Shown here piece after piece: positions 1 through 64,000 of a stretch of DNA of 64,000 nt. Where the stretch lies: NCBI RefSeq assembly GCF_000515395.1, contig NZ_KI911782.1, positions 4,396,697 through 4,460,696 of the forward strand. Reading direction: 5' to 3'. The notes beneath the pieces were generated by a model. That model saw nothing but the letters and a program-made list of their open reading frames with translations, did no database searches and was not told the DNA's origin. This stretch comes from Jiangella gansuensis DSM 44835. Lineage in GTDB: Bacteria > Actinomycetota > Actinomycetes > Jiangellales > Jiangellaceae. A program made the position numbers and the translations under genes. How positions within the stretch are numbered: the first letter of the stretch is position 1; each line of letters starts with the position of its first letter.

Positions 1-124
1 TTCACTATCCAGAAGCCTCCGTCAACGATGAACGCGCTGTCAGCAAGTGAACCAGGCGCGGCCTAGCGTGGTCGCTATAGTTGGGGTAATCTGCGCCTAC
101 TTCGCTAGGTGAAAGGATGCGCCG

Positions 125-1255
125 TTGAGCGCCGTCGACCTCCCCGGCCTGGTGGCCGGCATCGAGAAGGACGCCGAGGAGTACCTCGCCACGCGCGCCG
201 AAGCCACGCTGATGATCGGCCTGTCCGTGCAGGGTGAGCGCCACGTTCGCAGCCTCCGGTCGCCGGGCGCCGAGCAGGCCCGGCTGCCTGACACGGACAC
301 GATCTACGAGATCGGATCGGTGTCCAAGGTCTTCTCGACCACGGTCCTGGCCGTGCTGGAGGCCCAAGGGCTGATCGGTCTGGACGACCCGATCGGCGCG
401 CATCTCCCGAAGAAGCTCCGGCTCCCGCCGCACATCTCGTCGATCACCGTCGAGCAGCTCGCCACACACAGCTCCGGGCTGGGCTCCGTCGGCGCGATCC
501 ACCAGGCCCTCATCGACGAGGAGCTGCGAGGCACCGAGACGCCGTTCGCGACGTACACCCACTACCTGCGCTACAAGAAGGAACACCTCTACGCCGACCT
601 CGAGAACGCCGAATTGATCTACCCCACCGGGCAGGGCTGGACCTACTCAGTCATCGGCATGGGGACGCTCGGACACATTCTGGAGCTCGTGGCCGGCCGG
701 CCGTACGAGCAACTGCTGAAGGAGACGGTCTGCGCGCCGTTGGGGCTCACCGACACCGGCTACACGCTCTCACCGGAGCAGCAGGGCCGGGTGATGCACG
801 CCTACGACGCCATGGGGCAGCCGTGCCCGAACTGGTACCACGACGTCATGCTCCCGCAGGGCGGGCTGCGCTCGACGATGACCGACCTGCTCACGTTCGT
901 GGAGGCCAACCTCGCTGCCGGCGCCGGCAGCGGCGCCGGCGATGGCATGCCGATCCTGTCCCGGGCCATGCGCCGCGCCCGCAAGCAGTACTTCGCCGTA
1001 CCCGGCGGGTTCACCATGCCCGACGGGAGCGACCTGCCCGACTTCGTCCAGGGGCTGGGCTGGCGTGGGCTGGAGCACCCGGAGGGGCTGGCCTGGTGGC
1101 ACGGCGGGACCACGCTGTTCTACCTCGCGTCCGCCGGCGTCGACGACCGCGCCGGCGTGGGCATCGCCACGGTGTATTCAGGCCGCCGCGCGCTCGTCGA
1201 GCGCGACGAGCTGCATGCCCTCGAACGGGAGTGGTTCCTCCGGGCCTGTCAGTAA
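125..1255 (+). CDS. Serine hydrolase of the class C beta-lactamase/penicillin-binding fold
   Basis: A 376-residue protein of the serine beta-lactamase-like family, which hydrolyses esters, amides or D-amino-acid peptides through an acylated serine. The S-x-x-K motif is S65-V-S-K68, and the third active-site motif is H326-G-G. The second motif, usually Y-x-N, reads Y174-S-V, so the usual Asn is missing. No signal peptide is evident, so it is probably cytoplasmic. The start is TTG at 125, seven bases after AAAGGA (112-117); an ATG at 117 leads straight to a stop. The S9 peptidase begins 26 bases after its stop, suggesting one transcript and a peptide or ester-processing role. The exact substrate is unknown. 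Confidence 0.85.
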   Translation: MSAVDLPGLVAGIEKDAEEYLATRAEATLMIGLSVQGERHVRSLRSPGAEQARLPDTDTIYEIGSVSKVFSTTVLAVLEAQGLIGLDDPIGAHLPKKLRLPPHISSITVEQLATHSSGLGSVGAIHQALIDEELRGTETPFATYTHYLRYKKEHLYADLENAELIYPTGQGWTYSVIGMGTLGHILELVAGRPYEQLLKETVCAPLGLTDTGYTLSPEQQGRVMHAYDAMGQPCPNWYHDVMLPQGGLRSTMTDLLTFVEANLAAGAGSGAGDGMPILSRAMRRARKQYFAVPGGFTMPDGSDLPDFVQGLGWRGLEHPEGLAWWHGGTTLFYLASAGVDDRAGVGIATVYSGRRALVERDELHALEREWFLRACQ

Positions 1256-1281
1256 CCGACCCACCTCCCCGAGGAGTTGCT

Positions 1282-3555
1282 GTGACGACGACCGACCTGC
1301 GAGCACGGTACGCCACCGCCGAAGGTCTCCTGCCGCACTACCTGAAAGAGCTGGTCCACACCCCACGGGTGACGCCGCAGTGGGTCGCCGGCACCGAGAC
1401 GTTCTGGTATCGCACCAGGACGGCCGAGGGCGTGCGGTTCGTGGTCGTCGACGCCGAGGCGGGGACGAGACGGCCGGCGTTCGACCACGAGCGGCTGGCC
1501 CGCGCGCTCGGCCGCGTCCTGGACGAGGAGGTCGACGCGGCTGCCCTGCCGTTCTTCTCCGTCGACCTGCGCCACGACGGCGTGGTGCGCGTGGTCGCCG
1601 GGAAGCGGCGGATCGAGGTCGCCCTCGACACCTACGCGGCGACGATCCTCGGGCCGGCCCACCCGGCCGAGACGCCGTCGCCGGACGGACGCTGGGCCGT
1701 GGGGATCCGCGACCACGACCTCTACCTGCGCGACACCGCCACGGACGAGGAGCGGCGGCTTACCACCGACGGCGTCGAGTCCCACGACTACGCGACTATG
1801 ACGGACTCCTGCGCCGGGCTGGTGATGCAGGAGAACCTCGGCTTCACCATGCCGCCGCTGGTGGCGTGGTCGCCGGACTCGACCCGGTTCGTCACGCACC
1901 GGCTGGACCAGCGTGCCGTCGGGCTCATGCACCTGCTGCGTTCCTCGCCGCCCGGCGGCGGGCGGCCGGAACCGCTGTCCTACCGCTACGCCGTCGTGGG
2001 CGACGAGGAGGTCCCCACCACGGAGTTCCTCGTGTTCGAGGCCGCGACGGGCGCGGTGACGCCGGCCAGGTGCGAGCCGATCCTGGCCCCGCTCGTCCCC
2101 GCCATCGCCTACGACCTGCTGTGGTGGAGCGCGGACGGTTCGACGGTGCACTTCCTCTCCAGCGACCGTGGCGACCACCTCGTCCGCCTGCACGAGCTCG
2201 ACCCCAGGACCGGCGCGGTCACCGTGCTCGTCGAGGAGACCAGCACTTCGCACATCCTGTACGGCCCGCAGCAGCAGGACAACAACATCCGGGTCCTGTC
2301 CACGGGAGAGGTGCTGTGGTGGTCGCAGCGCAGCGGGTACGGCCACCTCTACCGGTACGGCCGCGACGGCTCCGTCACGACCCTGACCTCCGGTGACTGG
2401 TTGGTGCGCCACGTCGTGTCGATCGATGAGGACGCCCGGCGGGTCGTGTTCACCGGCGCCGGGCGCGAGCCAGGGTCGGATCCGTACCTGCAGGAGCTGT
2501 ACTCGGTGTCGCTCGACGGCGGCGAGCTGACCGTGATCACGTCCGACGGTCTCGACCACGACTGCGCGCCGTCGCCGTCGGGACGGTTCTTCGTCGACAA
2601 CGCCTCACGGTACGACGTCGAGACCGTGTCGGTGCTGCGCGACCGCGACGGCGCCGTCGTGCTGGAGCTCGAGCGGGCCGACGCGTCCGCCCTCTACGCG
2701 GCCGGCTGGACGCCTCCGGAGCGGGCGGTGGTGAGGGCCGCCGACGGCGTCACCGACCTCTACTGCGCGATCTACCGTCCGCACGACTTCGACCCGTCGG
2801 CCAGGTACCCCGTGGTCGAGGAGATCTACCCCGGACCGCAGATCTCCACCGCGCCGCTGCGCTTCCCGCTGGCCGGCGGTGTCCTGACGGGGGAGCGCAA
2901 CGCCGCAAGCTTCGCCGCGCTCGGCTTCGTCGTCGTGGCGGTCGACGGCCGGGGGTCCGCGCTGCGCGGCCAGGCGTTCCAGGACGCCGCTCGGCTCGGC
3001 GACGACAGCGATGTCCACGACCACGTCGCGGCGATCGAGCAGCTCGCGCGGACCCGTCCGTGGATGGACCTGGACCGGGTCGGCATCTTCGGGCACTCGG
3101 CCGGCGGCTACGCCTCGACCCGGTGCATGCTCCGCGCGCCGGACTTCTACAAGGTCGCGGTGTCCTCGGCCGGGAACCACGACAACCGGCTGAACCACGC
3201 CTGGTGGGGTGAGAAGTTCTTCGGCCTGCAGGACGATTTCGACTTCGCCGGCCAGGCCAACGGAACCCATGCCGGGCAGCTGGCCGGCAAGCTCCTGCTG
3301 GTGCACGGCGAGATGGACGACAATGCCACACCGCACGGCACGATGCGCCTGGTCGACGCCCTGATCAAGGCGAACAAGGACTTCGACCTACTGGTCGTCC
3401 CCAACGCCGACCATCGCCTGATGATCGGCACCGCGTACTGGCTGCGGCGGCGCTGGGACCATTTCGTGCGCCACCTGATGGGCGAGACGCCACCGGCCTA
3501 CCGCATCGCCGACATCCCCGCCGACCCCGAGTTGCTCGCTGAGTACGGAGGTTGA
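1282..3555 (+). CDS. S9 family peptidase, dipeptidyl-peptidase IV type
   Basis: A 757-residue prolyl-oligopeptidase-family serine peptidase, which releases N-terminal dipeptides or small peptides. The N-terminal two thirds (about 60-510) look like the beta-propeller of DPP IV, and the alpha/beta-hydrolase domain follows (about 540-757). The catalytic triad is readable: Ser606 in G-H-S-A-G-G, Asp679 in G-E-M-D-D-N and His711 in N-A-D-H-R. There is no signal peptide, which fits a cytoplasmic peptidase. The GTG at 1282 is chosen because GAGGAG lies just upstream; the frame stays open further upstream, but only as a shadow of the preceding gene. The DUF885 gene starts six bases after its stop. 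Confidence 0.92.
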   Translation: MTTTDLRARYATAEGLLPHYLKELVHTPRVTPQWVAGTETFWYRTRTAEGVRFVVVDAEAGTRRPAFDHERLARALGRVLDEEVDAAALPFFSVDLRHDGVVRVVAGKRRIEVALDTYAATILGPAHPAETPSPDGRWAVGIRDHDLYLRDTATDEERRLTTDGVESHDYATMTDSCAGLVMQENLGFTMPPLVAWSPDSTRFVTHRLDQRAVGLMHLLRSSPPGGGRPEPLSYRYAVVGDEEVPTTEFLVFEAATGAVTPARCEPILAPLVPAIAYDLLWWSADGSTVHFLSSDRGDHLVRLHELDPRTGAVTVLVEETSTSHILYGPQQQDNNIRVLSTGEVLWWSQRSGYGHLYRYGRDGSVTTLTSGDWLVRHVVSIDEDARRVVFTGAGREPGSDPYLQELYSVSLDGGELTVITSDGLDHDCAPSPSGRFFVDNASRYDVETVSVLRDRDGAVVLELERADASALYAAGWTPPERAVVRAADGVTDLYCAIYRPHDFDPSARYPVVEEIYPGPQISTAPLRFPLAGGVLTGERNAASFAALGFVVVAVDGRGSALRGQAFQDAARLGDDSDVHDHVAAIEQLARTRPWMDLDRVGIFGHSAGGYASTRCMLRAPDFYKVAVSSAGNHDNRLNHAWWGEKFFGLQDDFDFAGQANGTHAGQLAGKLLLVHGEMDDNATPHGTMRLVDALIKANKDFDLLVVPNADHRLMIGTAYWLRRRWDHFVRHLMGETPPAYRIADIPADPELLAEYGG

Positions 3556-3561
3556 AACGTC

Positions 3562-5286
3562 ATGACGGAACCCGGCTCGATCGCGCGTCTCGCTGACGAC
3601 TACCTGGAGACCACCAGCTCCGCCAACCCGTTCACTGCCTCCGTCTTCGGTGTTCCCGGGTACGACGACCGTGTCCCCGACCTCGGCGAGGAGGCCGAGC
3701 TGGCCGCCGGCGAGCGGCTGCTGGACCTGGCGGCGCAAGCCGAGGCGATCCCCGCCGACAGTCTCGGCGACGACGACCGAGTCACCCGCGACGTGCTGAT
3801 CCACTCGGCCCGCTCGGAGGCGGCGCCACTGGTGGACCGGCACCTGGAGTTCACCGTCTCCGGGCATGCCGGGCCCGTGGCGGGCGTGCTGGCCACCCTG
3901 GCGTACACCTACCTGCGCACCCCGCAGAGCGAACGCGACTACCTGAGCCGGATGAAGGGGATCCGGGCGTACGTGGAGGGCATCGCCGTGCGCGCGTCGG
4001 CCGGCGTGGCGTCCGGGCGCGTGCCCACCCGCCGCGGCGTCGAGCAGACGATCGAGAGGGTGCACGCCTACCTCACCACGCCAGCCGACGCCGACCTGAT
4101 GGTGGCGCCTGCGACGGGCACCAGCGTCGAGGACGACGTCCGCGCACTCGTGACCGACAGCATCCGCCCGGCATTCTCGGCGCTGCTGGAGACGCTGTCC
4201 GGCCCGGTGCTGGCGGCGGCCCGCCCGGACGAGCGCAGCGGGCTGCTGCACCTGCCGGACGGTGGTCAGATGTACGCGCGCGCCGTCGCGGCACACACCA
4301 CGACGGCGCGGACTCCGGAGGAGCTGCACCGGCTGGGGCTGGACCTGTGCGCGCAGCTGCGCGAGGAGTTCTCCGAGCTGGGGCAGAAGGTGTTCCGCAT
4401 CAGCGACTTCGACGCGATCGTCGACAAGCTGCGCAGCGATCCGGCGTTGCGCTACGCGTCGGCCGAGGACATCGTCGCCGACGCGCGGGCGGCCGTGGCC
4501 CGGGCCGAGGCGGCGCTGCCGGACTGGTTCGGCCGGCTCCCGTCGGCGGACTGCGTGGTGGAGCCGATGAACGAGGTGGTCGCGCCGGCGGCCGTCATCG
4601 GGGAGTACATGCCGCCGGCCGACGGGCGTCCCGGCCAGTACAACGTCAACACCTACCAGCCGCACACCCGGACCCGGTTCGAGTACGAGACGCTCTCGTT
4701 CCACGAGGGCGTGCCCGGCCACCACCTGCAGTTCGCCGTCGCGCAGGAGCTCACCGAGCTGCCTGCCTTCCGCCGCTACCTCTACATCGCCGCCTTCGGC
4801 GAGGGGTGGGGCCTCTACTCCGAGCGACTGGCCGACGAGATGGGGCTGTACTCGGACGACCTGTTCCGGTTCGGGATGCTGTCGTGCGACGCGTGGCGGG
4901 CGTGCCGGCTCGTCGTCGACACCGGCCTGCACCACCACGGCTGGACGCGGCAGCAGGCGATCGACTTCATGCTCGCCAACAGCGCCGTGTCGCCGCCGAA
5001 CGTCGTCAACGAGGTCGACCGCTACATCGCGTGGCCGGGGCAGGCGCTGGCGTACATGACCGGTCGGCTGGAGATCGACGCGCTGCGCCGGGCCGCCCGC
5101 GAGCGTCTCGGCACCGCCTTCGACATCCGCGCATTCCACGACGCCGTCCTGGGCAACGGCGCCGTCCCGCTCGCCGTCCTCTCCACCGAGATTCACCGCT
5201 GGATCGCCGGCCAGACCCGACCGCCCTACCCGGATGAACGCGCACAACCTGCGTCCGCCGACCGCGTGCCTAAAGTGGGGCATTGA
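3562..5286 (+). CDS. DUF885 family protein, probable zinc peptidase/hydrolase
   Basis: A 574-residue DUF885 protein. The family hallmark is visible as H381-E382-G-V-P-G-H387-H388, an arrangement thought to bind zinc; members are usually considered metallo-carboxypeptidases or related hydrolases. A further conserved stretch, G-E-G-W-G-L-Y-S-E, lies about 30 residues later. No export signal is present. The ATG at 3562 has GGAGG about nine bases upstream. It closes a run of three hydrolases (serine hydrolase, S9 peptidase, DUF885), which suggests cooperation in peptide breakdown. The exact substrate cannot be told from the sequence. Confidence 0.87.
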   Translation: MTEPGSIARLADDYLETTSSANPFTASVFGVPGYDDRVPDLGEEAELAAGERLLDLAAQAEAIPADSLGDDDRVTRDVLIHSARSEAAPLVDRHLEFTVSGHAGPVAGVLATLAYTYLRTPQSERDYLSRMKGIRAYVEGIAVRASAGVASGRVPTRRGVEQTIERVHAYLTTPADADLMVAPATGTSVEDDVRALVTDSIRPAFSALLETLSGPVLAAARPDERSGLLHLPDGGQMYARAVAAHTTTARTPEELHRLGLDLCAQLREEFSELGQKVFRISDFDAIVDKLRSDPALRYASAEDIVADARAAVARAEAALPDWFGRLPSADCVVEPMNEVVAPAAVIGEYMPPADGRPGQYNVNTYQPHTRTRFEYETLSFHEGVPGHHLQFAVAQELTELPAFRRYLYIAAFGEGWGLYSERLADEMGLYSDDLFRFGMLSCDAWRACRLVVDTGLHHHGWTRQQAIDFMLANSAVSPPNVVNEVDRYIAWPGQALAYMTGRLEIDALRRAARERLGTAFDIRAFHDAVLGNGAVPLAVLSTEIHRWIAGQTRPPYPDERAQPASADRVPKVGH

Positions 5287-6306
5287 ACAACTGGACTTAG
5301 CTGTCGTTATCTGGCCCCACAGGTAGGCCTACCATCGTTCTAGAGTGATGTGGTCATCGATGATGACAGGCCCTGGGTTGGGAGTTGACCATGGCGACTC
5401 TGATCATCGGGTCGACCCAGGGTCGCCATCGACCTGGTGATGGCATTCGAGCACGGGGATCCCGACTACGTCCGGCTGATCGATGAGGGCCCTCCCGGTG
5501 AGCGCGAGGGGATCGTGTTCGATCGTCACCCCGAGCCGGCCGCGCTGATGACGATGTTCGGCCGATTTTCTGTGGACACCGTGATCAACGCCGCGGAACC
5601 CTACGCCGAGGGTGTGTCCGCCACCGTCGCGACGGCCTGCGACGTCGCCGGGTTGCCGCTGCTGCGTGCGGTGCCACCGTCGTTCGGGGACGTAGCCGGT
5701 TCCTCACGATGGACCTGGGTGGCCTCGTTCGAGGCGGCCGGGTTCGAGGCAACGAGACACCCCGGAAACGTTCTGATTGCGATGGACCCGTTGCATCACG
5801 CCGGGCGGCTCGGTGACCTGGGTACGCAAACAGCCATCAGCCACCGGAGACGGATGTCCGTGGAATCGCGACTTCCGAGCTGGGCGCGGGAGCCGGAGAG
5901 CACCCGACCATTGTGGCGTCCCAGTGATCATCATCCGGCGGCCGGAGCTGTCGAGCGGCCGGCAGCGGCGCAACAGGCCGGCCGGCCGAGCCTGTCGTTA
6001 CGGACGCCTTGTCGGCGCTGACCTGGCTTAGCGACGTACGAAGACGCTCGTCTGCCAGGGCGGAGAAGTAGCCGCCGAGCCCCTCCTCAGCCACCGGTTC
6101 GGGACGTCGAACGCGATCTGGGCACTGAACGATCCGCTGTCGGTCGGGCAGCTCCGCGTGCCCCCAGGACCAGGCATAAGCGCTGCCTATGGGACAGTTA
6201 AACATCATGTGGATTGCCTTGGCCGCAGACCCGTGCGACCGTGGCCGGACACGCCGGCCCCGCCGACATGACCAGCAGGTTCGCCCGCGCGGAAGGAACA
6301 CGCACT
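5287..6306. other. Intergenic stretch with a decayed gene and no intact ORF
   Basis: About 1 kb between the DUF885 gene and the DUF3311 gene. Apart from the cobK-like remnant described separately, I see no conserved protein, RNA gene or long repeat. ORFs here overlap on both strands and look like chance. Confidence 0.6.
5391..5880 (+). pseudogene. Possible remnant of a precorrin-6A reductase (CobK/CbiJ)-like gene
   Basis: From about 5545 to 5740 the plus strand encodes a stretch resembling the Rossmann part of CobK: F-S-V-D-T-V-I-N-A-A, then a cysteine-containing helix with G-L-P-L-L-R, then W-T-W-V-A-S-F-E-A-A. In intact CobK these are the V-V-D-A-T-H-P-F-A region and what follows. The expected nucleotide-binding start may survive as M-A-T-L-I-I-G-S-T-Q from ATG 5391, but in a different frame, and the C-terminal half is unrecognisable. 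The key T-H-P is not conserved (it reads A-E-P). I read this as a frameshifted, truncated remnant. No other cobalamin gene is nearby. The assignment is tentative. Confidence 0.4.
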
Positions 6307-6579
6307 GTGAGTGAGGATCTCCAGCCGGCTGGCCCCGGCACCCGACGTCGCCGTGTCATCGCGGTGGTCGTCGGCCTCGTCCTGGCCGGCCTGATGGTCT
6401 CGCCGTGGCCTCAGGGCGAGCACGAACCGATCGTCCTCGGGGTGATCCCGGCGTCGCTGTTCTTCTGGATCCTGTGGACCGCGGCTTTCGTCGGCTACGT
6501 GGCCTGGATCGCGTATCGCTGGGATCCGTACGCCGAGATCGTCAGGCGCAACTCCCAGTCGTCCGGCAACGAGAGCTGA
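6307..6579 (+). CDS. DUF3311-type small membrane protein paired with a symporter
   Basis: A 90-residue protein with two hydrophobic segments (about 17-33 and 42-64) and basic flanks. DUF3311 proteins typically sit directly upstream of a sodium:solute symporter gene and are presumed accessory subunits or assembly partners, which is exactly the arrangement here; the symporter ATG is 10 bases after its stop. The start is taken as GTG 6307 because GAAGGAA lies upstream at the right distance. The frame is open back to 6214, but that part is not convincing. Confidence 0.7.
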   Translation: MSEDLQPAGPGTRRRRVIAVVVGLVLAGLMVSPWPQGEHEPIVLGVIPASLFFWILWTAAFVGYVAWIAYRWDPYAEIVRRNSQSSGNES

Positions 6580-6589
6580 GAGGCAGGAC

Positions 6590-8086
6590 ATGTCCGTCAC
6601 CGCCATGTGGATCGCCCTGTGCTGCCTCGCCGGCGTCATGGTCTACCTGGGCTACTTGGGCCACCGCGGAACGAGCAGCACGATGGAGGACTTCGTCCTC
6701 GGCAGCCGCAAGCTCGGGAAGGTCCCGGCCTTCTTCACCGTGACCGCCACCTTGTTCAGCGCCTTCTCCTACTTCGGGATCACGGGCCAGTACTACACCG
6801 ACGGCATCGGACCGTGGATCCAGGTTGTCAGCACCGCCGTGGTCGGACCGATCCTGTACTTCGCGGGAACCCGGATCTGGCTGGTGGCGCGACGCTACGG
6901 CTTCGTCAACGTCACCGAGTATCTGTCCGACCGGTTCCAGGCGCGGTCCGTCGGGCTGGTCGCCGGCTTGATCATGATCGCCGCGCTGGTGCCGTACATG
7001 GGCGCGCAGTTCCGCGGCAGCGGCCTGACCCTCGAAGCCGTCACCGGCGGCGGCATCCCCTACTGGGCCGGTGCGGTCTTCCTCGCCGTGGTGGTCACCC
7101 TCTACGTGATGTCCGGCGGGTTCCGCAGCGTGGTGTGGACCGACGTGGTGCAGGGCGCGTTGATGTACATCCTGCTCGGCGCGGCCATGGTGATCCTCGT
7201 CTTCACCGCCACCGGCGGGTTCGCCGACCTGATGGACGCCGTCGAGGACCAGTCGGCCGAACTGCTGTCCGTCCCCGGCCCCAACGGCGTCTTCGGCCTG
7301 CCGTACCTGATCTCGGTGATGATCATCTTCGCTGCGGCGCACTTCACCATGCCGCAGCTGCAGCAGCGGTGGATGGCGGCCCGCAATCACAGCACGCTGA
7401 AGTTCATGGCGCTGTCGCTGCCGATCGGCACCGCGATCATCTACATCTTCGCCTTCTACATCGCCATGGTCGGTGTCGTCACCCTTCCTGACTTCGACGC
7501 CCCAGAGGCCATCTACCCGACCATGATCATCGATGTGCTTCCCGAGTGGCTGACGCTCATCGCCATCCTGGCCATCATCGCCGCCACCGGGAGCACGGCG
7601 AACTCGATCGTGCTCACCATGAGCTCCATGGTGGCCAAGGAATACGTCGCTCCGGTCGTGCACCGGCGCGGCGGCGGCGAGTCCGACCGGTTCCTCACCC
7701 TGACGACTCGCGTCATGCTGCCGCTGCTGGTCGCCGGGGGACTGCTGGTGGCGTTCTACGGGCCGAGCACGATCCTTTCGATCATCCTCGGCATCACCTG
7801 GCCGGCGGTCTTCCTCATCTTCCCGACACTGATGGCCGGCCTCTACTGGCGCCGCGCCACGGCGGCCGCGGCAGTGGCGTCGATGGTGGTCTCCGAGGTC
7901 CTGTTCCTCTGCCTGTACCAGGGCTGGATCCCGCTCGACCTGGGCGGCTGGAACCCGGCACTTCCGGCCGGCGTCGTGGGCGTCCTGGTCCTCGTCGGCG
8001 GCAGCCTGGTCACGACCCCGCCTCCGCAGGACCATCTCGACCGCCATTTCGCCATGTTCAAGGACGCGGACCGGTTCCGCGCATGA
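6590..8086 (+). CDS. Sodium:solute symporter family (SSS) permease
   Basis: A 498-residue polytopic membrane protein of the SSS/SSF family, which couples sodium uptake to import of a small solute. About 13 hydrophobic segments run through the protein. The conserved early region has S-A-F-S-Y-F-G-I-T-G-Q-Y-Y, followed by family-like G-Q-x-x and R-D-type loops. The ATG at 6590 follows an AGGCAGGA ribosome site. It is co-transcribed with the DUF3311 gene upstream and overlaps the SDR start by ATGA. The substrate is unknown; organic acids and amino acids are common in this family. Confidence 0.9.
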   Translation: MSVTAMWIALCCLAGVMVYLGYLGHRGTSSTMEDFVLGSRKLGKVPAFFTVTATLFSAFSYFGITGQYYTDGIGPWIQVVSTAVVGPILYFAGTRIWLVARRYGFVNVTEYLSDRFQARSVGLVAGLIMIAALVPYMGAQFRGSGLTLEAVTGGGIPYWAGAVFLAVVVTLYVMSGGFRSVVWTDVVQGALMYILLGAAMVILVFTATGGFADLMDAVEDQSAELLSVPGPNGVFGLPYLISVMIIFAAAHFTMPQLQQRWMAARNHSTLKFMALSLPIGTAIIYIFAFYIAMVGVVTLPDFDAPEAIYPTMIIDVLPEWLTLIAILAIIAATGSTANSIVLTMSSMVAKEYVAPVVHRRGGGESDRFLTLTTRVMLPLLVAGGLLVAFYGPSTILSIILGITWPAVFLIFPTLMAGLYWRRATAAAAVASMVVSEVLFLCLYQGWIPLDLGGWNPALPAGVVGVLVLVGGSLVTTPPPQDHLDRHFAMFKDADRFRA

Positions 8087-8826
8087 CCGGCGCCGACCCT
8101 GGAGCCCGCCATGCGGCAGACGCTGCGCCGGTGGCCGTCGTCACCGGCGGGACCGCCGGCATCGGCCGCGCGGTGTGCCAGCGGCTGGAGGCGGACGGCT
8201 ATCGCGTACTGCCGATCGGACGCACCAGCGCCCGGTACGGCGCGGACGTCAGCGATCCGGCCGCCGTCGACGCTGTCGCCGCCCGCGTGCTCGCCGAAAC
8301 CGGCCGGGTGGACGCGCTGGTCACGTGTGCCGGGATCGTCGGCCGGGGCGAGCTCGCCACGGCGACGGCCGACGACCTGGTCCGCCAGGTCGAGGTCAAC
8401 CTCCTCGGCACGATGTACTCCTGCCGGGCGTTCGCTCCGGCCCTCGCTGGCAGCGGCGGCTCCATCGTCACCGTCAGCTCGTCCATCGCCTCCAGCCCGC
8501 AGGCAGGCGTGAGCGCCTACGCCGCAGCCAAGGGCGGCGTGGAGACGTTCACCCGCGCGCTGGCCCTGGAGCTCGCCCCGAGCGGTGTCCGGGTCAACGC
8601 GGTCCGGCCCTCGCTGGTCGAGAGCCGGATCTGGATCGAGAGCGGCATGGACCCTGCGGACTACCACGCGCTGCTGGAGCGACGCGCCGCCGAGTACCCG
8701 TTGGGGCGGGTGGGCCGGCCGGAGGACGTCGCCGCCGCGGTGGCCTTCCTGGTGTCGGCCGAGGCAGCCTGGATCACCGGCGTCATCCTCCCGGTCGACG
8801 GTGGCAGCGGTCTCGTCGGGCGATAG
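8083..8826 (+). CDS. SDR family NAD(P)-dependent oxidoreductase
   Basis: A 247-residue classical short-chain dehydrogenase/reductase. The nucleotide-binding motif T-G-G-T-A-G-I-G is near residues 21-28. The catalytic Ser is about 133, with Tyr146 and Lys150 in Y-A-A-A-K. The family's N-A-G motif reads T-C-A-G. The C-terminal V-D-G-G-S-G end is typical. Its ATG overlaps the symporter stop (ATGA), so translation is probably coupled, and it likely acts on the imported solute or a derivative. The alcohol or ketone substrate is not identifiable. Confidence 0.9.
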   Translation: MTGADPGARHAADAAPVAVVTGGTAGIGRAVCQRLEADGYRVLPIGRTSARYGADVSDPAAVDAVAARVLAETGRVDALVTCAGIVGRGELATATADDLVRQVEVNLLGTMYSCRAFAPALAGSGGSIVTVSSSIASSPQAGVSAYAAAKGGVETFTRALALELAPSGVRVNAVRPSLVESRIWIESGMDPADYHALLERRAAEYPLGRVGRPEDVAAAVAFLVSAEAAWITGVILPVDGGSGLVGR

Positions 8827-8841
8827 CGCGAGCCCACGGGT

Positions 8842-9927
8842 TCACACGTGCTCGAGCACCGGTGCGCCGGACAGGAAGTCCTCGATCGCGGTCAGGTGCG
8901 GCCCCGGGTCGATGCCCTGCTCCGCTCGCCAGGCGTCGTCGTGGAACGTGTCCGCGTACCGGTCGCCGCGGTCGCAGATCAGCGTCACCACGCTGCCCTT
9001 CAACCCCGCGCGCACGAGCTCGGCGACGACCTGGAACGAGCCCCAGAGGTTGGTACCGGTCGACGGGCCGGCAACGCTGCCGGTCGCGTGACGCAGATGA
9101 AGCATTGCCGCGACGGAGGCGGCGTCGGGCACCGGCAGCATCCGGTCGACGACGCCGGGCACGAAAGACGGCTCCACCCGGGGGCGACCGATGCCCTCGA
9201 TCCGCGAGCCGGCTGTGGTGACCGTCGGGTCACCCGTGCGCCAGGCCTCGTGGTACGCCGACCCCTCCGGATCGACGGCAAGGATGCCAGCGGACAGCCG
9301 ATGTCGTCGGACGTAGCGCCCGAGCGTGGCACTGGTCCCGCCGGTGCCCACGCCGACGACGATCCACCGCGGCACCGGATGGCGCTCCAGCCGCATCTGG
9401 TCCATGATCGACTGCGCCAGCCCCGGAGCTTCGCCGATGTCGTTGGCCGCCGCGGCGTGGCTGAACTGGTCGAGGTAGTGGCCGCCGAGATCGTCCGCCA
9501 GCCGCGCCGCCTCGGCGTACACCGCTGCGGCATCCTCGACAAAGTGACAGCGTCCGCCGTAGCTCTCGATGAGGGCCAGCTTCGCCGTACTGGTGCGGCG
9601 CGGGACAACGGCGACGAACGGCAGGTCGAGCAGCCGCGCGAAGTAGGCCTCGGAGACAGCCGTGGAACCGCTGGACGCCTCGACGACCGTCGTGCCCTCC
9701 CGGATCCAGCCGTTGATCAGCCCATAGAGCATCAGCGAGCGGGCCAGCCGGTGCTTCAGCGAGCCGGTCGGATACACCGACTCGTCCTTGAGGTACAGGT
9801 CCACGCCCCACTGCGGCGGCAACGGGAACCGCAGCAGGTGAGTCTCGCCGGTGCGGTTGTGGTCTGCCTCCAGCCGGGCCAAGGCCTCGTTCAACCAACG
9901 ACGTTCGGGGAGGTCGGACGCAAACAT
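8842..9927 (-). CDS. PLP-dependent cysteine synthase-family enzyme, Cds1-like cysteine desulfhydrase
   Basis: A 361-residue fold-type II PLP enzyme. The PLP lysine is K58 in T-G-S-L-K-H-R, the substrate loop is S-S-G-S-T, and the phosphate-binding glycine loop is G-V-G-T-G-G-T. The overall form resembles the actinobacterial PLP-dependent cysteine synthase-family protein known in mycobacteria as cysteine desulfhydrase Cds1, rather than housekeeping CysK/CysM. The start is taken at ATG 9927, giving M-F-A-S-D, because an AGGGTGG site lies upstream; an upstream start at 9969 in the same frame is less likely. It is divergent from the LysR gene, which probably regulates it. It could act in cysteine degradation or synthesis. 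Confidence 0.82.
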   Translation of the reverse strand: MFASDLPERRWLNEALARLEADHNRTGETHLLRFPLPPQWGVDLYLKDESVYPTGSLKHRLARSLMLYGLINGWIREGTTVVEASSGSTAVSEAYFARLLDLPFVAVVPRRTSTAKLALIESYGGRCHFVEDAAAVYAEAARLADDLGGHYLDQFSHAAAANDIGEAPGLAQSIMDQMRLERHPVPRWIVVGVGTGGTSATLGRYVRRHRLSAGILAVDPEGSAYHEAWRTGDPTVTTAGSRIEGIGRPRVEPSFVPGVVDRMLPVPDAASVAAMLHLRHATGSVAGPSTGTNLWGSFQVVAELVRAGLKGSVVTLICDRGDRYADTFHDDAWRAEQGIDPGPHLTAIEDFLSGAPVLEHV

Positions 9928-10010
9928 GATGCCACCCTGACACCGAGGCGATCTCAAAGGAAGACACATATTTGTTAGCGTTTGTATTGGAACTGCTTAT
10001 GGGAGCCTGC

Positions 10011-10949
10011 ATGATCGAGATCCGTCACCTCCAGCTCCTGCAGAAGGTCGCCACGACGGGTTCGCTCTCCGCCGCGGCGCGTGAACTCGGGTTCTCCCAA
10101 CCCGCGGCGAGCCAGCAGATGCGGGCGCTCGAACGGGCCGTGCGCACGCCGATCCTGTTGCGGAACCCCGGCAAGACCCGGCTGACCGAGGCGGGAGAGG
10201 TCCTGCTGCAGCACGCCGAGGTCATCCTGGCGCGGCTGGCGCTGGCGACCAAGGAAGTCTCCGCGATCACCGATCTCGAGACCGGTACCGTCCGGCTCGC
10301 CTCGTTCCCCAGCAGCAGCGCCACGATCCTGCCGCGGGCGCTGAGCATGGTCGGCCGTGACCATCCGGGCGTCCACTTCACCTTGGTGGAGGCCGAGCCG
10401 CCCGAATCACTGGACCTTCTGCGCGAGGGATCGTGCGACATCGTGATCGGCTACACGTATCGTCGCCCGCCCGAGTCCGAGCCGTCGGAGTTGCTGCAGG
10501 TTCCGCTCTGCGACGACCCGCTCCACCTGGCGCTACCGCAGGGACACCGGCTGGCCGGCGACGAACGGCCCATCGCGTTCGGCCGGCTGCGCGGGGAGCG
10601 CTGGATCGCCGGATGTCCCCGCTGCCGTCGTCAACTGGTGGACGCCTGCCAAGACGCCGGTTTCGAGCCGGAGATCGGGTTTTCCACCGACGACTACGTG
10701 GCCGTGCACAGCCTGGTCTCCGAGGGCTTCGGGGTCGCCTTGTTGTCCGGCCTGATGCTGTCCTCGACCCGGCTGGGCACGCTGGAACTACGATCCGTCG
10801 CTCCCACACCCGTCCGCGCGATCAGTGCCTACACGACGCCGGCCCTGGCGACCGTGCCCGCGGTCCGGAAGACGTTGCAGGCACTGGCCGCCGTCAGTCG
10901 TCAGCTCCGCGCGGAGGACGCTCTCGACCCGGTGCCGGTCCACACGTGA
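10011..10949 (+). CDS. LysR-type transcriptional regulator
   Basis: A 312-residue LTTR. The N-terminal winged helix-turn-helix (about 1-60) contains the typical G-S-L-S-A-A-A-R-E-L-G...Q-P-A-A-S-Q-Q recognition segment. The effector-binding domain (about 90-300) is of the periplasmic-binding-protein type. The ATG at 10011 follows GGGAG; the in-frame ATG at 9972 lacks a good site. It is divergent from the Cds1-like gene across 83 bp, the classical LTTR arrangement, so it probably controls that gene in response to a small ligand. C-P-R-C in the effector domain (around 203-206) is notable given a thiol-metabolising neighbour. Confidence 0.9.
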   Translation: MIEIRHLQLLQKVATTGSLSAAARELGFSQPAASQQMRALERAVRTPILLRNPGKTRLTEAGEVLLQHAEVILARLALATKEVSAITDLETGTVRLASFPSSSATILPRALSMVGRDHPGVHFTLVEAEPPESLDLLREGSCDIVIGYTYRRPPESEPSELLQVPLCDDPLHLALPQGHRLAGDERPIAFGRLRGERWIAGCPRCRRQLVDACQDAGFEPEIGFSTDDYVAVHSLVSEGFGVALLSGLMLSSTRLGTLELRSVAPTPVRAISAYTTPALATVPAVRKTLQALAAVSRQLRAEDALDPVPVHT

Positions 10950-10950
10950 G

Positions 10951-11370
10951 TCACGGCGCCGCGGTGCTGTACAGTCCCCGCGCGACGGCGAGTTGCCGGC
11001 CGTCACCATTCGTCACGGCGACGTCGGCGACACCGAGCGTCCGGCCCCTGCGGACGACCGTACCGGTGGCGCGCAGGTAGTCGTCGGGCTTGGCCGGGCG
11101 GAGGTAGTCCATCCGCAGGTCGATGGTGGGCAGGCCGTATCCCAGCTCGGTGACCAGGGCGAAGTCACCGGCGATGTCGGCGAGCGTGGCGAGCAGGCCG
11201 CCGTGCACGTAGGTGCCGTCGGTGTTGCCGCCGAAGTCGGGCCGGCAGGCCATGCCGATCACCACGCCGCCGGGCCGGGCCTCGAGCAGTTCCAGGCCGA
11301 GCCACTGGTGGTATGCGGGTCCGGTCAGCAGGGTTTCGACCAGCTCACGGTCGACCTCGCCACTCGTCAC
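10951..11370 (-). CDS. PaaI/hotdog-fold acyl-CoA thioesterase
   Basis: A 139-residue hotdog thioesterase of the PaaI type, which hydrolyses acyl- or aryl-CoA esters. The signature region F-G-G-N...V-H-G-G-L-L-A-T-L-A-D sits around residues 58-77. The start is GTG 11370, which overlaps the acyl-CoA ligase stop as GTGA. The frame is open to 11406, but the overlap makes the shorter start much more likely. It is the third gene of a dehydrogenase, ligase, thioesterase unit and probably edits or releases the CoA ester made by the ligase. Confidence 0.85.
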   Translation of the reverse strand: MTSGEVDRELVETLLTGPAYHQWLGLELLEARPGGVVIGMACRPDFGGNTDGTYVHGGLLATLADIAGDFALVTELGYGLPTIDLRMDYLRPAKPDDYLRATGTVVRRGRTLGVADVAVTNGDGRQLAVARGLYSTAAP

Positions 11371-12920
11371 GTCGTCTCCATTCGGTTCATGCGCTCGGCG
11401 GCCCACTCGACGAGCACGCCGCGATCGATCTTGCCGGTGCCGCCCAGCGGGAGGTCGCCGACGAACCAGACCCGGCGCGGGTGCGCGTGCGGGGCGCCCT
11501 GGGCCAGCGCGTACGCCTTGACCTGGTCCTCGGTGAGCCCGTCGGCCTTCACGAACGCGACGGGCACCTGGCCCTTCTGCGGATGCGGAACCGGGACGAC
11601 GGCGGCCTGCCGAACCCCCGGCATGGTCAGCAACAGCTTCTCGACCTCGATCGGGTAGACGTTCTCCCCGCCGACGTTCATCATGTCGTCGGCCCGGCCG
11701 AGGACCCGATACCAGCCATCGTCGTCAGCGATGGCCAGGTCGCCCGTGCGCAGCCAGCCATCGGGGCTGATCCGCGCCGCTGTCGTGGCGGGCAGGCGGT
11801 AGTAGCCGCCGGTCACGCCGGGGTTGCGGACCCACATCTCACCCACGGTCCCGACGGGCACCTCCGGAACGTCGGACACTCCGTCCTCCGGCATCTCGTC
11901 GATGTCGAGGAGGCGGACCTCGCACCCGGGTAGCGGCCGCCCCGCGTAGCCGTAGCGGGGTTCGCCGGTGCGCGGGTTCATCAGTACCTGCGGGCCGCCC
12001 TCGGTCAGCCCGTACGCCTCGATGACCCGGACGCCGAGCCCATCGGCGAAGCGCCGGCCGAGTTCGTCGGAGAGGGGCGCGGAGCCGCAGATCACGAAGC
12101 GCAGCGTCGACAGGTCGTGCCTCTGGTGCTCGCCGCTGTCCAGCAGCAGCTCGTACGTCGCCGGCACACCGGTCGTGTACGTGCAGCCATGACGTTCGAC
12201 CTCGGCAGGGATTGCAGCCGGACGGGGCGACTCACCGATGACGACCGTGCCGCCGACCAGCAACAGGGGCTTGACCACGCAGATCATCGCGTTCTTGTGG
12301 TAGATCGGCGCGGTGATGAGGCCGCTGTCGTCGTCGTCCAGTTCCCACACCTCAGCGACGGTCGACGCATTCCAGTACTGGCCGCCGTGGGTCAGCAAGC
12401 ACCCCTTCGGCGCGCCGGTGGAGCCCGACGTGTACGGCTGCAGACAGACGTCGTCGGGGGAGACGGGGTGGGCGGCGAGGGCGGCTCGCGCCGGCGGGTC
12501 CTCGCCCGCCCAGTCGTCGTCGGCGACGAGGACCGGTGTGCCGGACGTCCCGGCCAGCTCCGCGGCCCGGGCGCCGAGCTCGGGATGGGTGACGAGCACC
12601 GCCGGGGTCGCGTCGGCCATCACGTGGCGCAGCGAGGCCGTGCCGGCCCGGGTGTTGAGCGGCACGGCGACAGCGCCGATCCGGATCGCGGCCAGGAGCA
12701 CCTCGATGAATCGGTGATCGTTGGGGAACAGCAGGGCGACCCGGTGCCCGGGCTCGACGCCGGCGCGACGCAGCACTGCCCCGGTGTGCCGGACCGACCG
12801 GTCCAGCTCCGCGTAGGTGATGGCCCGGTCGCCCTGGCGGATGGCGACCCGGTCCGGGTGGCCGGCGGCCCCGCGCAGGAGACGGACGGCCAGGTTGGTA
12901 TCGACGTCGGGCAGGGTCAC
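11367..12920 (-). CDS. AMP-dependent acyl-CoA synthetase/ligase
   Basis: A 517-residue member of the ANL superfamily, which activates a carboxylic acid to an acyl-AMP and then to a CoA thioester. The visible motifs are the phosphate-binding loop Y-T-S-G-S-T-G-A-P-K-G, Y-G-L-T-E, G-W-L-R-T-G-D, and near the C-terminus the catalytic Lys497 in G-T-G-K-I-D-R. The GTG at 12920 overlaps the dehydrogenase stop (GTGA). The frame stays open to 13358, but only through the neighbouring gene. The acid substrate cannot be read from the sequence; medium-chain, aryl or plant-derived acids are possible. Confidence 0.92.
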   Translation of the reverse strand: MTLPDVDTNLAVRLLRGAAGHPDRVAIRQGDRAITYAELDRSVRHTGAVLRRAGVEPGHRVALLFPNDHRFIEVLLAAIRIGAVAVPLNTRAGTASLRHVMADATPAVLVTHPELGARAAELAGTSGTPVLVADDDWAGEDPPARAALAAHPVSPDDVCLQPYTSGSTGAPKGCLLTHGGQYWNASTVAEVWELDDDDSGLITAPIYHKNAMICVVKPLLLVGGTVVIGESPRPAAIPAEVERHGCTYTTGVPATYELLLDSGEHQRHDLSTLRFVICGSAPLSDELGRRFADGLGVRVIEAYGLTEGGPQVLMNPRTGEPRYGYAGRPLPGCEVRLLDIDEMPEDGVSDVPEVPVGTVGEMWVRNPGVTGGYYRLPATTAARISPDGWLRTGDLAIADDDGWYRVLGRADDMMNVGGENVYPIEVEKLLLTMPGVRQAAVVPVPHPQKGQVPVAFVKADGLTEDQVKAYALAQGAPHAHPRRVWFVGDLPLGGTGKIDRGVLVEWAAERMNRMETT

Positions 12921-13924
12921 GGCGTGATGACGACCTTGCCGAAGACCAGCCGTTCCTCGATGAGGCGCTCGGCCTCGCGGATCTCGTCCAGCGGTAGCAC
13001 CCGGTCGATGACCGGCTTCAGCCGTCCGTCCTGGACCATGTCCAGGAGCGCGACGAGGTCCTCGCGCCGCCAGCCGTTGCTGCCGCGGATGTCCAGTTCG
13101 CGCACCCACACGTAGGGCTGGTACTGGGTGACCTCGTAGCCGCTGGTGGCGCCACAGGTGACGACCCGGCCGCCGGGCTTGGTGGCGCGGATCGACTGCT
13201 GCCAAGTGGCGGCGCCGGTGTTGTCGACCATCAGGTCGACGCCCTGCTTGCCGGTGACCTTCCAGATCTGCGCGCCCCAGTCGTCGGCGCTGCTGTCGAT
13301 GATGATGTCGGCACCGAGCTCGGCGAGCCGCTTCAGCTTGTCCGGCGACCCGGCACACGCGATGACCGTCGCGCCGACCGCCTTGGCGATCATCACGGCC
13401 CCGGTGCCCAGGCCACCGGCCGCACCGAGGATCGCGACGGTCTCCCCAGCCTGCAACCCGCCGCGGGTGATCAGCTGCCGGCGGGCCGTGCCGTAGGCGA
13501 TTGGCAGAGCGGCGGCCTGCTCGAAGGCGACGTCGTCGGGCAGGGGGATGCAGTTCTCGGCCGGAACCGCCGCGTACTCGGCCAGGCCGCCCTGCATGTC
13601 CTCACCGAGGGCCTTCCCGTCGATCAGCGGGTCCACGAGGACGCGCTGCCCGATCTCGAGTCCGGACACCTCGGCACCGATCTCGGCGACCTCGCCGGCG
13701 ATGTCGCCACCGGAGATGTGGGGCAGCGGCAGATGTGTGCCGGCGACGCCCTTGCGGACGAACACGTCGAGGTGGTTGAGCGAACATGCGCGCACCCGGA
13801 TCAGGACGTCCCGCGGCCCGGTCGTCGGGCGCGGGTGGCTCTGGACGACGCGGCCCTCGGGACCGCCGCGTTCGACGACGACGGCAGCGCGCATGTCCTG
13901 CCCGCTGGTGGGGTGGCTGACCAC
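12917..13924 (-). CDS. Zinc-binding dehydrogenase/quinone oxidoreductase (MDR superfamily)
   Basis: A 335-residue medium-chain dehydrogenase/reductase. The N-terminal GroES-like domain has C-S-L-N-H-L-D and H-I-S-G-G-D-I-A-G. The Rossmann domain carries G-A-A-G-G-L-G, and the D-N-T-G-A-A segment follows. The canonical zinc-alcohol-dehydrogenase G-H-E and four-cysteine structural zinc motifs are absent, which favours a quinone oxidoreductase or enoyl-reductase-like activity. The GTG at 13924 has GGAGG about nine bases upstream. First gene of a three-gene GTGA-coupled unit with an acyl-CoA ligase and a thioesterase. Confidence 0.88.
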   Translation of the reverse strand: MVSHPTSGQDMRAAVVVERGGPEGRVVQSHPRPTTGPRDVLIRVRACSLNHLDVFVRKGVAGTHLPLPHISGGDIAGEVAEIGAEVSGLEIGQRVLVDPLIDGKALGEDMQGGLAEYAAVPAENCIPLPDDVAFEQAAALPIAYGTARRQLITRGGLQAGETVAILGAAGGLGTGAVMIAKAVGATVIACAGSPDKLKRLAELGADIIIDSSADDWGAQIWKVTGKQGVDLMVDNTGAATWQQSIRATKPGGRVVTCGATSGYEVTQYQPYVWVRELDIRGSNGWRREDLVALLDMVQDGRLKPVIDRVLPLDEIREAERLIEERLVFGKVVITP

Positions 13925-14012
13925 TGAAGGACCTCCGGCTTTGTGAGACGTTGCCCATCACTCTGGCCAGCACGCTGGACGAAAAGCAAGACGGCAATAG
14001 TTTAGGCATCGC

Positions 14013-14027
14013 ATAAGCCAGCCTTAT
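14013..14027. promoter_or_regulatory. Small palindrome between divergent genes
   Basis: ATAAGCCAGCCTTAT has 5-bp arms (ATAAG/CTTAT) around 5 bases and lies between the divergent dehydrogenase and VOC genes. It could be an operator or chance; no regulator is adjacent. Confidence 0.25.
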
Positions 14028-14063
14028 TCGTGGGTGGCAGCGTGGGGTCGCTACCGTGAGGCC

Positions 14064-14693
14064 ATGGATGTTGACGTCGACCACCTGGTGTGGGCCGGGC
14101 CCGATCTCGACCGACTGGTGGAACATGTCACGGTGCAGACCGGGTTGACACCGGTCTACGGCGGACGCCACGAAGGCCGCGGCACGCACAACTACCTGGT
14201 CGGGCTCGGCCCCGGCCGCTACCTGGAACTGCTCGGACCGGACCGCGGCCAGCCCGAGCCGTCCCGGCCGCGGCCGATGCGCGTCGACGGGCTGACCGAT
14301 GCCGCGCTCGTCGGATGGGCGGTACGCACCGACGACATCGAAGGGCGCGTCGCGGCGGCCCGCAACCGCGGGTACGACCCGGGCGACGTGGCCGAAATGT
14401 CCCGCCGCACCTCCGACGGCACCCTCCTTACCTGGCGGCTGACCCCGCCGGAAGGAGGCTTCGACGGTGTCGTGCCGTTTGTGATCGACTGGCTGGACAG
14501 CCCGCATCCGGCGTCGGGACTGTCGTCGTCCATGACGCTGGCCGGGCTCACGTTGCGGCACCCCGAGCCGGACAAGGTGAGCGAAGCTCTCACGGCGCTG
14601 GGTCTCGACGGCGTCGCGGAGGTCGTCCAGGGCACGGCTCCAGGCATCTCCGCCGTGCTGAGGAGCCCGCGTGGCGACGTCCTGATCGGCTGA
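14064..14693 (+). CDS. VOC/glyoxalase-like domain protein
   Basis: A 209-residue protein of the vicinal-oxygen-chelate superfamily, closest in style to the Glyoxalase_3-like group (D-H-L-V-W-A-G-P-D-L at the start, then G-G-R-H-E-G-R-G-T-H-N-Y-L). These are often metal-dependent lyases, isomerases or hydrolases, but many have no known reaction. The start is ATG 14064, after GTGAGG. It is divergent from the dehydrogenase unit across 139 bp and may share its regulation. Confidence 0.75.
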   Translation: MDVDVDHLVWAGPDLDRLVEHVTVQTGLTPVYGGRHEGRGTHNYLVGLGPGRYLELLGPDRGQPEPSRPRPMRVDGLTDAALVGWAVRTDDIEGRVAAARNRGYDPGDVAEMSRRTSDGTLLTWRLTPPEGGFDGVVPFVIDWLDSPHPASGLSSSMTLAGLTLRHPEPDKVSEALTALGLDGVAEVVQGTAPGISAVLRSPRGDVLIG

Positions 14694-14720
14694 CCGCTGG
14701 TTCAAGGGGTGTTTTGGGCG

Positions 14721-14954
14721 CTATTGGGTGTTGGCGGCTTCCGCGCGGTGGTCGTCGAGGTACGCGACGAGATCGGCTATCGAGGTCTGGATGAACGCAT
14801 GCGCTCGGCTGAATGCGGCGAGGTCTGGGCCGCGCAGCATCTCCCCGTCGGCGCCGGCGATCTCGACGATGACGCCCATGGCAGGCAGGCCGGCGAGTAG
14901 TGCCAGGTCTACGGCCGCCTCTGTGTGGCCGGGGCGTTGGGTGACGCCTCCGGG
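14721..14954 (-). pseudogene. ribB: 3' fragment of 3,4-dihydroxy-2-butanone-4-phosphate synthase (ribB)
   Basis: The minus strand encodes about 77 residues matching only the C-terminal third of RibB, the riboflavin enzyme that makes dihydroxybutanone phosphate from ribulose 5-phosphate. Recognisable are P-G-G-V-T-Q-R-P-G-H-T-E-A-A-V-D-L-A, then G-V-I-V-E-I-A, D-G-E-M-L-R and S-I-A-D-L-V-A-Y-L. The N-terminal two thirds, including the catalytic acidic loop, are absent: upstream sequence belongs to the plus-strand Sde0182-like remnant. The frame continues to 15491, but only antisense to that remnant. This is a non-functional fragment left by rearrangement. Confidence 0.75.
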
Positions 14955-14964
14955 TGCGGCGGCA

Positions 14965-15970
14965 CTGCTCAGTGGGACGCAATCTACGACAAGATCGTGA
15001 AGAAGGCCGTCATCACGAGCTGGGGTCAACAGGACTCGACGTTCACCGACTACATCAAGCCCAACTGGCCCGATATCCAGAACCGCGAAGTGTCGACATC
15101 GATCTGGGGCTACGGCTCCCGCGGAGTGGTCCTGCCTGAAGACGCGCATTACCACTCCACCGAATGGACCAAGGCCAACGTCTCCGACGTCGGCCCGATC
15201 GGCGCCTCCTATCGCGTCTGGGGCGACGGCAAGCAGATGGCCGCCAGCTTCGACGACGAAGACTACTTCGGACTGTCCGGCTACACCGCAGACGAACTCC
15301 GCGAGATGGGGTACGTCGTCTGGACACCCCCGCAGCCAAGGGATCGTGGATCTCCGAAGGGGATTCGTCCAACTTCGCGCTCCACATCGACAACGGCCTG
15401 CGCAGCTGGGAACAGCCCGGCTGGGGCGGCTGGGGCGGACGGCAGGTCGTCGACCCCGACGACCCCAACCGGTGGACGAACCGAGGCGCACAAGACGCCG
15501 ACGAGACAGGCGCCACGCCGCGCGACTATGCCGCCGCGCGCTGGTTCTCCGCCATCCAGAACGACTTCGCCGCCCGCATGCTGTGGACCGTCAAGGGCGT
15601 CGACGACACCAACCATCAGCCGCAGGCCTGTGTCGCCCAAGGCTTGGACATCACCCGGCGCCCGGGCCAACCCGTCGTGCTCACGCCGCGCGCTCGCGAT
15701 GTCGACGGTGATGCGGTCACGCTGACGTGGTGGCAGTACCGGGAGGCCGGAACGTATCCTGGCACGGTCGAGCTCGAGACCACCGGCGCCGGCACCGCTC
15801 GGTTCAGGGTGCCGGCTGACGCACAGCCCGGCCAGACCATCCACCTGATCCTCGAGGCCACCGACGACGGCTCTCCTGCGCTGACGCACTACCAGCGGGT
15901 GGTCGTCACCGTCGCCGATCAGCGCGACGCGGTGGGACGCAGCGGTCCGGGCGGCTGTGCCCAGAACTGA
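14965..15970 (+). pseudogene. Truncated, frameshifted DUF1593/Sde0182-type cellulose-binding/nucleoside-hydrolase-like gene
   Basis: The plus strand matches the end of the nucleoside-hydrolase-like domain and the C-terminal domain of Sde0182-type proteins (DUF1593). The first part, from W-D-A-I-Y-D-K-I to M-G-Y-V-V-W-T-P-P-Q-P, is in one frame. After about 15335 the similarity continues in another frame with K-G-S-W-I-S-E-G-D-S-S-N-F-A through to the stop at 15968. Reading P-P-Q-P-K-G across the break needs one extra base, so a single-base deletion is inferred. The 5' part, with signal peptide and catalytic aspartates, is missing at the junction with the ribB fragment. A perfect terminator hairpin follows. 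Confidence 0.75.
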
Positions 15971-15975
15971 TCCCT

Positions 15976-16017
15976 GAATCGGCCGGGCCGCAAAGGCGCT
16001 CGCGGCCCGGCCGATTC
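15976..16017 (+). terminator. Strong stem-loop terminator after the Sde0182-like pseudogene
   Basis: Perfect 16-bp stem GAATCGGCCGGGCCGC (15976-15991) with its complement at 16002-16017 and a 10-base loop. It starts five bases after the pseudogene stop. There is no T-tract, as is usual in actinobacteria. Confidence 0.7.
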
Positions 16018-16124
16018 CGAAATGGCTGGACCAGCGCCATGGGTCGGCTGTGCTAGCGGCATGATGGGCTGCCGGCTTGCGGCATCCTCTTGTGGTCTTT
16101 CCGGCGGCATGCCAGTATGACCTT

Positions 16125-16136
16125 TGAATCGCTTCA
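16125..16136. promoter_or_regulatory. LacI-type operator upstream of GH3 (distal)
   Basis: TGAATCGCTTCA, close to the LacI/CcpA-type consensus TGAARCGYTTCA. Its centre is 42 bp, four helical turns, from the second site at 16167-16178, which would allow two repressor dimers on one DNA face. Confidence 0.6.
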
Positions 16137-16166
16137 ATCCGCCAAAGGCACACATCCGTACGAGTT

Positions 16167-16178
16167 TGAAACGCTTCA
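16167..16178. promoter_or_regulatory. LacI-type operator upstream of GH3 (proximal)
   Basis: TGAAACGCTTCA, 30 bases before the GH3 start. It nearly matches TGAAGCGTTTCA beside the LacI gene at 26.6 kb, so that regulator is the best candidate. Confidence 0.65.
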
Positions 16179-16208
16179 TTCGTTGCCCCCGATTGTCAAG
16201 GAGGACAC

Positions 16209-18482
16209 GTGGCCATCGACGTATCCGATCGGTTCGAGGCCGGTCGTACGGCCACCCGCCGGACCGGCCTGCGACGGTCGATCATCCCGATCACGACGGC
16301 CGGCCTGCTCGCTCTCACCCCGCTGGTGGCCCAGGCCGAGCCTGAGGCCCCAGTACCCGAGACGACCGCCGGTTCCCACCCCGCCGAGTGTCCTTGGATG
16401 GACACGAGCCTTTCCGCAGACGACCGAGCGAGGATCCTGCTCGACCACTCCAGCCTGGAACAGAAGATGCGTTGGATCGTCGAGCAGCCCGCCGCGTCGC
16501 CGCAGCAGACGACGTGGCCGGGCGATGTCGTCTACCCGGAGCAGCTCCCGTGCACCCCCCGGATCATGTTCGCCAACGGCGCGCAGGGGCTCGACGCGAC
16601 GGGCGCCACGGCGCTGCCCGTCGCGATCGCTGAAGCCGCGGCCTTCGACCCGGAGCTGAGTCAGGCCAAGGGGAGCCTCGTGGCCGACGAGACCTTCCGC
16701 GCCGGCCGCAACGTCCTGCTCGGCCCGGGCGTCGCCGGCGGCCGCACGCCGCTCTCCGGCCGTACTTCGGAGTACTACGGCGAGGACCCGGTGCTCTCCG
16801 GCGTGCTCGCAGCGGCCAACATCCGCGGGCTCGAGGAGAGCAACCCCGAGCGGCCGGTGGTCGCCAACCTCAAGCATTACGTAGCCAACGAGCAGGAGCT
16901 CGACCGCGATGCGAGCTCCAGCAACATGGATGAGCGCACGATGCGCCAGATCTACGGCCTGGGCTTCGAGATCGCGACCCGCGAGGGTGAGCCGGGCTCC
17001 ATCATGTGCTCGTACAACCAGATCAACGGCGTCTATGCGTGTGAGAACGACCTGCTCGACGACGTCGTGAAGGACGAGTGGGGCTTCGACGGCTTCATCA
17101 TGTCCGACTTCGGGTCGGTCCACTCGACCGCGCCTTCGCTCACGGCCGGCCTGGACATGGAGCTCAACCGCCCCGTGTGGTTCACGCCGGAGCTGCTCCA
17201 CGACGCGCTCGCGGCGGGGGAGATCACCGAGGACGACATCGACGCGGCGGCATTCCGCGTGGTCAAGGTGTTCATCGAGGCAGGGCTGTTCGACCACCCG
17301 CTGCCCGACGACCCGTCGACCGACCTCATGACGGACGAGAGCCGGGCGCTGGCGCAGGAGATGGCGGAGAACGGTTCGGTGCTGCTCAAGAACGAGGGGG
17401 CGCTGCCGCTCGCGGACACCGCTCTCGACGTCGCCGTCATCGGCCCGACCGCCTCGAACACGCCGACGAACGGCGTGAGCGCGGTGTCCGTCTGCTCCGC
17501 CTGGATGCCGTTCGGCGGCGGCCGGCCGGCCGTGCCGTGCCCCGACCCCGTGGCGCCGCTCGATGCGATCACCGAGCGGGTCGAGGCCTCCGGCGGCACC
17601 GTGACCTTCGCTGCCGGCACCGACCTGGCCGAGGCGGCCGAGGTCGCCGCCGCGGCGGACGTGGCGATCGTCTTCGGCTACTACCAGATGGGCGAATTCA
17701 GCGACATCACCGACCTGCGTCTCGACGGCAGCGGCGACGCACTCGTGGAGGCGGTCGCCGACGCCGCCGCCACCACCGTCGTCGTGACGCAGACCGGCAG
17801 CGCGGTCGAGATGCCGTGGGTCGACGACGTGGACGCCGTGCTGCACGTCTGGTACGCCGGGCGCGAGATGGGCACCGCCATCAGCAACCTGCTGTGGGGT
17901 GACGTCAACCCGTCGGGCAAGCTGCCGCTGACGTTCCCCGTATCGCTCGACGACACGCCGACGAGCACGCCGGAACAGTACCCCGGCGTCGTCGACGACA
18001 GCGGGATCCGGCAGGTCGAGTACTCGGAGGGTCTTCAGGTCGGCTATCGCTGGTACCAGGCGCAGGGCATCGAGCCACTGTTCGCTTTCGGCCACGGCCT
18101 GTCGTACACCGAGTTCGAGTTCTCCAAGGTGAACGTCACGCCGCGACGGTCCCACGAAGGCCACGCCCTCAAGGTGCGTTTCCGGCTGACCAACACCGGC
18201 GACGTCGCCGGCGACGAGGTCGCGCAGGTCTACCTGACGCTGCCCGACGAGGCGGGGGAGCCCTTCAACCGGCTCGTCGGCTTCGAGCGGGTGCACCTCG
18301 AGCCGGGCGAGCACAAGAACGTGACGATTACGCTCTCGCGCGAAGAACTGCAGACCCGACACCTGCTGCAGTACTTCGATGTCGAGACCGACGCCTGGGT
18401 CACACCCAAGGGCGAGTTCCAGGTCCGGGTCGGCTCCGCCTCGGATGACCTCTCTGAACCGGTGAACTTCACCGTTCGCTGA
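16209..18482 (+). CDS. Secreted GH3 family beta-glycosidase
   Basis: A 757-residue glycoside hydrolase family 3 enzyme (beta-glucosidase, xylosidase or related). An N-terminal signal peptide with a basic start and an A-Q-A type cleavage site near residue 44 indicates export. The catalytic barrel (about 70-370) contains K-H-Y-V-A-N-E and the nucleophile Asp300 in I-M-S-D-F-G. The second domain (about 390-610) and a C-terminal fibronectin-III-like domain (about 650-750) follow. The GTG at 16209 has AAGGAGG just upstream. Two LacI-type operators lie in the promoter region, so it is probably induced by a sugar. The sugar specificity is not certain. Confidence 0.92.
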   Translation: MAIDVSDRFEAGRTATRRTGLRRSIIPITTAGLLALTPLVAQAEPEAPVPETTAGSHPAECPWMDTSLSADDRARILLDHSSLEQKMRWIVEQPAASPQQTTWPGDVVYPEQLPCTPRIMFANGAQGLDATGATALPVAIAEAAAFDPELSQAKGSLVADETFRAGRNVLLGPGVAGGRTPLSGRTSEYYGEDPVLSGVLAAANIRGLEESNPERPVVANLKHYVANEQELDRDASSSNMDERTMRQIYGLGFEIATREGEPGSIMCSYNQINGVYACENDLLDDVVKDEWGFDGFIMSDFGSVHSTAPSLTAGLDMELNRPVWFTPELLHDALAAGEITEDDIDAAAFRVVKVFIEAGLFDHPLPDDPSTDLMTDESRALAQEMAENGSVLLKNEGALPLADTALDVAVIGPTASNTPTNGVSAVSVCSAWMPFGGGRPAVPCPDPVAPLDAITERVEASGGTVTFAAGTDLAEAAEVAAAADVAIVFGYYQMGEFSDITDLRLDGSGDALVEAVADAAATTVVVTQTGSAVEMPWVDDVDAVLHVWYAGREMGTAISNLLWGDVNPSGKLPLTFPVSLDDTPTSTPEQYPGVVDDSGIRQVEYSEGLQVGYRWYQAQGIEPLFAFGHGLSYTEFEFSKVNVTPRRSHEGHALKVRFRLTNTGDVAGDEVAQVYLTLPDEAGEPFNRLVGFERVHLEPGEHKNVTITLSREELQTRHLLQYFDVETDAWVTPKGEFQVRVGSASDDLSEPVNFTVR

Positions 18483-18491
18483 CGCAACGGG

Positions 18492-18529
18492 CCGGAGGGC
18501 CCTTCCGCTGCTGCGGGAGGGCCCTCCGG
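18492..18529. terminator. Bidirectional stem-loop between convergent GH3 and GH78 genes
   Basis: A 17-bp stem with one T:G wobble (18492-18508 with 18513-18529) and a 4-base loop, in the 100-bp gap between converging genes. It could serve both transcripts. Confidence 0.7.
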
Positions 18530-18582
18530 TACGTCACCGTCCTGTCGCTTCCGAGGCTTCCGAGCAGAACCGGCGGGCCGGG

Positions 18583-21186
18583 TCAGGCGGGCAGGCGATG
18601 CGTGACGTCGTGGACGCCATGCCCCAGCTGGCGCCGGAGGCCGGGCAGGTCGAGCACCGCGGTCGTCCCGACCGGAACCCGCAGGCGCACCGTGACGTGA
18701 CCGTCGTCGCAGCGCCAGTCGATGGCCGCGGTGCCGTACGGCGTCTCGTGCCGCGCCCCCGCCGACGTGATTCCACCGCCGGGCCGCGGCGCGAACCGGA
18801 TCCGCCGGTAGCCCGGGGCGTCAGGCGCGAGGCCCGCGACGACCCGGTGCATCCAGTCGGCGACGGCACCGAGCGCGTAGTGATTGAACGACGTCATGTC
18901 GCCGGGGTTCACGCTGCCGTCCGGCAGTATGCTGTCCCACCTCTCCCACACTGTCGTGGCGCCCATGGTCACGGCATAGAGCCAGGACGGACACCGGCGT
19001 TCGAGCAGCAGCGTGTAGGCCTCGGCCAGATGACCGCTTCCCGACAGCGCGTCACAGATCGCCGGAGTGCCGGCGAACCCCGTGCTGATCGTCCCGCCGG
19101 TGGTGCGCACCAGGGCCGCGAGCATCTCGCCCACGCGCTCGCGTGTCGGCTCGTCGGGGCACAGGTCGAGTGCGAGCGCGAGCGAGCAGGCCGTCTGTGT
19201 CCGCGCGTCGCCGGGCGCGTCCGGCGCGAGATAGCTCTTGGCGAACGCGTCACGCACCTCGTCCGCGAGCGCCCGGTAGCGCCGGGCGTCGTCGGCCTCA
19301 CCTAGCACATCGGCCGTCTCCGCCAGGCGGCGGGCCGAGTACGCGAAGTACGCGGTCGCCACGAGGTACGGGTCCGTCACGGCCTGGGCAGGGTCATCCG
19401 GCGGCGCCGTGGGGTCGAGCCAGTCGCCGAGCTGGAAACCGGAGTCCCACAGCCGGTCGGGACCGGCGAGGCTCTCGACCTGGTCGACCCATGCCCGTGC
19501 GCTCGCGTACTGCTGTCGCAGGACGCCCGTGTCCCCGGTGCGCTCGTACAGCGTCCACGGCACGAGGACGGCGGCGTCGCCCCAGAGCGCCCCGGGCACC
19601 GTGGGGTCCCAGCCCGGGCTCGGGACATAGGGGACGTACCACGGGACGGTGCCGTACTCCTCCTGCTCGGCCGCGAGGCTTCGCAGCCAGTCGTCGAGGA
19701 CGCCGTTGACGCCGTAGAGGAACGAGGCGGTCGGCGCGAACACCTGCATGTCCCCGGTCCACCCGAAACGCTCATCGCGCTGGGGGCAATCGGTCGGGAC
19801 GTCGACGAAGTTGGAGCGCATACTCCAGACGACGTTCTCGTGCAGCCGCTCGACGTCAGGTTCGGAGCACCAGAACCAGCCACGGCGCGGCATGTCGGAG
19901 TGGTGCACGCGCGAGACGACGTCGCCGGGGCGCAGCTCTCCGGGCCAGCCACTGATCTCGGCGTACCGGAAGCCGTGCATGGTGAAGCGCGGCTCCCACT
20001 CGCGTTCGCCGCCACCGTCCAAGATCAGCACATCGGTCGACGTTGCGCCCCGCAGCGGCCGGGTGCACAGTTCGCCGTCCTCCAGCACCTCGGCGTGGCG
20101 CAGGCGGATCGTCGTCCCAGCCGGGCCGGCGACGCGGACCCGCAGGCGCCCCGCGTGGTTCTGCCCGAAGTCGAGCAGATAACGGCCCGGTTCGCGCTCG
20201 AGGATGTGAGCCGGGGCCAGTTCCTCGGTGCACCGAACGGGCGGACCGTGGGGCGCGACGAGCAGCGCGCCGTCGAGCTCGATGCGCCGCACCGGCGACC
20301 ACGCGGTGTCGTCGAAGCCAGGGCTCGACCAGCCATGCTGCTCGAGGCGCCCGTCGTACGCCTCGCCCTCGTAGAGCTGCGCGGAGATGATCGGGCCGGG
20401 TGCGGTGCGCCAGCTCTCGTCCGAGGTGAGAACGACCACGCGCCCCGCATCGGTGACGACCTCGAGCTGGGCGAGCAGTCCGACGTCGTCGCCGAAGACG
20501 TTCCACCTCCCGCCGTCGAACCCGAGATGGCCCCGGTACCAGCCGTCGGCGAGCCAGGCACCGAGTACGTTCTCGCCGCCGCGCAGGTGATCCGTCACGT
20601 CGTAGGTGAGGTAGCGCAGGCGGTGCCGATAGCTGGTCCAGCCGGGGGCCAGCACGTCCTCGCCCACGCGGCGGCCGTTGACCTCGACTTCGAAAACCCC
20701 GTGCGCGGTGACGTACAGGCGGGCCGAGCGAACGCTGTCCGGCACCTCGAAGCGCCCGCGGATCAGGGGCGGTCGCCTCGCGGACGGTGGTTGTTCCGCG
20801 TCCGCAGGACCTACGAGCACAGCCGACCAGTCGGACGGTTCGAGCAGGCCCACCTCCGCGCTCGCCTCCGTGCTCCACGGGCTCCATGGACCGCTCGCCC
20901 CCTGCACGCGGACCTGGACCGTGACCGCCTCGCGGCTGGCGAGGCCGCGGCCGGGCCACGGCACGAGTACCTGCTCACCGCCCTCCACTCGGTGCCGGAT
21001 CTCTTCGGGGGAGCCGTCGGCCCGCACGACCCGCCCTCGCACCTCGTAACGAGCCTGCCGATATCCCTCCGGCGCGGCCGCGACGACCCAGGAGAGCCGG
21101 GGCCTGCGGGTCCCGATGCCGAGCGCATCCGGGACGTGGTGCTCGAGCGTGAGCCGCTCGGGCGCGGATGGTCCAGTGGTGGTCAC
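18583..21186 (-). CDS. GH78 alpha-L-rhamnosidase
   Basis: An 867-residue GH78 enzyme, which removes terminal alpha-L-rhamnose from rhamnosides or rhamnogalacturonan pieces. N-terminal beta-domains (about 10-370), including the Bac_rhamnosid_N-like W-Y-R-G-H region, precede the (alpha/alpha)6 barrel. The acidic motif D-C-P-Q-R-D-E-R-F-G-W-T-G-D carries the predicted general acid Glu472. The predicted general base is Glu748 in T-V-W-E-R-W-D. No signal peptide, so it acts inside the cell on imported oligosaccharides. The GTG at 21186 overlaps the upstream GH78-like stop (GTGA). Last gene of the importer A operon. Confidence 0.92.
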   Translation of the reverse strand: MTTTGPSAPERLTLEHHVPDALGIGTRRPRLSWVVAAAPEGYRQARYEVRGRVVRADGSPEEIRHRVEGGEQVLVPWPGRGLASREAVTVQVRVQGASGPWSPWSTEASAEVGLLEPSDWSAVLVGPADAEQPPSARRPPLIRGRFEVPDSVRSARLYVTAHGVFEVEVNGRRVGEDVLAPGWTSYRHRLRYLTYDVTDHLRGGENVLGAWLADGWYRGHLGFDGGRWNVFGDDVGLLAQLEVVTDAGRVVVLTSDESWRTAPGPIISAQLYEGEAYDGRLEQHGWSSPGFDDTAWSPVRRIELDGALLVAPHGPPVRCTEELAPAHILEREPGRYLLDFGQNHAGRLRVRVAGPAGTTIRLRHAEVLEDGELCTRPLRGATSTDVLILDGGGEREWEPRFTMHGFRYAEISGWPGELRPGDVVSRVHHSDMPRRGWFWCSEPDVERLHENVVWSMRSNFVDVPTDCPQRDERFGWTGDMQVFAPTASFLYGVNGVLDDWLRSLAAEQEEYGTVPWYVPYVPSPGWDPTVPGALWGDAAVLVPWTLYERTGDTGVLRQQYASARAWVDQVESLAGPDRLWDSGFQLGDWLDPTAPPDDPAQAVTDPYLVATAYFAYSARRLAETADVLGEADDARRYRALADEVRDAFAKSYLAPDAPGDARTQTACSLALALDLCPDEPTRERVGEMLAALVRTTGGTISTGFAGTPAICDALSGSGHLAEAYTLLLERRCPSWLYAVTMGATTVWERWDSILPDGSVNPGDMTSFNHYALGAVADWMHRVVAGLAPDAPGYRRIRFAPRPGGGITSAGARHETPYGTAAIDWRCDDGHVTVRLRVPVGTTAVLDLPGLRRQLGHGVHDVTHRLPA

Positions 21187-23141
21187 GCAGCAGACTCCTC
21201 GGTGTCGGTCAGTTCCCACCGGCCCGGGGCGAGATCTCCCCGGACGGGATGGCGCAAAACAGTGCCGGGCGGCACGTCCACGATGGTCTTGTCCGGCGCG
21301 GCGTCGACGACGATGTCGCCGCCGGGCGCGGGGACGACGGCACGTGCCCATGACAGGCCGCCCAGCATGGGGTCGACCTTGAAGGCTTTCCAGCCGTCCT
21401 CGACCGGGCGGATTCCCAGCACCAGCTCGGGCAGCAGCACGAGCGGCCCTGCCGACCAGGCGTGGCACAGGCTCTTGCCGAACGGCCGGCCGTACATGGT
21501 GAGGTCGTCCACGCCGTCGCCGAACTCCTCCCAGAAGGTCAGGGCACCCGCGTCGAGCATCTGCCCCCAGAGGTCGCACAAGCGGCGCACGGCTTCGACG
21601 CGCTCACCGCACACGCCGAGTGCCCGCAGCGCGAACGCGGTCATGAACGGGGTGCCGGCGCGTGCGGCGCCGCACAGCGACGCACGCATGCCATCGGGTA
21701 CCGGGTCGACCAGCCCGGCGGCCACGGAGAGGAAGTCGGCATACGGGGTGCCGGACGGCTCGGTGTCGCCGAGGTACTCGCGCCACGAGTCGGTGATCGG
21801 GTCCCAGGCGCGAGCCACGAGTACGGCGCGAAGGTCAGCGGCACGCTTCTCCCAGCCGACCGCCTCGGGTCGGCCGGCGGCGGCGAGGACACGCGCGCCC
21901 GACCGCAGCGCCCACCACCACAGCACCTGCAGGGCGGTGAGGTCGCGCCGGGTGTCGATCTCGACGCCCCAGTCGAGGAAGACGTGGGTGATGAACTGAT
22001 CGGGGAGTACGGCCGGCCGCAGCACGCCGTTGGCGTGGGTGTACCCGGACATCTCGGTGAGGAAGTCCTGGACGCGCTCCGACAGGCGCGCGACGTCGTC
22101 GGATGCGTCGAAGTGGCGCACGTAGAAGCCGCAGGCGATCACCCACCACAGTGAGTAGTCGGCGATGCCGTTGACGTAACCGTACCGAGGCTGCCCGAGC
22201 GCGACGATCGTGTCGTGCGCCGCCTGCCGGTCCGCGAACGCGTAGGCGTTCGTCAGCGTGCTCAGAGCCTGGTCTCCCATCCACGGCATACGGTCACGCT
22301 TGATGCCGTCGACGACGAGCTCCTGCAGACACAAGCGCAGGGTGTAGGCGCTGGTGCTCCAGATCTGGTTGAGTCGCTCGTCGGAGCAGAGGAAGGCACC
22401 TCGTCGCGGCACGGGGTGGACCTGTGCTTCGACGACGACGTCGGCGGCGGTGTCCGTAGCGATGTAGCGGAAACCCAGCAGGTGACGCGAGGTCCACCGA
22501 CCGTCGGAACGCCGGACCAGGTCATGACGGGTCTCGTGATCATCCTCGCGGGCCGCCAGCGCCTCGGTTCGCGACTCGCCGGTGCTCAGCCGCGGGCGCT
22601 GAGGAGCGGTGAGGACGGGCCGGCCGAGGACGGGCGCCGGCAACTCCAGCAGTCCGCCGGAGCGGGCCGGGCGGACGAGGACCACAGGGTCGGCCGCGCG
22701 GTGCGGGGCGCGGCCCGGTGCCCCGAGGCGAGACGCTGCGAGCTCCCAGTCGCCTCCCGGTACCCGGACCTCGACCGCGCCCACGGCGGCCGAGGGTCCG
22801 GCCAGCACGACGGCGGGCGGTACTCCGGAGGTGGTCACCACGCGGACATGGCGCATGCCGGTGCGGGCCGTCCAGCGGAACTCGGCCTCGGACACGACGT
22901 CGCCGTAGTTGTCGACATAGTCCACGTGCCGGTTCGCCTCGAACCCTCGCCGCACGAGATCGTGGAGCCTGGCGAGCTCGAACTGCCCCCAGGGGTAGTA
23001 CCAGGTGGCGGACGCATCGTCGTCGGCTACGGCTTCAGGGACGGGGAGGTCGGGGAACGGGTCAGGGCCGGACTCCCGGCATCGGGCGATCATGGCGCCC
23101 CGGACGGGCGTCGGCTCCGGGTCACGCTCGTCGTCGCGCAC
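21183..23141 (-). CDS. GH78-related six-hairpin glycosidase
   Basis: A 652-residue protein related to alpha-L-rhamnosidases of the (alpha/alpha)6 type. The equivalent of the GH78 acidic motif reads R-D283-R-M-P-W-M-G-D290, with an Asp where the GH78 relative downstream has Glu. The possible second acid lies in the F-W-E-E-F-G region. There is no signal peptide. The GTG at 23141 follows AGGAGC; the longer open frame to 23795 is a shadow of the binding-protein gene. It is translationally coupled to the true GH78 and follows the importer genes. Specificity is unknown; it may target a rhamnose- or galacturonate-like sugar. Confidence 0.75.
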   Translation of the reverse strand: MRDDERDPEPTPVRGAMIARCRESGPDPFPDLPVPEAVADDDASATWYYPWGQFELARLHDLVRRGFEANRHVDYVDNYGDVVSEAEFRWTARTGMRHVRVVTTSGVPPAVVLAGPSAAVGAVEVRVPGGDWELAASRLGAPGRAPHRAADPVVLVRPARSGGLLELPAPVLGRPVLTAPQRPRLSTGESRTEALAAREDDHETRHDLVRRSDGRWTSRHLLGFRYIATDTAADVVVEAQVHPVPRRGAFLCSDERLNQIWSTSAYTLRLCLQELVVDGIKRDRMPWMGDQALSTLTNAYAFADRQAAHDTIVALGQPRYGYVNGIADYSLWWVIACGFYVRHFDASDDVARLSERVQDFLTEMSGYTHANGVLRPAVLPDQFITHVFLDWGVEIDTRRDLTALQVLWWWALRSGARVLAAAGRPEAVGWEKRAADLRAVLVARAWDPITDSWREYLGDTEPSGTPYADFLSVAAGLVDPVPDGMRASLCGAARAGTPFMTAFALRALGVCGERVEAVRRLCDLWGQMLDAGALTFWEEFGDGVDDLTMYGRPFGKSLCHAWSAGPLVLLPELVLGIRPVEDGWKAFKVDPMLGGLSWARAVVPAPGGDIVVDAAPDKTIVDVPPGTVLRHPVRGDLAPGRWELTDTEESAA

Positions 23142-23171
23142 GTGCTGCTCCTGGTCTCGGTGGTGACGCAC

Positions 23172-23204
23172 GGCGCCCGGCCGGGCCAGGCCCGGCCGGG
23201 CGCC
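23172..23204. terminator. Stem-loop between binding-protein gene and GH78-like gene
   Basis: Perfect 14-bp stem GGCGCCCGGCCGGG (23172-23185) with 23191-23204 and a 5-base loop. It lies 17 bases after the binding-protein stop. Inside an operon it may stabilise the upstream mRNA or reduce expression of the enzymes downstream. Confidence 0.6.
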
Positions 23205-23220
23205 TGTGGGTGGACACGGG

Positions 23221-24516
23221 TCAGGCCGGACCCTGCTCCCAGGCCGCGTCCATGTCCTCGAGGACCTCGTCGCCGGTCTTCGAGCCGTCGAAGACGCCCT
23301 GGACGCCCGTGAGCAGCGCCGTCTGGACGTCCGGGTTGGGCCAGAGCTGGTCCATGAACGGGTACGTCCTGCCGCTGTCGAAGTAGTCGCCGAGCGGCTG
23401 CAGCGCCGGGTCGAGCTCGAACTCGTCGTTGGGGATGCCCGGAAGACCGGCGTTGATCTCGGCGAAGGCGTTGGTGCCCGCCGCGCCCGCGAGGAAGTCG
23501 AAGAACAGCAGGGCGTTGTCCTTGTTCTCGGCGTTCGTGTTGACGCCGTAGGTGCCCGACGCCGCGGCCGCCATGCGCGTCGCCTCGGCATCGTCCGAAG
23601 CAGGCACCGGGTGGAGGCTGAACGTCGTGCCCTCAGCGGCGACGTTCGACAGTTCGGCGACCGCCCAGTTGCCGTTGATGATGCCGAGCGCGTCGCCGGC
23701 CGCCGTGGTCTGCAGGACGGTGTTGTAGTCGGTACCGCCGACGCCGTCGTTGAAGCAGCCGGCCTGGGCCATCTCGTCGTACTTGGCCATGACATCGCTC
23801 CATGCGGAGCCGGCGAAGTGCGGGGCCGTGTACTCGGCGGCCCCGGAGTCGAACTCGGGGTCGTCCGTGTACACCAGCTCGGGCGCGAGCGAGAAGGGGA
23901 TGAGCTGGCCCACCCAGGAGTCCTGCGTGCCGAGCGCGAACGCGACCTTGCCGGCCGACTGTGCCGTCGAGCACAGCTCGAGCACCTCCGACCACGTGGT
24001 AGGCGGAGTGGCTCCGACCTCGTCCATGGCGGTGTCGTTGAAGATCGCGCCGATGCCGCTTACGGTCACCGCGAGGCCGTACAGACCGCCATCACGCTCG
24101 AGGACCGGCCGCAGGCCGTCCGGGACGCGGCTCGCCCATTCGCGGTCGCTGAGATCCTCGAGGAATCCAGCCGGCTGGAGCACGGCGATCGCTGCCGAGT
24201 TGCCGGCGCCGGGCCAGATCTGGATCACGTCCGCCGCCGTGCCGCCCGTGAGTTGGGTGCGCAGGGTCGGCTGGTACTGGTCGACGTCTGCCCACGTGGT
24301 CGTGACCTCGATGTTGGGATACTCCTCCTCGAACGCGGCGATCGATGCCTCGAGCGCTTCCTTGTCGGAGTTGAGCGCCGAGATGGTGAGCGAGCCGCTG
24401 CCCGCATCCTGCTCGGCGGCGCCGCCGTCATCGTCTCCGCCGCCACCGCACGCGGTGAGCGCGAGCCCGACGGCCGCCGTGATCGCGACGGTGGCAGAGG
24501 TGTGAGTCCTCTTCAT
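23221..24516 (-). CDS. Sugar ABC transporter solute-binding lipoprotein (importer A)
   Basis: A 431-residue extracellular solute-binding protein of the CUT1 family. A lipoprotein signal peptide ends at the lipobox L-T-A-C23, so it is tethered to the outer face of the membrane and delivers oligosaccharide to the permeases. The ATG at 24516 follows AAAGGGA. It is encoded after both permeases (an uncommon order) and is followed by a strong hairpin before two GH78-type enzymes, which suggests a rhamnose-containing oligosaccharide ligand. Confidence 0.9.
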   Translation of the reverse strand: MKRTHTSATVAITAAVGLALTACGGGGDDDGGAAEQDAGSGSLTISALNSDKEALEASIAAFEEEYPNIEVTTTWADVDQYQPTLRTQLTGGTAADVIQIWPGAGNSAAIAVLQPAGFLEDLSDREWASRVPDGLRPVLERDGGLYGLAVTVSGIGAIFNDTAMDEVGATPPTTWSEVLELCSTAQSAGKVAFALGTQDSWVGQLIPFSLAPELVYTDDPEFDSGAAEYTAPHFAGSAWSDVMAKYDEMAQAGCFNDGVGGTDYNTVLQTTAAGDALGIINGNWAVAELSNVAAEGTTFSLHPVPASDDAEATRMAAAASGTYGVNTNAENKDNALLFFDFLAGAAGTNAFAEINAGLPGIPNDEFELDPALQPLGDYFDSGRTYPFMDQLWPNPDVQTALLTGVQGVFDGSKTGDEVLEDMDAAWEQGPA

Positions 24517-24582
24517 GGCGATTCCCTTTCCGTGTGCCGCGTCATCGCGGCGTGACCGTGCGTTGTCATGTGGTTGGGCAGC

Positions 24583-25404
24583 TCAGGCCTTGAGCCCTCC
24601 GCTGAAGCCCTTGATGATGTGGCGTTGCATCGCGAAGTAGACGACCAGGACCGGGACCATGCCGATGAGCAGGCCCGCGAACACGACGTTGAAGTTGGAC
24701 GAGTACTGCGCGACGAACGTGGAGACGGCGAGCGGCATGGTGGCCGTCCCGCTGCCCGACAGGTAGAGCAGCGGCGTGAGGAAGTCGTTCCAGACGAAGA
24801 CAGCGTTGAGGATGACGACCGTGCCGGTGATGGGGCGCAGCAAAGGGAACACCACCCGCCGGAACGCCTGCAGCGGCGTGCAGCCGTCCAGGAGCGCGGC
24901 CTCCTCGTAGTCGGTGGGCGTCGCCCGCAGGAAGCCGACATAGAGGAACGTCGCGAAGGGGACCTGGAGACCGCTGTAGAACAGGACGAGTGACCACAGT
25001 GAGCCGATGAGGTCCAGGTCTCGGATCGTCGCGTACAGCGGCAGCATCGCGAGCTGGAACGGCAACAGGAGCCCGATCATCACGACTATGAACACGATCT
25101 TGCTCCAGGCGCGGGTGACTCTCGCGAGCGTGTAGGCAGCGAGCGCCGAGACCACGACAATGATGATCACGCTGACGACGGTGACGAACGTGCTGTTCAG
25201 CAGCGCTCGGCCCAGGCCCGCGTCTTCCCAGGCGGTGCGATAGTTCTCGAGCGTCGGGTCGGCGGTCGGCGCGAGGATGGATTCCGTCGAGGTGCGCGAC
25301 CGGAACGACATGTTGACCAGCACGTAGAGAGGGAAGGCGATGACCAGCGTCGCCGCCACCATGACGATCTCGAGGGCGAAGGTCCGCCCGGTGTAGCGGC
25401 GCAT
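24583..25404 (-). CDS. Sugar ABC transporter permease, MalG type (importer A)
   Basis: A 273-residue inner-membrane permease of the CUT1 family with six hydrophobic segments. The cytoplasmic EAA loop reads Y-E-E-A-A-L-L-D-G-C-T-P-L-Q-A-F, the docking site for an ATPase. Its ATG (25404) shares one base with the upstream permease stop (TGATG). No ATPase is encoded nearby, so a shared MsmK/MsiK-type ATPase elsewhere is expected. Confidence 0.9.
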   Translation of the reverse strand: MRRYTGRTFALEIVMVAATLVIAFPLYVLVNMSFRSRTSTESILAPTADPTLENYRTAWEDAGLGRALLNSTFVTVVSVIIIVVVSALAAYTLARVTRAWSKIVFIVVMIGLLLPFQLAMLPLYATIRDLDLIGSLWSLVLFYSGLQVPFATFLYVGFLRATPTDYEEAALLDGCTPLQAFRRVVFPLLRPITGTVVILNAVFVWNDFLTPLLYLSGSGTATMPLAVSTFVAQYSSNFNVVFAGLLIGMVPVLVVYFAMQRHIIKGFSGGLKA

Positions 25405-26402
25405 CAGGAAGCCCTCCTCTCGCCGCGGCGCAGGATGGCGTACTGCGCGAAGGCGAAGATCGCGACCAGCACGGTCAGGACGACCGCGAGCGCGATCGCG
25501 AACGAGAACTGGCCGGAGTTGAACGCGAACCGGTAAATGAGCGTCGAGAGGGTCTCGGTCGAGTTGGCCGGTCCGCCGCCTGTTGTCGCATAGACCTGAT
25601 CGAAGAGCTTGATTCCGCCGATGATCGAGAGCATCAGGTTGATCGTGATCGCCGGGGCCAGGAGCGGCAGGTCGATCGAGAAGAAGCGCCGCACCGGGCC
25701 GGCGCCGTCGAGGGCCGCGGCCTCGTAGACGTCCGTCGGGATGCTCTGCAGCCCCGCCAGGAAGATCACCATCGAGTACCCGGCGAACTGCCAGACCACG
25801 ATGCCGATGATCGCCCACATCGCGGTGTCGGAATCCCCGAGCCACTCACGCTGCAGGCCGTCCAGCCCGACGGCATCGAGCAGCTCGTTGAGTGCTCCCG
25901 TCGGCGCCAGCAGGTTGCGCCACAGATAGGCGATCACGACGGGCGTGAGCACCGCGGGGGCGAAGAGGAAGACGCGCAGCAGGTTGCGCGACTTGATCTG
26001 CGAGTTCACCCCGAGCGCGAGGAGCAGGCCGATCGCGTTCTGGACGAACATGATCGACACGGCGATGACGATCGTCCGCACGACCGCGTCACGGGCGACG
26101 TCGGTCTCCCAGAGGCGCACGAAGTTGTCGAGGCCGATCCACTCCCAGGAGGGGCTGATGCCGTTCCAATCGGTGAACGCCAGGATGGCGCCGCGCCCGC
26201 TGGGGATCAGCACGATGAACGCGTAGAGCGAGAGCGCCGGAACAAGGAACCACCACGAAGCACGCGAGCGGCCTCGGTGGCGCCGAGGGCGACCGGACGA
26301 GCCCTTGCCCGGGCGGCCGCGACCCGTCGACCCGTCCGCGGTCGCCCCACCCGGACCCCCTGGGTGCGCTGTCGGCACCGAGGCCGGAAGAGGTTGCGTC
26401 AT
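25404..26402 (-). CDS. Sugar ABC transporter permease, MalF/UgpA type (importer A)
   Basis: A 332-residue permease with a basic, Gly/Pro-rich N-terminal tail of about 45 residues and six membrane segments. The EAA loop is Y-E-A-A-A-L-D-G-A-G-P-V-R-R-F. The start is ATG 26402 with AGAAGGA upstream; an in-frame start at 26492 is less likely. First gene of the minus-strand importer A plus GH78 operon, divergent from the LacI gene with an operator between them. Confidence 0.9.
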   Translation of the reverse strand: MTQPLPASVPTAHPGGPGGATADGSTGRGRPGKGSSGRPRRHRGRSRASWWFLVPALSLYAFIVLIPSGRGAILAFTDWNGISPSWEWIGLDNFVRLWETDVARDAVVRTIVIAVSIMFVQNAIGLLLALGVNSQIKSRNLLRVFLFAPAVLTPVVIAYLWRNLLAPTGALNELLDAVGLDGLQREWLGDSDTAMWAIIGIVVWQFAGYSMVIFLAGLQSIPTDVYEAAALDGAGPVRRFFSIDLPLLAPAITINLMLSIIGGIKLFDQVYATTGGGPANSTETLSTLIYRFAFNSGQFSFAIALAVVLTVLVAIFAFAQYAILRRGERRAS

Positions 26403-26519
26403 CGGTCCTTCTCCGAACGTCGTTGTACTGAGGACCGGCGCACTGGGGTGAGCGCGCCGTAGTCGGACGGCATGTGGAGTGCCGTCGCTCATGTCATGTC
26501 CTCGCTTGCCAGCGGGTTT

Positions 26520-26531
26520 TGAAGCGTTTCA
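26520..26531. promoter_or_regulatory. LacI-type operator between importer A and its LacI gene
   Basis: TGAAGCGTTTCA, nearly a perfect palindrome, lies in the divergent 255-bp gap. A TTGACA on the minus strand at 26546-26551 could be the -35 of the importer promoter, placing the operator at its -10 region. Repression by the adjacent LacI protein is likely. Confidence 0.65.
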
Positions 26532-26657
26532 TAGCGGCATATGGCTGTCAACACCCGGCGCGCTGCCGCCACCGTCCGCGCGGCGCTCGGAGCCCACCCC
26601 GCGGCGTACCGTGGTCTACATTCAGGAGCGTCGGATCGAATAGTCAGAAGGAGCGTG

Positions 26658-27740
26658 GTGGGGGTGGTGAGGCCGCCGAACGTCGCCGACGTGGCTCGCG
26701 CCGCGGGGGTCTCCCTCGGCACCGTCTCCAATGTGCTCAACAACCCCGACAAGGTGACACCGGCGACCCGGAGAAGAGTCGAGGCGGCGATCGCCTCGCT
26801 CGGATTCGTACGCAACGGTGCCGCACGGTCGCTGGCCGCCGGGACGAGCCGCACGCTGGGCTTCGTCCTCACGGACTTGACGAATACGTTCTTCCTCGAC
26901 CTCGTGCGGGGCGCCGAAGAGGTCACCAAGGCGGCCGACCTCAACATCCTGCTGGCCAACTCGGACTCCCGAGCGGACAAGCAGCGTTCCTACCTCGATC
27001 TCTTCGAGGAGGAACGCGTCGCGGGCATCCTCCTCGCGCCTCGGCAGGACCTCCTCGAACAAGTCGCGCCTCTGCGGGCGCGTGGCGTCCGCGTCGTCGT
27101 GTTGAACGCCGACCCGCCCGACGGCGCGTGCAGCGTCCAGACCGACAACGTCCGGGGCGGCTACCTCGCGACGCAGCACCTCATCGCAGGTGGTTGCCGA
27201 CGGCTGATGTTCGCCGGTGCGCCCCGGTTCCCCGCCGTGGTCGACCGGCTCGAGGGCGCGAAGAAGGCCGTCGACGAGACGGCCGGAGCGGTGACGCTGG
27301 AGGTGGTCACAACCGACGGTGTGACCGCGACCGACGGACACCGGATCGCCGCGCTCGTGGACGAGCTGCCCGACGAGGCACGGCCCGACGGGCTCATCGC
27401 CGGCGCCGACCTGCTCGCTCTCGGTGTCGTTCAGTCCACCCTCGTACGCGGACGGCTGCGCATCCCTGAGGACCTCGCCGTCATCGGGTACGACAACAAC
27501 CGTGAAGCGTGGTCGAGCCTCGTGCCCATCACGACCATGGATCAGGCGGGCGAAGAGATGGGCCGCGTGGCCGCCACCATGATTCTCGAAGAGCTGCGCA
27601 CGCCGAGACAGCACAAGCACCGGCGCGTCGTCATGGAGCCCGTCCTGGTTCCCAAGGCGAGCACGCGTCGAACCGGTCGCGAGCAGCACCCGCATGCCGC
27701 ATCGGGACCGGTGAGCTCGGCAGTCGCCCCGGAAGGCTGA
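26658..27740 (+). CDS. LacI family transcriptional regulator (importer A region)
   Basis: A regulator of about 360 residues. The helix-turn-helix N-V-A-D-V-A-R-A-A-G-V-S-L-G-T-V-S-N-V-L-N is followed by the hinge and a periplasmic-binding-like sugar domain ending with G-Y-D-N-N and T-T-M-D-Q. Several GTG codons are possible starts (26655, 26658, 26664, 26667) after AAGGAG at 26648-26653; 26658 or 26664 is most plausible. It is divergent from importer A and the GH78 genes, which it probably represses through the site at 26520. Similar sites suggest control of GH3 and GH53 as well. Confidence 0.88.
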   Translation: MGVVRPPNVADVARAAGVSLGTVSNVLNNPDKVTPATRRRVEAAIASLGFVRNGAARSLAAGTSRTLGFVLTDLTNTFFLDLVRGAEEVTKAADLNILLANSDSRADKQRSYLDLFEEERVAGILLAPRQDLLEQVAPLRARGVRVVVLNADPPDGACSVQTDNVRGGYLATQHLIAGGCRRLMFAGAPRFPAVVDRLEGAKKAVDETAGAVTLEVVTTDGVTATDGHRIAALVDELPDEARPDGLIAGADLLALGVVQSTLVRGRLRIPEDLAVIGYDNNREAWSSLVPITTMDQAGEEMGRVAATMILEELRTPRQHKHRRVVMEPVLVPKASTRRTGREQHPHAASGPVSSAVAPEG

Positions 27741-27746
27741 TCCGTC

Positions 27747-27764
27747 GCCGACGCCGGCGTCGGC
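27747..27764. terminator. Possible hairpin after the LacI gene
   Basis: GCCGACGCCGGCGTCGGC is a perfect 18-nt palindrome seven bases after the LacI stop. It could form a short terminator-like hairpin, but it has no separate loop. Confidence 0.35.
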
Positions 27765-27911
27765 TCGGCACGACCGCGTGCGGCCGTGCGCGGTCTGCTG
27801 ACACTTGCCTCCCATCACCCGCCGCGCGAGCGGTTCGAATCGCTGGGAAGCCACCCTGCCCAGCGGTGCATGTCGAACGTTTTACTCAGGAAATTGCCTG
27901 GAAACAAGCCG

Positions 27912-27940
27912 TTGACATGAGTCGACGTCCTCGCCATACT
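27912..27940 (+). promoter_or_regulatory. Sigma-70-type promoter of GH53
   Basis: TTGACA (27912-27917), a 17-base spacer and CATACT (27935-27940). The -35 is perfect and the -10 matches at four positions. It lies about 225 bases before the GH53 start. Confidence 0.55.
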
Positions 27941-27948
27941 GAGCCACC

Positions 27949-27960
27949 TAAAACGTTTCA
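27949..27960. promoter_or_regulatory. LacI-type operator at the GH53 promoter
   Basis: TAAAACGTTTCA, matching the AAACGTTT core of LacI sites, sits nine bases after the -10 and so covers the transcription start. Binding would block transcription. Candidates are the LacI proteins encoded at 26658 or 35204. Confidence 0.6.
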
Positions 27961-28163
27961 CAAGGTGGAGACGGCACGCCAGACTGCCCGGCGGAGCGCC
28001 ACCCCTCGGGAGCGCATCAGTGGCCGGGCGTTCTCTCCACCGGTCAGTCACATGCCGGGCCATGGCCGCCGGTGGACGCCAGTCGTTCGCCGCCCCGGCC
28101 TGGAGGCCTCGCTGAACACGGCGGTGCTCCCAACCCGGGGGGTACAGAGATGAGGAGCAAGCG

Positions 28164-30539
28164 ATGATGCGAAAGCGCCCCATCCGCACGACACTCGGCA
28201 TCGCCACCGCAGCCGCCGTGGCTTGCGGTGGACTAGCGCTCGGGGCGGTCGCCCCGGCTTCGGCGCTCTTCGGCGAGGCCGAGATCGCGCCGATCGAAAG
28301 CAACCTCAGCGCGAAGTCCTGGGCAGGCGTCGACGCCAGCAGTGGTGCGTCCACTGCCGGCCTGGCGATCGACCAGGACGAGCAGACCGCGTGGATCGCC
28401 GGCGACGCGTCCGCGAGCCAGTGGCTCACGCTCGACCTCGGCGGCGCCTACGACAATGTCAGGAAGGTCCGGGTGGTCTTCCCGGACGCGGGCGCGGTCT
28501 ACCAGTACGTCGTCGAGTCCTCTGCTGACGGCACGAGCTGGAACGTCATCGCAGACCACTCGGCCAACCAGCAGCCCGGCCGCGGCTCGGTCGACGTCTT
28601 CACCCAGCCCGGGACGAGATACGTGCGGGTGACGTTCACCGGAGCCTCGCCCGGCGCGACCCTGGGGATCAGCGAGCTCAGCGTCTACAACTACCTGCGC
28701 GAGGACCTGGTCCTCGGCGCCGACGCCTCCTGGGTGGACAACGACGTCGCCGAAGGGCGCAACTACTGGGTGAATCCGACGGAGGAAGACCGCGGCGCGG
28801 GCCCGCACCTGCTCGACGTGCTCCAGGACCGAGGGTTCGAGTACATCCGGTTGCGGGTCTTCAACGAGCCGCGCAGCGAGAACAGCGGCAACGTGTCCGC
28901 CGTTCCGTACCAGGGCCCCGAGCGATCGCTCGAGGTGGCCAAGTGGATCAAGGCTGAGCGGGACATGGGGCTCGGCATCGACTTCCACTACGCGGACTCG
29001 TGGGCCGACCCGATCAAGCAGCCGAAGCCGCGGGCGTGGGCGGAGCTGGAGTTCGACGACCTGACCGACGCGGTGTACGAGTACACCTACGACTACGTCG
29101 AGCAGCTGATCGAACAGGGCACGACGCCGGACAAGGTCGCCATCGGCAACGAGATCCTCAACGGCTTCATGTACGGCAGCGAGAACGCCCACATCGGTGC
29201 GACCAACCCGGCGTACTTCCGCAACCAGCCGGAGATCTATCAGTCGCAGCCCGGCGGCGGCCTGCTCTGGAACTACTGGGGATCGGACGACCCGGAGGAG
29301 CAGCGGCTGTACGACGAGGCGTGGGACCGGTTCACGACGCTGTCCGCGGCGGGGATCCGTGCGGTCCGCGACGTGTCAGCGGCCCATCGCGAGGACATCG
29401 ACGTCGAGACCCACATCATCATCGACAACGGTCAGCTCGACAAGACGCTCGAGTTCTGGGACCAGTACCTCACCCGCGTGAACGCCAAGGGAGCCGACCC
29501 GGACGTCCTCGCTCACTCGTACTACCCGCAGTACCACGGGTCGCCGGACCACTACGAGTTCAATGTGAACGCTGTGGCCGCGGCGCACCCGGAGTACAAG
29601 ATCGACGTTGCGGAGACGTCGTACCCGGCGTCGGGCGGCGATGGTTCCCCGATGCCCAACTCGCCGTACCCGCGGACGGTTCAGGGGCAGGCGGATGCGC
29701 TCCAGCGGGTGTTCCAGATCGCCAACGACATCCCGAACAACCAGGGAGTGGGGGTTCTGGCGTGGGAGCCGGCGAGGTGGCAGTCCTTGTTCAGCTCTGT
29801 TCCCGGAATGACGCGCACGTGGGAGCCCAACGCGTCGATCGACGTCTTCAACCAGAGCCGGGCCACCCACGTGGTGGAGGACACCGTCTTCTCGACCGCG
29901 CTGGTGGGCGACGAGATCGTGCTGCCGGAGTCGGTGCGGGCGCTGGCCACGGCCGATGGGTCGGCCGAGTCGGTCCCGGTGGACTGGGATGCGGTACCGG
30001 ACGATGCCACCGGCACGGCCGGCCGGCTCACGATCAGCGGCTCGACCGAGTACGGATCGGTGACCGCTTCGGTCGACGTGGTCGACGAGTTCGCCGGCCT
30101 CGCGTGTGACCGTGTGATCACTGGCCGGCATGCCGGGCCGCTCTCGGTGAGCGGGGGAGTGACCTGCCTGGACGGCACCACGGTCTCCGGTCCGGTGACG
30201 GTGCGCGCCGGCGCCTCGCTCCAGGTGGACGGCGCGACCATCGCCGGCCCGGTGCTGGCCGAGGGCGCGGCCGCGGTCGTGATCTGCAACAGCCGGATCA
30301 ACGGCCCGGTCACCTCGTCGGGGACTTCGTCGGTGACGATCGGCAACCCGGTGCTGGACTGCGCCCCGAACACCGTCACCGGGCCGGTCATGGTGACCCG
30401 GACGTCGTGGTGGAACGTGATCGCCGGCAACACCATCAACGGCCCGCTGATGTGCAGCGGGAACACCGAGGCGCCGGTGAACAACGGCGCACCGAACACG
30501 GTGAGCGGCCCGAAGTCGGCACAGTGCCGCGACCTGTAG
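28164..30539 (+). CDS. Secreted GH53 endo-beta-1,4-galactanase with accessory domains
   Basis: A 791-residue arabinogalactan endo-beta-1,4-galactanase, which cleaves beta-1,4-galactan side chains of pectin. In order: a signal peptide (about 1-35, A-S-A cleavage), a discoidin/F5-8C-like binding domain (about 40-175), the GH53 barrel (about 180-570) with acid/base Glu330 in G-N-E and nucleophile Glu484 in V-A-E-T-S-Y-P, a bacterial Ig-like domain (about 585-645), and a C-terminal repeat domain (about 650-791) with G-P-V/L about every 19-20 residues. ATG 28164 follows GAGGAG. The same architecture recurs at 42026-44443. It releases galacto-oligosaccharides, probably for importer B. Confidence 0.92.
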   Translation: MMRKRPIRTTLGIATAAAVACGGLALGAVAPASALFGEAEIAPIESNLSAKSWAGVDASSGASTAGLAIDQDEQTAWIAGDASASQWLTLDLGGAYDNVRKVRVVFPDAGAVYQYVVESSADGTSWNVIADHSANQQPGRGSVDVFTQPGTRYVRVTFTGASPGATLGISELSVYNYLREDLVLGADASWVDNDVAEGRNYWVNPTEEDRGAGPHLLDVLQDRGFEYIRLRVFNEPRSENSGNVSAVPYQGPERSLEVAKWIKAERDMGLGIDFHYADSWADPIKQPKPRAWAELEFDDLTDAVYEYTYDYVEQLIEQGTTPDKVAIGNEILNGFMYGSENAHIGATNPAYFRNQPEIYQSQPGGGLLWNYWGSDDPEEQRLYDEAWDRFTTLSAAGIRAVRDVSAAHREDIDVETHIIIDNGQLDKTLEFWDQYLTRVNAKGADPDVLAHSYYPQYHGSPDHYEFNVNAVAAAHPEYKIDVAETSYPASGGDGSPMPNSPYPRTVQGQADALQRVFQIANDIPNNQGVGVLAWEPARWQSLFSSVPGMTRTWEPNASIDVFNQSRATHVVEDTVFSTALVGDEIVLPESVRALATADGSAESVPVDWDAVPDDATGTAGRLTISGSTEYGSVTASVDVVDEFAGLACDRVITGRHAGPLSVSGGVTCLDGTTVSGPVTVRAGASLQVDGATIAGPVLAEGAAAVVICNSRINGPVTSSGTSSVTIGNPVLDCAPNTVTGPVMVTRTSWWNVIAGNTINGPLMCSGNTEAPVNNGAPNTVSGPKSAQCRDL

Positions 30540-30565
30540 CGGCCTGAGATCAGGCGGTTCCGAGA

Positions 30566-30599
30566 CGTCGCCGGGCCGGACGGCTCCGGCCCGGCGACG
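30566..30599. terminator. Stem-loop between GH53 and importer B
   Basis: Perfect 14-bp stem CGTCGCCGGGCCGG (30566-30579) with 30586-30599 and a 6-base loop, starting 26 bases after the GH53 stop. It may end or attenuate the GH53 transcript. Confidence 0.65.
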
Positions 30600-30649
30600 C
30601 GCTCCCCGCACCCGTGACACCAGCATCACAGCAGGAAGGAGGCATGACG

Positions 30650-31561
30650 ATGGCGCAGGCGACGGTCGTGGCACGACGGTCCTCCCGCGAAGCGGCGGGC
30701 CGGAGGCGCCTGGGTGCGGCGGTGCTGCTGTTGCTGCCGTTCTTCGCCCTGTTCGCCGCGTTCTACCTGGCGCCTGTCGTCTACGCGGTTTACCAGTCGT
30801 TCCTGAAGGTGGAGCGGCAAGGAACCTTCGGTGCTCCCACGGACGTCTTCGGAGGCTTCGATCAGTATGCGCGGGTGTTCCAGGACGAGGCGTTCCTGGC
30901 GAGCTTCGGGCGGGTTCTGCTGTTCGGCGTCGTCCAGGTGCCGGTCATGCTCGTGTTGGCGTTGCTGTTCGCCTTGTTGCTCGACTCGGGCCGGCTTCGG
31001 TTCAAGCGGTTCTTCCGGCTCGCGTTCTTCGCTCCGTATGCGGTTCCCGGCGTCATCGCGGCGATCATCTGGGGCTTCCTCTACTCGCCCTCGCTGTCGC
31101 CGTTCGGGTGGCTGACCGAGCGAGTCGAGTTCATGTCGGGCTCGGTGATCTTGTGGTCGCTGGCCAACGTGACGACATGGATGTTCACCGGTTACAACAT
31201 GCTGATCATCTACGCCGCGCTCAAAGCCGTTCCGCCGGAGCTCTACGAGGCCGCCCGCATGGACGGCGCCGGCGCGGTCCGGGTGGCATGGTCGGTGAAG
31301 ATTCCTCTGGTGCGACCGGCGCTCGTCCTGACCGGCGTCTTCTCCATCATCGGGACGCTTCAGCTGTTCACCGAGCCGCAGGTCTTCAGATCCCTGACGA
31401 CGGCCATCACGGGCACCTACACCCCGAACATGGTGGTCTTCGGTACGTCGAACATCCCGAACTTCCACCTGGCGGCGGCGTTCTCGGTGGTGCTCGCGCT
31501 CACCACGTTCGCGCTGTCGTTCGGCTTCCTCAAGATCACGCAGCGGGGGGTCCAGCCATGA
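30650..31561 (+). CDS. Sugar ABC transporter permease, MalF type (importer B)
   Basis: A 303-residue CUT1 permease with a basic N-terminus, six membrane segments and the EAA loop Y-E-A-A-R-M-D-G-A-G-A-V-R. ATG 30650 is seven bases after AAGGAGG (30636-30642); ATG 30644 in the same frame is too close to that site, though possible. It lies behind the galactanase and overlaps the next permease by ATGA. Beta-galacto-oligosaccharide uptake is inferred from GH53 and GH42 on either side. Confidence 0.9.
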   Translation: MAQATVVARRSSREAAGRRRLGAAVLLLLPFFALFAAFYLAPVVYAVYQSFLKVERQGTFGAPTDVFGGFDQYARVFQDEAFLASFGRVLLFGVVQVPVMLVLALLFALLLDSGRLRFKRFFRLAFFAPYAVPGVIAAIIWGFLYSPSLSPFGWLTERVEFMSGSVILWSLANVTTWMFTGYNMLIIYAALKAVPPELYEAARMDGAGAVRVAWSVKIPLVRPALVLTGVFSIIGTLQLFTEPQVFRSLTTAITGTYTPNMVVFGTSNIPNFHLAAAFSVVLALTTFALSFGFLKITQRGVQP

Positions 31562-32466
31562 GCATCCAGGCCCAGGCGCCGACGGAACGCCGGCCTCCCG
31601 AGACGCGGGACCTCGCGCGCGGCGTACGGCGGCGAGCCGCCGGCCAGGCACTGCCGTTCCTGGTGATGGCGGTCTTCACCGTCTACATGCTCGCGCCGCT
31701 GTGGTGGCTGCTCATCGCCGCGAGCAAGCAGCGCTCCGACCTCAACAGCACGAACCCGATGTGGTTCGCCGACGTCGAGCTGTTCGGCAACATCGTCGAC
31801 GTCACGACCCACCGGGACGGCTTGTTCCTGCGGTGGATGCTCAACAGCCTGCTCTATGCGGGCGTCGGCGCCCTGGGTGCCACGGTTTTCGCGGGGATGG
31901 CAGGGTACGTGCTCGCGAAGTTCCAGTTCCGCGGGCGCGAACTGCTGTTCAATGTCGTCCTCGGCGGTGTCCTCGTCCCCGCGACGGCCTTGGCGCTGCC
32001 CTTGTTCCTGCTGTTCAGCAACATCGGGCAGACGAACTCCTTCTGGGCGGTGTTCCTTCCCAGCCTGGTCAGCCCGTTCGGCGTCTACCTGAGCCGCATC
32101 TATGCGGCCTCTGGCGTACCCGACGAGCTGCTCGAAGCAGCGCGGATCGACGGCGCCGGTGAGCTGCGCACCTTCTTCCGGGTGGCCGCGCCGCTCATGG
32201 CGCCGGCACTGGTGACGGTTTACCTGTTCCAGTTCGTGCACATCTGGAACAACTTCTTCCTGCCATTGATCATGCTGCGCAGCGAGTCGCTGTTCCCGGT
32301 CACTCTGGGCCTGTACGTCTGGAACAGCCAGGCGACTCAGCAAGCACCAGAACTGCGCACCTTCGTCATCGTCGGCGCGTTCCTCTCGGTCGTGCCATTG
32401 ATCGTCGCCTTCCTGTGCCTACAGCGCTTCTGGCGCTCCGGCCTCGGCACAGGCGGCGTCAAGTAA
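31558..32466 (+). CDS. Sugar ABC transporter permease, MalG type (importer B)
   Basis: A 302-residue CUT1 permease with six membrane segments and the EAA loop L-E-A-A-R-I-D-G-A-G-E-L-R. Its ATG overlaps the stop of the previous permease (ATGA), so the pair is made in step. It needs an ATPase that is not encoded here. Confidence 0.9.
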   Translation: MSIQAQAPTERRPPETRDLARGVRRRAAGQALPFLVMAVFTVYMLAPLWWLLIAASKQRSDLNSTNPMWFADVELFGNIVDVTTHRDGLFLRWMLNSLLYAGVGALGATVFAGMAGYVLAKFQFRGRELLFNVVLGGVLVPATALALPLFLLFSNIGQTNSFWAVFLPSLVSPFGVYLSRIYAASGVPDELLEAARIDGAGELRTFFRVAAPLMAPALVTVYLFQFVHIWNNFFLPLIMLRSESLFPVTLGLYVWNSQATQQAPELRTFVIVGAFLSVVPLIVAFLCLQRFWRSGLGTGGVK

Positions 32467-32539
32467 CGAACGACAACTCACACAGCGCGACCGTGACGTC
32501 CAGAAGGCCACGGCCGCCGATTCCGGGGAGGAAACGAAC

Positions 32540-33895
32540 ATGCGACGGACACGACGGACAGGCGGGCTCACCGCGCTGTCTCTGGCAGGAGCGTTGGTCC
32601 TGGCCGGCTGCGGTGGTGACAGTGACGACACCGCCGCCGAGGGCGGTGACGAGCAAGGTGGCAGCGGCGGCTCCTGTGAGCCGGCAGGGGAGCCCGTCAC
32701 GCTGGAGTACTACTCGTGGGTGCCGGGTGTGGACCAGGTGGTCGACATCTGGAACGAGCAGAATCCGGACATCCAGGTGGAGTTCGTCACCGGGCCCACC
32801 GGCGTCGACGCCTACCAGACCTTCTTCAACGGCATCGAGGCCGGGAACGCCCCCGACCTGGCTCAGATCGAGTACGACGCACTGGCGAACTTCCGGCTCC
32901 AGGACGCGCTGGTGAACCTCGCGGACTGCGCGGGCGTGCTGGATGCACAGGACGAGTTCGTCGACTGGACGTGGGAGCAGGTCACGTTCGGCGAGGATGA
33001 AGCGGTCTACGCCATCCCGCAGGACATCGGCCCCATCGGCATGTGGTATCGCGCCGACCTGTTCGCCGAGGCCGGCATCGAGCCGCCGGAGACGTGGGAT
33101 GACTATTACGAGGCCGCCAAGCTGATCGCCGGCCGTGGCGGCCACATCCACCACTTCTCCGACGGCGACGTCAACTGGTTCCTCGGCCAGGTCTGGCAGG
33201 CGGGCGGGTCGTGGTTCTCCGTGGCGGACGGCGAATGGACGGTCGACTTCACCGGTGCTGAGTCCATTCAGGTGGCGGAGTACTGGCAGCGGATGCTGGA
33301 CGAAGGTCTGATCCGCCCGATGGCGTCGTGGTCCGACGAGTGGTGGGCCGCACTCGAGGCGGGCGACATCTGGACGTGGGTCAGCCCGTACTGGGGCAAC
33401 GCGCTCATCGAGCAGAACGCGTCGGCCAGTGCTGGCGCATGGGCAGTCGCGCCGATGCCGCAGTGGGACGAGGGTGCGAATGCGGCCGGCAACTGGGGCG
33501 GATCGACCGCTGCTGTCACGTCGTCGACCGACCACCCCCACGAAGCAGCGCAGTTCGCGCTCTGGTTGAACACCAGCGAGGAAGCCCTGGTCGCGCTGAA
33601 CGAGCTCGGCGGCCTGTACCCGGCCACGTCGGCCGGGCAGCAGCTGCCGCAGCTCAACGAGCCCGCCGAGTTCTTCGGCGGTCAGAACATCGCGGAGGTC
33701 TTCGTCGACGCCGCGCAGAACGTCAACCCCGACTTCCCGTGGGGCCCGACGATGACGCAGACCTACAGCGATGTCGCCGACGGGTTCGCCGGCGTCGTCA
33801 ACGGCACCGGCACGTTCGTGGAGGCGCTGGAGACCGCGCAGGAGAAGACCGTCGACGCGCTCGAATCCCAGGCGATCCCTGTCGCCGGGGACTGA
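32540..33895 (+). CDS. Sugar ABC transporter solute-binding lipoprotein (importer B)
   Basis: A 451-residue CUT1 binding protein with a lipobox L-A-G-C24 after a basic, hydrophobic signal sequence. A Gly/Asp-rich linker precedes the binding fold. Many surface Trp and Tyr residues in the C-terminal half fit binding of an oligosaccharide. ATG 32540 follows GGGAGGA. It lies between the permeases and a secreted GH43-like gene in the galactan operon, so galacto- or arabinogalacto-oligosaccharides are the likely ligands. Confidence 0.9.
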   Translation: MRRTRRTGGLTALSLAGALVLAGCGGDSDDTAAEGGDEQGGSGGSCEPAGEPVTLEYYSWVPGVDQVVDIWNEQNPDIQVEFVTGPTGVDAYQTFFNGIEAGNAPDLAQIEYDALANFRLQDALVNLADCAGVLDAQDEFVDWTWEQVTFGEDEAVYAIPQDIGPIGMWYRADLFAEAGIEPPETWDDYYEAAKLIAGRGGHIHHFSDGDVNWFLGQVWQAGGSWFSVADGEWTVDFTGAESIQVAEYWQRMLDEGLIRPMASWSDEWWAALEAGDIWTWVSPYWGNALIEQNASASAGAWAVAPMPQWDEGANAAGNWGGSTAAVTSSTDHPHEAAQFALWLNTSEEALVALNELGGLYPATSAGQQLPQLNEPAEFFGGQNIAEVFVDAAQNVNPDFPWGPTMTQTYSDVADGFAGVVNGTGTFVEALETAQEKTVDALESQAIPVAGD

Positions 33896-33937
33896 CGAGC
33901 GACCTGACAGTCAGTACGCCAACCGAAGGGGAGAGGG

Positions 33938-35182
33938 ATGCTAGGAGGCAAGGCGAGTCGGCTGCCGTTGAAGCAGCTCATGATCGCCGGCGCGGTGCTT
34001 GCGACATCCGCATCGGGACTGGTCGGTGCCAGCGGTGACGACGTGCAGGCGGTGGCGCGCGGCGTCGGAACCGTCGAGACCCAGGCCAGCAACACCGGAC
34101 GCATCGACCATGTGGCCGGGCAGCGTGGGGCGGAGGCGGCCACGGAGCTGCCGTGCGAGGCGACGCAGAAGCTGAAGGACATTCCTTCGCACGACCCGTT
34201 CATCCTGCCGGATCCGGTGAGCGGCATCTACTACCTGTATCTCGGCCGGACTGTTCGGATGAGCATCGACCTGGAGAACTGGTGCGCTCCGGTGAACGTG
34301 TTCACGAACCCGGCGAACTCGTGGGCCAACATCAACCACGGCGTCTGGGCGCCGGAGGCGTGGTACTACAACGGGAAGTACTACTGGTTCGCCACGTTGC
34401 ACAACCGCGACCGCGTGCTCAAGACCGCCTCGACCGCCGGTCAGCACTGCGGTGACTGCGGACAGGTCTGGCAGAACCAGCACTGGCGCGGAACCATCAT
34501 CGGGGTGGCCGACTCGCCGCTCGGCCCGTTCGAGATGCTCAACCCGGAGTCGCCCGTGGCTCCGTCGAACTTCATGACCCTGGACGGGACGCTCTACGTC
34601 GACCCTGAGGGGCAGCCATGGATGGTCTACGCCCACGAATGGACCCAGAAGATCGACGGGACGATCGAGGCGATCAGGCTGGAGCGTGATGAGGACGGGA
34701 ACCTCACCGGCCGCGGCGACGGAGAGCCGATCTACCTGATGAAGGGGTCCGACGCGCCCTGGTACTACGAGGAGGGCCGGGTCGACGACGTGCAGCTGCC
34801 GCCGTACGTCACCGACGCACCCTCGTTCTATCGCACGGCGAGCGATGACCTACTCATGTACTGGACCAGCTACCGCAAGCACAACAACGAATACGTGGTG
34901 ACGCGGGCCCGGTCGACGTCGGGCGACCTGGCCGGCCCGTGGGTTCAGGAGGACGTGGTCATCACCGAGAACAAGGGCCATTCCATGCTGTTCTGGACCT
35001 TCGCGGACAGGAAGAACCCCCGCGGGACCATCATGATGTCACTGCACAACAACATGAATCGCTCCAACATCCGCACGGAGCTGTATGAGATGAAGGAGAC
35101 CGGCCGCGATCTGCTCGTGGCCCGCCAACGCACCGACCTCGACGGTGACCCGCCGTCGAGCTGGGTGTGGCCGATTCCGTGA
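33938..35182 (+). CDS. Secreted GH43-like five-bladed beta-propeller glycosidase
   Basis: A 414-residue protein with an N-terminal signal-like segment (about 10-32) and a propeller of the GH43/GH32/GH62 kind. The predicted catalytic base is Asp86 in S-H-D-P-F-I-L-P-D. A second acidic blade motif is L-Y-V-D-P-E-G-Q-P-W-M-V-Y. The likely acid is in the following H-E-W. Such enzymes act on arabinan, xylan or galactan; exo-galactanase and arabinofuranosidase activity are both plausible beside GH53 and GH42. ATG 33938 follows AAGGGGAGAGGG. The specificity is inferred from context only. Confidence 0.8.
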   Translation: MLGGKASRLPLKQLMIAGAVLATSASGLVGASGDDVQAVARGVGTVETQASNTGRIDHVAGQRGAEAATELPCEATQKLKDIPSHDPFILPDPVSGIYYLYLGRTVRMSIDLENWCAPVNVFTNPANSWANINHGVWAPEAWYYNGKYYWFATLHNRDRVLKTASTAGQHCGDCGQVWQNQHWRGTIIGVADSPLGPFEMLNPESPVAPSNFMTLDGTLYVDPEGQPWMVYAHEWTQKIDGTIEAIRLERDEDGNLTGRGDGEPIYLMKGSDAPWYYEEGRVDDVQLPPYVTDAPSFYRTASDDLLMYWTSYRKHNNEYVVTRARSTSGDLAGPWVQEDVVITENKGHSMLFWTFADRKNPRGTIMMSLHNNMNRSNIRTELYEMKETGRDLLVARQRTDLDGDPPSSWVWPIP

Positions 35183-35203
35183 CACGAAGAGAGTGAGGGA
35201 ACG

Positions 35204-36217
35204 TTGGGTACAGTCGGCATCCGGGATGTCGCCGCGCTGGCCGGAGTATCGGTGAGCACCGTCTCGAACGTGCTCAACCGTCCGGAGCGTGTCTCGGCCA
35301 CGTCGGTGGCACGCGTCCGCGAAGCGATCGAAACGCTCGGCTATGTGCCCAACCTGTCCGCCCGCCAGCTCCGCGGTGGGCGCAGCGGCACCATCGGGAT
35401 GGCCGTGTTCAACACGGCCATCCCGTTCTTCAACCAGGCGATCTTCGGCGCCGAGACGGTCGCCGAACGGGCGGGATTGTCGATCATGGTCGGGAACAGC
35501 TACGAGTCCGTGGTTCGCCAGGCACGGCACCTGGCGAACTTCGAGCAGTACCGGGTCGATGGTGCCCTCGTCACCCCGGTGACCCGCGACCTGTCGTCCC
35601 TGCATCGGCTGCACCAGCGAGGCATCCCTGTGGTTGTCCTCGACGCCCGCGACGACGCTGGCGACTTCGACTCGGTCTGGCTCGACGATGTCGGCGGAGG
35701 ACGGCTCGCGACCGAACATCTGATCGGGATCGGCCGAAGCCGCATCTGGTTCGTCGGTGGGCCCCTCGGCGTCCGCCAGAACGCTGACCGGCTGGCCGGA
35801 TGCCGCGAGGCCGTGGCCGCGACCGCCGGAGCCACGCTCACCGTGAAGGAGGGCGACGGCGCCGGCCTCCGGGTCGGACGCACGACCGGCGACCAGATCG
35901 CGGCCATGCCTGCTGCGGAACGTCCTGACGGGATATTCGCGGCCAGCGACATGGAGGCGATCGGGCTGATGCAGTCGCTGCTCCGGGCCGGGCTGCACAT
36001 TCCCGACGACGTCGCCATCGTGGGCTACGACGACAGCGACTTCGCAGCGAACACCAGCGTCCCGCTCAGCTCCGTCCGCCAGCCCGCTCTCGCAATGGGG
36101 CAGAGCGCCGCCGAGTTGTTGATCGAGAGGCTGTCCGGCACCGACTCCGCCGTCAAGCAGATCGCCTTCGACCCCGAGCTCATCGAGCGGGAGAGCACCA
36201 GAGGTGGCTCTGCCTGA
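35204..36217 (+). CDS. LacI family regulator of the galactan operon
   Basis: A 337-residue LacI protein. The helix-turn-helix D-V-A-A-L-A-G-V-S-V-S-T-V-S-N-V-L-N begins at about residue 8, followed by the hinge L-S-A-R-Q-L-R and the sugar-binding domain with G-Y-D-D-S-D-F. The start is TTG 35204, after GAGGGAA. It is encoded inside the operon between the GH43-like and GH42 genes, like galactan regulators of other Gram-positive bacteria, and probably senses galactobiose or galactose. The operator at 27949 is a candidate target. Confidence 0.9.
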   Translation: MGTVGIRDVAALAGVSVSTVSNVLNRPERVSATSVARVREAIETLGYVPNLSARQLRGGRSGTIGMAVFNTAIPFFNQAIFGAETVAERAGLSIMVGNSYESVVRQARHLANFEQYRVDGALVTPVTRDLSSLHRLHQRGIPVVVLDARDDAGDFDSVWLDDVGGGRLATEHLIGIGRSRIWFVGGPLGVRQNADRLAGCREAVAATAGATLTVKEGDGAGLRVGRTTGDQIAAMPAAERPDGIFAASDMEAIGLMQSLLRAGLHIPDDVAIVGYDDSDFAANTSVPLSSVRQPALAMGQSAAELLIERLSGTDSAVKQIAFDPELIERESTRGGSA

Positions 36218-36289
36218 GTGTCGGTTGCCCACGAACGACAACGCTCACCGGCTTCTCACCCGAGCCCGGTTCTGACCGCAGGAGGACAT

Positions 36290-38308
36290 GTGTACTACGG
36301 AGGCGACTACAACCCCGAGCAGTGGCCTTCCGAACTCTGGCCGAGGGACGCGGAGCTCATGCGCGCCGCCGGCGTCAATCTGGTGAGTCTCGGCATGTTC
36401 TCCTGGTCGCGCATCCAGCCGGCCGAAGGCGAGTTCGATTTCGGCTGGTTGGATGAGGTCATCGGTATTCTGCATGACCATGGCATCGCGGTGAATCTGG
36501 CGACCGCCACGGCGTCGCCGCCGCCGTGGGCCACGCACCACTATCCCGACATGCTCCCGCAACTGGCTGACGGCACCGTGCTGTGGCCGGGCAGCCGGCA
36601 GCACTTCGCCGCGACCTCTCCGGTCTACCGGCGCTTGGCGCTCGAATTGGTGACGGCGGTAGCTGAGCGGTACGCCGGTCATCCGGCCGTGGTCATGTGG
36701 CACGTGAACAACGAGTACGGCTGCCATGTCCCGTATGACTACTCCGACAACGCACGTGATGCTTTCCAAGGGTGGCTACGGCGTCGGTACGGCGACGTCG
36801 GCACGCTCAACACCGCCTGGGGCACCGACTTCTGGTCGCAGCGCTACACGGCGTTCGAACAGGTGCTGCCGCCACGATCCGCGCCGTACAGCCAGAACCC
36901 GGCCGCCCTGCTGGACTTCCGCCGCTTCACCTCCGACGCGACGCTGGAGCTGTTGGTCATGGAGCGCGACGCCATCCGCGGCGCCGGCGCGGCCCAGCCT
37001 ATCACCACCAACTTCATGGGCCCGTTCCATGCGCTCGACTACTGGCGGTGGGCCGACGAACTCGACCTCATAGCCGACGACAGCTACCCCGACCCAGCCG
37101 ACCCGCAGTCCTTCCGCCGAGCTGCCTTCACCCGCGATCTGATGCGCTCACTCGGCGGCGGCAAGCCGTGGATCCTCATGGAGCAGGCCGCGAACGCGGT
37201 GAACTGGCGGCCGGCCAACGCCCCCAAGGCTCCCGGCCAGATGGCCGCGCTCAGCATGCAGGCGGTGGCGCGTGGCGCCTCCGGGGTCATGTTCTTCCAA
37301 TGGCGTCAGTCCCGCTCCGGAAGCGAGAAGTTCCACTCGGCGATGCTGCCGCACGCCGGCACCGAGACACGCACCTGGCGCGAGGTCGTGCGGCTCGGTG
37401 CGGAACTCTCCCCGCTACCGGAGATCGCCATGTCACCCGGCGACGTGAAGGTGGCGCTGCTGTTCGACTGGGACAACCTGTGGGCGGTGAGCAACCCCGA
37501 CCACCCGGTCGAGCTGGACTACACCGATATCGTCCTTCGCTGGTATGCAGCGATCCACCGCCAGCACGTCCAGGTCGACATCCGCACGGCTGGCCACGAC
37601 CTCTCCGCCTACGACGTCGTGATCGCCCCCTTGCAGTACCTGCTGCCGGCGGCTGCTGGAACCAACCTCATCGACTACGTCCGGCGCGGCGGTCACCTCC
37701 TGGTCGCCGGTTTCACCGACATCGTCGACGAGCACGACGCCTTCCGCGACGGCGGGTTCCTCACCCAGCTCGGGCCGACACTCGGCATCCGGCTGGAGGA
37801 CTTCGGCGCGCTGCCCGAGTGCGACGGTGTTTCCTTCCGGCTCGACGGCGCCGACCACACCGGTACGACCTACGCCGAAGAGATCCAGCTCGCCGGCGCG
37901 ACGCCCCTGGCACGGTTCAGCACCGGTCGCCCCAGCGACCAGCCCGCGTTCACCAGCCATCGCGCCGGCGCAGGTGTGGCCTATTATCTCGCCACCCTGC
38001 CGGACGACGACGGCATGCGGGCGGTCACCCGCCACGTGTTCGCCCGCGCCGGGGTGACGGGGGTGCTTCCGGGCGCTCACCCCGACGTCGAAGCGATCCG
38101 CGCCGGCGGGTACCTCGTCGTCATCAACCACACTGATCGGCACCATGCCGTCACGCTCGACAGGCACTACGTGTCCGACAACGCACCGGTCACCGAGGTC
38201 GAGCTGCCACCGTTCGGCTATGCAGTGCTGTGCCGGCCGTCGGAGGCCGCCACGAACGCGAGCGACCGGCAACACGTGCCCGCGCGAGCACACGGCTCAG
38301 TCGGCTGA
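36290..38308 (+). CDS. GH42 beta-galactosidase
   Basis: A 672-residue GH42 enzyme, which removes terminal beta-galactose, typically from galacto-oligosaccharides. The N-terminus Y-Y-G-G-D-Y-N-P-E-Q-W-P is characteristic. The acid/base is Glu142 in N-N-E-Y-G and the nucleophile Glu298 in L-M-E-Q. The trimerisation domain (about 390-590) and a small C-terminal beta domain follow. The start is taken at GTG 36290, four bases after CAGGAGG. An in-frame GTG at 36218, directly after the LacI stop, would add 24 residues but has a weaker site. No signal peptide: it finishes imported oligosaccharides inside the cell. Confidence 0.92.
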   Translation: MYYGGDYNPEQWPSELWPRDAELMRAAGVNLVSLGMFSWSRIQPAEGEFDFGWLDEVIGILHDHGIAVNLATATASPPPWATHHYPDMLPQLADGTVLWPGSRQHFAATSPVYRRLALELVTAVAERYAGHPAVVMWHVNNEYGCHVPYDYSDNARDAFQGWLRRRYGDVGTLNTAWGTDFWSQRYTAFEQVLPPRSAPYSQNPAALLDFRRFTSDATLELLVMERDAIRGAGAAQPITTNFMGPFHALDYWRWADELDLIADDSYPDPADPQSFRRAAFTRDLMRSLGGGKPWILMEQAANAVNWRPANAPKAPGQMAALSMQAVARGASGVMFFQWRQSRSGSEKFHSAMLPHAGTETRTWREVVRLGAELSPLPEIAMSPGDVKVALLFDWDNLWAVSNPDHPVELDYTDIVLRWYAAIHRQHVQVDIRTAGHDLSAYDVVIAPLQYLLPAAAGTNLIDYVRRGGHLLVAGFTDIVDEHDAFRDGGFLTQLGPTLGIRLEDFGALPECDGVSFRLDGADHTGTTYAEEIQLAGATPLARFSTGRPSDQPAFTSHRAGAGVAYYLATLPDDDGMRAVTRHVFARAGVTGVLPGAHPDVEAIRAGGYLVVINHTDRHHAVTLDRHYVSDNAPVTEVELPPFGYAVLCRPSEAATNASDRQHVPARAHGSVG

Positions 38309-39043
38309 TCGTCCCAACTCTGCAGCGGCACCCCGGACAGCCTGTAGCAGCGGCGTGACGAAATCCGCGAGCTTTCTCTTGCTGACCCGCATACCGGGCG
38401 CCGATACGCTCAGTGAGCCGGCCGCCCGGCCATCGGCGTGCATGATCGGGGCCGCGACGCATCGGATTCCCAGCTCATGCTCCTGCTCGTCGACTGCGAA
38501 GCCCCGGGCTCTCGTCAGCTCCAGATCGGCCCGGAGAGCATCAGGTGAGGTGAGTGTGTGCTGTGTGTACTCCGTGAGGTCCGTCGCGTCGATCAAGGCA
38601 GCTTGTTCGGCAGGTGGGAGCTGCGCCAGTATGGCTTTCGCCACGCCGGTGCAATGCAGTGGCGCGATAAAGCCGATCCGCGAGTACATCCGCACCGGAT
38701 GCTGGCTCTCGATCTTTTCGATGTAGACCACGTGACCGTTCGTGAGAATTGCCAGGTGAACGGTTTCCCCGGTCGCTTGGTTCAAGTCGCGCATGAACGG
38801 CAAGGCGACGTCGCGGATGTCGATCGACTCCAGTGCCCGCTGCCCGAGCTCCATGACCGCCGCGCCGAGCGAGTAGGCACCATCGGGCCGCCGGTCCAAC
38901 AAGCGCCAGCCGTGCAACGCGTGGAGGATCCGCAGTGCGGTGGTTGCATGGACGCCGAGCCGATCCGCTACCTCGCTGACGCTTCGGGGTCGCACGCCCA
39001 CGAACATCAGCGTCTCCGCGGCACGATTGACCGACTGCGTCAC
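38297..39043 (-). CDS. IclR family transcriptional regulator
   Basis: A 248-residue IclR protein. A winged helix-turn-helix (about 8-60) with S-V-S-E-V-A-D-R-L-G-V-H-A-T-T-A-L-R is followed by the effector domain (about 75-245) with G-F-I-A-P-L-H-C-T-G-V-A-K-A-I-L-A and the C-terminal S-V-S-A-P motif. GTG 39043 follows GGGGGTC. Its end overlaps the GH42 gene by 12 bp. Two 15-nt palindromes 145-179 bases upstream match sites before the second GH53 and the esterase, so it probably autoregulates and controls those genes. Confidence 0.9.
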   Translation of the reverse strand: MTQSVNRAAETLMFVGVRPRSVSEVADRLGVHATTALRILHALHGWRLLDRRPDGAYSLGAAVMELGQRALESIDIRDVALPFMRDLNQATGETVHLAILTNGHVVYIEKIESQHPVRMYSRIGFIAPLHCTGVAKAILAQLPPAEQAALIDATDLTEYTQHTLTSPDALRADLELTRARGFAVDEQEHELGIRCVAAPIMHADGRAAGSLSVSAPGMRVSKRKLADFVTPLLQAVRGAAAELGRSAD

Positions 39044-39187
39044 CGAGGTCGACCCCCAGCGCGTGAGGTCATCCGGGCGCGGGTCGCGGCTCTACCCATC
39101 GGACACCATTTCCTCCCGGCATGTCGCAGATCACTCAGCGGCGTGAACGCAAGCCGTCAACGATGACTGGTCGCCAAGTCTACGCCG

Positions 39188-39222
39188 CTGCGCGTTGCGC
39201 AGCAGCGCTGCGTAATACGCAG
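39188..39222. promoter_or_regulatory. Tandem IclR-type operator pair 1 (upstream of iclR-like gene)
   Basis: CTGCGCGTTGCGCAG (39188-39202), 5 bases, CTGCGTAATACGCAG (39208-39222). Both are palindromic and their centres are 20 bp apart. It lies between the GH2 terminator and the IclR gene. Confidence 0.7.
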
Positions 39223-39243
39223 GGTCGGTCGACGGGGCGGGGC

Positions 39244-39283
39244 CGCTGCAGGCTTGCGCACGGTGGAGCGCAAACCTGCAGCG
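39244..39283 (-). terminator. Terminator after the GH2 gene
   Basis: A 16-bp stem with one wobble (39244-39259 with 39268-39283, arms containing GCTGCAGG and CCTGCAGC) and an 8-base loop, 19 bases beyond the GH2 stop on the minus strand. Confidence 0.65.
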
Positions 39284-39302
39284 ACGAACTCGGCCTGGTC
39301 GG

Positions 39303-41816
39303 CTACCCAGCCACTCGAAGGTCGATGGATGCTCCGGTGAGGCCGGACGCGGAGGCGCTCACCCTGACGCCGCCCGGCTCGTCCTGTGCCTGGAGGACTG
39401 CCAGCAGCCTGCCCTGGAAGGCGTTTCGCTCGGTCAGCCGGTAGGCCTGCCGATCGGACATGTTCCCGTTGTCCGATCCCAGGTACGTCACCGGACCGTT
39501 CACCGACCAGGTGACCCGGTTGTTGGCCGTGGGCACCACCAGCCCGTTGGCGTCCACGATCTCGGCGACAATGTGGGCCACATCGCGGCGGTCGGCGGTG
39601 ATCTCGTCCCGATCCACGGAGAGCCGGACCGCCGCCGGCGCTGAGGTCGTGGAGATCTCAGTCGTCACCGCGACATCGTTGAGCTTGCGTCCTACGGCCC
39701 GGAGCGTGCCGGGCTCGTACGGGACGTCCCACGCGAGGCTCAGATCCGAGGTCGTGCGGGGCGTGCTCCGCTCGGGCGGGTAGTTGCCGTACGCCTCGAT
39801 CATGCCGATCGCCGGGTGCCAGTATCCCTTGACCCCGAGCGACCGGCCGTTGAGGAACAACTCCACCGAGTCACAGTTCGAGTAGCACCGGACGGTGATG
39901 ACCTGCCCCTCCGGGACGTTCTGGTTCCAGTGCGGAAAGATGTGGACCATCGGCTCCTCGGTCCACTGGCTCTGGTAGAAGTGGTAGCCGTTCTTCTTGA
40001 ACCCGCACAGGTTGAGCACGCCTCCACTGAAGCCGCGACTGTTGGGGGAGGACGCCTCGCCGAGATAGTCGACACCGGTCCACATGAAGTCACCGGAGGC
40101 GTAGTCGCGCGTCGAGATGAACTTGTACTGGTTCTCGACGTCGACGCTGTGGTTCGTGGTGATGTTCCCGCTCTCGCTGCCGACCATGGGCTTGTGGCCC
40201 CACTTCTTGCGGTCGACTTCCATGTACAGGTGGGCGCGGTCGCGCCAGCGATTGCAGTAGTTGTATCCCACGATGTCCATCTCGGCGATGAACTCGTCGG
40301 TGGTCGCGGCTCCGGGTCGCTCGTGGCCCATCCGGTCGCACCCGACGGTCACCAACCTGGTGGGGTCCTCGCGGTGGAACACCTCGTTGAGCCGCCGTAG
40401 CGTGACATGCCCGTTCGGGTCTCCCTCCGGGGACTGGTCGGCGACCTCGTTGCCCGCACTCCACATCACCACAGACGGGTGGTTGCGGTCGCGGTGCACG
40501 ACGTTGACCAGGTCGCGCTCGAACCACTCCTCGAAGTAGGCGCTGTAACCGTTCGGTGCCACCTGCGGCTTGGGGGCCTTCCACTCGTCGAAGACCTCGT
40601 TCATCACGAGGAAGCCCATGCGATCGAAGAGATCGAGGACCTCGGCGGCGAACGGGGTGTGGCCCGTCCGGATCGCGTTGCATCCCATCTCCTTGAGGAT
40701 CTCCAGGCGGCGGACCCATACTCCCTCGGGCACCGCGGCACCCACCAGGCCGCCGTCGTGGTGGAGGTTGACACCGTTCATCTTGACCTGCTGGCCGTTG
40801 ATCAGCAGGCCCCGGTCAGCGTCGAAGACGGCGGTCCGGATGCCGATCGGTGTGAGGTAGACGTCTGCAACGCCGAGCGCCTCTCCGCCGGGGCCCGGCC
40901 GGGTCCGGACCGTGCTCTTGATCGTGTACATCACCGGGTCGTCCACCGTCCACAGCGTGGGGCTGTCGACGTCGATCTGCTGGCGGAAGGTGTGGTCCGT
41001 TCCGTGCGGGATGGTCTTGGCCGACTCGACCGTCTCGACCGTGCGTCCGTCGGCGTCCACCAGGTCGGTCTGCAAGACGACTCGGAGGGGGCGGCTGCCC
41101 TCGTTCTGCACTCTGGTCCTGACCTGCAGCGTGGCCGCTTCCTCGGCGGCGTTCTCGACGATCACCTGAGTGCCCCATTGGCCGACATGGATGTCGTGCA
41201 TCGTGGTCAGCCAGGTGTGCCGGTAGATCCCAGAGCCGGAGTACCACCGGCTGTTGGGCTGGCGGGAGTTGTCCACTCGTACAGCGATGACGTTGTCGCC
41301 GTCGACGAGATGCGGAGTCAGGTCGTAGGCGAACGGGACGTAGCCGTAGGGGCGGTGACCCAGCTGGTGCCCGTTGATCCAGACGGTGCTGTTCTGGTAC
41401 ACGCCGTCGAAGTCGACGACGAACCGTCGGCCGGCCCGCGAGTTCGGCACGGTGAAACGCTTGCGATACCAGCCGATGCCGGTCGGCACCCAGCCACCCG
41501 GCCCCCCGGACGGCTCGCTGGGGCTCAAGGGCCCCTCGATGCTCCAGTCATGCGGAAGGTCGACGTGCTGCCAGCCGGCATCGTCGAACGCCGGGTCCTG
41601 GGCGCCCTCCTGATCTCCGCGGACGAACTGCCAGCCGAAGTCGAAGGTGGCACGGTGGCGACCCTCCTGCGTAGCCTCGTCCGTCGCGTGTGCGACCGAG
41701 GCGCCGGCGATCTGCGGACCGACACCGGCCGCGAGGAGGCCCAAGCCGAGGCCTGCCCCTCCTCTGAGCAACTCGCGCCGTGTCGCGCCCTCGGTGGCCA
41801 CTGTCTGATCGCTCAT
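39303..41816 (-). CDS. Tat-exported GH2 family beta-galactosidase
   Basis: An 837-residue GH2 enzyme. It starts with a twin-arginine signal (R-R-E-L-L-R-G-G-A-G-L-G-L-G) and an A-H-A cleavage region near residue 44, so it is exported folded. Then come the sugar-binding jelly-roll domain (about 60-215), the Ig-like domain (about 220-330) and the barrel (about 335-620) with acid/base Glu457 in G-N-E-V and nucleophile Glu548 in G-S-E-S-G. C-terminal DUF4982-like and Ig-like domains finish it. ATG 41816 follows AAGGAAG. It is downstream of the second GH53 on the same strand and probably trims galactan fragments outside the cell. Confidence 0.9.
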   Translation of the reverse strand: MSDQTVATEGATRRELLRGGAGLGLGLLAAGVGPQIAGASVAHATDEATQEGRHRATFDFGWQFVRGDQEGAQDPAFDDAGWQHVDLPHDWSIEGPLSPSEPSGGPGGWVPTGIGWYRKRFTVPNSRAGRRFVVDFDGVYQNSTVWINGHQLGHRPYGYVPFAYDLTPHLVDGDNVIAVRVDNSRQPNSRWYSGSGIYRHTWLTTMHDIHVGQWGTQVIVENAAEEAATLQVRTRVQNEGSRPLRVVLQTDLVDADGRTVETVESAKTIPHGTDHTFRQQIDVDSPTLWTVDDPVMYTIKSTVRTRPGPGGEALGVADVYLTPIGIRTAVFDADRGLLINGQQVKMNGVNLHHDGGLVGAAVPEGVWVRRLEILKEMGCNAIRTGHTPFAAEVLDLFDRMGFLVMNEVFDEWKAPKPQVAPNGYSAYFEEWFERDLVNVVHRDRNHPSVVMWSAGNEVADQSPEGDPNGHVTLRRLNEVFHREDPTRLVTVGCDRMGHERPGAATTDEFIAEMDIVGYNYCNRWRDRAHLYMEVDRKKWGHKPMVGSESGNITTNHSVDVENQYKFISTRDYASGDFMWTGVDYLGEASSPNSRGFSGGVLNLCGFKKNGYHFYQSQWTEEPMVHIFPHWNQNVPEGQVITVRCYSNCDSVELFLNGRSLGVKGYWHPAIGMIEAYGNYPPERSTPRTTSDLSLAWDVPYEPGTLRAVGRKLNDVAVTTEISTTSAPAAVRLSVDRDEITADRRDVAHIVAEIVDANGLVVPTANNRVTWSVNGPVTYLGSDNGNMSDRQAYRLTERNAFQGRLLAVLQAQDEPGGVRVSASASGLTGASIDLRVAG

Positions 41817-42025
41817 GAATCCACTTCCTTCGCTCGATCCGGACTGGATGACGTGCGCGTGATGGCGCGCCTTGGAGCAACCGCGTACGCGGCGATTTGG
41901 GGTTGGACGGGGACTGGCTCACATCGCTTCCGGGCCGTCCAACTGTCGGTGGATCGCCACCGGACTGAGGCGTGTCTTCCAAGTCCGTGGCCTACTGCGC
42001 TACGGCCGAGTCTTGGGAGACATGC

Positions 42026-44443
42026 CTAGAGCCCGGCGCACTGCCCCCTCTTCGGGCCAGTCGTGTTGTTGGCCGAACCGTTGTTCACCGGTGCCGGGTC
42101 ATTGCCCGAACACGTCAGCGGGCCGGTGATCCGGTTGCCCGCGATCACGTTCCACCCCGACGCTCCTGTCACCGAGACCGGCCCCAGCACGGTGTTCGGC
42201 TCACAGCCGACCGCGGGGTTGCCCAGGGTTGTCGACGACGCGCCCTCGACGGTCAGCGGGCCGGTCACTCGAGTGCCGCAGACCACTACGACGCCGTCAC
42301 CCTGCGACGTCACCGGACCCGTGATCTGTCCCTCGGACACGACGACCGACGCACCCGGACGGACCGTGACCGGCCCGGTGATCGCCGCCTGCTCGATGCA
42401 GGTGACGCCCGAGTCGATGGTCAGCGGGCCCAGGTGCCGCCCGGACACCGTCTCGTCGCACGTCGGTGCCACGTAGTCCTCGATCACCTCCACGAGCGCG
42501 ATGACGTCGCCGAACTCGGTCGAGCCTGTGATAGTGACCTGGCCAGCCGTGTCTGTAGCGTCGCCAGCGACCTCGTCCCAGTCGACCGGGACCGAAGCCA
42601 CCGACCCGTCGGCGGTGGTCAGCACCTGCACCGTTTCGGGCAGCACCGGCTGGTCGCCGACGAGCACCGTCCGGTAGAGGCGGTCCTCCACGACGTGTGT
42701 GGCGCGGCTCTTGTTGTAGATGTCGATCGAGCTGTGCGGTTCGAAGGTGTTCGGCATGCCGGGAACCGACCGGAACATCGACTGCCAGCTCGCCGGCTCC
42801 CAGGTGAGAACGCCCTTGCCCTGGTTGTTGATGATGTCGTTGTTGGCCTGGAAGACCCGCTGGATGGCATCGGCCTGGCCCTGGATCGTCCGCGGGTAGA
42901 TCGCGTTCGGCATCGGCGCACCGCCACCGCCGGAGGCCGGATAGGACGTCTCTGCCACGACGAGATCGACCTGCGGGTATGCCGAGGCAATCGTGTGCAG
43001 GTTGAACACGAGCTGCTCCATCGTCCCGTGGTGCTCGGGGTAGTACGACTGCCCGATGACGTCGGGGAACACGCCGTGCTGGTCCTCCAGGCGGGAGAGA
43101 GTCTGGCTCCACATCTCCATCGCCTTCTCGATACCGCTGATCTCCTGGTTGCCCACGCCCGGGCCGACGACCGGGCCGATGCCGCCGCCGGTCAGCGAGT
43201 GGATCTCGACTCGCGTCTCCGGCGAGGCGTCCCGGACGGCACGGATACCGGCGGCCTGCAACTCGGCGAAACGGTCGAAGGCCTCCGAGTAGAGCTGCTG
43301 TTCCACCGGGTCGTCCGAGTTCATGTACGGCCACAGCAGACCTCCGCCGAGCTGTGACTGGTAGATCCCTGGATTGTTACGGAAGTAGGCAGGGTTCGCC
43401 CTCCCGATGACCGGGCCGGTGGTCATGCCGGTGGCTTCGCTACCCCACATGAAGCCGTTGTTGACCTCGTTGCCGATCGCCACCTTGTCCGGTGTCGTGC
43501 CCTGGTCGATGAGCTGGCGGATGTAGTCGTAGGTGTAGTCGTAGACCGCCTCCACCAGTTCGTCGAACGGTAGCTCGGCCCAGGCCCGCGGCTTGGGCTG
43601 CTTGCCCGGGTCGGCCCATGAGTCGGCATAGTGGAAGTCGATGCCCAGCTCGAGTCCCCGCTCCTTGATCCACTTCGCCGACTGGAGCGATCGCTCCGGG
43701 CCCTGGCGCGGGGGATGGACGAGGTTGCCGGAGGACTCGCTGCGGGGCTCGTTGAAGACCCGCAAGCGGACGAAGTCCATGCCCCGATCCTGGAGGACGT
43801 CGAGCAGGAACGGCCCGGCGCCGCGATCCTCGTCCAGCGGGTGAACCCAGTACGCGCGATTCTGGAAGTCGTCGATGTACGACAGGTCAGCACCCAGCAC
43901 GACATCGTCGCGCAGGTAGTTGAAGGCACTGATCTCGCTCACGCCGATGGTCGCGCCTGGCGACGATCCGGTGATCGTGACTCGGAGGTAGCGGGCGCCC
44001 GGCTGCGTGAACAGCACGATCGAACCCCGGCCCGCCTCGGCATTGTTCGACCGGTCGGCGATCACTGTCCAGTGCTCGCGATGGTCCGACGCCTCGACCA
44101 CGTATTGGTACACGGCGCCGGCGTCCGGGAAGACGACTTCGACCTTGCGGATGTTGTCGTAATGGCCCCCGAGATCGAGTGTCAGCCACTGATCGCCGGA
44201 GCCCTCGGCGGCCCACGCCGTCTGGGTGTCCTGGTCGATCGCCAGCCCGGCCGAGTCGGCGCCGCTGCTGGCCTCAACGGACGCCCAGAACCTCTCCGCG
44301 ATATCGCTCTCGATCGGTTCGATCTGGACGTCACCAAACAGCGCTGTCGCCGGATTCACAGCGCCGAATAGCGTACCGCTGAACGCCAGGGTAATCGCTG
44401 CGGCGATGCTCACAATGGTGCGGATAGGGCGGTACGTCGCCAT
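42026..44443 (-). CDS. Second secreted GH53 endo-beta-1,4-galactanase, paralogue of 28164-30539
   Basis: An 805-residue galactanase with the same layout as its paralogue: signal peptide (about 1-35), discoidin-like domain (about 40-175), GH53 barrel with acid/base Glu326 in G-N-E-V and nucleophile Glu498 in V-A-E-T-S-Y-P, an Ig-like domain, and the G-P-V/L repeat domain at the C-terminus. The segment between the catalytic glutamates is 18 residues longer than in the paralogue, so the substrate loop may differ. ATG 44443 follows GGGAG. Its upstream region carries a tandem IclR-type operator pair instead of the LacI-type site of the paralogue. Confidence 0.92.
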   Translation of the reverse strand: MATYRPIRTIVSIAAAITLAFSGTLFGAVNPATALFGDVQIEPIESDIAERFWASVEASSGADSAGLAIDQDTQTAWAAEGSGDQWLTLDLGGHYDNIRKVEVVFPDAGAVYQYVVEASDHREHWTVIADRSNNAEAGRGSIVLFTQPGARYLRVTITGSSPGATIGVSEISAFNYLRDDVVLGADLSYIDDFQNRAYWVHPLDEDRGAGPFLLDVLQDRGMDFVRLRVFNEPRSESSGNLVHPPRQGPERSLQSAKWIKERGLELGIDFHYADSWADPGKQPKPRAWAELPFDELVEAVYDYTYDYIRQLIDQGTTPDKVAIGNEVNNGFMWGSEATGMTTGPVIGRANPAYFRNNPGIYQSQLGGGLLWPYMNSDDPVEQQLYSEAFDRFAELQAAGIRAVRDASPETRVEIHSLTGGGIGPVVGPGVGNQEISGIEKAMEMWSQTLSRLEDQHGVFPDVIGQSYYPEHHGTMEQLVFNLHTIASAYPQVDLVVAETSYPASGGGGAPMPNAIYPRTIQGQADAIQRVFQANNDIINNQGKGVLTWEPASWQSMFRSVPGMPNTFEPHSSIDIYNKSRATHVVEDRLYRTVLVGDQPVLPETVQVLTTADGSVASVPVDWDEVAGDATDTAGQVTITGSTEFGDVIALVEVIEDYVAPTCDETVSGRHLGPLTIDSGVTCIEQAAITGPVTVRPGASVVVSEGQITGPVTSQGDGVVVVCGTRVTGPLTVEGASSTTLGNPAVGCEPNTVLGPVSVTGASGWNVIAGNRITGPLTCSGNDPAPVNNGSANNTTGPKRGQCAGL

Positions 44444-44596
44444 TGGACACTCCCTATGCGAGTCTCCATTGATCTCATGGAGTTTGAATGGATGACCGGG
44501 CTATGTGTCCTTCGGACAGAGCCCTTGTCGACCGTTGCAGGCCCGCTCCAACCTCAGGCCGCTGCTACCCGTGCCGCAGTCAGGTAGGGGCCGAGG

Positions 44597-44631
44597 CTGC
44601 GTATTGTGCAGTCACACTGCGCCATGTGCAG
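44597..44631. promoter_or_regulatory. Tandem IclR-type operator pair 2 (upstream of GH53 paralogue)
   Basis: CTGCGTATTGTGCAG (44597-44611), 5 bases, CTGCGCCATGTGCAG (44617-44631). The spacing is the same 20 bp centre to centre as in pairs 1 and 3. It could act on both the minus-strand GH53 and any plus-strand transcript. Confidence 0.7.
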
Positions 44632-45119
44632 GGCAGTCTGGCTCACGGGGAAATTGCGTGTCAAGACTCGGGTCCAGGCCCGCGAGGTGACTGTCCGGCG
44701 AACGGCTTGGGTGGTCTGCCGTCATGGCGATGGCATGGTCGAGTCATTCCGCGAAGGTGACCGTGAGTGCGGTCCGGCTGCTTTCGGCCTGGTGAGGTGG
44801 CGTGCTCTGCGGCCTCCGGTGGCGGACAGGCGCCCGTGGCGAGTGCTTCGCAGCCGGCGCGGGCCGGGCCGATCTGCATCCGGTCGCCTTCGGCACGGTC
44901 CGACAAGGCGTCGCTGGCAGCCTTCGACGGCTCATCAGGCTCGACCGGCCGCAAGCCTCGCCCGGGCCAGGAGATCCGGTGCATTCGCGCTTGACGCCGG
45001 ATGGGCCAGCATCCAGACTGGGACCGGTCACAGTGCTGAGGCGGTGCCGCAGCGGCGTCTCATGGCGTACCCCCAGAGTTGGCTTCGCGACGTGAAAGAC
45101 AACCAAAGGAGGTTGTTGG

Positions 45120-45185
45120 ATGGTGTTCCAGAGTCGACGCGATTTCATCAAAGCGTCCGGGAACGCGGCCGCTGCAGCGACATGA
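45120..45185 (+). pseudogene. Orphan twin-arginine signal peptide (5' remnant of an exported protein gene)
   Basis: ATG 45120 lies seven bases after a perfect AAAGGAGG (45105-45112). It opens a 21-residue peptide with S-R-R-D-F-I-K-A-S-G-N followed by Ala-rich residues, a textbook Tat motif, and then stops at TGA 45183. No mature protein continues in any frame. I read it as the surviving 5' end of a deleted Tat-exported enzyme gene. A functional small peptide is possible but less likely. Confidence 0.6.
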
Positions 45186-45512
45186 TCCTCGGTACGTTCG
45201 TGGCGCCATGAATGCTGATCACTCAAGGCTTCGAAAACGCGCCGCATTTCGTGCGAAGCCGAGTGTGATCGGAGAACAGCTGCCTCCCACCGCCGGCGAG
45301 ATCGCTGCCGTGGTCGGGTTCTTCAGCAATGAACGGACCTTGGCGACAGCAGGCGATCACGAGCCGTCACATCCTGCGCGAGAAGGTGTCGACCGTTCTG
45401 GTTGATGCGTGCTTGAACCCGTCTGTCCGCCGGCCTCGGGTGGACAACTCCGTACGACGGCGACGCCGGTTGTGCGTCGTCGACGACATGTAGATCACAG
45501 GAAGGTGCTCCG

Positions 45513-46816
45513 ATGAACGACCGATCGTCGGCAGGCCGCCTCATCCCTCGCATGGGCCGCATGCAGCGCGCGACGGCCCTGGCAGGCGCCGCCGTGCTTC
45601 TCGCCGCTTGCGGCGGAGGTACGGCGGAGGACGCTGGTGAGGATGGTCCGATCGTGCTCGACTTCCCGACGTGGCAGGCGAATGAGCCGGGTCACGGCGA
45701 CGCGCTGCGCGCCATCGTGGAGGAGTTCGAGAGTCGCCATGAAGGCGTCACCGTCAACATGTATCCAGTCAGCAACGAGGACTTCCAGAACCAGATCGTC
45801 ACTCAGTTGTCCGCCGGTGACCCGCCGGACATCATCGCCTCGGGCAACCACTTCTATGCCTTCGCCGAAACCGGCCAGCTGGAACCGCTGAACGACCGGC
45901 TCGAAGACAGCGGCCTGCTGGACGAGTGGGAGGACTTCCAGCAAGAACGCGTGGTGGACGACCAGCACCTGGCTCTCACGATGCACGCTTTGACCCGGCT
46001 GCTGTACTTCAACGAGGACTACCTCGCCGCAGCCGGCGTCGACGCACCACCGACCTCGCCCTCCGAACTGGCCGACGCTGTGAAGGCGTTGGCCGGAAGC
46101 GTCGAAGAGGGAGTGTCTCCCTGGGGCGCCACGACAACCACACACTCCAACCTCTTCGGCGAAGTGACGGCCTTCATCGTCGGTATGGGCAGCCAGTGGA
46201 TCACCGACGGCGAATGGAGCGTCACGGCGCCCGAAACCGTCGAAGCAGTGGAGCTCTACCGCGAACTGGCACGTCAGGCACCACCTGGTCTTGACGGTGG
46301 CGGCTACCGGCAGCTGCTCGCGGACGGGCGGATCGCCATGTCGCAGGACGGCAACTGGGTCATCTCGACCCTCGACGAGGTGTCGCCGGCCGATGTGCGA
46401 CCGCAGTTGCAGGCCGCACCGCCGCCGTTCGAGAACTCGTTGGCGCTCGTCGGCACATCCTTGTCGATACCGGCCGGGATCAGCGAGGAACGCAAGGATC
46501 TCGTGTGGGACTTCATCCAGGTCGCCGCCGAACCGGAGTTCCAGGGCATGTGGGCCGGAGCCATCGATGCCGCCCCGGGTCGCACCGGTTCGATCCCGCC
46601 GGAGCGCATCCAGGAACGTCCCGAGCTGGAGGTGGTCGCGCAGACCATCGAGAGCGCCCAGCCGGAGTTCCCCGACAGCGCCAACTTCCGCGCCAACTTC
46701 GGCGAGCCGAGACGCGGATCATCGACGCGATGATGCGCCTGCTGACGACCGACGCCGAGACCGTGGACGTGCTGACCGACCTCGAGTCGGAACTGTCGTC
46801 CGTCACCGAACCGTAG
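45513..46816 (+). CDS. Sugar ABC transporter solute-binding lipoprotein (importer C), frameshifted near the end
   Basis: A CUT1 binding protein with lipobox L-A-A-C33. The frame from ATG 45513 ends at 46733 after 406 residues, its last dozen being unlike the family. Typical C-terminal sequence (E-T-R-I-I-D-A-M-M...L-T-D-L-E-S-E-L) continues in the next frame to TAG at 46816. Adding one base near 46713-46717, within GAGCCGAG, restores a product of about 434 residues. It is either a real single-base deletion that removes the last helices or a sequencing error. Downstream are two permeases and an IlvD plus DapA pair, so the ligand may be an aldonic acid or oligosaccharide thereof. Confidence 0.8.
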
Positions 46817-46822
46817 GCAACG

Positions 46823-46860
46823 GGCCTGGTGGGCGGCGCGCCGGTTCAGCCCACCAGGCC
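46823..46860. terminator. Stem-loop between importer C binding protein and permease genes
   Basis: 12-bp stem GGCCTGGTGGGC (46823-46834) with 46849-46860 and a 14-base loop. It begins six bases after the restored binding-protein stop, supporting 46816 as the original end of that gene. Confidence 0.6.
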
Positions 46861-46892
46861 GTGCCCGACCGGCCGACAGGAGGAGATGTCAT

Positions 46893-47852
46893 ATGACGGT
46901 AGCTACCGATGACCGCCGAAGCGCCGGCACCCCAACCGGCAGACCGAGGCGGTCGCCGTGGCGCCCGTCGCTCTCGACGCGCAACAACCTGCTCTCGTAT
47001 GTCTTGCTCGCGCCGTCGCTTGCGATGTCTCTTGTGTTCATCGCGTTCCCCATCTACATGATCGTGAATCTGAGCCTGCGCGACGGTAAGACGATGATCA
47101 TGAGCGAGGTCGGGGACCTGCCGCTGACTCTGGGCAACTACGACGCGGTGCTGTCCGACCCGGATACCTGGCACTCGCTGCGGATCTCGGCAACGTACAC
47201 GCTGGCCGCAGTGGCCGGAGCCATCATCATCGGGCTCACCACCGCGCTGCTGATCCGCCGGCGGCTGCCCGGCAGACGGTGGCTTCGAACACTGATTCTC
47301 ATTCCGTGGCCGATCCCGGGATCGATCGCTACCGTGGCATTCGTCTGGATGCTCGACGGCACCTACGGCGTGGTCAACTACCTGCTGCGTCTCGTCGGCG
47401 TCATCGACGAGAACATCGCCTGGTTCTTCGACCCACAGACCGCGTTGATCGGCGTGCTGATGCCGACGGTGTGGAGCGCGTACCCGTTGTGCACTCTCAT
47501 GCTCCTCGCATCGCTGCAGTCCGTGCCCGACGAACTGTACGAAGCGGCGAAGGTCGACGGTGCCGGCCCAGTGCTGCAGTTCCGTCACGTCACGTGGCCC
47601 GCGGTGCAGAACACGGCCGTGCTGGCGATGATCGTCACCGGGCTGTGGACCTTCACCACGTTCGACTTCGTGTACGCGATCACGCGCGGCGGTCCCGACG
47701 GTGCGACGCAGACATTGGCTGTGGCCATCTACAACCAGGCGTTCCGGTTCTTCGATCTCCCACACGCGTCCGCGCTCGGCGTGGTGACGATGGTGATGGC
47801 CGGCCTTGTGCTGCTGGCACTGTTCCCCGTCGTCCGCCGGCGCTTTTTCTAA
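46893..47852 (+). CDS. Sugar ABC transporter permease, MalF type (importer C)
   Basis: A 319-residue CUT1 permease with a basic N-terminal tail, six membrane segments and the EAA loop Y-E-A-A-K-V-D-G-A-G-P-V-L. ATG 46893 follows AGGAGGAG. It is part of importer C, which lacks its own ATPase. Confidence 0.9.
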   Translation: MTVATDDRRSAGTPTGRPRRSPWRPSLSTRNNLLSYVLLAPSLAMSLVFIAFPIYMIVNLSLRDGKTMIMSEVGDLPLTLGNYDAVLSDPDTWHSLRISATYTLAAVAGAIIIGLTTALLIRRRLPGRRWLRTLILIPWPIPGSIATVAFVWMLDGTYGVVNYLLRLVGVIDENIAWFFDPQTALIGVLMPTVWSAYPLCTLMLLASLQSVPDELYEAAKVDGAGPVLQFRHVTWPAVQNTAVLAMIVTGLWTFTTFDFVYAITRGGPDGATQTLAVAIYNQAFRFFDLPHASALGVVTMVMAGLVLLALFPVVRRRFF

Positions 47853-47891
47853 TGAACCGCCACCGTGCGTGGCTTCGAGGTGATGCACGTT

Positions 47892-48716
47892 ATGAGTCGG
47901 AGTACGGTCCTTCGCTACGGACTGATCGTGGCGATCATCGTCGTGCTGCTCTTCCCCGTCTACTGGATGGCGCTGACGGCGGTGCTGCCCACCCGCGAGT
48001 TGCTGTCACCGTCGCCGCCGCTGATTCCCGACCTCGGTTCGATCAGCTTCGAGTCGTTCCGGCGCGTGTTCGAACTCCGGCCGGTCGGACGCTGGATGAC
48101 CAACTCGGCCATCGTGACCGCCGGAACCGTGGTGTGCGCGGTCGTGCTGGCGACGATGGCGGGCTACAGCCTCTCCCGTCTGGCCTCGAAGATCGGGCTG
48201 GTCGTCGGATACAGCCTGTTCGCGGTCCGGCTGATCCCGACGACGCTCCTGGTCATTCCCTTGTTCATGATGTTCAGTCAGGTGGAGCTCAACAACACGC
48301 TGCGCAGCCTGATCATCGCGAACACCGTCGTCATCGTCCCCTTCGCGGCGTGGCTGATGAAGTCCTTCTTCGACTCGATCCCGGTCGAGCTGGAAGAGGC
48401 GGCGATGGTCGACGGGTGCTCGAGGTTGCGGTCCTTCCTGACGATCGTCCTCCCGCTGGCCAGGCCGGGCATCGGCGCGGTCGCGATCTTCTCCGGCATT
48501 CTGGCCTGGGGTGACTTCACCTTTGCTCGAACCCTCATCCAGGGTGACGCCGGCACCACCGTGACCGTAGGACTGGTGAGCTTCGTCGGGGAGTACACCG
48601 CCGACTGGGGAGCTCTCATGGCCGCGGGCCTGCTGTCGATCGCTCCCATGGTGATCTTGTTCATCCTGCTCGAGCCGCTGCTCATCAGCGGACTGACGAG
48701 CGGCTCCGTCAAGTGA
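47892..48716 (+). CDS. Sugar ABC transporter permease, MalG type (importer C)
   Basis: A 274-residue CUT1 permease with six membrane segments and the EAA loop L-E-E-A-A-M-V-D-G-C-S-R-L-R. ATG 47892 is nine bases after GAGGTG; ATG 47883 and GTG 47865 in the same frame are alternatives. It is followed after 63 bp by the dehydratase gene, probably on the same transcript. Confidence 0.88.
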   Translation: MSRSTVLRYGLIVAIIVVLLFPVYWMALTAVLPTRELLSPSPPLIPDLGSISFESFRRVFELRPVGRWMTNSAIVTAGTVVCAVVLATMAGYSLSRLASKIGLVVGYSLFAVRLIPTTLLVIPLFMMFSQVELNNTLRSLIIANTVVIVPFAAWLMKSFFDSIPVELEEAAMVDGCSRLRSFLTIVLPLARPGIGAVAIFSGILAWGDFTFARTLIQGDAGTTVTVGLVSFVGEYTADWGALMAAGLLSIAPMVILFILLEPLLISGLTSGSVK

Positions 48717-48779
48717 GCGCCCGCCGTCGCCGCCCCTGCCGTTTCTCGCCCCATCACAGCGACAAGGAGCTCTGACCAC

Positions 48780-50597
48780 GTGGCACCAGTAGGGACGTCC
48801 CGCCGCCTGCGCAGCAACCGGTACTACGGCGGCTACAACCAGCAGGCGTTGGTCCGCAACGGGCACATGCAGGCTCTCGGGTTCCCCGACGGCCTGTTGC
48901 GGTCGGGGAAGCCACTGATCGGCATCGCCAACAGCCAGTCGGACCTCAACCCGTGCAACGCCCACCTCGGCGACGTCGCCGAGGCCGTCAAGCGGGGGGT
49001 CTGGGAAGCCGGTGGCGTGCCCGTCGTGTTCCCCACGATCAGCCTCGGCGAGGCGAACATGCTTCCGACCACCATGCTGTTCCGCAACCTCATGAGCATG
49101 GACGTGGAGGAGACGCTGCGTGCCAACCCGGTCGACGGGGTGGTGCTGCTGGGAGGATGCGACAAGACGACGCCGGCGCAGCTCATGGGCGCCGCCAGCG
49201 TGGATCTCCCGTCCTTGGTGCTCACCGGCGGGCCGATGCTGACCAGCCGGTTTCGCGGGCGGACGCTCGGCACGGGAACTGACGCCCGCAAGCTCGCCGA
49301 CGAGGTGCGGGCGGGCCGGTTGGCGCCGGAGGAGTTCTTCGCCGCCGAGGGATGCTACGCGCGCAGCGCCGGCCATTGCATGGTGATGGGGACGGCATCG
49401 ACCATGGCGAGCGTCGCCGAGGCGCTGGGCATGCAACTCCCCGGCACATCGTCGATCCCGGCGCCCGAGGCCGCCCGGAAGCAGGCGGCGCACCGGGCAG
49501 GCCGGCGCATCGTCGAGATGGTCCACGAGGATCTGAGGATGTCGCGGATCCTCACCCGCGGCGCCTTCGAGAACGCGGTGAAGGTGAACGCCGCGCTCAG
49601 CGGGTCGACGAACGCGGTGCTCCATCTGCTCGCCATCGCCGGCCGCATCGGTGTGCCGCTGGAACTGGACGACTTCGACCGGTGGATGCGCGACGTACCG
49701 TGGCTGGCCAACCTCCGCCCGGCCGGGCAGCACTACATGGAGGACTTCCACCACGCCGGCGGCCTGCCCGCACTGATGCGGCGGCTCGGGGACCACCTCG
49801 ACACCAAGGCGCTGACCGTGACCGGCACGACGGTCGCGGAGAACGTGGCTGCGGCCGAGTGCTTCGACGACGACGTGATCCGGCCGATCGATCGGGCTCT
49901 GGGCGTCGGCGCGGGGACCGCCGTGTTACGTGGCAACCTCGCGCCTGACGGCGCCGTCATCAAACAGGCCGCCGCGAGCCCCGGGCTCATGCGCCACCGC
50001 GGACCCGCGCTCGTCTTCGACTCCATTCAGGAGTGCGAGGCGCGGATCCACGATCCGGACCTGGACGTCGACGAGAACACGGTCCTCGTGGTGCGCAACT
50101 GCGGACCGAAGGGATACCCCGGCATGCCCGAGGTCGCCAATCTCCCGATCCCGCGCAAGCTGCTGGAGCGGGGCGTGGACGACATGGTCCGCATCTCTGA
50201 CGCGCGCATGAGCGGCACGGCGTACGGCACCGTCATCCTCCATGTGGCGCCCGAGGCTGCCGCCGGGGGTCAGCTCGCCCTCGTCGAGACCGGTGACGTC
50301 ATCGTGCTCGACGTGCCAGCTCGGACCCTCTCGCTGGAGGTCGACGACGCCGAACTGCAGCGACGGCGCCAGGCGGCCGCGCCGCGGCCCCGGCGCTTCG
50401 AGCGCGGCTGGGCCCGGCTCTACGAGGACCACGTGCTGCAGGCCGATCGCGGTGCGGACCTCGACTTCCTCGTCGGCGGCAGCGGCGACGAGCCGCACGG
50501 CGGGGATCCGTACGCCACGCCGGACGAGGACGAACTGCTGCGCACCGACGCCGACCTCGCCGGGCGTCGGTCCACGGGATCGGAGGCCACTGCATGA
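48780..50597 (+). CDS. IlvD/Edd family dehydratase, probable sugar-acid (L-arabinonate-type) dehydratase
   Basis: A 605-residue Fe-S dehydratase. The cysteines are Cys59 (N-P-C-N), Cys127 (G-G-C-D-K) and Cys200 (G-H-C-M), the same positions reported for the [2Fe-2S] ligands of rhizobial L-arabinonate dehydratase. A serine matching its catalytic base is Ser478 in R-M-S-G-T. The family converts aldonic acids to 2-keto-3-deoxy acids. Sugar-acid rather than branched-chain amino-acid function is supported by the DapA-type gene that overlaps its stop (ATGA) and by the importer upstream. GTG 48780 follows AAGGAG. The exact aldonate is not known. Confidence 0.85.
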   Translation: MAPVGTSRRLRSNRYYGGYNQQALVRNGHMQALGFPDGLLRSGKPLIGIANSQSDLNPCNAHLGDVAEAVKRGVWEAGGVPVVFPTISLGEANMLPTTMLFRNLMSMDVEETLRANPVDGVVLLGGCDKTTPAQLMGAASVDLPSLVLTGGPMLTSRFRGRTLGTGTDARKLADEVRAGRLAPEEFFAAEGCYARSAGHCMVMGTASTMASVAEALGMQLPGTSSIPAPEAARKQAAHRAGRRIVEMVHEDLRMSRILTRGAFENAVKVNAALSGSTNAVLHLLAIAGRIGVPLELDDFDRWMRDVPWLANLRPAGQHYMEDFHHAGGLPALMRRLGDHLDTKALTVTGTTVAENVAAAECFDDDVIRPIDRALGVGAGTAVLRGNLAPDGAVIKQAAASPGLMRHRGPALVFDSIQECEARIHDPDLDVDENTVLVVRNCGPKGYPGMPEVANLPIPRKLLERGVDDMVRISDARMSGTAYGTVILHVAPEAAAGGQLALVETGDVIVLDVPARTLSLEVDDAELQRRRQAAAPRPRRFERGWARLYEDHVLQADRGADLDFLVGGSGDEPHGGDPYATPDEDELLRTDADLAGRRSTGSEATA

Positions 50598-51538
50598 CGC
50601 CGGAGTTCCGCGGGGTGTACTCGGTCCTGGTCACCCCGTTCACCGAGACCGGACACCTCGACCTCGCCGCCCTGGAGCGTGTCGTCGACTTCTCCATCGG
50701 CGCCGGTGCACACGGACTCGTGACTCCCGTCGTCGTGAGCGAGTTCTTCACGCTGAACGACGACGAACGACGGGCCGTCGTGGAGACCGTGGTCACGGCC
50801 ACTGCGGGACGCATCCCCGTTGTCGCCGGCGTATCGGCGCCGTCGATTCATGGGGCGGCGGAGCGTGCCGGGCACGCGGCTGAGGTGGGAGCGGACGCGG
50901 TCATCGCGGTACCGCCGTACGTGAAGCGTGCGTCATGGACCGAAACCGTCAGCTACTACGAGGCGATCGCGAACGCGAGCGACGGGCTTCCCGTGTTCGT
51001 GCAGAATGCCGACAACCCGTCGGGTACGCCGTTGTCGCCGGCTCAGCTGCTCGAACTGGCAGACCGCATCGAAGCGGTGTCCTGGATCAAGGAGGAGTCG
51101 GGTTTCTCCAGCCAGAAGATCTCGGCGGTTCTGGCGCAGGCCGGCACGAACGTGCGCGGAATCATGGGAGGAAAGGGCGCGAGGTACGCGCTCGACGAAT
51201 TCCAGCGTGGCATCTGCGGCACGATGCCTGGCTGCGAGTTCACGGATCTACACGTCGCATTGTGGGATGCGCTCGACGGCGGCGACCACGATCGGGCGGA
51301 TCATGCCTATCGGCTGTTACTCCCACTCGTCGAGATGGAGGACCAGTACGGCGGCGCGGCATTCTGCAAGGAAGTGCTCAGAATGCGCGGTGTTCTCACG
51401 AGCACATTCGTTCGGGAACCCGGCTCGCCTTCGCTGGATCGACAGGCGACGGATCTGTTGGCCCGCCACCTGCGTGTCGCCGAGGAGAACATCACCCGCT
51501 CGGGCAACCAAGCCGCCAAGCATGTGATCGACGTTTAG
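50594..51538 (+). CDS. DapA-family aldolase/dehydratase, probably for a 2-keto-3-deoxy sugar acid
   Basis: A 314-residue DHDPS/NAL-family barrel. The Schiff-base lysine is Lys166 in S-W-I-K-E-E-S. The tyrosine of the usual Y-N-x-P is replaced by Gln (V-Q-N-A-D-N-P), which argues against a true dihydrodipicolinate synthase. Known relatives dehydrate or cleave 2-keto-3-deoxy-arabinonate or -gluconate. Its ATG overlaps the dehydratase stop, so the two act in sequence: aldonate to keto-deoxy acid, then to an aldehyde (Weimberg-type) or to pyruvate and an aldehyde (Dahms/Entner-Doudoroff-type). No semialdehyde dehydrogenase is in the window to decide. Confidence 0.85.
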   Translation: MTPEFRGVYSVLVTPFTETGHLDLAALERVVDFSIGAGAHGLVTPVVVSEFFTLNDDERRAVVETVVTATAGRIPVVAGVSAPSIHGAAERAGHAAEVGADAVIAVPPYVKRASWTETVSYYEAIANASDGLPVFVQNADNPSGTPLSPAQLLELADRIEAVSWIKEESGFSSQKISAVLAQAGTNVRGIMGGKGARYALDEFQRGICGTMPGCEFTDLHVALWDALDGGDHDRADHAYRLLLPLVEMEDQYGGAAFCKEVLRMRGVLTSTFVREPGSPSLDRQATDLLARHLRVAEENITRSGNQAAKHVIDV

Positions 51539-51547
51539 GTCACAAGG

Positions 51548-51582
51548 CTGCGCATCATGCAGTCGTGCTGGATGGTGCGCAG
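51548..51582. promoter_or_regulatory. Tandem IclR-type operator pair 3 (upstream of secreted esterase)
   Basis: CTGCGCATCATGCAG (51548-51562), 5 bases, CTGGATGGTGCGCAG (51568-51582). The spacing is the same 20 bp as in pairs 1 and 2. It starts 10 bases after the DapA-type stop and ends 46 bases before the esterase start. Confidence 0.65.
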
Positions 51583-51628
51583 TCCGGATGTCAGGTTGAT
51601 CGGCTCCACGAGAAGGCAGGAGAGCCTT

Positions 51629-53557
51629 ATGAGTGAGAGGTCTGCGATGAGACGGACAGCTGCGCTGCTGGCTGTGTCGGTCGTGGCAAGTGCCTTGGTG
51701 TCCACTGCTGTGGGTGCACAGGCCGCTGCGCCGACAGAGCTGGAGCCAGTCGCTGTTCCCGGGGTCGGAACCGAGGTCTGGCTCTTCGACGAACGAGCGG
51801 CCTACGATTTCACGAAGCGTGAGCCCACCATCGCGCCACGCTATCTGGTCTATCCCGACAAGGCCGTCGACGCGGCGGGAGCGGCTGAGGTCATCGATGA
51901 GCTCGGGCTCGCGCCGCATCTGACCGAATACGCAACGCGTGCGTGGGTCATCAACCCGACGAACGGCGTCAGCTACGACGCCGAGGCGGATCTCGAGTCC
52001 TACTTCTCGCTGCTCAGCGAGCTCCCGCGGCAGGCCACCTGGCAGCACACCAACATGAAGGTGATCGGTATCGGCGAAGGCGCCACCTTCGTCAACAACG
52101 TCATCTCACAGAACTCGTGGTCGGTCGCCGGCATTTTCACTTACGGCGGGGCCATGAGTTCGACGGTGACGCCGCATGCGCCGATCCCGGCGTATATCCA
52201 CGGGAACGCCGCCGCGGCGGAACGATATGTGTCGGCGAACCAAGCTGCCCCGGTGAGCACTCAGGACGGGGTCACCGTCTATGAGAATCCAGACGATCCC
52301 TTGGTCCGGGTCGTGGCTTCACCGGACGACGGCCAGAGCCTGGCGGAGGCGTTCTCGGCCGCATGGGACCATCTCCTGAGCCATAACTACCGCATCTACC
52401 TCGATGCCAACAATCCGGGGCGGGTCGATCCCTTCGTCACGCGCGAAGGATTCACGTTGTTCTCCTATCGACTCGACGATCTGGGTGTCCGGCAGACGCC
52501 GGTGACCGACTCGCTGGGGTCGAGTGGCGAGTACATGTGGCAGGAGTACATTCCCGATTCGGCGGCCGAAGCACCTGCGGGCACCTTGCCGCTGATTGTG
52601 CTCCTGCACGGTACGACCGACATGCCTCAGCACATCGCCGAGCGAGGAGGCTGGATCGAACAGGTCGCTGAGGTCGGCGCGATCATGGTCTCCGCTGAGA
52701 ACCAGGGCACCCGATTCGGCTTCCGGGACTTCGATGCGGACTCGACCGAGCGGCTCGTCGAGCATCTCGCGGCGAAATACCCGCAGATCGACACCGGGCG
52801 CGTCTACGCATTCGGCTTCTCGCTCGGTGCCAGCCAGGCACAGTCATGGCCGCCCGCGAAGCGCGATCTCTTCGCCGCCGTGGCGGGCCTGGGAGCCCCC
52901 TTCGGAGGCGGCGACGCACAGATCGCTCAGGCCGCCGCGATCGCGGCGCCCAAGCACGAGGTGCCCTTCTACATGCTCCAGGGCGTGAACGACACCATCG
53001 GCCAGGTGCCGGTTTCCGCCAACCCACGCAGCGTCTACACGGCGGTGCGCGCCTACGGGGCGCTGAACGGGGTGGACGTGCCACAAGCGCCCGATCTCTC
53101 GATCAATCCCTTCTACGGCATCGCGCTGGACGATCAGCGATGGGACGAGATCGGCGCGAAGGACGCGCATGTCGGCACCCTCTCCAACGACCGCGGTGTC
53201 GTCATCAAACTGGCAGCGGTCGACGACCTCGCGCACGTGAACTACCCGTTGTCAGCGCCCGACATCTGGGACTTCTTCGACGACTACCGGCGCGACACCG
53301 CAACCGGAGAACTGCTCTTCGTCCCGAGCTTCGACAGGGTGCGGTGGCACTACGACCGAGCCGTTCGCGCCGGTCTGCTCACGGGAGATCGGGCCACCGA
53401 GATCCAGGAGGCGATCGACCGAGCCGAGCGGTTCATCGACGGACCGCGGCACAGTGCTGGCCTCGTCCAACTTCGGAACGCCGCTCGCGCGGCCGACCGG
53501 GCGGGAGCCGATGCGCTGGCCGACGCCCTGACGGAGCTGCGCCGGTCGCTGGCCTGA
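51629..53557 (+). CDS. Secreted esterase/PHB-depolymerase-like alpha/beta hydrolase with a large N-terminal domain
   Basis: A 642-residue protein. The N-terminus (M-R-R-T-A-A-L-L...A-Q-A-A-A) is a signal peptide of about 33 residues. Residues about 35-300 form a domain I do not recognise. From about 305 comes an alpha/beta-hydrolase of the PHB depolymerase/feruloyl-esterase style, with the oxyanion region L-L-H-G-T-T and nucleophile Ser398 in G-F-S-L-G. Its acid and His are probably in G-V-N-D-T and H-V-N-Y. A helical tail (about 575-642) ends the protein. ATG 51629 follows AGGAGAG. It probably removes ester groups from plant polymers; the operator pair ties it to the IclR regulon. Confidence 0.75.
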   Translation: MSERSAMRRTAALLAVSVVASALVSTAVGAQAAAPTELEPVAVPGVGTEVWLFDERAAYDFTKREPTIAPRYLVYPDKAVDAAGAAEVIDELGLAPHLTEYATRAWVINPTNGVSYDAEADLESYFSLLSELPRQATWQHTNMKVIGIGEGATFVNNVISQNSWSVAGIFTYGGAMSSTVTPHAPIPAYIHGNAAAAERYVSANQAAPVSTQDGVTVYENPDDPLVRVVASPDDGQSLAEAFSAAWDHLLSHNYRIYLDANNPGRVDPFVTREGFTLFSYRLDDLGVRQTPVTDSLGSSGEYMWQEYIPDSAAEAPAGTLPLIVLLHGTTDMPQHIAERGGWIEQVAEVGAIMVSAENQGTRFGFRDFDADSTERLVEHLAAKYPQIDTGRVYAFGFSLGASQAQSWPPAKRDLFAAVAGLGAPFGGGDAQIAQAAAIAAPKHEVPFYMLQGVNDTIGQVPVSANPRSVYTAVRAYGALNGVDVPQAPDLSINPFYGIALDDQRWDEIGAKDAHVGTLSNDRGVVIKLAAVDDLAHVNYPLSAPDIWDFFDDYRRDTATGELLFVPSFDRVRWHYDRAVRAGLLTGDRATEIQEAIDRAERFIDGPRHSAGLVQLRNAARAADRAGADALADALTELRRSLA

Positions 53558-53570
53558 ACGACCCCGGACT

Positions 53571-53615
53571 CCTCTCCCGCTTCACCAGGATGCCGGCCTG
53601 GTGAAGCGGGAGAGG
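53571..53615. terminator. Perfect stem-loop between convergent esterase and LacI genes
   Basis: Perfect 19-bp stem (53571-53589 with 53597-53615) and a 7-base loop, in the gap between converging genes. It probably ends both transcripts. Confidence 0.75.
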
Positions 53616-53631
53616 TCATGGTGAACCGTGG

Positions 53632-54645
53632 TCAGGCAGACTCACGCTGGACGAGCGTCGTCGGGAGTATGGTCGCCGCTCCCTGCTGGCCGTCGATCAC
53701 CTCGAGTAGGAGGCGCACGAGTTCAATGCTCATCCGCTCGAACGGCAGCCGAACAGTGGTGAGCGACGGCTCGACGGCTGCGGCCAGGTCGGTGTCGTCG
53801 AAGCCTCCGACCGCGATGTCGGACGGCACCTGCAGTCCAGCGTCCCGCAGGGCGGCCATGGCTCCTGCCGCCATCCGGTCGTTGGCGGCGAAGACCGCAT
53901 CGACGCGGTCGTTCCGGCGCAGCAGCTCCTGCATGCCCGCGTAGCCGCTGGACCGGCTGTAGTCGCCGCGCACCACGAGGTCCTCGTCGTAGGCTCCGCC
54001 GAGGGCATCGCGGTACCCGGCGAGGCGCTCCCGCCCACCGGAGGTGTCGAGGGGGCCGGTGATGGTGGCGATGCGACGCCGTCCAGTGCCCAGCAAGTGT
54101 GCCGTCAGCTGCCGCGCGCCGCCGCGGTCGTCAGCGGTGACATAGCTGAGCTTGTTCTCGAACCCGAGCGGACGGCCGCAGCTGACGGTCGGTATCCGCG
54201 CCTCGAGAAGCGGGCGCAGCAGTGGGCTGCCGAGGTGACTCGAGATGAGCAGTACGCCGTCGACGTGGCCGGCCATGATGAAGTCGGTCGCGCGCTTGCG
54301 TTCCGCCGTGGTCCCTGCCGTCATCAAGATCAACGACAGGTCCCTGTCTCCAAGCGCCGCGGCAGCGCCCCGGAGGAGAACGGCGATGTTGGGGTCGTCG
54401 AACAACAGATGCTGCTTCTCCGCCAGAAGGAACGCCACCGAGTTCGATCGGCGCGTGGCCAGGCTTCGGGCGTGGTGATTGACCTTGTATCCGGTGCGCT
54501 CGATGGCCTCCTGGACGGCGGCCAACGCGTCAGGGCTGACCCAATGACCGCCGTTGAGAACTCGGGACACAGTTCCCCTGGACACGCCAGACGCGGCAGC
54601 CACGTCGCGGATTGTCGGCCGGCGCGGCCTGCCAGCATTGGTCAC
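53632..54645 (-). CDS. LacI family transcriptional regulator
   Basis: A 337-residue LacI protein. The helix-turn-helix T-I-R-D-V-A-A-A-S-G-V-S-R-G-T-V-S-R-V-L-N is at about 10-30, the hinge follows, and the sugar-binding domain has G-G-F-D-D-T-D and T-T-V-R-L-P. GTG 54645 is the likely start, although the ribosome site is weak. It is divergent from another LacI gene across about 150 bp and convergent with the esterase. No clear operator was found next to it, so its target is unknown; the esterase or importer C genes are possible. Confidence 0.88.
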   Translation of the reverse strand: MTNAGRPRRPTIRDVAAASGVSRGTVSRVLNGGHWVSPDALAAVQEAIERTGYKVNHHARSLATRRSNSVAFLLAEKQHLLFDDPNIAVLLRGAAAALGDRDLSLILMTAGTTAERKRATDFIMAGHVDGVLLISSHLGSPLLRPLLEARIPTVSCGRPLGFENKLSYVTADDRGGARQLTAHLLGTGRRRIATITGPLDTSGGRERLAGYRDALGGAYDEDLVVRGDYSRSSGYAGMQELLRRNDRVDAVFAANDRMAAGAMAALRDAGLQVPSDIAVGGFDDTDLAAAVEPSLTTVRLPFERMSIELVRLLLEVIDGQQGAATILPTTLVQRESA

Positions 54646-54798
54646 AGGACCAGGATATTCGCTGAGTACGTCCGGTGTGGAGCCGGTGACCTCGCGTCAC
54701 ACCTGGACATGGCGCCCGCGGGGGTCCGGGCGAGCAGCACGCTGGCCGGACTACGCTGAACGCGACCGAGATGGGTGCATGGGTGGGAGGGTCGCGTG

Positions 54799-55869
54799 GT
54801 GGCACGCAAGGCCACGCTCTACGACGTCGCTGAGCTCGCCGGTGTGTCGATCGCGACCGTCTCGTTCGCGTTCACGAAGCCCGACCGCGTCAAGTCCGAC
54901 ACACTGGCCGCCGTCATGGCGGCGGCCGACCGACTCGGCTACGTGCCCAGCGCGTCCGCCCGCGGCCTCGCGCGGGGGCGGACCGGGGCGATCGGCCTGT
55001 ACGCGTTCGACTACCTGCTCGACAGCGAGGCGGCGGACGAGCAGGTGACGGACATGCCGACGGCACGGCTGTTCCCGCTGTACGCCGACGAGGTGCAGCG
55101 CGGCGTGCAGGTCGAGTGCCGTCGGCGCGGCTACGCCCTGATGATCGGCGGCACGCGGACGGCGCCGCATCTGTCGCAGGTCATCGACGTCGCGGGGCGG
55201 GTCGACGGGCTGATCGCCTTCGCCGGCGCGGTCAGCGAGACCGCACTGAGACAGGTCTCCGGCCGCATTCCCGTCGTCGAGTTGGGCGGAGAAGTGCGCG
55301 CTGACGGCGTGCGCACGATCTACGTCGACAATCGGCAGGGGATGGCCGACCTCACCAGCCACCTCCTCGCCGTGCACGGCCACCGGCGGTTCGGTTACCT
55401 CGGCGAGCTCGGCACCCCCGAGTTCCGGCAGCGCTTCGACGGCTTCACCGTCGCGCTGCGCGCCGCCGGTCTGCCGGTCCCTCCGGTCACGCGCAGCCAC
55501 CCAGGCGACGACGACACCGCGGCTGTTGCCGTCCGCGGCTTCCTCGAGCGGGGCGACCTGCCGGACGTGCTGGTCTGCGACACCGACCAGAGCGCGCTCG
55601 CGGCGATCGACGCACTGCGGGCCGAAGGACTGACGGTTCCCGGCGATATCGCGGTGACCGGCTTCGATGGGATCGTGGCCGGTGAGCTGTTGTCGCCGGC
55701 GCTCACGACGGTGCGCCAGCCGATGGAGGCGATCGGGCGGCTGGCCGTGCGCATTCTCGTGGACACGCTGGCCGGCGTGCCGGACGCTCACGTCCACGAG
55801 CCACTCGAGTCGGTGCTCGTCGTCGGCGGGACCTGCGGTTGCCCGGTGGGTACCAGCGCGTCGGCCTAG
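54799..55869 (+). CDS. LacI family regulator of the importer D operon
   Basis: A 356-residue LacI protein. The helix-turn-helix L-Y-D-V-A-E-L-A-G-V-S-I-A-T-V-S-F-A-F begins at about residue 6, and the sugar domain has G-F-D-G-I-V and T-T-V-R-Q-P. GTG 54799 is seven bases after GGGAGGG; GTG 54796 or 54775 are in-frame alternatives. It is followed in the same direction by the importer D promoter, whose perfect TAAGCGCTTA palindrome is the best candidate for its operator. It probably senses a xylo- or beta-gluco-oligosaccharide. Confidence 0.9.
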   Translation: MARKATLYDVAELAGVSIATVSFAFTKPDRVKSDTLAAVMAAADRLGYVPSASARGLARGRTGAIGLYAFDYLLDSEAADEQVTDMPTARLFPLYADEVQRGVQVECRRRGYALMIGGTRTAPHLSQVIDVAGRVDGLIAFAGAVSETALRQVSGRIPVVELGGEVRADGVRTIYVDNRQGMADLTSHLLAVHGHRRFGYLGELGTPEFRQRFDGFTVALRAAGLPVPPVTRSHPGDDDTAAVAVRGFLERGDLPDVLVCDTDQSALAAIDALRAEGLTVPGDIAVTGFDGIVAGELLSPALTTVRQPMEAIGRLAVRILVDTLAGVPDAHVHEPLESVLVVGGTCGCPVGTSASA

Positions 55870-55911
55870 GTCACGATTCGCTTTGCCAGGCGCGATGTCG
55901 TGCGTAGAGCC

Positions 55912-55940
55912 TTGACCCACGAATGTTAAGCGCTTAGATT
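55912..55940 (+). promoter_or_regulatory. Promoter of importer D operon
   Basis: TTGACC (55912-55917), a 17-base spacer and TAGATT (55935-55940), 70 bases before the binding-protein gene. It overlaps the LacI-type palindrome. Confidence 0.55.
55926..55937. promoter_or_regulatory. LacI-type operator within the importer D promoter
   Basis: TTAAGCGCTTAG, with the perfect palindrome TAAGCGCTTA (55927-55936), lies between -35 and -10. It differs from the TGAARCGYTTCA sites elsewhere, as expected for a different LacI protein, most likely the one encoded just upstream. Confidence 0.65.
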
Positions 55941-56009
55941 TCCTCCACGACCGCAGCCCTGTCCGCGCCGCCGCCGAGCGGCCCCGCGGTATCGAAGGAA
56001 GGACCAACG

Positions 56010-57290
56010 ATGATCCGACGCAGATGGATGACGGTCGCCGCGGCCGCACTCGTGACCACCGCGCTGCTCAGTGCCTGCGGTCGCGAGAGCGATGCCGGGG
56101 ACGACGACGCGGTTGCCGCCGAGATCTCCGACGGGCCGGCGACCGGCGAGGTGACGATCTGGGCGCAGGGCACCGAGGGTGAGGCGCTGCAGGACTTCCT
56201 GGCCCCGTTCGAGGCGGAGAACCCCGACGTCGACATCACGGTGACCGCGGTTCCGTGGGACTCGGCGCAGAACAAGTACCAGACGGCGGTGGCCGGCGGC
56301 ACGACGCCGGACATCGGTATGCTCGGAACGGACTGGATGCCGACGTTCGGCGAGGCGTTGCAGCCCACGCCGGAGCAGATCGACACTTCCGGCATGTTCC
56401 CGGTCTCGGTCGGGACCACCGAGCTCGGCGGCACCCACTACGGCGTGCCGTGGTACGTCGAGACCCGGCTCATCTTCTACCGCGTGGATCTGATGCAGGC
56501 GGCCGGCTTCGACACCTTCCCGACGGACTGGGAGGGCCTGCGAGAGCTCGCCCGCGCCTACCAGGCCAACGGCGCCGAATACGGCATCTCCCTGCCGTCG
56601 GGCGGATGGAACTCTTTCCTGAGCATTCTGCCGTTCGTGTGGTCGAACAACGGCGAGGTGATGAACGCCGACCAGTCCGAGTGGACGTTCGACACCCCCG
56701 AGATGGCCGCCGCGCTGGAATTCGTCGCCAGCTTCTTCGCCGAAGGACTGGCCAACCCGAACCCGGACTCCGAGACCGGCTCGATCGCGTCGCGGTTCGT
56801 CGACGGTTCGGTGCCGATGTTCCTGAGCGGGCCGTGGGACGTGCCCGGCCTGATCACCGCCGGTGGGGCGGAGTTCGCCGACCAGTTCGCGGTGGCGCAG
56901 ATCCCCGCGGCGCCGGGTGGCACGTCGACCTCGTTCGCGGCGGGCGCGAACCTGGTCGTCTTCGACAATGCGGAGAACGCCGACGCGGCGTGGAAGATCA
57001 TCCAGTGGCTGTCCCAGCCCGAGGTCCAGGTCGAGTGGTTCCGGACCGTGAACGACCTGCCGGCTCAGCAGGCCGCTTGGGAGGACGGCGCCGTGACGCA
57101 GGACCCGAAGGTGGCGGCCTTCGGCGAGCAGTTGCAGAGTGTGAAGACGGCGCCGGCGCTCACGGTGTGGCCCGAGGTCTCGGCGGCCGCCGACACGCAG
57201 CTCGAGCAGGTCATCCGCGGCGGCAAGGACCCGGCCACGGCGCTGGCCGAACTCCAGGCCGCGGCCGATTCCCTCGGAACCGGCGAGTGA
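56010..57290 (+). CDS. Sugar ABC transporter solute-binding lipoprotein (importer D)
   Basis: A 426-residue CUT1 binding protein with lipobox L-S-A-C23. The fold is typical of maltose/xylo-oligosaccharide-binding proteins, with W-G-A/W-A-Q-G at the start of the first lobe. ATG 56010 follows GAAGGAAGGA. Its stop overlaps the next permease start (GTGA). The operon continues with GH43, GH1 and GH2 genes, suggesting xylo-, gluco- or manno-oligosaccharide uptake. Confidence 0.9.
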   Translation: MIRRRWMTVAAAALVTTALLSACGRESDAGDDDAVAAEISDGPATGEVTIWAQGTEGEALQDFLAPFEAENPDVDITVTAVPWDSAQNKYQTAVAGGTTPDIGMLGTDWMPTFGEALQPTPEQIDTSGMFPVSVGTTELGGTHYGVPWYVETRLIFYRVDLMQAAGFDTFPTDWEGLRELARAYQANGAEYGISLPSGGWNSFLSILPFVWSNNGEVMNADQSEWTFDTPEMAAALEFVASFFAEGLANPNPDSETGSIASRFVDGSVPMFLSGPWDVPGLITAGGAEFADQFAVAQIPAAPGGTSTSFAAGANLVVFDNAENADAAWKIIQWLSQPEVQVEWFRTVNDLPAQQAAWEDGAVTQDPKVAAFGEQLQSVKTAPALTVWPEVSAAADTQLEQVIRGGKDPATALAELQAAADSLGTGE

Positions 57291-58228
57291 CTACCGCACC
57301 GACCTCCGTGGTCGCCGGGGTGCGTCGTCGCCCCGGCGGCCTGGGCCCCGCCGGACGGCGGCGCAGGACGGCGGTGATGGCCTACGCGTTCGCACTGCCG
57401 TTCCTGCTGAGCTTTGCCGTTTTCATGGTCTTCCCGCTGCTCAGCTCGTTCGGGATGTCCTTCACCGACTTCCGCAACAGCGACATCGAGACCCCGTTCG
57501 CCGTCGCGTTCGTGGGCATCGACCAGTACGTCGCGCTCTTCCAGGACCCGCAGTTCGTGCGGTCGATGCTCAACACGGCGTACTTCGTCGCGGTCGGGAT
57601 TCCGCTGACGATGATCGCGGCGCTCGCGCTCGCGGTGACCCTGAACAACGGCATCACCCGGTTCCGCACGGCCTTCCGCGTCGGGTTCTACGCACCGGTC
57701 GTGACCAGCATCGTGGCCGTCGCGGTCGTCTGGCGGTTCATCCTCCAGCCCGACGGCCTGCTCAACACCGTGCTCGGCTGGGTGGGGATCAGCGGACCGA
57801 ATTGGCTGGGCGACCCGAACTGGGCGATGCCGGCCATGATCCTCATGGCCGTGTGGCGCAATATGGGCACGCTGATGATCATCTTCCTGGCCGGGCTCCA
57901 GACCATCCCGCAGGACGTCCTCGAAGCCGCTCAGGTCGACGGCGCGAACGCGTGGCAGCGGTTCTGGCGGGTGACGCTGCCGATGCTGCGGCCGACGCTG
58001 CTGCTGGGCGCCGTCCTTCTCTCCGTCGGGTTCCTCCAGCTCTTCGAGGAGCCGTTCGTGATGACCAGGGGAGGGCCACTCGACGCCACGCTGTCGGTCA
58101 GCTACTTCACCTACAACCAGTTCGGCTTCGGCAACTACGGCACCGCGTCGGCGGCGAGCTACGTCCTGTTCGTCGCGATCGCCCTGCTGAGCATCGTGCA
58201 GTTCCGAGCTTTCCGTAGCAAGGGGTAG
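57287..58228 (+). CDS. Sugar ABC transporter permease, MalF type (importer D)
   Basis: A 313-residue CUT1 permease with a basic N-terminal tail of about 28 residues and six membrane segments. The EAA loop is L-E-A-A-Q-V-D-G-A-N-A-W-Q-R-F. GTG 57287 overlaps the binding-protein stop, giving translational coupling. It depends on an ATPase not encoded here. Confidence 0.9.
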   Translation: MTTAPTSVVAGVRRRPGGLGPAGRRRRTAVMAYAFALPFLLSFAVFMVFPLLSSFGMSFTDFRNSDIETPFAVAFVGIDQYVALFQDPQFVRSMLNTAYFVAVGIPLTMIAALALAVTLNNGITRFRTAFRVGFYAPVVTSIVAVAVVWRFILQPDGLLNTVLGWVGISGPNWLGDPNWAMPAMILMAVWRNMGTLMIIFLAGLQTIPQDVLEAAQVDGANAWQRFWRVTLPMLRPTLLLGAVLLSVGFLQLFEEPFVMTRGGPLDATLSVSYFTYNQFGFGNYGTASAASYVLFVAIALLSIVQFRAFRSKG

Positions 58229-58231
58229 GCC

Positions 58232-59128
58232 GTGACACAACTGTCGACCGCGGCGCCGGTGGCGCCGGTGAACGCGCCGGGCACCCCGCCAGGCCCTTCT
58301 CGCCGCCGCCCTCGCTCCACCGCTCGCGCCGTCACCTACGTCGTGCTCACGCTCGCCGTGGTGGCCACGCTGATCCCGTTCGCGTGGATGTTCCTGGGCT
58401 CGGTGAAGACCGAACAGGAACTGCTGCGCCGTCCGCCGACATGGTGGCCCGAGACGTTCACCTGGGGGAACTTCGACGCCTGGTTCGGGCGCCTGCAGAT
58501 CCAGACGTTCTTCGTCAACAGCGTGGTCGTCGCACTCGTCACCGTCCTGGGCACGTTGCTGTTCTGCTCGATGGTCGGCTACGCGCTTGCCAAGCTGGAC
58601 TTCCCCGGCAAGAAGGTGCTCTTCGTCCTCGTCCTGCTCACGCTCATGGTTCCCGGGGTGGTGACGTTCATCCCACTGTTCGTGGTGGTGAGCAAGCTGG
58701 GGATGGTGAGCACGTACCCGGCGCTGATCCTGCCGTTCCTGGCCGGCCCGTTGGGGGTGTTCCTCATGCGGCAGTTCATCGGCGAGATCCCGGACGCCCT
58801 GATCGAGGCGGCGCGGATCGACGGCGCCGGCGAGGTCCGGATCTACACCAGGATCGTCCTGCCGCTGTGCGGGCCGGCCTTGGCGACGTTGGCGATCCTG
58901 ACGTTCCTGGGCTCGTGGAACAACTTCCTCTGGCCGCTCGTCGTGGCTCAGACCGAGGAGATGTACACGCTGCCCGTCGCACTCTCGCTGTACTCCGTGG
59001 GGCAGAACTCGACGAACTACGGCGTGCTGCTCGCCGGCTCGGTTCTGGTGATCACCCCGGTGCTCCTTCTGTTCGTGGCGCTCCAGCGCTACTTCATCCA
59101 GGGAATCGCGTTGACGGGAGTGAAGTGA
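58232..59128 (+). CDS. Sugar ABC transporter permease, MalG type (importer D)
   Basis: A 298-residue CUT1 permease with six membrane segments and the EAA loop I-E-A-A-R-I-D-G-A-G-E-V-R. GTG 58232 is three bases after the previous stop. Its stop overlaps the start of the GH43 gene (GTGA). Confidence 0.9.
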   Translation: MTQLSTAAPVAPVNAPGTPPGPSRRRPRSTARAVTYVVLTLAVVATLIPFAWMFLGSVKTEQELLRRPPTWWPETFTWGNFDAWFGRLQIQTFFVNSVVVALVTVLGTLLFCSMVGYALAKLDFPGKKVLFVLVLLTLMVPGVVTFIPLFVVVSKLGMVSTYPALILPFLAGPLGVFLMRQFIGEIPDALIEAARIDGAGEVRIYTRIVLPLCGPALATLAILTFLGSWNNFLWPLVVAQTEEMYTLPVALSLYSVGQNSTNYGVLLAGSVLVITPVLLLFVALQRYFIQGIALTGVK

Positions 59129-60660
59129 CGACTGCCGATGTCAGTCTGACCGCCGAGGACAGCGAGGGGAAACCGGGCCGTCCGGTTCCGGCGAGCGTCC
59201 AGCCCGTGATCCCAGGGTTCCACCCGGACCCGTCGATCTGCCGCGTCGGCGACGACTACTACCTGGCGAACTCGTCGTTCGAGTACAGCCCCGGGGTGCC
59301 GATCTGGCACAGCACGGATCTGGTGCGGTGGCGTCTGATCGGGAACGTCCTGGACCGGCCCGACCAGTTCGCGCCCGGCCACGCGGCCTCGAGCAAGGGC
59401 GTCTACGCCCCGACGCTCCGACATCACGACGGCCGGTTCTGGCTGATCACGACCGATGTGTCGGGAGGAGGCGGTCAGCTACTGGTGTCCGCCGATGACC
59501 CGAGCGGTCCCTGGAGCACGCCCACGATCGTCGCTGGCTTGCAGGGAATCGATCCGGACATCGTCTGGACTCGCGACGGCGCCTGCTACGTCACGTACTG
59601 CTCGACGCAGCCGGGACTGGAGGGGATCGCCCAGGCGCGCATCGATCCCGCGACCGGCGCGACGCTCGAGCCGCCGCGATCGCTGTGGAGCGGCACCGGG
59701 CTGGCCTTCCCCGAGGCACCGCACCTGTACGAGCGGGACGGCTGGTGGTACCTGGTCATCGCCGAGGGCGGGACCGAGCGTGGCCACAGTGTCTGCGTCG
59801 CTCGCGGGGAGAGTCCGGAGGGACCGTTCGTGCCCGCTCCGCACAATCCGATCTTCTCCCACCGCAGCACCAGCCACCCGGTCCAGAACACCGGGCATGC
59901 CGACCTGGTAGAGCTGCCCGACGGCGCGTGGGCCATGGTCTACCTCGGCGTGCGGCCGCGCGGTGTCACCCCCATGTTCCACGTGAACGGGCGCGAGACG
60001 TTCCTCGCGGGCGTGCGGTGGTCCGACGGCTGGCCGGTCATCGACGCCACGACCTTCGTGGCCGAGGTGGGCGACCACACGTTCAGCGACGACTTCGCCG
60101 GCGACGCGCGCCATCCGCGGTGGATCTCGCCCGGCAGTGCGCTCGCCGACTTCACCGAGCCCGCGGCGGCGGGCGGCGTCGTCGTGCGGCCCGATGTCGC
60201 GCCGAGCGGCGTCACCAGCATGATGGGCGTGCGCGTCCGGGATCAGCGGTGGCGGTTCGAGAGCACCGTCGACGTCACCGACGGCGCCGGCGCGGTCCGG
60301 CTGCGGCTGGACGAGCTGCACTGGTGCGAGGTCCGCGCGGACGGCAACCGGCTCGAAGCGTGGATGCGGATCGGCCCGCTCGAGGCCCGTTGCGGTGACG
60401 CCCCGTTGCCGCGGTCCGTGGTGACACTGGCCATCGAAGCCGTGCCCGCGTCGCAGTCGGGGCCCGACGACATCCGCCTCGCCGCGGTCGTGGAGGGGCG
60501 GGAGCACGAGCTCGCCCGGGTCGACGGCCGCTACCTGTCCACCGAGGTGGCCGGCGGCTTCACCGGCCGAGTCGTGGGCGTACGTGCGGTCGCGGGCGCG
60601 CCGCGGCTGGTCGGCGTCCGCTACGACGGCTTCGACGGCACGGCCCAGATCACCGGGTAA
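59125..60660 (+). CDS. GH43 beta-xylosidase-type enzyme
   Basis: A 511-residue GH43 protein without a signal peptide. The catalytic base is Asp35 in F-H-P-D-P-S-I-C, the pKa modulator is probably Asp143 or Asp145 in I-D-P-D-I, and the acid Glu197 in F-P-E-A-P-H. The propeller (about 25-320) is followed by a C-terminal jelly-roll domain (about 325-511) typical of beta-xylosidase/arabinofuranosidase GH43 enzymes. GTG 59125 overlaps the permease stop. It probably degrades imported xylo- or arabino-oligosaccharides in the cytoplasm. Confidence 0.9.
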   Translation: MTTADVSLTAEDSEGKPGRPVPASVQPVIPGFHPDPSICRVGDDYYLANSSFEYSPGVPIWHSTDLVRWRLIGNVLDRPDQFAPGHAASSKGVYAPTLRHHDGRFWLITTDVSGGGGQLLVSADDPSGPWSTPTIVAGLQGIDPDIVWTRDGACYVTYCSTQPGLEGIAQARIDPATGATLEPPRSLWSGTGLAFPEAPHLYERDGWWYLVIAEGGTERGHSVCVARGESPEGPFVPAPHNPIFSHRSTSHPVQNTGHADLVELPDGAWAMVYLGVRPRGVTPMFHVNGRETFLAGVRWSDGWPVIDATTFVAEVGDHTFSDDFAGDARHPRWISPGSALADFTEPAAAGGVVVRPDVAPSGVTSMMGVRVRDQRWRFESTVDVTDGAGAVRLRLDELHWCEVRADGNRLEAWMRIGPLEARCGDAPLPRSVVTLAIEAVPASQSGPDDIRLAAVVEGREHELARVDGRYLSTEVAGGFTGRVVGVRAVAGAPRLVGVRYDGFDGTAQITG

Positions 60661-60690
60661 TACCCCTCGACCACCTGACATGGAGTGACC

Positions 60691-62076
60691 GTGACGTTCC
60701 CCAGCACGTTCCTGTTCGGCTCGGCCACCGCGGCCTACCAGATCGAAGGCGCCGCGCGCGAGGACGGCCGCGGCCCGTCCATCTGGGACACGTTCAGCCA
60801 GACGCCGGGACGGGTCCTGAACGGCGACACCGGCGACGTGGCCGACGACCACTACCACCGGCTCGACGAGGATCTGGATCTCATCGCCGAGCTCGGACTG
60901 GACGCCTACCGGTTCTCCATCGCCTGGCCGCGGGTCGTCCCCCACGGCATCGGCGCGACGAACCAGAAGGGCATCGATTTCTACGCGCGCCTGGTCGACG
61001 GGCTGCTCGCACGCGGTGTCCAGCCCGTCGCCACGCTGTACCACTGGGACCTCCCGCAGCCGCTGCAGGACGCCGGTGGGTGGCTGTCCCGGACGACCGC
61101 CGACGCCTTCGCCGACTACGCCGCCGTGGTGGCCGGTGCGCTGGGGGACCGGGTGCACACGTGGACCACCCTGAACGAGCCGTGGTGCTCGGCCTACCTC
61201 GGCTACGGTTCCGGCGGCCACGCACCGGGCCTGCGTGGACGCGAGGAGCCGCTGGTCGCCGTCCACCACCTCAACCTCGCGCACGGCCTCGGCGTCCAGG
61301 CGATGCGACCGCTCGTCACCAACGACGCGCGGTTCTCGGTGACGCACAACCTGCATGTCTTCCGCCCCGACGGTGAGACCGGCGACGCGGCGCGCGACAA
61401 GGTGGAGTCACTGGCAAACGACGCGTTCCTCGGGCCGATGCTGGACGGGCGGTACACCGACCGGCTGATCGCCACCACCGCGAGCGTCACCGACTGGTCC
61501 TTCGTGCGCGACGGCGATCTCGCCCGAATCCGCCAGCCGATCGACGTGCTCGGCATCAACTACTACAGCACGAACCGGGTGCGGCTGTGGGACGGCACCG
61601 GCGCGCAGGAAGTGGCCGACGGACACCAGCCGGGCTCCGGGTCGGCCTGGCCGGGCGCGGAGGATGTCGAATTCCTACGCCAGCCCGGCCCGTACACAGA
61701 GATGGGCTGGAACATCGAGCCGGCCGGCCTGTTCGACCTGTTGACCGAGCTGCACAGCAGCTACCCGACGCTGCCGCTCATGGTCACCGAGAACGGTGCC
61801 GCGTTCGCCGACGAGGTGGTCGACGGCGCCGTCCACGACACCGACCGCATCGACTACGTGCACCGGCACCTGCGCGCCGTCCTCGACGCGATCGACACAG
61901 GTGTGGACGTCAGGGGCTACTTCCTCTGGTCGCTGCTGGACAACTTCGAGTGGGCCTGGGGCTACTCCAAGCGGTTCGGTATCGTCCACGTCGACTACGA
62001 CACGCTGAAGCGGACCCCCAAGGACAGCGCGAGGTGGTACTCGTCGGTCATCCGCACCCGGGCGCTGCCCGCATGA
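60691..62076 (+). CDS. GH1 beta-glucosidase family enzyme
   Basis: A 461-residue GH1 barrel enzyme. The N-terminal signature [15 protein letters not shown], acid/base Glu163 in T-L-N-E-P-W and nucleophile Glu367 in V-T-E-N-G are all present. No export signal. GTG 60691 is five bases after GGAG; GTG 60685 is possible. It overlaps the next gene by ATGA. It may cleave beta-glucosides, galactosides or xylosides taken up by importer D. Confidence 0.93.
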
Positions 62077-64000
62077 ACCCGACCCGCCTGCCGCTGACCG
62101 ATGGCTGGACGGTCGAGGGCCACGGGCCACGCGTGCCCGAGGCCGTGCGGGCCGCCGGTCCGGTGCCAGCGACCGTCCCCGGCACCGTCCACACGGACCT
62201 CCTGGCCGCGGGCCTGATCGACGACCCCTACCTCGACGACAACGAGCATCTGCAGGCCTGGATCGGCGTCACGGACTGGACGTACCGCCGCCGGTTGACC
62301 TGGCATCCCGACGGCTCCGACCGGCAGGAGCTCGCCTTCGACGGACTCGACACGGTGGCCGCGATCTCGCTGAACGGCGCACCGATCGGCGCGACCCGCA
62401 ACATGCACCGCCGCCACCGCTTCGACGTCACGGGGCTGCTGCGCGACGGCGGCAACGAGCTGGTCGTCGCGTTCTCGTCGCCGGTCCGCGAGGCCGACGC
62501 GGCCAGCCTCGCGCTGGGCTACCGCCCGCATACCAACCACCACCCGTACAACGCGATCCGGAAGATGGCCTGCGGCTTCGGCTGGGACTGGGGCATCGAC
62601 ACCTCGACGTCGGGCATCTGGCGGCCCGCGTACGTGGAGAGCTGGTCCGTCGCCCGCCTCGACGAGACCCGGGTCGCCGCCGCCGTCGAGGACGGGGTGC
62701 CAGTCGTCACCGTCGACGCGATCGTGGCCCGTGCGTCGTCGGACCTGCTGACCGTGCGTGTCCGCGTCGGCGGGCGTGCGGCCGACGCCATCATTCCGGC
62801 CGGCACCCAGTCGGCGCGGCTGCGCCTGGAGGTCCCGGACGCGCAGCTGTGGTGGCCACGCGGGCACGGGGCGCCGGTCCTGCACGACCTCACCGTGGAC
62901 CTGTCCGCAGGTGGCCGGTCGCTCGACACCCGAACCCACCGGATCGGGTTCCGGACCGTCGAGCTCCGCACCGAGCCCGACCCAGACGGCGTCGGCTTCG
63001 AGGTACGCGTCAACGGCAGCCGGGTCCTCGTCCGCGGCGCCAATTGGATCCCCGACGACGCCTTCCCACACCGCGTCACCCGAGACCGGTACGCGCACCG
63101 GCTCGCGCAGGCGGAGTTCGCCGACCTCAACCTCGTCCGGGTGTGGGGTGGCGGGATCTACGAGTCCGAGGACTTCTACGCCGAGTGCGACGAGCGCGGC
63201 ATCCTCGTCTGGCAGGACTTCCTCCTGGCCTGCGCGGCCTACGCCGAGGAAGAACCGCTGTGGTCGCAGATCGAAGCCGAGGCGCGAGAAGCGGTCACGC
63301 GCCTCGGTGCGCACCCGTCGCTGGTGGTGCTCAACGGCAACAACGAGAACCTGTGGGGCCATCAGGACTGGAACTGGGCACCTCGGCTGGAGGGGCGCAC
63401 CTGGGGCGCCGGCTACTACTACGAGTTGTTCCCGGCGCTCGTCGCCGAGCTCGCCCCGCACGTCGCCTACCTGCCCGGCAGCCCGTTCTCGCCCGACCCC
63501 GGCGACCCGCAGAACGACCCGGCCAAGGCGACGTCTCATCTCTGGGACTTGTGGAACGAGAAGGACTACCCGCACTACCGCGACCACCGGCCCCGGTTCG
63601 TCGCCGAGTTCGGCTGGCAGGGCCCGCCCACCTGGAGCACGCTCACCGGCTCGATCTCCGACGATCCGCTGACGCCGGAGTCACCCGGCATGATCGTCCA
63701 CCAGAAGGCCGCCAAGGGCAACGACAAACTCACCGACGGCCTCGTGGCGCACTTCCCGCTCCCGGACGACATGGCCGACTGGCACTGGGCCATGTCGCTG
63801 AACCAGGCCGTGGCCGTGCGCACCGGCATCGAGTGGTTCCGGTCCCTGACACCACACTGCACCGGCTCGATCGTCTGGCAGCTCAACGACTGCTGGCCCG
63901 TCACGTCATGGGCAGCCGTGGACGGCAACGGGAGGGCCAAACCGCTGCTTTTCGCGCTGCGCCACGCCCACGCCGAACGCCTGCTCACCGTCCAACCCGA
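62073..64000 (+). CDS. GH2 family beta-mannosidase (partial, runs off the window)
   Basis: At least 642 residues, with no stop before the window end. It matches GH2 beta-mannosidases: jelly-roll domain with G-D/E-L-F-D-G-L-D-T style sequence and G-F-G-W-D-W-G, Ig-like domain, and barrel with acid/base Glu425 in G-N-N-E-N and nucleophile Glu512 in V-A-E-F-G-W-Q. The later W-Q-L-N-D-C-W-P motif is also typical. ATG 62073 overlaps the GH1 stop. No signal peptide. It would remove beta-mannose from manno-oligosaccharides; some relatives act on other exo-beta linkages. Confidence 0.9.

Follow-up and report, generated by a model that had tools for sequence, protein, structure and literature searches.

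The window, a stretch of 64,000 nucleotides of the Jiangella gansuensis DSM 44835 genome, carries a gene that, in the reading to which we give modest preference, encodes a secreted tandem alpha/beta-hydrolase. This would be a carbohydrate esterase with a catalytic C-terminal domain and an N-terminal domain lacking the nucleophile, belonging to a galactan regulon under an IclR-type regulator. The hydrolase is an uncommon variant within a known superfamily. The original prediction had described a secreted hydrolase with an unassigned N-terminal region, probably co-induced with a galactanase and active on esters of pectic galactan. Its observations were confirmed and its interpretation is partly supported, because an operator is common to this gene and that of the GH53 galactanase, the gene is linked to GH53, GH2 and ABC transporter genes, and feruloyl and acetylxylan esterases occur among the relatives of the C-terminal domain (matched by a profile that has distant tandem relatives among its members).

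The open frame is present at 51557-53557 on the forward strand. Its start was placed at the ATG at 51629 because an AGGAG lies upstream and an ATG or GTG occurs at the matching place in three family orthologs; the homolog from a Microbacteriaceae MAG starts a few residues further in. Secretion is probable, given a Sec-like signal read by eye in the first residues. A sigma-70 promoter scan of 51400-51700 returned none. The features discussed below are collected in Table 1.

Table 1. Position, strand and basis of assignment of the features of the hydrolase locus and of related regions
Feature	Position	Strand	Basis
IclR-family regulator, likely operator reader	38300..39043	-	Pfam, operator comparison
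Operator pair, 0 mismatches, ~145 bp upstream of iclR homologue	39188..39222		motif scan
GH2 beta-galactosidase-like protein	39306..41816	-	Pfam and further family scan
GH53 endo-galactanase with F5/8-type C domain	about 42029..44443	-	Pfam
Operator pair, 0 mismatches, between GH53 and ABC operon	44597..44631		motif scan
ABC sugar transporter: binding protein, two permeases	45513..48716	+	Pfam (binding protein), sequence (permeases)
IlvD/EDD dehydratase near L-arabinonate dehydratase, below that model's cut-off	48780..50597	+	
DapA-family aldolase/dehydratase	50594..51538	+	family scan
Operator pair, 1 mismatch, ~47 bp upstream of hydrolase start codon	51548..51582		motif scan
Tandem alpha/beta-hydrolase protein P0001, 642 aa, probably secreted	51629..53557	+	frame; upstream AGGAG; ortholog starts
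Likely Sec signal peptide, residues 1-34	51629..51730	+	read by eye from sequence
N-terminal domain, residues 36-298, probably a degenerate alpha/beta-hydrolase that lacks the nucleophile Ser	51734..52522	+	profile comparison, alignment
Degenerate elbow G147-I-G149-E-G151, Gly149 at aligned Ser position	52067..52081	+	alignment
C-terminal domain, residues 299-565, PHB-depolymerase/CE1-like	52523..53323	+	NCBIfam, solved-structure profile, profile comparison
Nucleophile elbow GFSLG, Ser398 (52820-52822)	52814..52828	+	alignment
Catalytic acid candidate Asp455	52991..52993	+	alignment
Catalytic His536	53234..53236	+	alignment
C-terminal helical tail, residues 566-642	53324..53554	+	sequence comparison
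Tandem-hydrolase regions, two other Jiangella-group genomes	L064 7793-15141; L065 1459-10033; L066 4608-9644		

About 265 residues were predicted to precede a PHB-depolymerase-like domain, and this layout proved right: Pfam is empty at residues 36-298 and all weak matches are C-terminal. A Pfam scan of the whole frame gave no family at threshold, the Esterase family PF00756 reaching 14 bits over the C-terminal part against a gathering cut-off of 22. The best NCBIfam matches, also over the C-terminal part, are PHA/PHB-depolymerase models, and polyester hydrolases occur low among the solved-structure matches listed, as would be expected if the protein were a depolymerase of PHB or another polyester. 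This is highly improbable, however, since the scores stand far under the cut-offs (NF050058, 40.8 of 150 bits; TIGR01840, 22.5 of 107.85 bits), no polyester-binding domain was matched in Pfam, and the genomic context is one of galactan use. Membership of the PHB depolymerases is rejected by the curated NCBIfam cut-offs, in keeping with the original view that PHB breakdown is not the role of this enzyme.

Three groups of sequences were used in the profile comparisons. The close family comprises five sequences, including the window protein and the Microbacteriaceae MAG homolog; the distant tandem relatives are six proteins of the same two-domain layout (two adjacent genes on a Subdoligranulum plasmid, L016, and Jiangellaceae loci L005, L038, L047 and L059); and the single-domain esterase profile holds eight of the 11 loci L048-L058, with L048, L051 and L055 left out. 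The C-domains of the close family match the single-domain esterases with an hhalign probability of 96.9 (E 1.3e-10). As a single sequence the hydrolase matched no solved structure, and profile A2, made of the hydrolase and three distant tandem relatives (four sequences), matched 131 at E≤0.1, the best 60 of which all align over the C-terminal half. The top match is LC-Est1C (3wyd, 1.4e-19), followed by 8daj and then EstA (3doh, 1.9e-14), and the solved relatives include the feruloyl esterases 9j07 and 8iy8 and acetylxylan esterase A (5x6s). In the alignment of the tandem proteins a GxSxG serine followed by the catalytic histidine occurs in all 11 C-domains. The candidate acid Asp455 is kept in the five close members and the 11 aligned rows hold Asp in eight, Glu in one, Ser in one and a gap in one. 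The C-domain is thus predicted to belong to an alpha/beta-hydrolase esterase family, with Ser398-Asp455-His536 as the putative catalytic residues.

Behind the C-domain lies a helical tail, which is absent from the Microbacteriaceae homolog, has no Pfam match above cut-off and is the sole part of the AlphaFold model with fair confidence (pLDDT 61-85 by blocks of ten). It recurs, at 34-38% identity, in other proteins of the Jiangella group (L011-L014).

The original prediction left the N-terminal region unassigned. This held with respect to Pfam, which gave no match for residues 36-298 alone at E≤10, but not beyond it, as a two-step profile link makes a degenerate duplicate of the alpha/beta-hydrolase domain its most likely identity. 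In the first step, the five close-family N-domains matched the six distant N-domains with an hhalign probability of 86.5 (E 4.6e-6, 205 columns); none of 150 column shuffles was as good, the best reaching 2.9, and omission of any one of the six relatives gave values of 59.6-89.1. In the second step, the six distant N-domains matched their own C-domains (96.8, E 2.7e-10) and the eight single-domain esterases (84.0, E 7.7e-6), with 0 of 119 shuffles as good in either case. Five unrelated control families scored at most 0.3 against both N-domain profiles, the highest control score, 5.6, being that of the single-domain esterases against an ABC binding protein. The link needs the pooled profile, because two separate subsets of the distant relatives gave just 11.7 and 1.3 against the close-family N-domains; the former value, from the Subdoligranulum/L005 subset, was equalled by none of 120 shuffles. 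Compared directly, the close-family N-domains and the C-domains gave a probability of 0.2, and at most 0.4 in another comparison. In pairwise alignments the window N-domain reached at best z 3.1 against a distant relative (6 of 500 shuffles), and each N-domain aligned directly to its own C-domain gave z 7.3 and 8.1 in two of the 11 proteins, both from Subdoligranulum, and below 1.8 in the other nine.

The AlphaFold models were too poor to confirm the fold, with a mean pLDDT of 40.9 for the full protein and 47.2 for the N-domain, probably because just five close sequences were usable. Of the two routes named in the original prediction for identifying the region, the profile route yielded the two-step link, while a fold search with the N-domain model gave no match at E≤0.001. 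The best hit was a DUF1537 protein (Z 5.0), and the feruloyl esterases found amid the noise (8iy8, E 0.18; 8jh8, Z 3.6, rank 9) are not evidence. The thin alignments behind the profile link, the empty Pfam search, the lack of direct similarity to the C-domain and the low-confidence models would all fit an N-terminal part that is an unrelated new fold, for example a carbohydrate-binding domain, with a false profile link. We consider this unlikely in view of the shuffle and control results and of the alignment itself, whose 205 columns run in order and bring the elbow, the PAYIHG strand and the closing AWD..L..H..R segment into register. An old duplication in which the first copy lost catalysis would be the simplest account of the N-domain.

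At the aligned nucleophile position, serine occurs in all 11 C-domains and in none of the 11 N-domains, which have Gly in eight cases and Pro, Glu and Arg in one each. Eight N-domains, including that of the window protein, have no serine within one residue of this position; in the other three (L005, L059 and one of the Subdoligranulum proteins) a serine adjoins it, and its loss from these hinges on how they are aligned. In the five close-family N-domains, where the elbow reads GIGEG or GVGDG, loss of the serine is beyond doubt. A reading of this elbow as a Ser to Glu replacement was rejected, since the alignment places Gly149 at the serine position. Glu150 (Asp in the MAG homolog) lies beside the lost serine and is conserved in the five close members, and PMC8040265 describes a tandem CE1 enzyme whose two domains differ; both points would suit an N-domain that is active through another nucleophile or mechanism, making this a two-activity enzyme. 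The consistent replacement of the serine at the aligned elbow by Gly, Pro, Glu or Arg makes such an enzyme very hard to credit, and a nucleophile-less N-domain is the reading retained here.

The promoter evidence concerns an operator pair consisting of two 15-bp CTGC-N7-GCAG boxes, 20 bp apart from start to start, with 16 fixed bases. The genome (5.59 Mb, one contig) contains two perfect pairs, both in this locus, and two pairs with one mismatch, one of them in this locus, against about 0.01 perfect and 0.43 one-mismatch places expected by chance at an assumed G+C content of 70%. The operator pair is therefore real and more than chance. The pair at 44597 precedes GH53 by about 154 bp and the ABC operon by about 880 bp; no operator pair stands in front of the second GH53 (28164) or of the GH42 gene (36218). 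Perfect pairs precede iclR in five of the five genomes examined (the window genome and G200 included) and GH53 in all four genomes having an ortholog, that of the window included. The hydrolase copy is the weakest of the three in the window, and in relatives it has two mismatches (J. ureilytica) or three (J. aurantiaca, by hand count). The Phytoactinopolyspora hydrolase lacks a pair in front of it, even when two mismatches are allowed, and follows a GH2 gene that bears one; the 22 kb read of this genome contain four perfect pairs, one each ahead of the ABC genes, iclR, GH2 and GH53. In J. ureilytica another pair, with two mismatches, stands before GH2, and at the hydrolase locus of the Microbacteriaceae MAG the pair is absent.

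The likely reader of the operator is the IclR protein. In G200 the pair lies between iclR (69% identity) and GH2, and the 18 kb read there hold no match of at least 45% identity to the other proteins of the locus, either LacI included. The IclR protein is preferred to the LacI regulator encoded next to the hydrolase because G200 has the pair and iclR and, in those 18 kb, no LacI match. The original claim of a common IclR-type operator pair at the hydrolase and GH53 genes has withstood the genome-wide scan, as three of the four places with at most one mismatch fall in this locus, and this operator may control both genes.

As judged from its gene families (GH53-F5/8C, GH2, GH42, GH43 and an ABC importer), the setting is one of type-I arabinogalactan use, and Pfam scans of 17 other window proteins revealed none for aromatic-acid use, a point against the preferred reading. 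A second GH53 (28164-30539) is 63% identical to that at about 42029 and is accompanied by LacI-type regulator genes at 26541 and 35204. Behind the ABC genes, the L-arabinonate-dehydratase-like IlvD and the DapA protein (48780-51538) point to oxidative, non-phosphorylating catabolism of a released sugar.

The closest named relatives of the hydrolase are those of Jiangella aurantiaca, J. ureilytica and Phytoactinopolyspora alkaliphila, followed by the Microbacteriaceae MAG. Both Jiangella species keep the order GH53 - ABC - IlvD - DapA - hydrolase - LacI, and Phytoactinopolyspora has the order ABC - IclR - GH2 - hydrolase - GH53. In the MAG (68% identity) ABC genes and a LacZ-type GH2 precede the hydrolase, and genes for an MR_MLE dehydratase and a GntR regulator are close by. 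Tandem hydrolases occur beside genes of sugar-acid catabolism, namely IlvD and DapA here, the MR_MLE dehydratase in the MAG and, next to the Subdoligranulum pair, genes for a presumed YgbK-like kinase, DapA and PdxA, which could mean that the substrate is a sugar-acid ester or lactone and not a decorated polysaccharide. We hold this for improbable, because the sequence suggests secretion and the gene is linked to that of GH53, and because Phytoactinopolyspora keeps GH53, GH2 and hydrolase, with neither IlvD nor DapA found in the 22 kb read. A decorated polysaccharide remains our preferred substrate.

The full-length hydrolase occurs in four of the 22 family genomes, six having any match at E≤1e-5; in G059 and G124 only the C-terminal tail is matched. 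The GH53 ortholog is found in the same four genomes, a coincidence with a chance of 1 in 7315 (hand arithmetic) if the two genes were independent, which they are not, as shared descent or joint transfer leaves few independent events. GH2 orthologs (at least 80% identity) occur in the same four genomes and in G200, and a GH2 of 35% identity in G174 passed the threshold too. Beyond the family the hydrolase is rare: it was detected at E≤1e-10 in at least four of 393 class genomes, its own included, and its N-domain in at least one of 396 phylum genomes, namely its own, these counts being lower bounds because the first three (class) or six (phylum) candidates per genome were scored.

The two-domain profile was matched at E≤1e-25 in at least 17 of 393 class genomes, six over both domains and 11 over the C-domain only. 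A plasmid search with P0001 returned a single record, the Subdoligranulum plasmid. P0002 matched 120 records, of which, among the 30 matches listed, just the Subdoligranulum plasmid was covered over at least 80% of the length; of three other records that were retrieved, one is annotated as an esterase (1098 bp). P0004 matched nine, one over at least 80% of the length, and the N-domain of P0002 alone recovered only its own record. Searches of phage records and viral contigs revealed no relative. On the plasmid, the island L016 2488-11850 contains the two adjacent tandem hydrolases, which have no obvious signal peptide by eye; their neighbours encode an SBD_N/NBD_C kinase (by Pfam; the protein that we take to be YgbK-like), DapA, PdxA, a CitMHS citrate-type transporter and an iron alcohol dehydrogenase. 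On contig 33 of G217 (L006, L033, L040) there is a truncated copy of the L005 protein (residues 240-564, 100% protein identity) about 22 kb away, which is a recent partial duplication.

Other tandem hydrolases lie beside genes for aromatic compounds. L038 is accompanied by protocatechuate 3,4-dioxygenase subunits, a lyase, a CoA transferase and an IclR gene (by Pfam), and L047 by an alpha/beta-hydrolase, an alpha-L-rhamnosidase and frames whose printed starts resemble the dioxygenase and lyase genes of L038. The gene immediately ahead of L059 combines a xylose-isomerase-like TIM-barrel domain with an HPPD domain, a fusion as in dehydroshikimate dehydratase. In the L064, L065 and L066 regions, from two other Jiangella-group genomes, the tandem hydrolases have protocatechuate-dioxygenase and lyase genes next to them (by scan in L064, by resemblance in L065) or follow such a fusion gene directly. 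The neighbours of L038, L047 and L059 hint at hydrolysis of phenolic (or quinate) esters. It is conceivable, though we put it no higher than a tentative proposal, that the hydrolase is the founding member of an undescribed esterase family with an active C-domain and an obligatory pseudo-esterase N-domain. It would take hydroxycinnamoyl or acetyl esters off pectic galactan, and soluble esters of hydroxycinnamate or quinate would be the substrates of sister clades whose genes adjoin those for protocatechuate and dehydroshikimate.

As for the hydrolase itself, its gene context makes it plausible that this soil actinobacterium uses it to clear pectic galactan of feruloyl or acetyl esters. Ferulate ester-linked to O-6 of beta-galactose has been reported in the (arabino)galactan of core Caryophyllales (PMC5084320). 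In the proposed mechanism, the C-domain would act outside the cell and free pectic (arabino)galactan of an ester decoration, most likely a feruloyl or acetyl group; the de-esterified chain would then be cut by the GH53 endo-galactanase and the fragments taken up by the ABC importer. The N-domain, of the same fold by descent but with its nucleophile lost, presumably contributes, be it through contact with the active domain, through shaping of its cleft or through substrate binding. The gene would belong to a small regulon with paired 15-bp palindromes at its promoters, read by the neighbouring IclR-family protein. Secretion, esterase activity, substrate, binding of the operator by the IclR protein, induction by galactan and the role of the pseudo-domain are all predictions from sequence. 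With this analysis an unassigned 265-residue region becomes a testable pseudo-enzyme module, a candidate esterase for pectic galactan is gained and, for actinobacterial galactan use, a compact regulon of the IclR type is defined together with its clear operator; the occurrence of the two-domain layout on a plasmid of gut Clostridia and beside aromatic-acid genes further suggests an overlooked esterase family.

The C-domain has the GxSxG motif, the histidine and a candidate acid in common with the CE1/PHB-depolymerase-like esterases (3wyd, 8daj, 9j07, 8iy8, 5x6s), from which the hydrolase differs in scoring below the curated cut-offs and in bearing a degenerate second alpha/beta-hydrolase domain in front. 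Another esterase with an extra N-terminal domain is EstA (3doh) of Thermotoga, which matches profile A2 as given above; its N-terminal domain is Ig-like, whereas that of the hydrolase aligns to alpha/beta-hydrolases. Closer in layout is DmCE1B of Dysgonomonas mossii, described as a protein from a polysaccharide locus with two CE1 domains, one of them poorly active (PMC8040265): the N-terminal domain is the feruloyl esterase, the C-terminal one is weak and a CBM48 lies between them. Each of the two proteins, encoded in a polysaccharide locus, would thus carry a pair of domains with an esterase fold on a single chain; unlike DmCE1B as outlined in that source, the hydrolase has the N-terminal domain without serine, and its target would be galactan, not xylan. 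No tandem esterase in a galactan locus appeared among the matches listed in a search of titles and abstract openings of the open-access literature. Bacterial GH53/GH42 galactan loci, such as the Bacillus gan genes and those of Bifidobacterium, bring together GH53, a beta-galactosidase and a transporter under LacI regulation. Compared with these loci, the present one is distinguished by an IclR regulator with paired palindromes and by the inclusion of an esterase gene.
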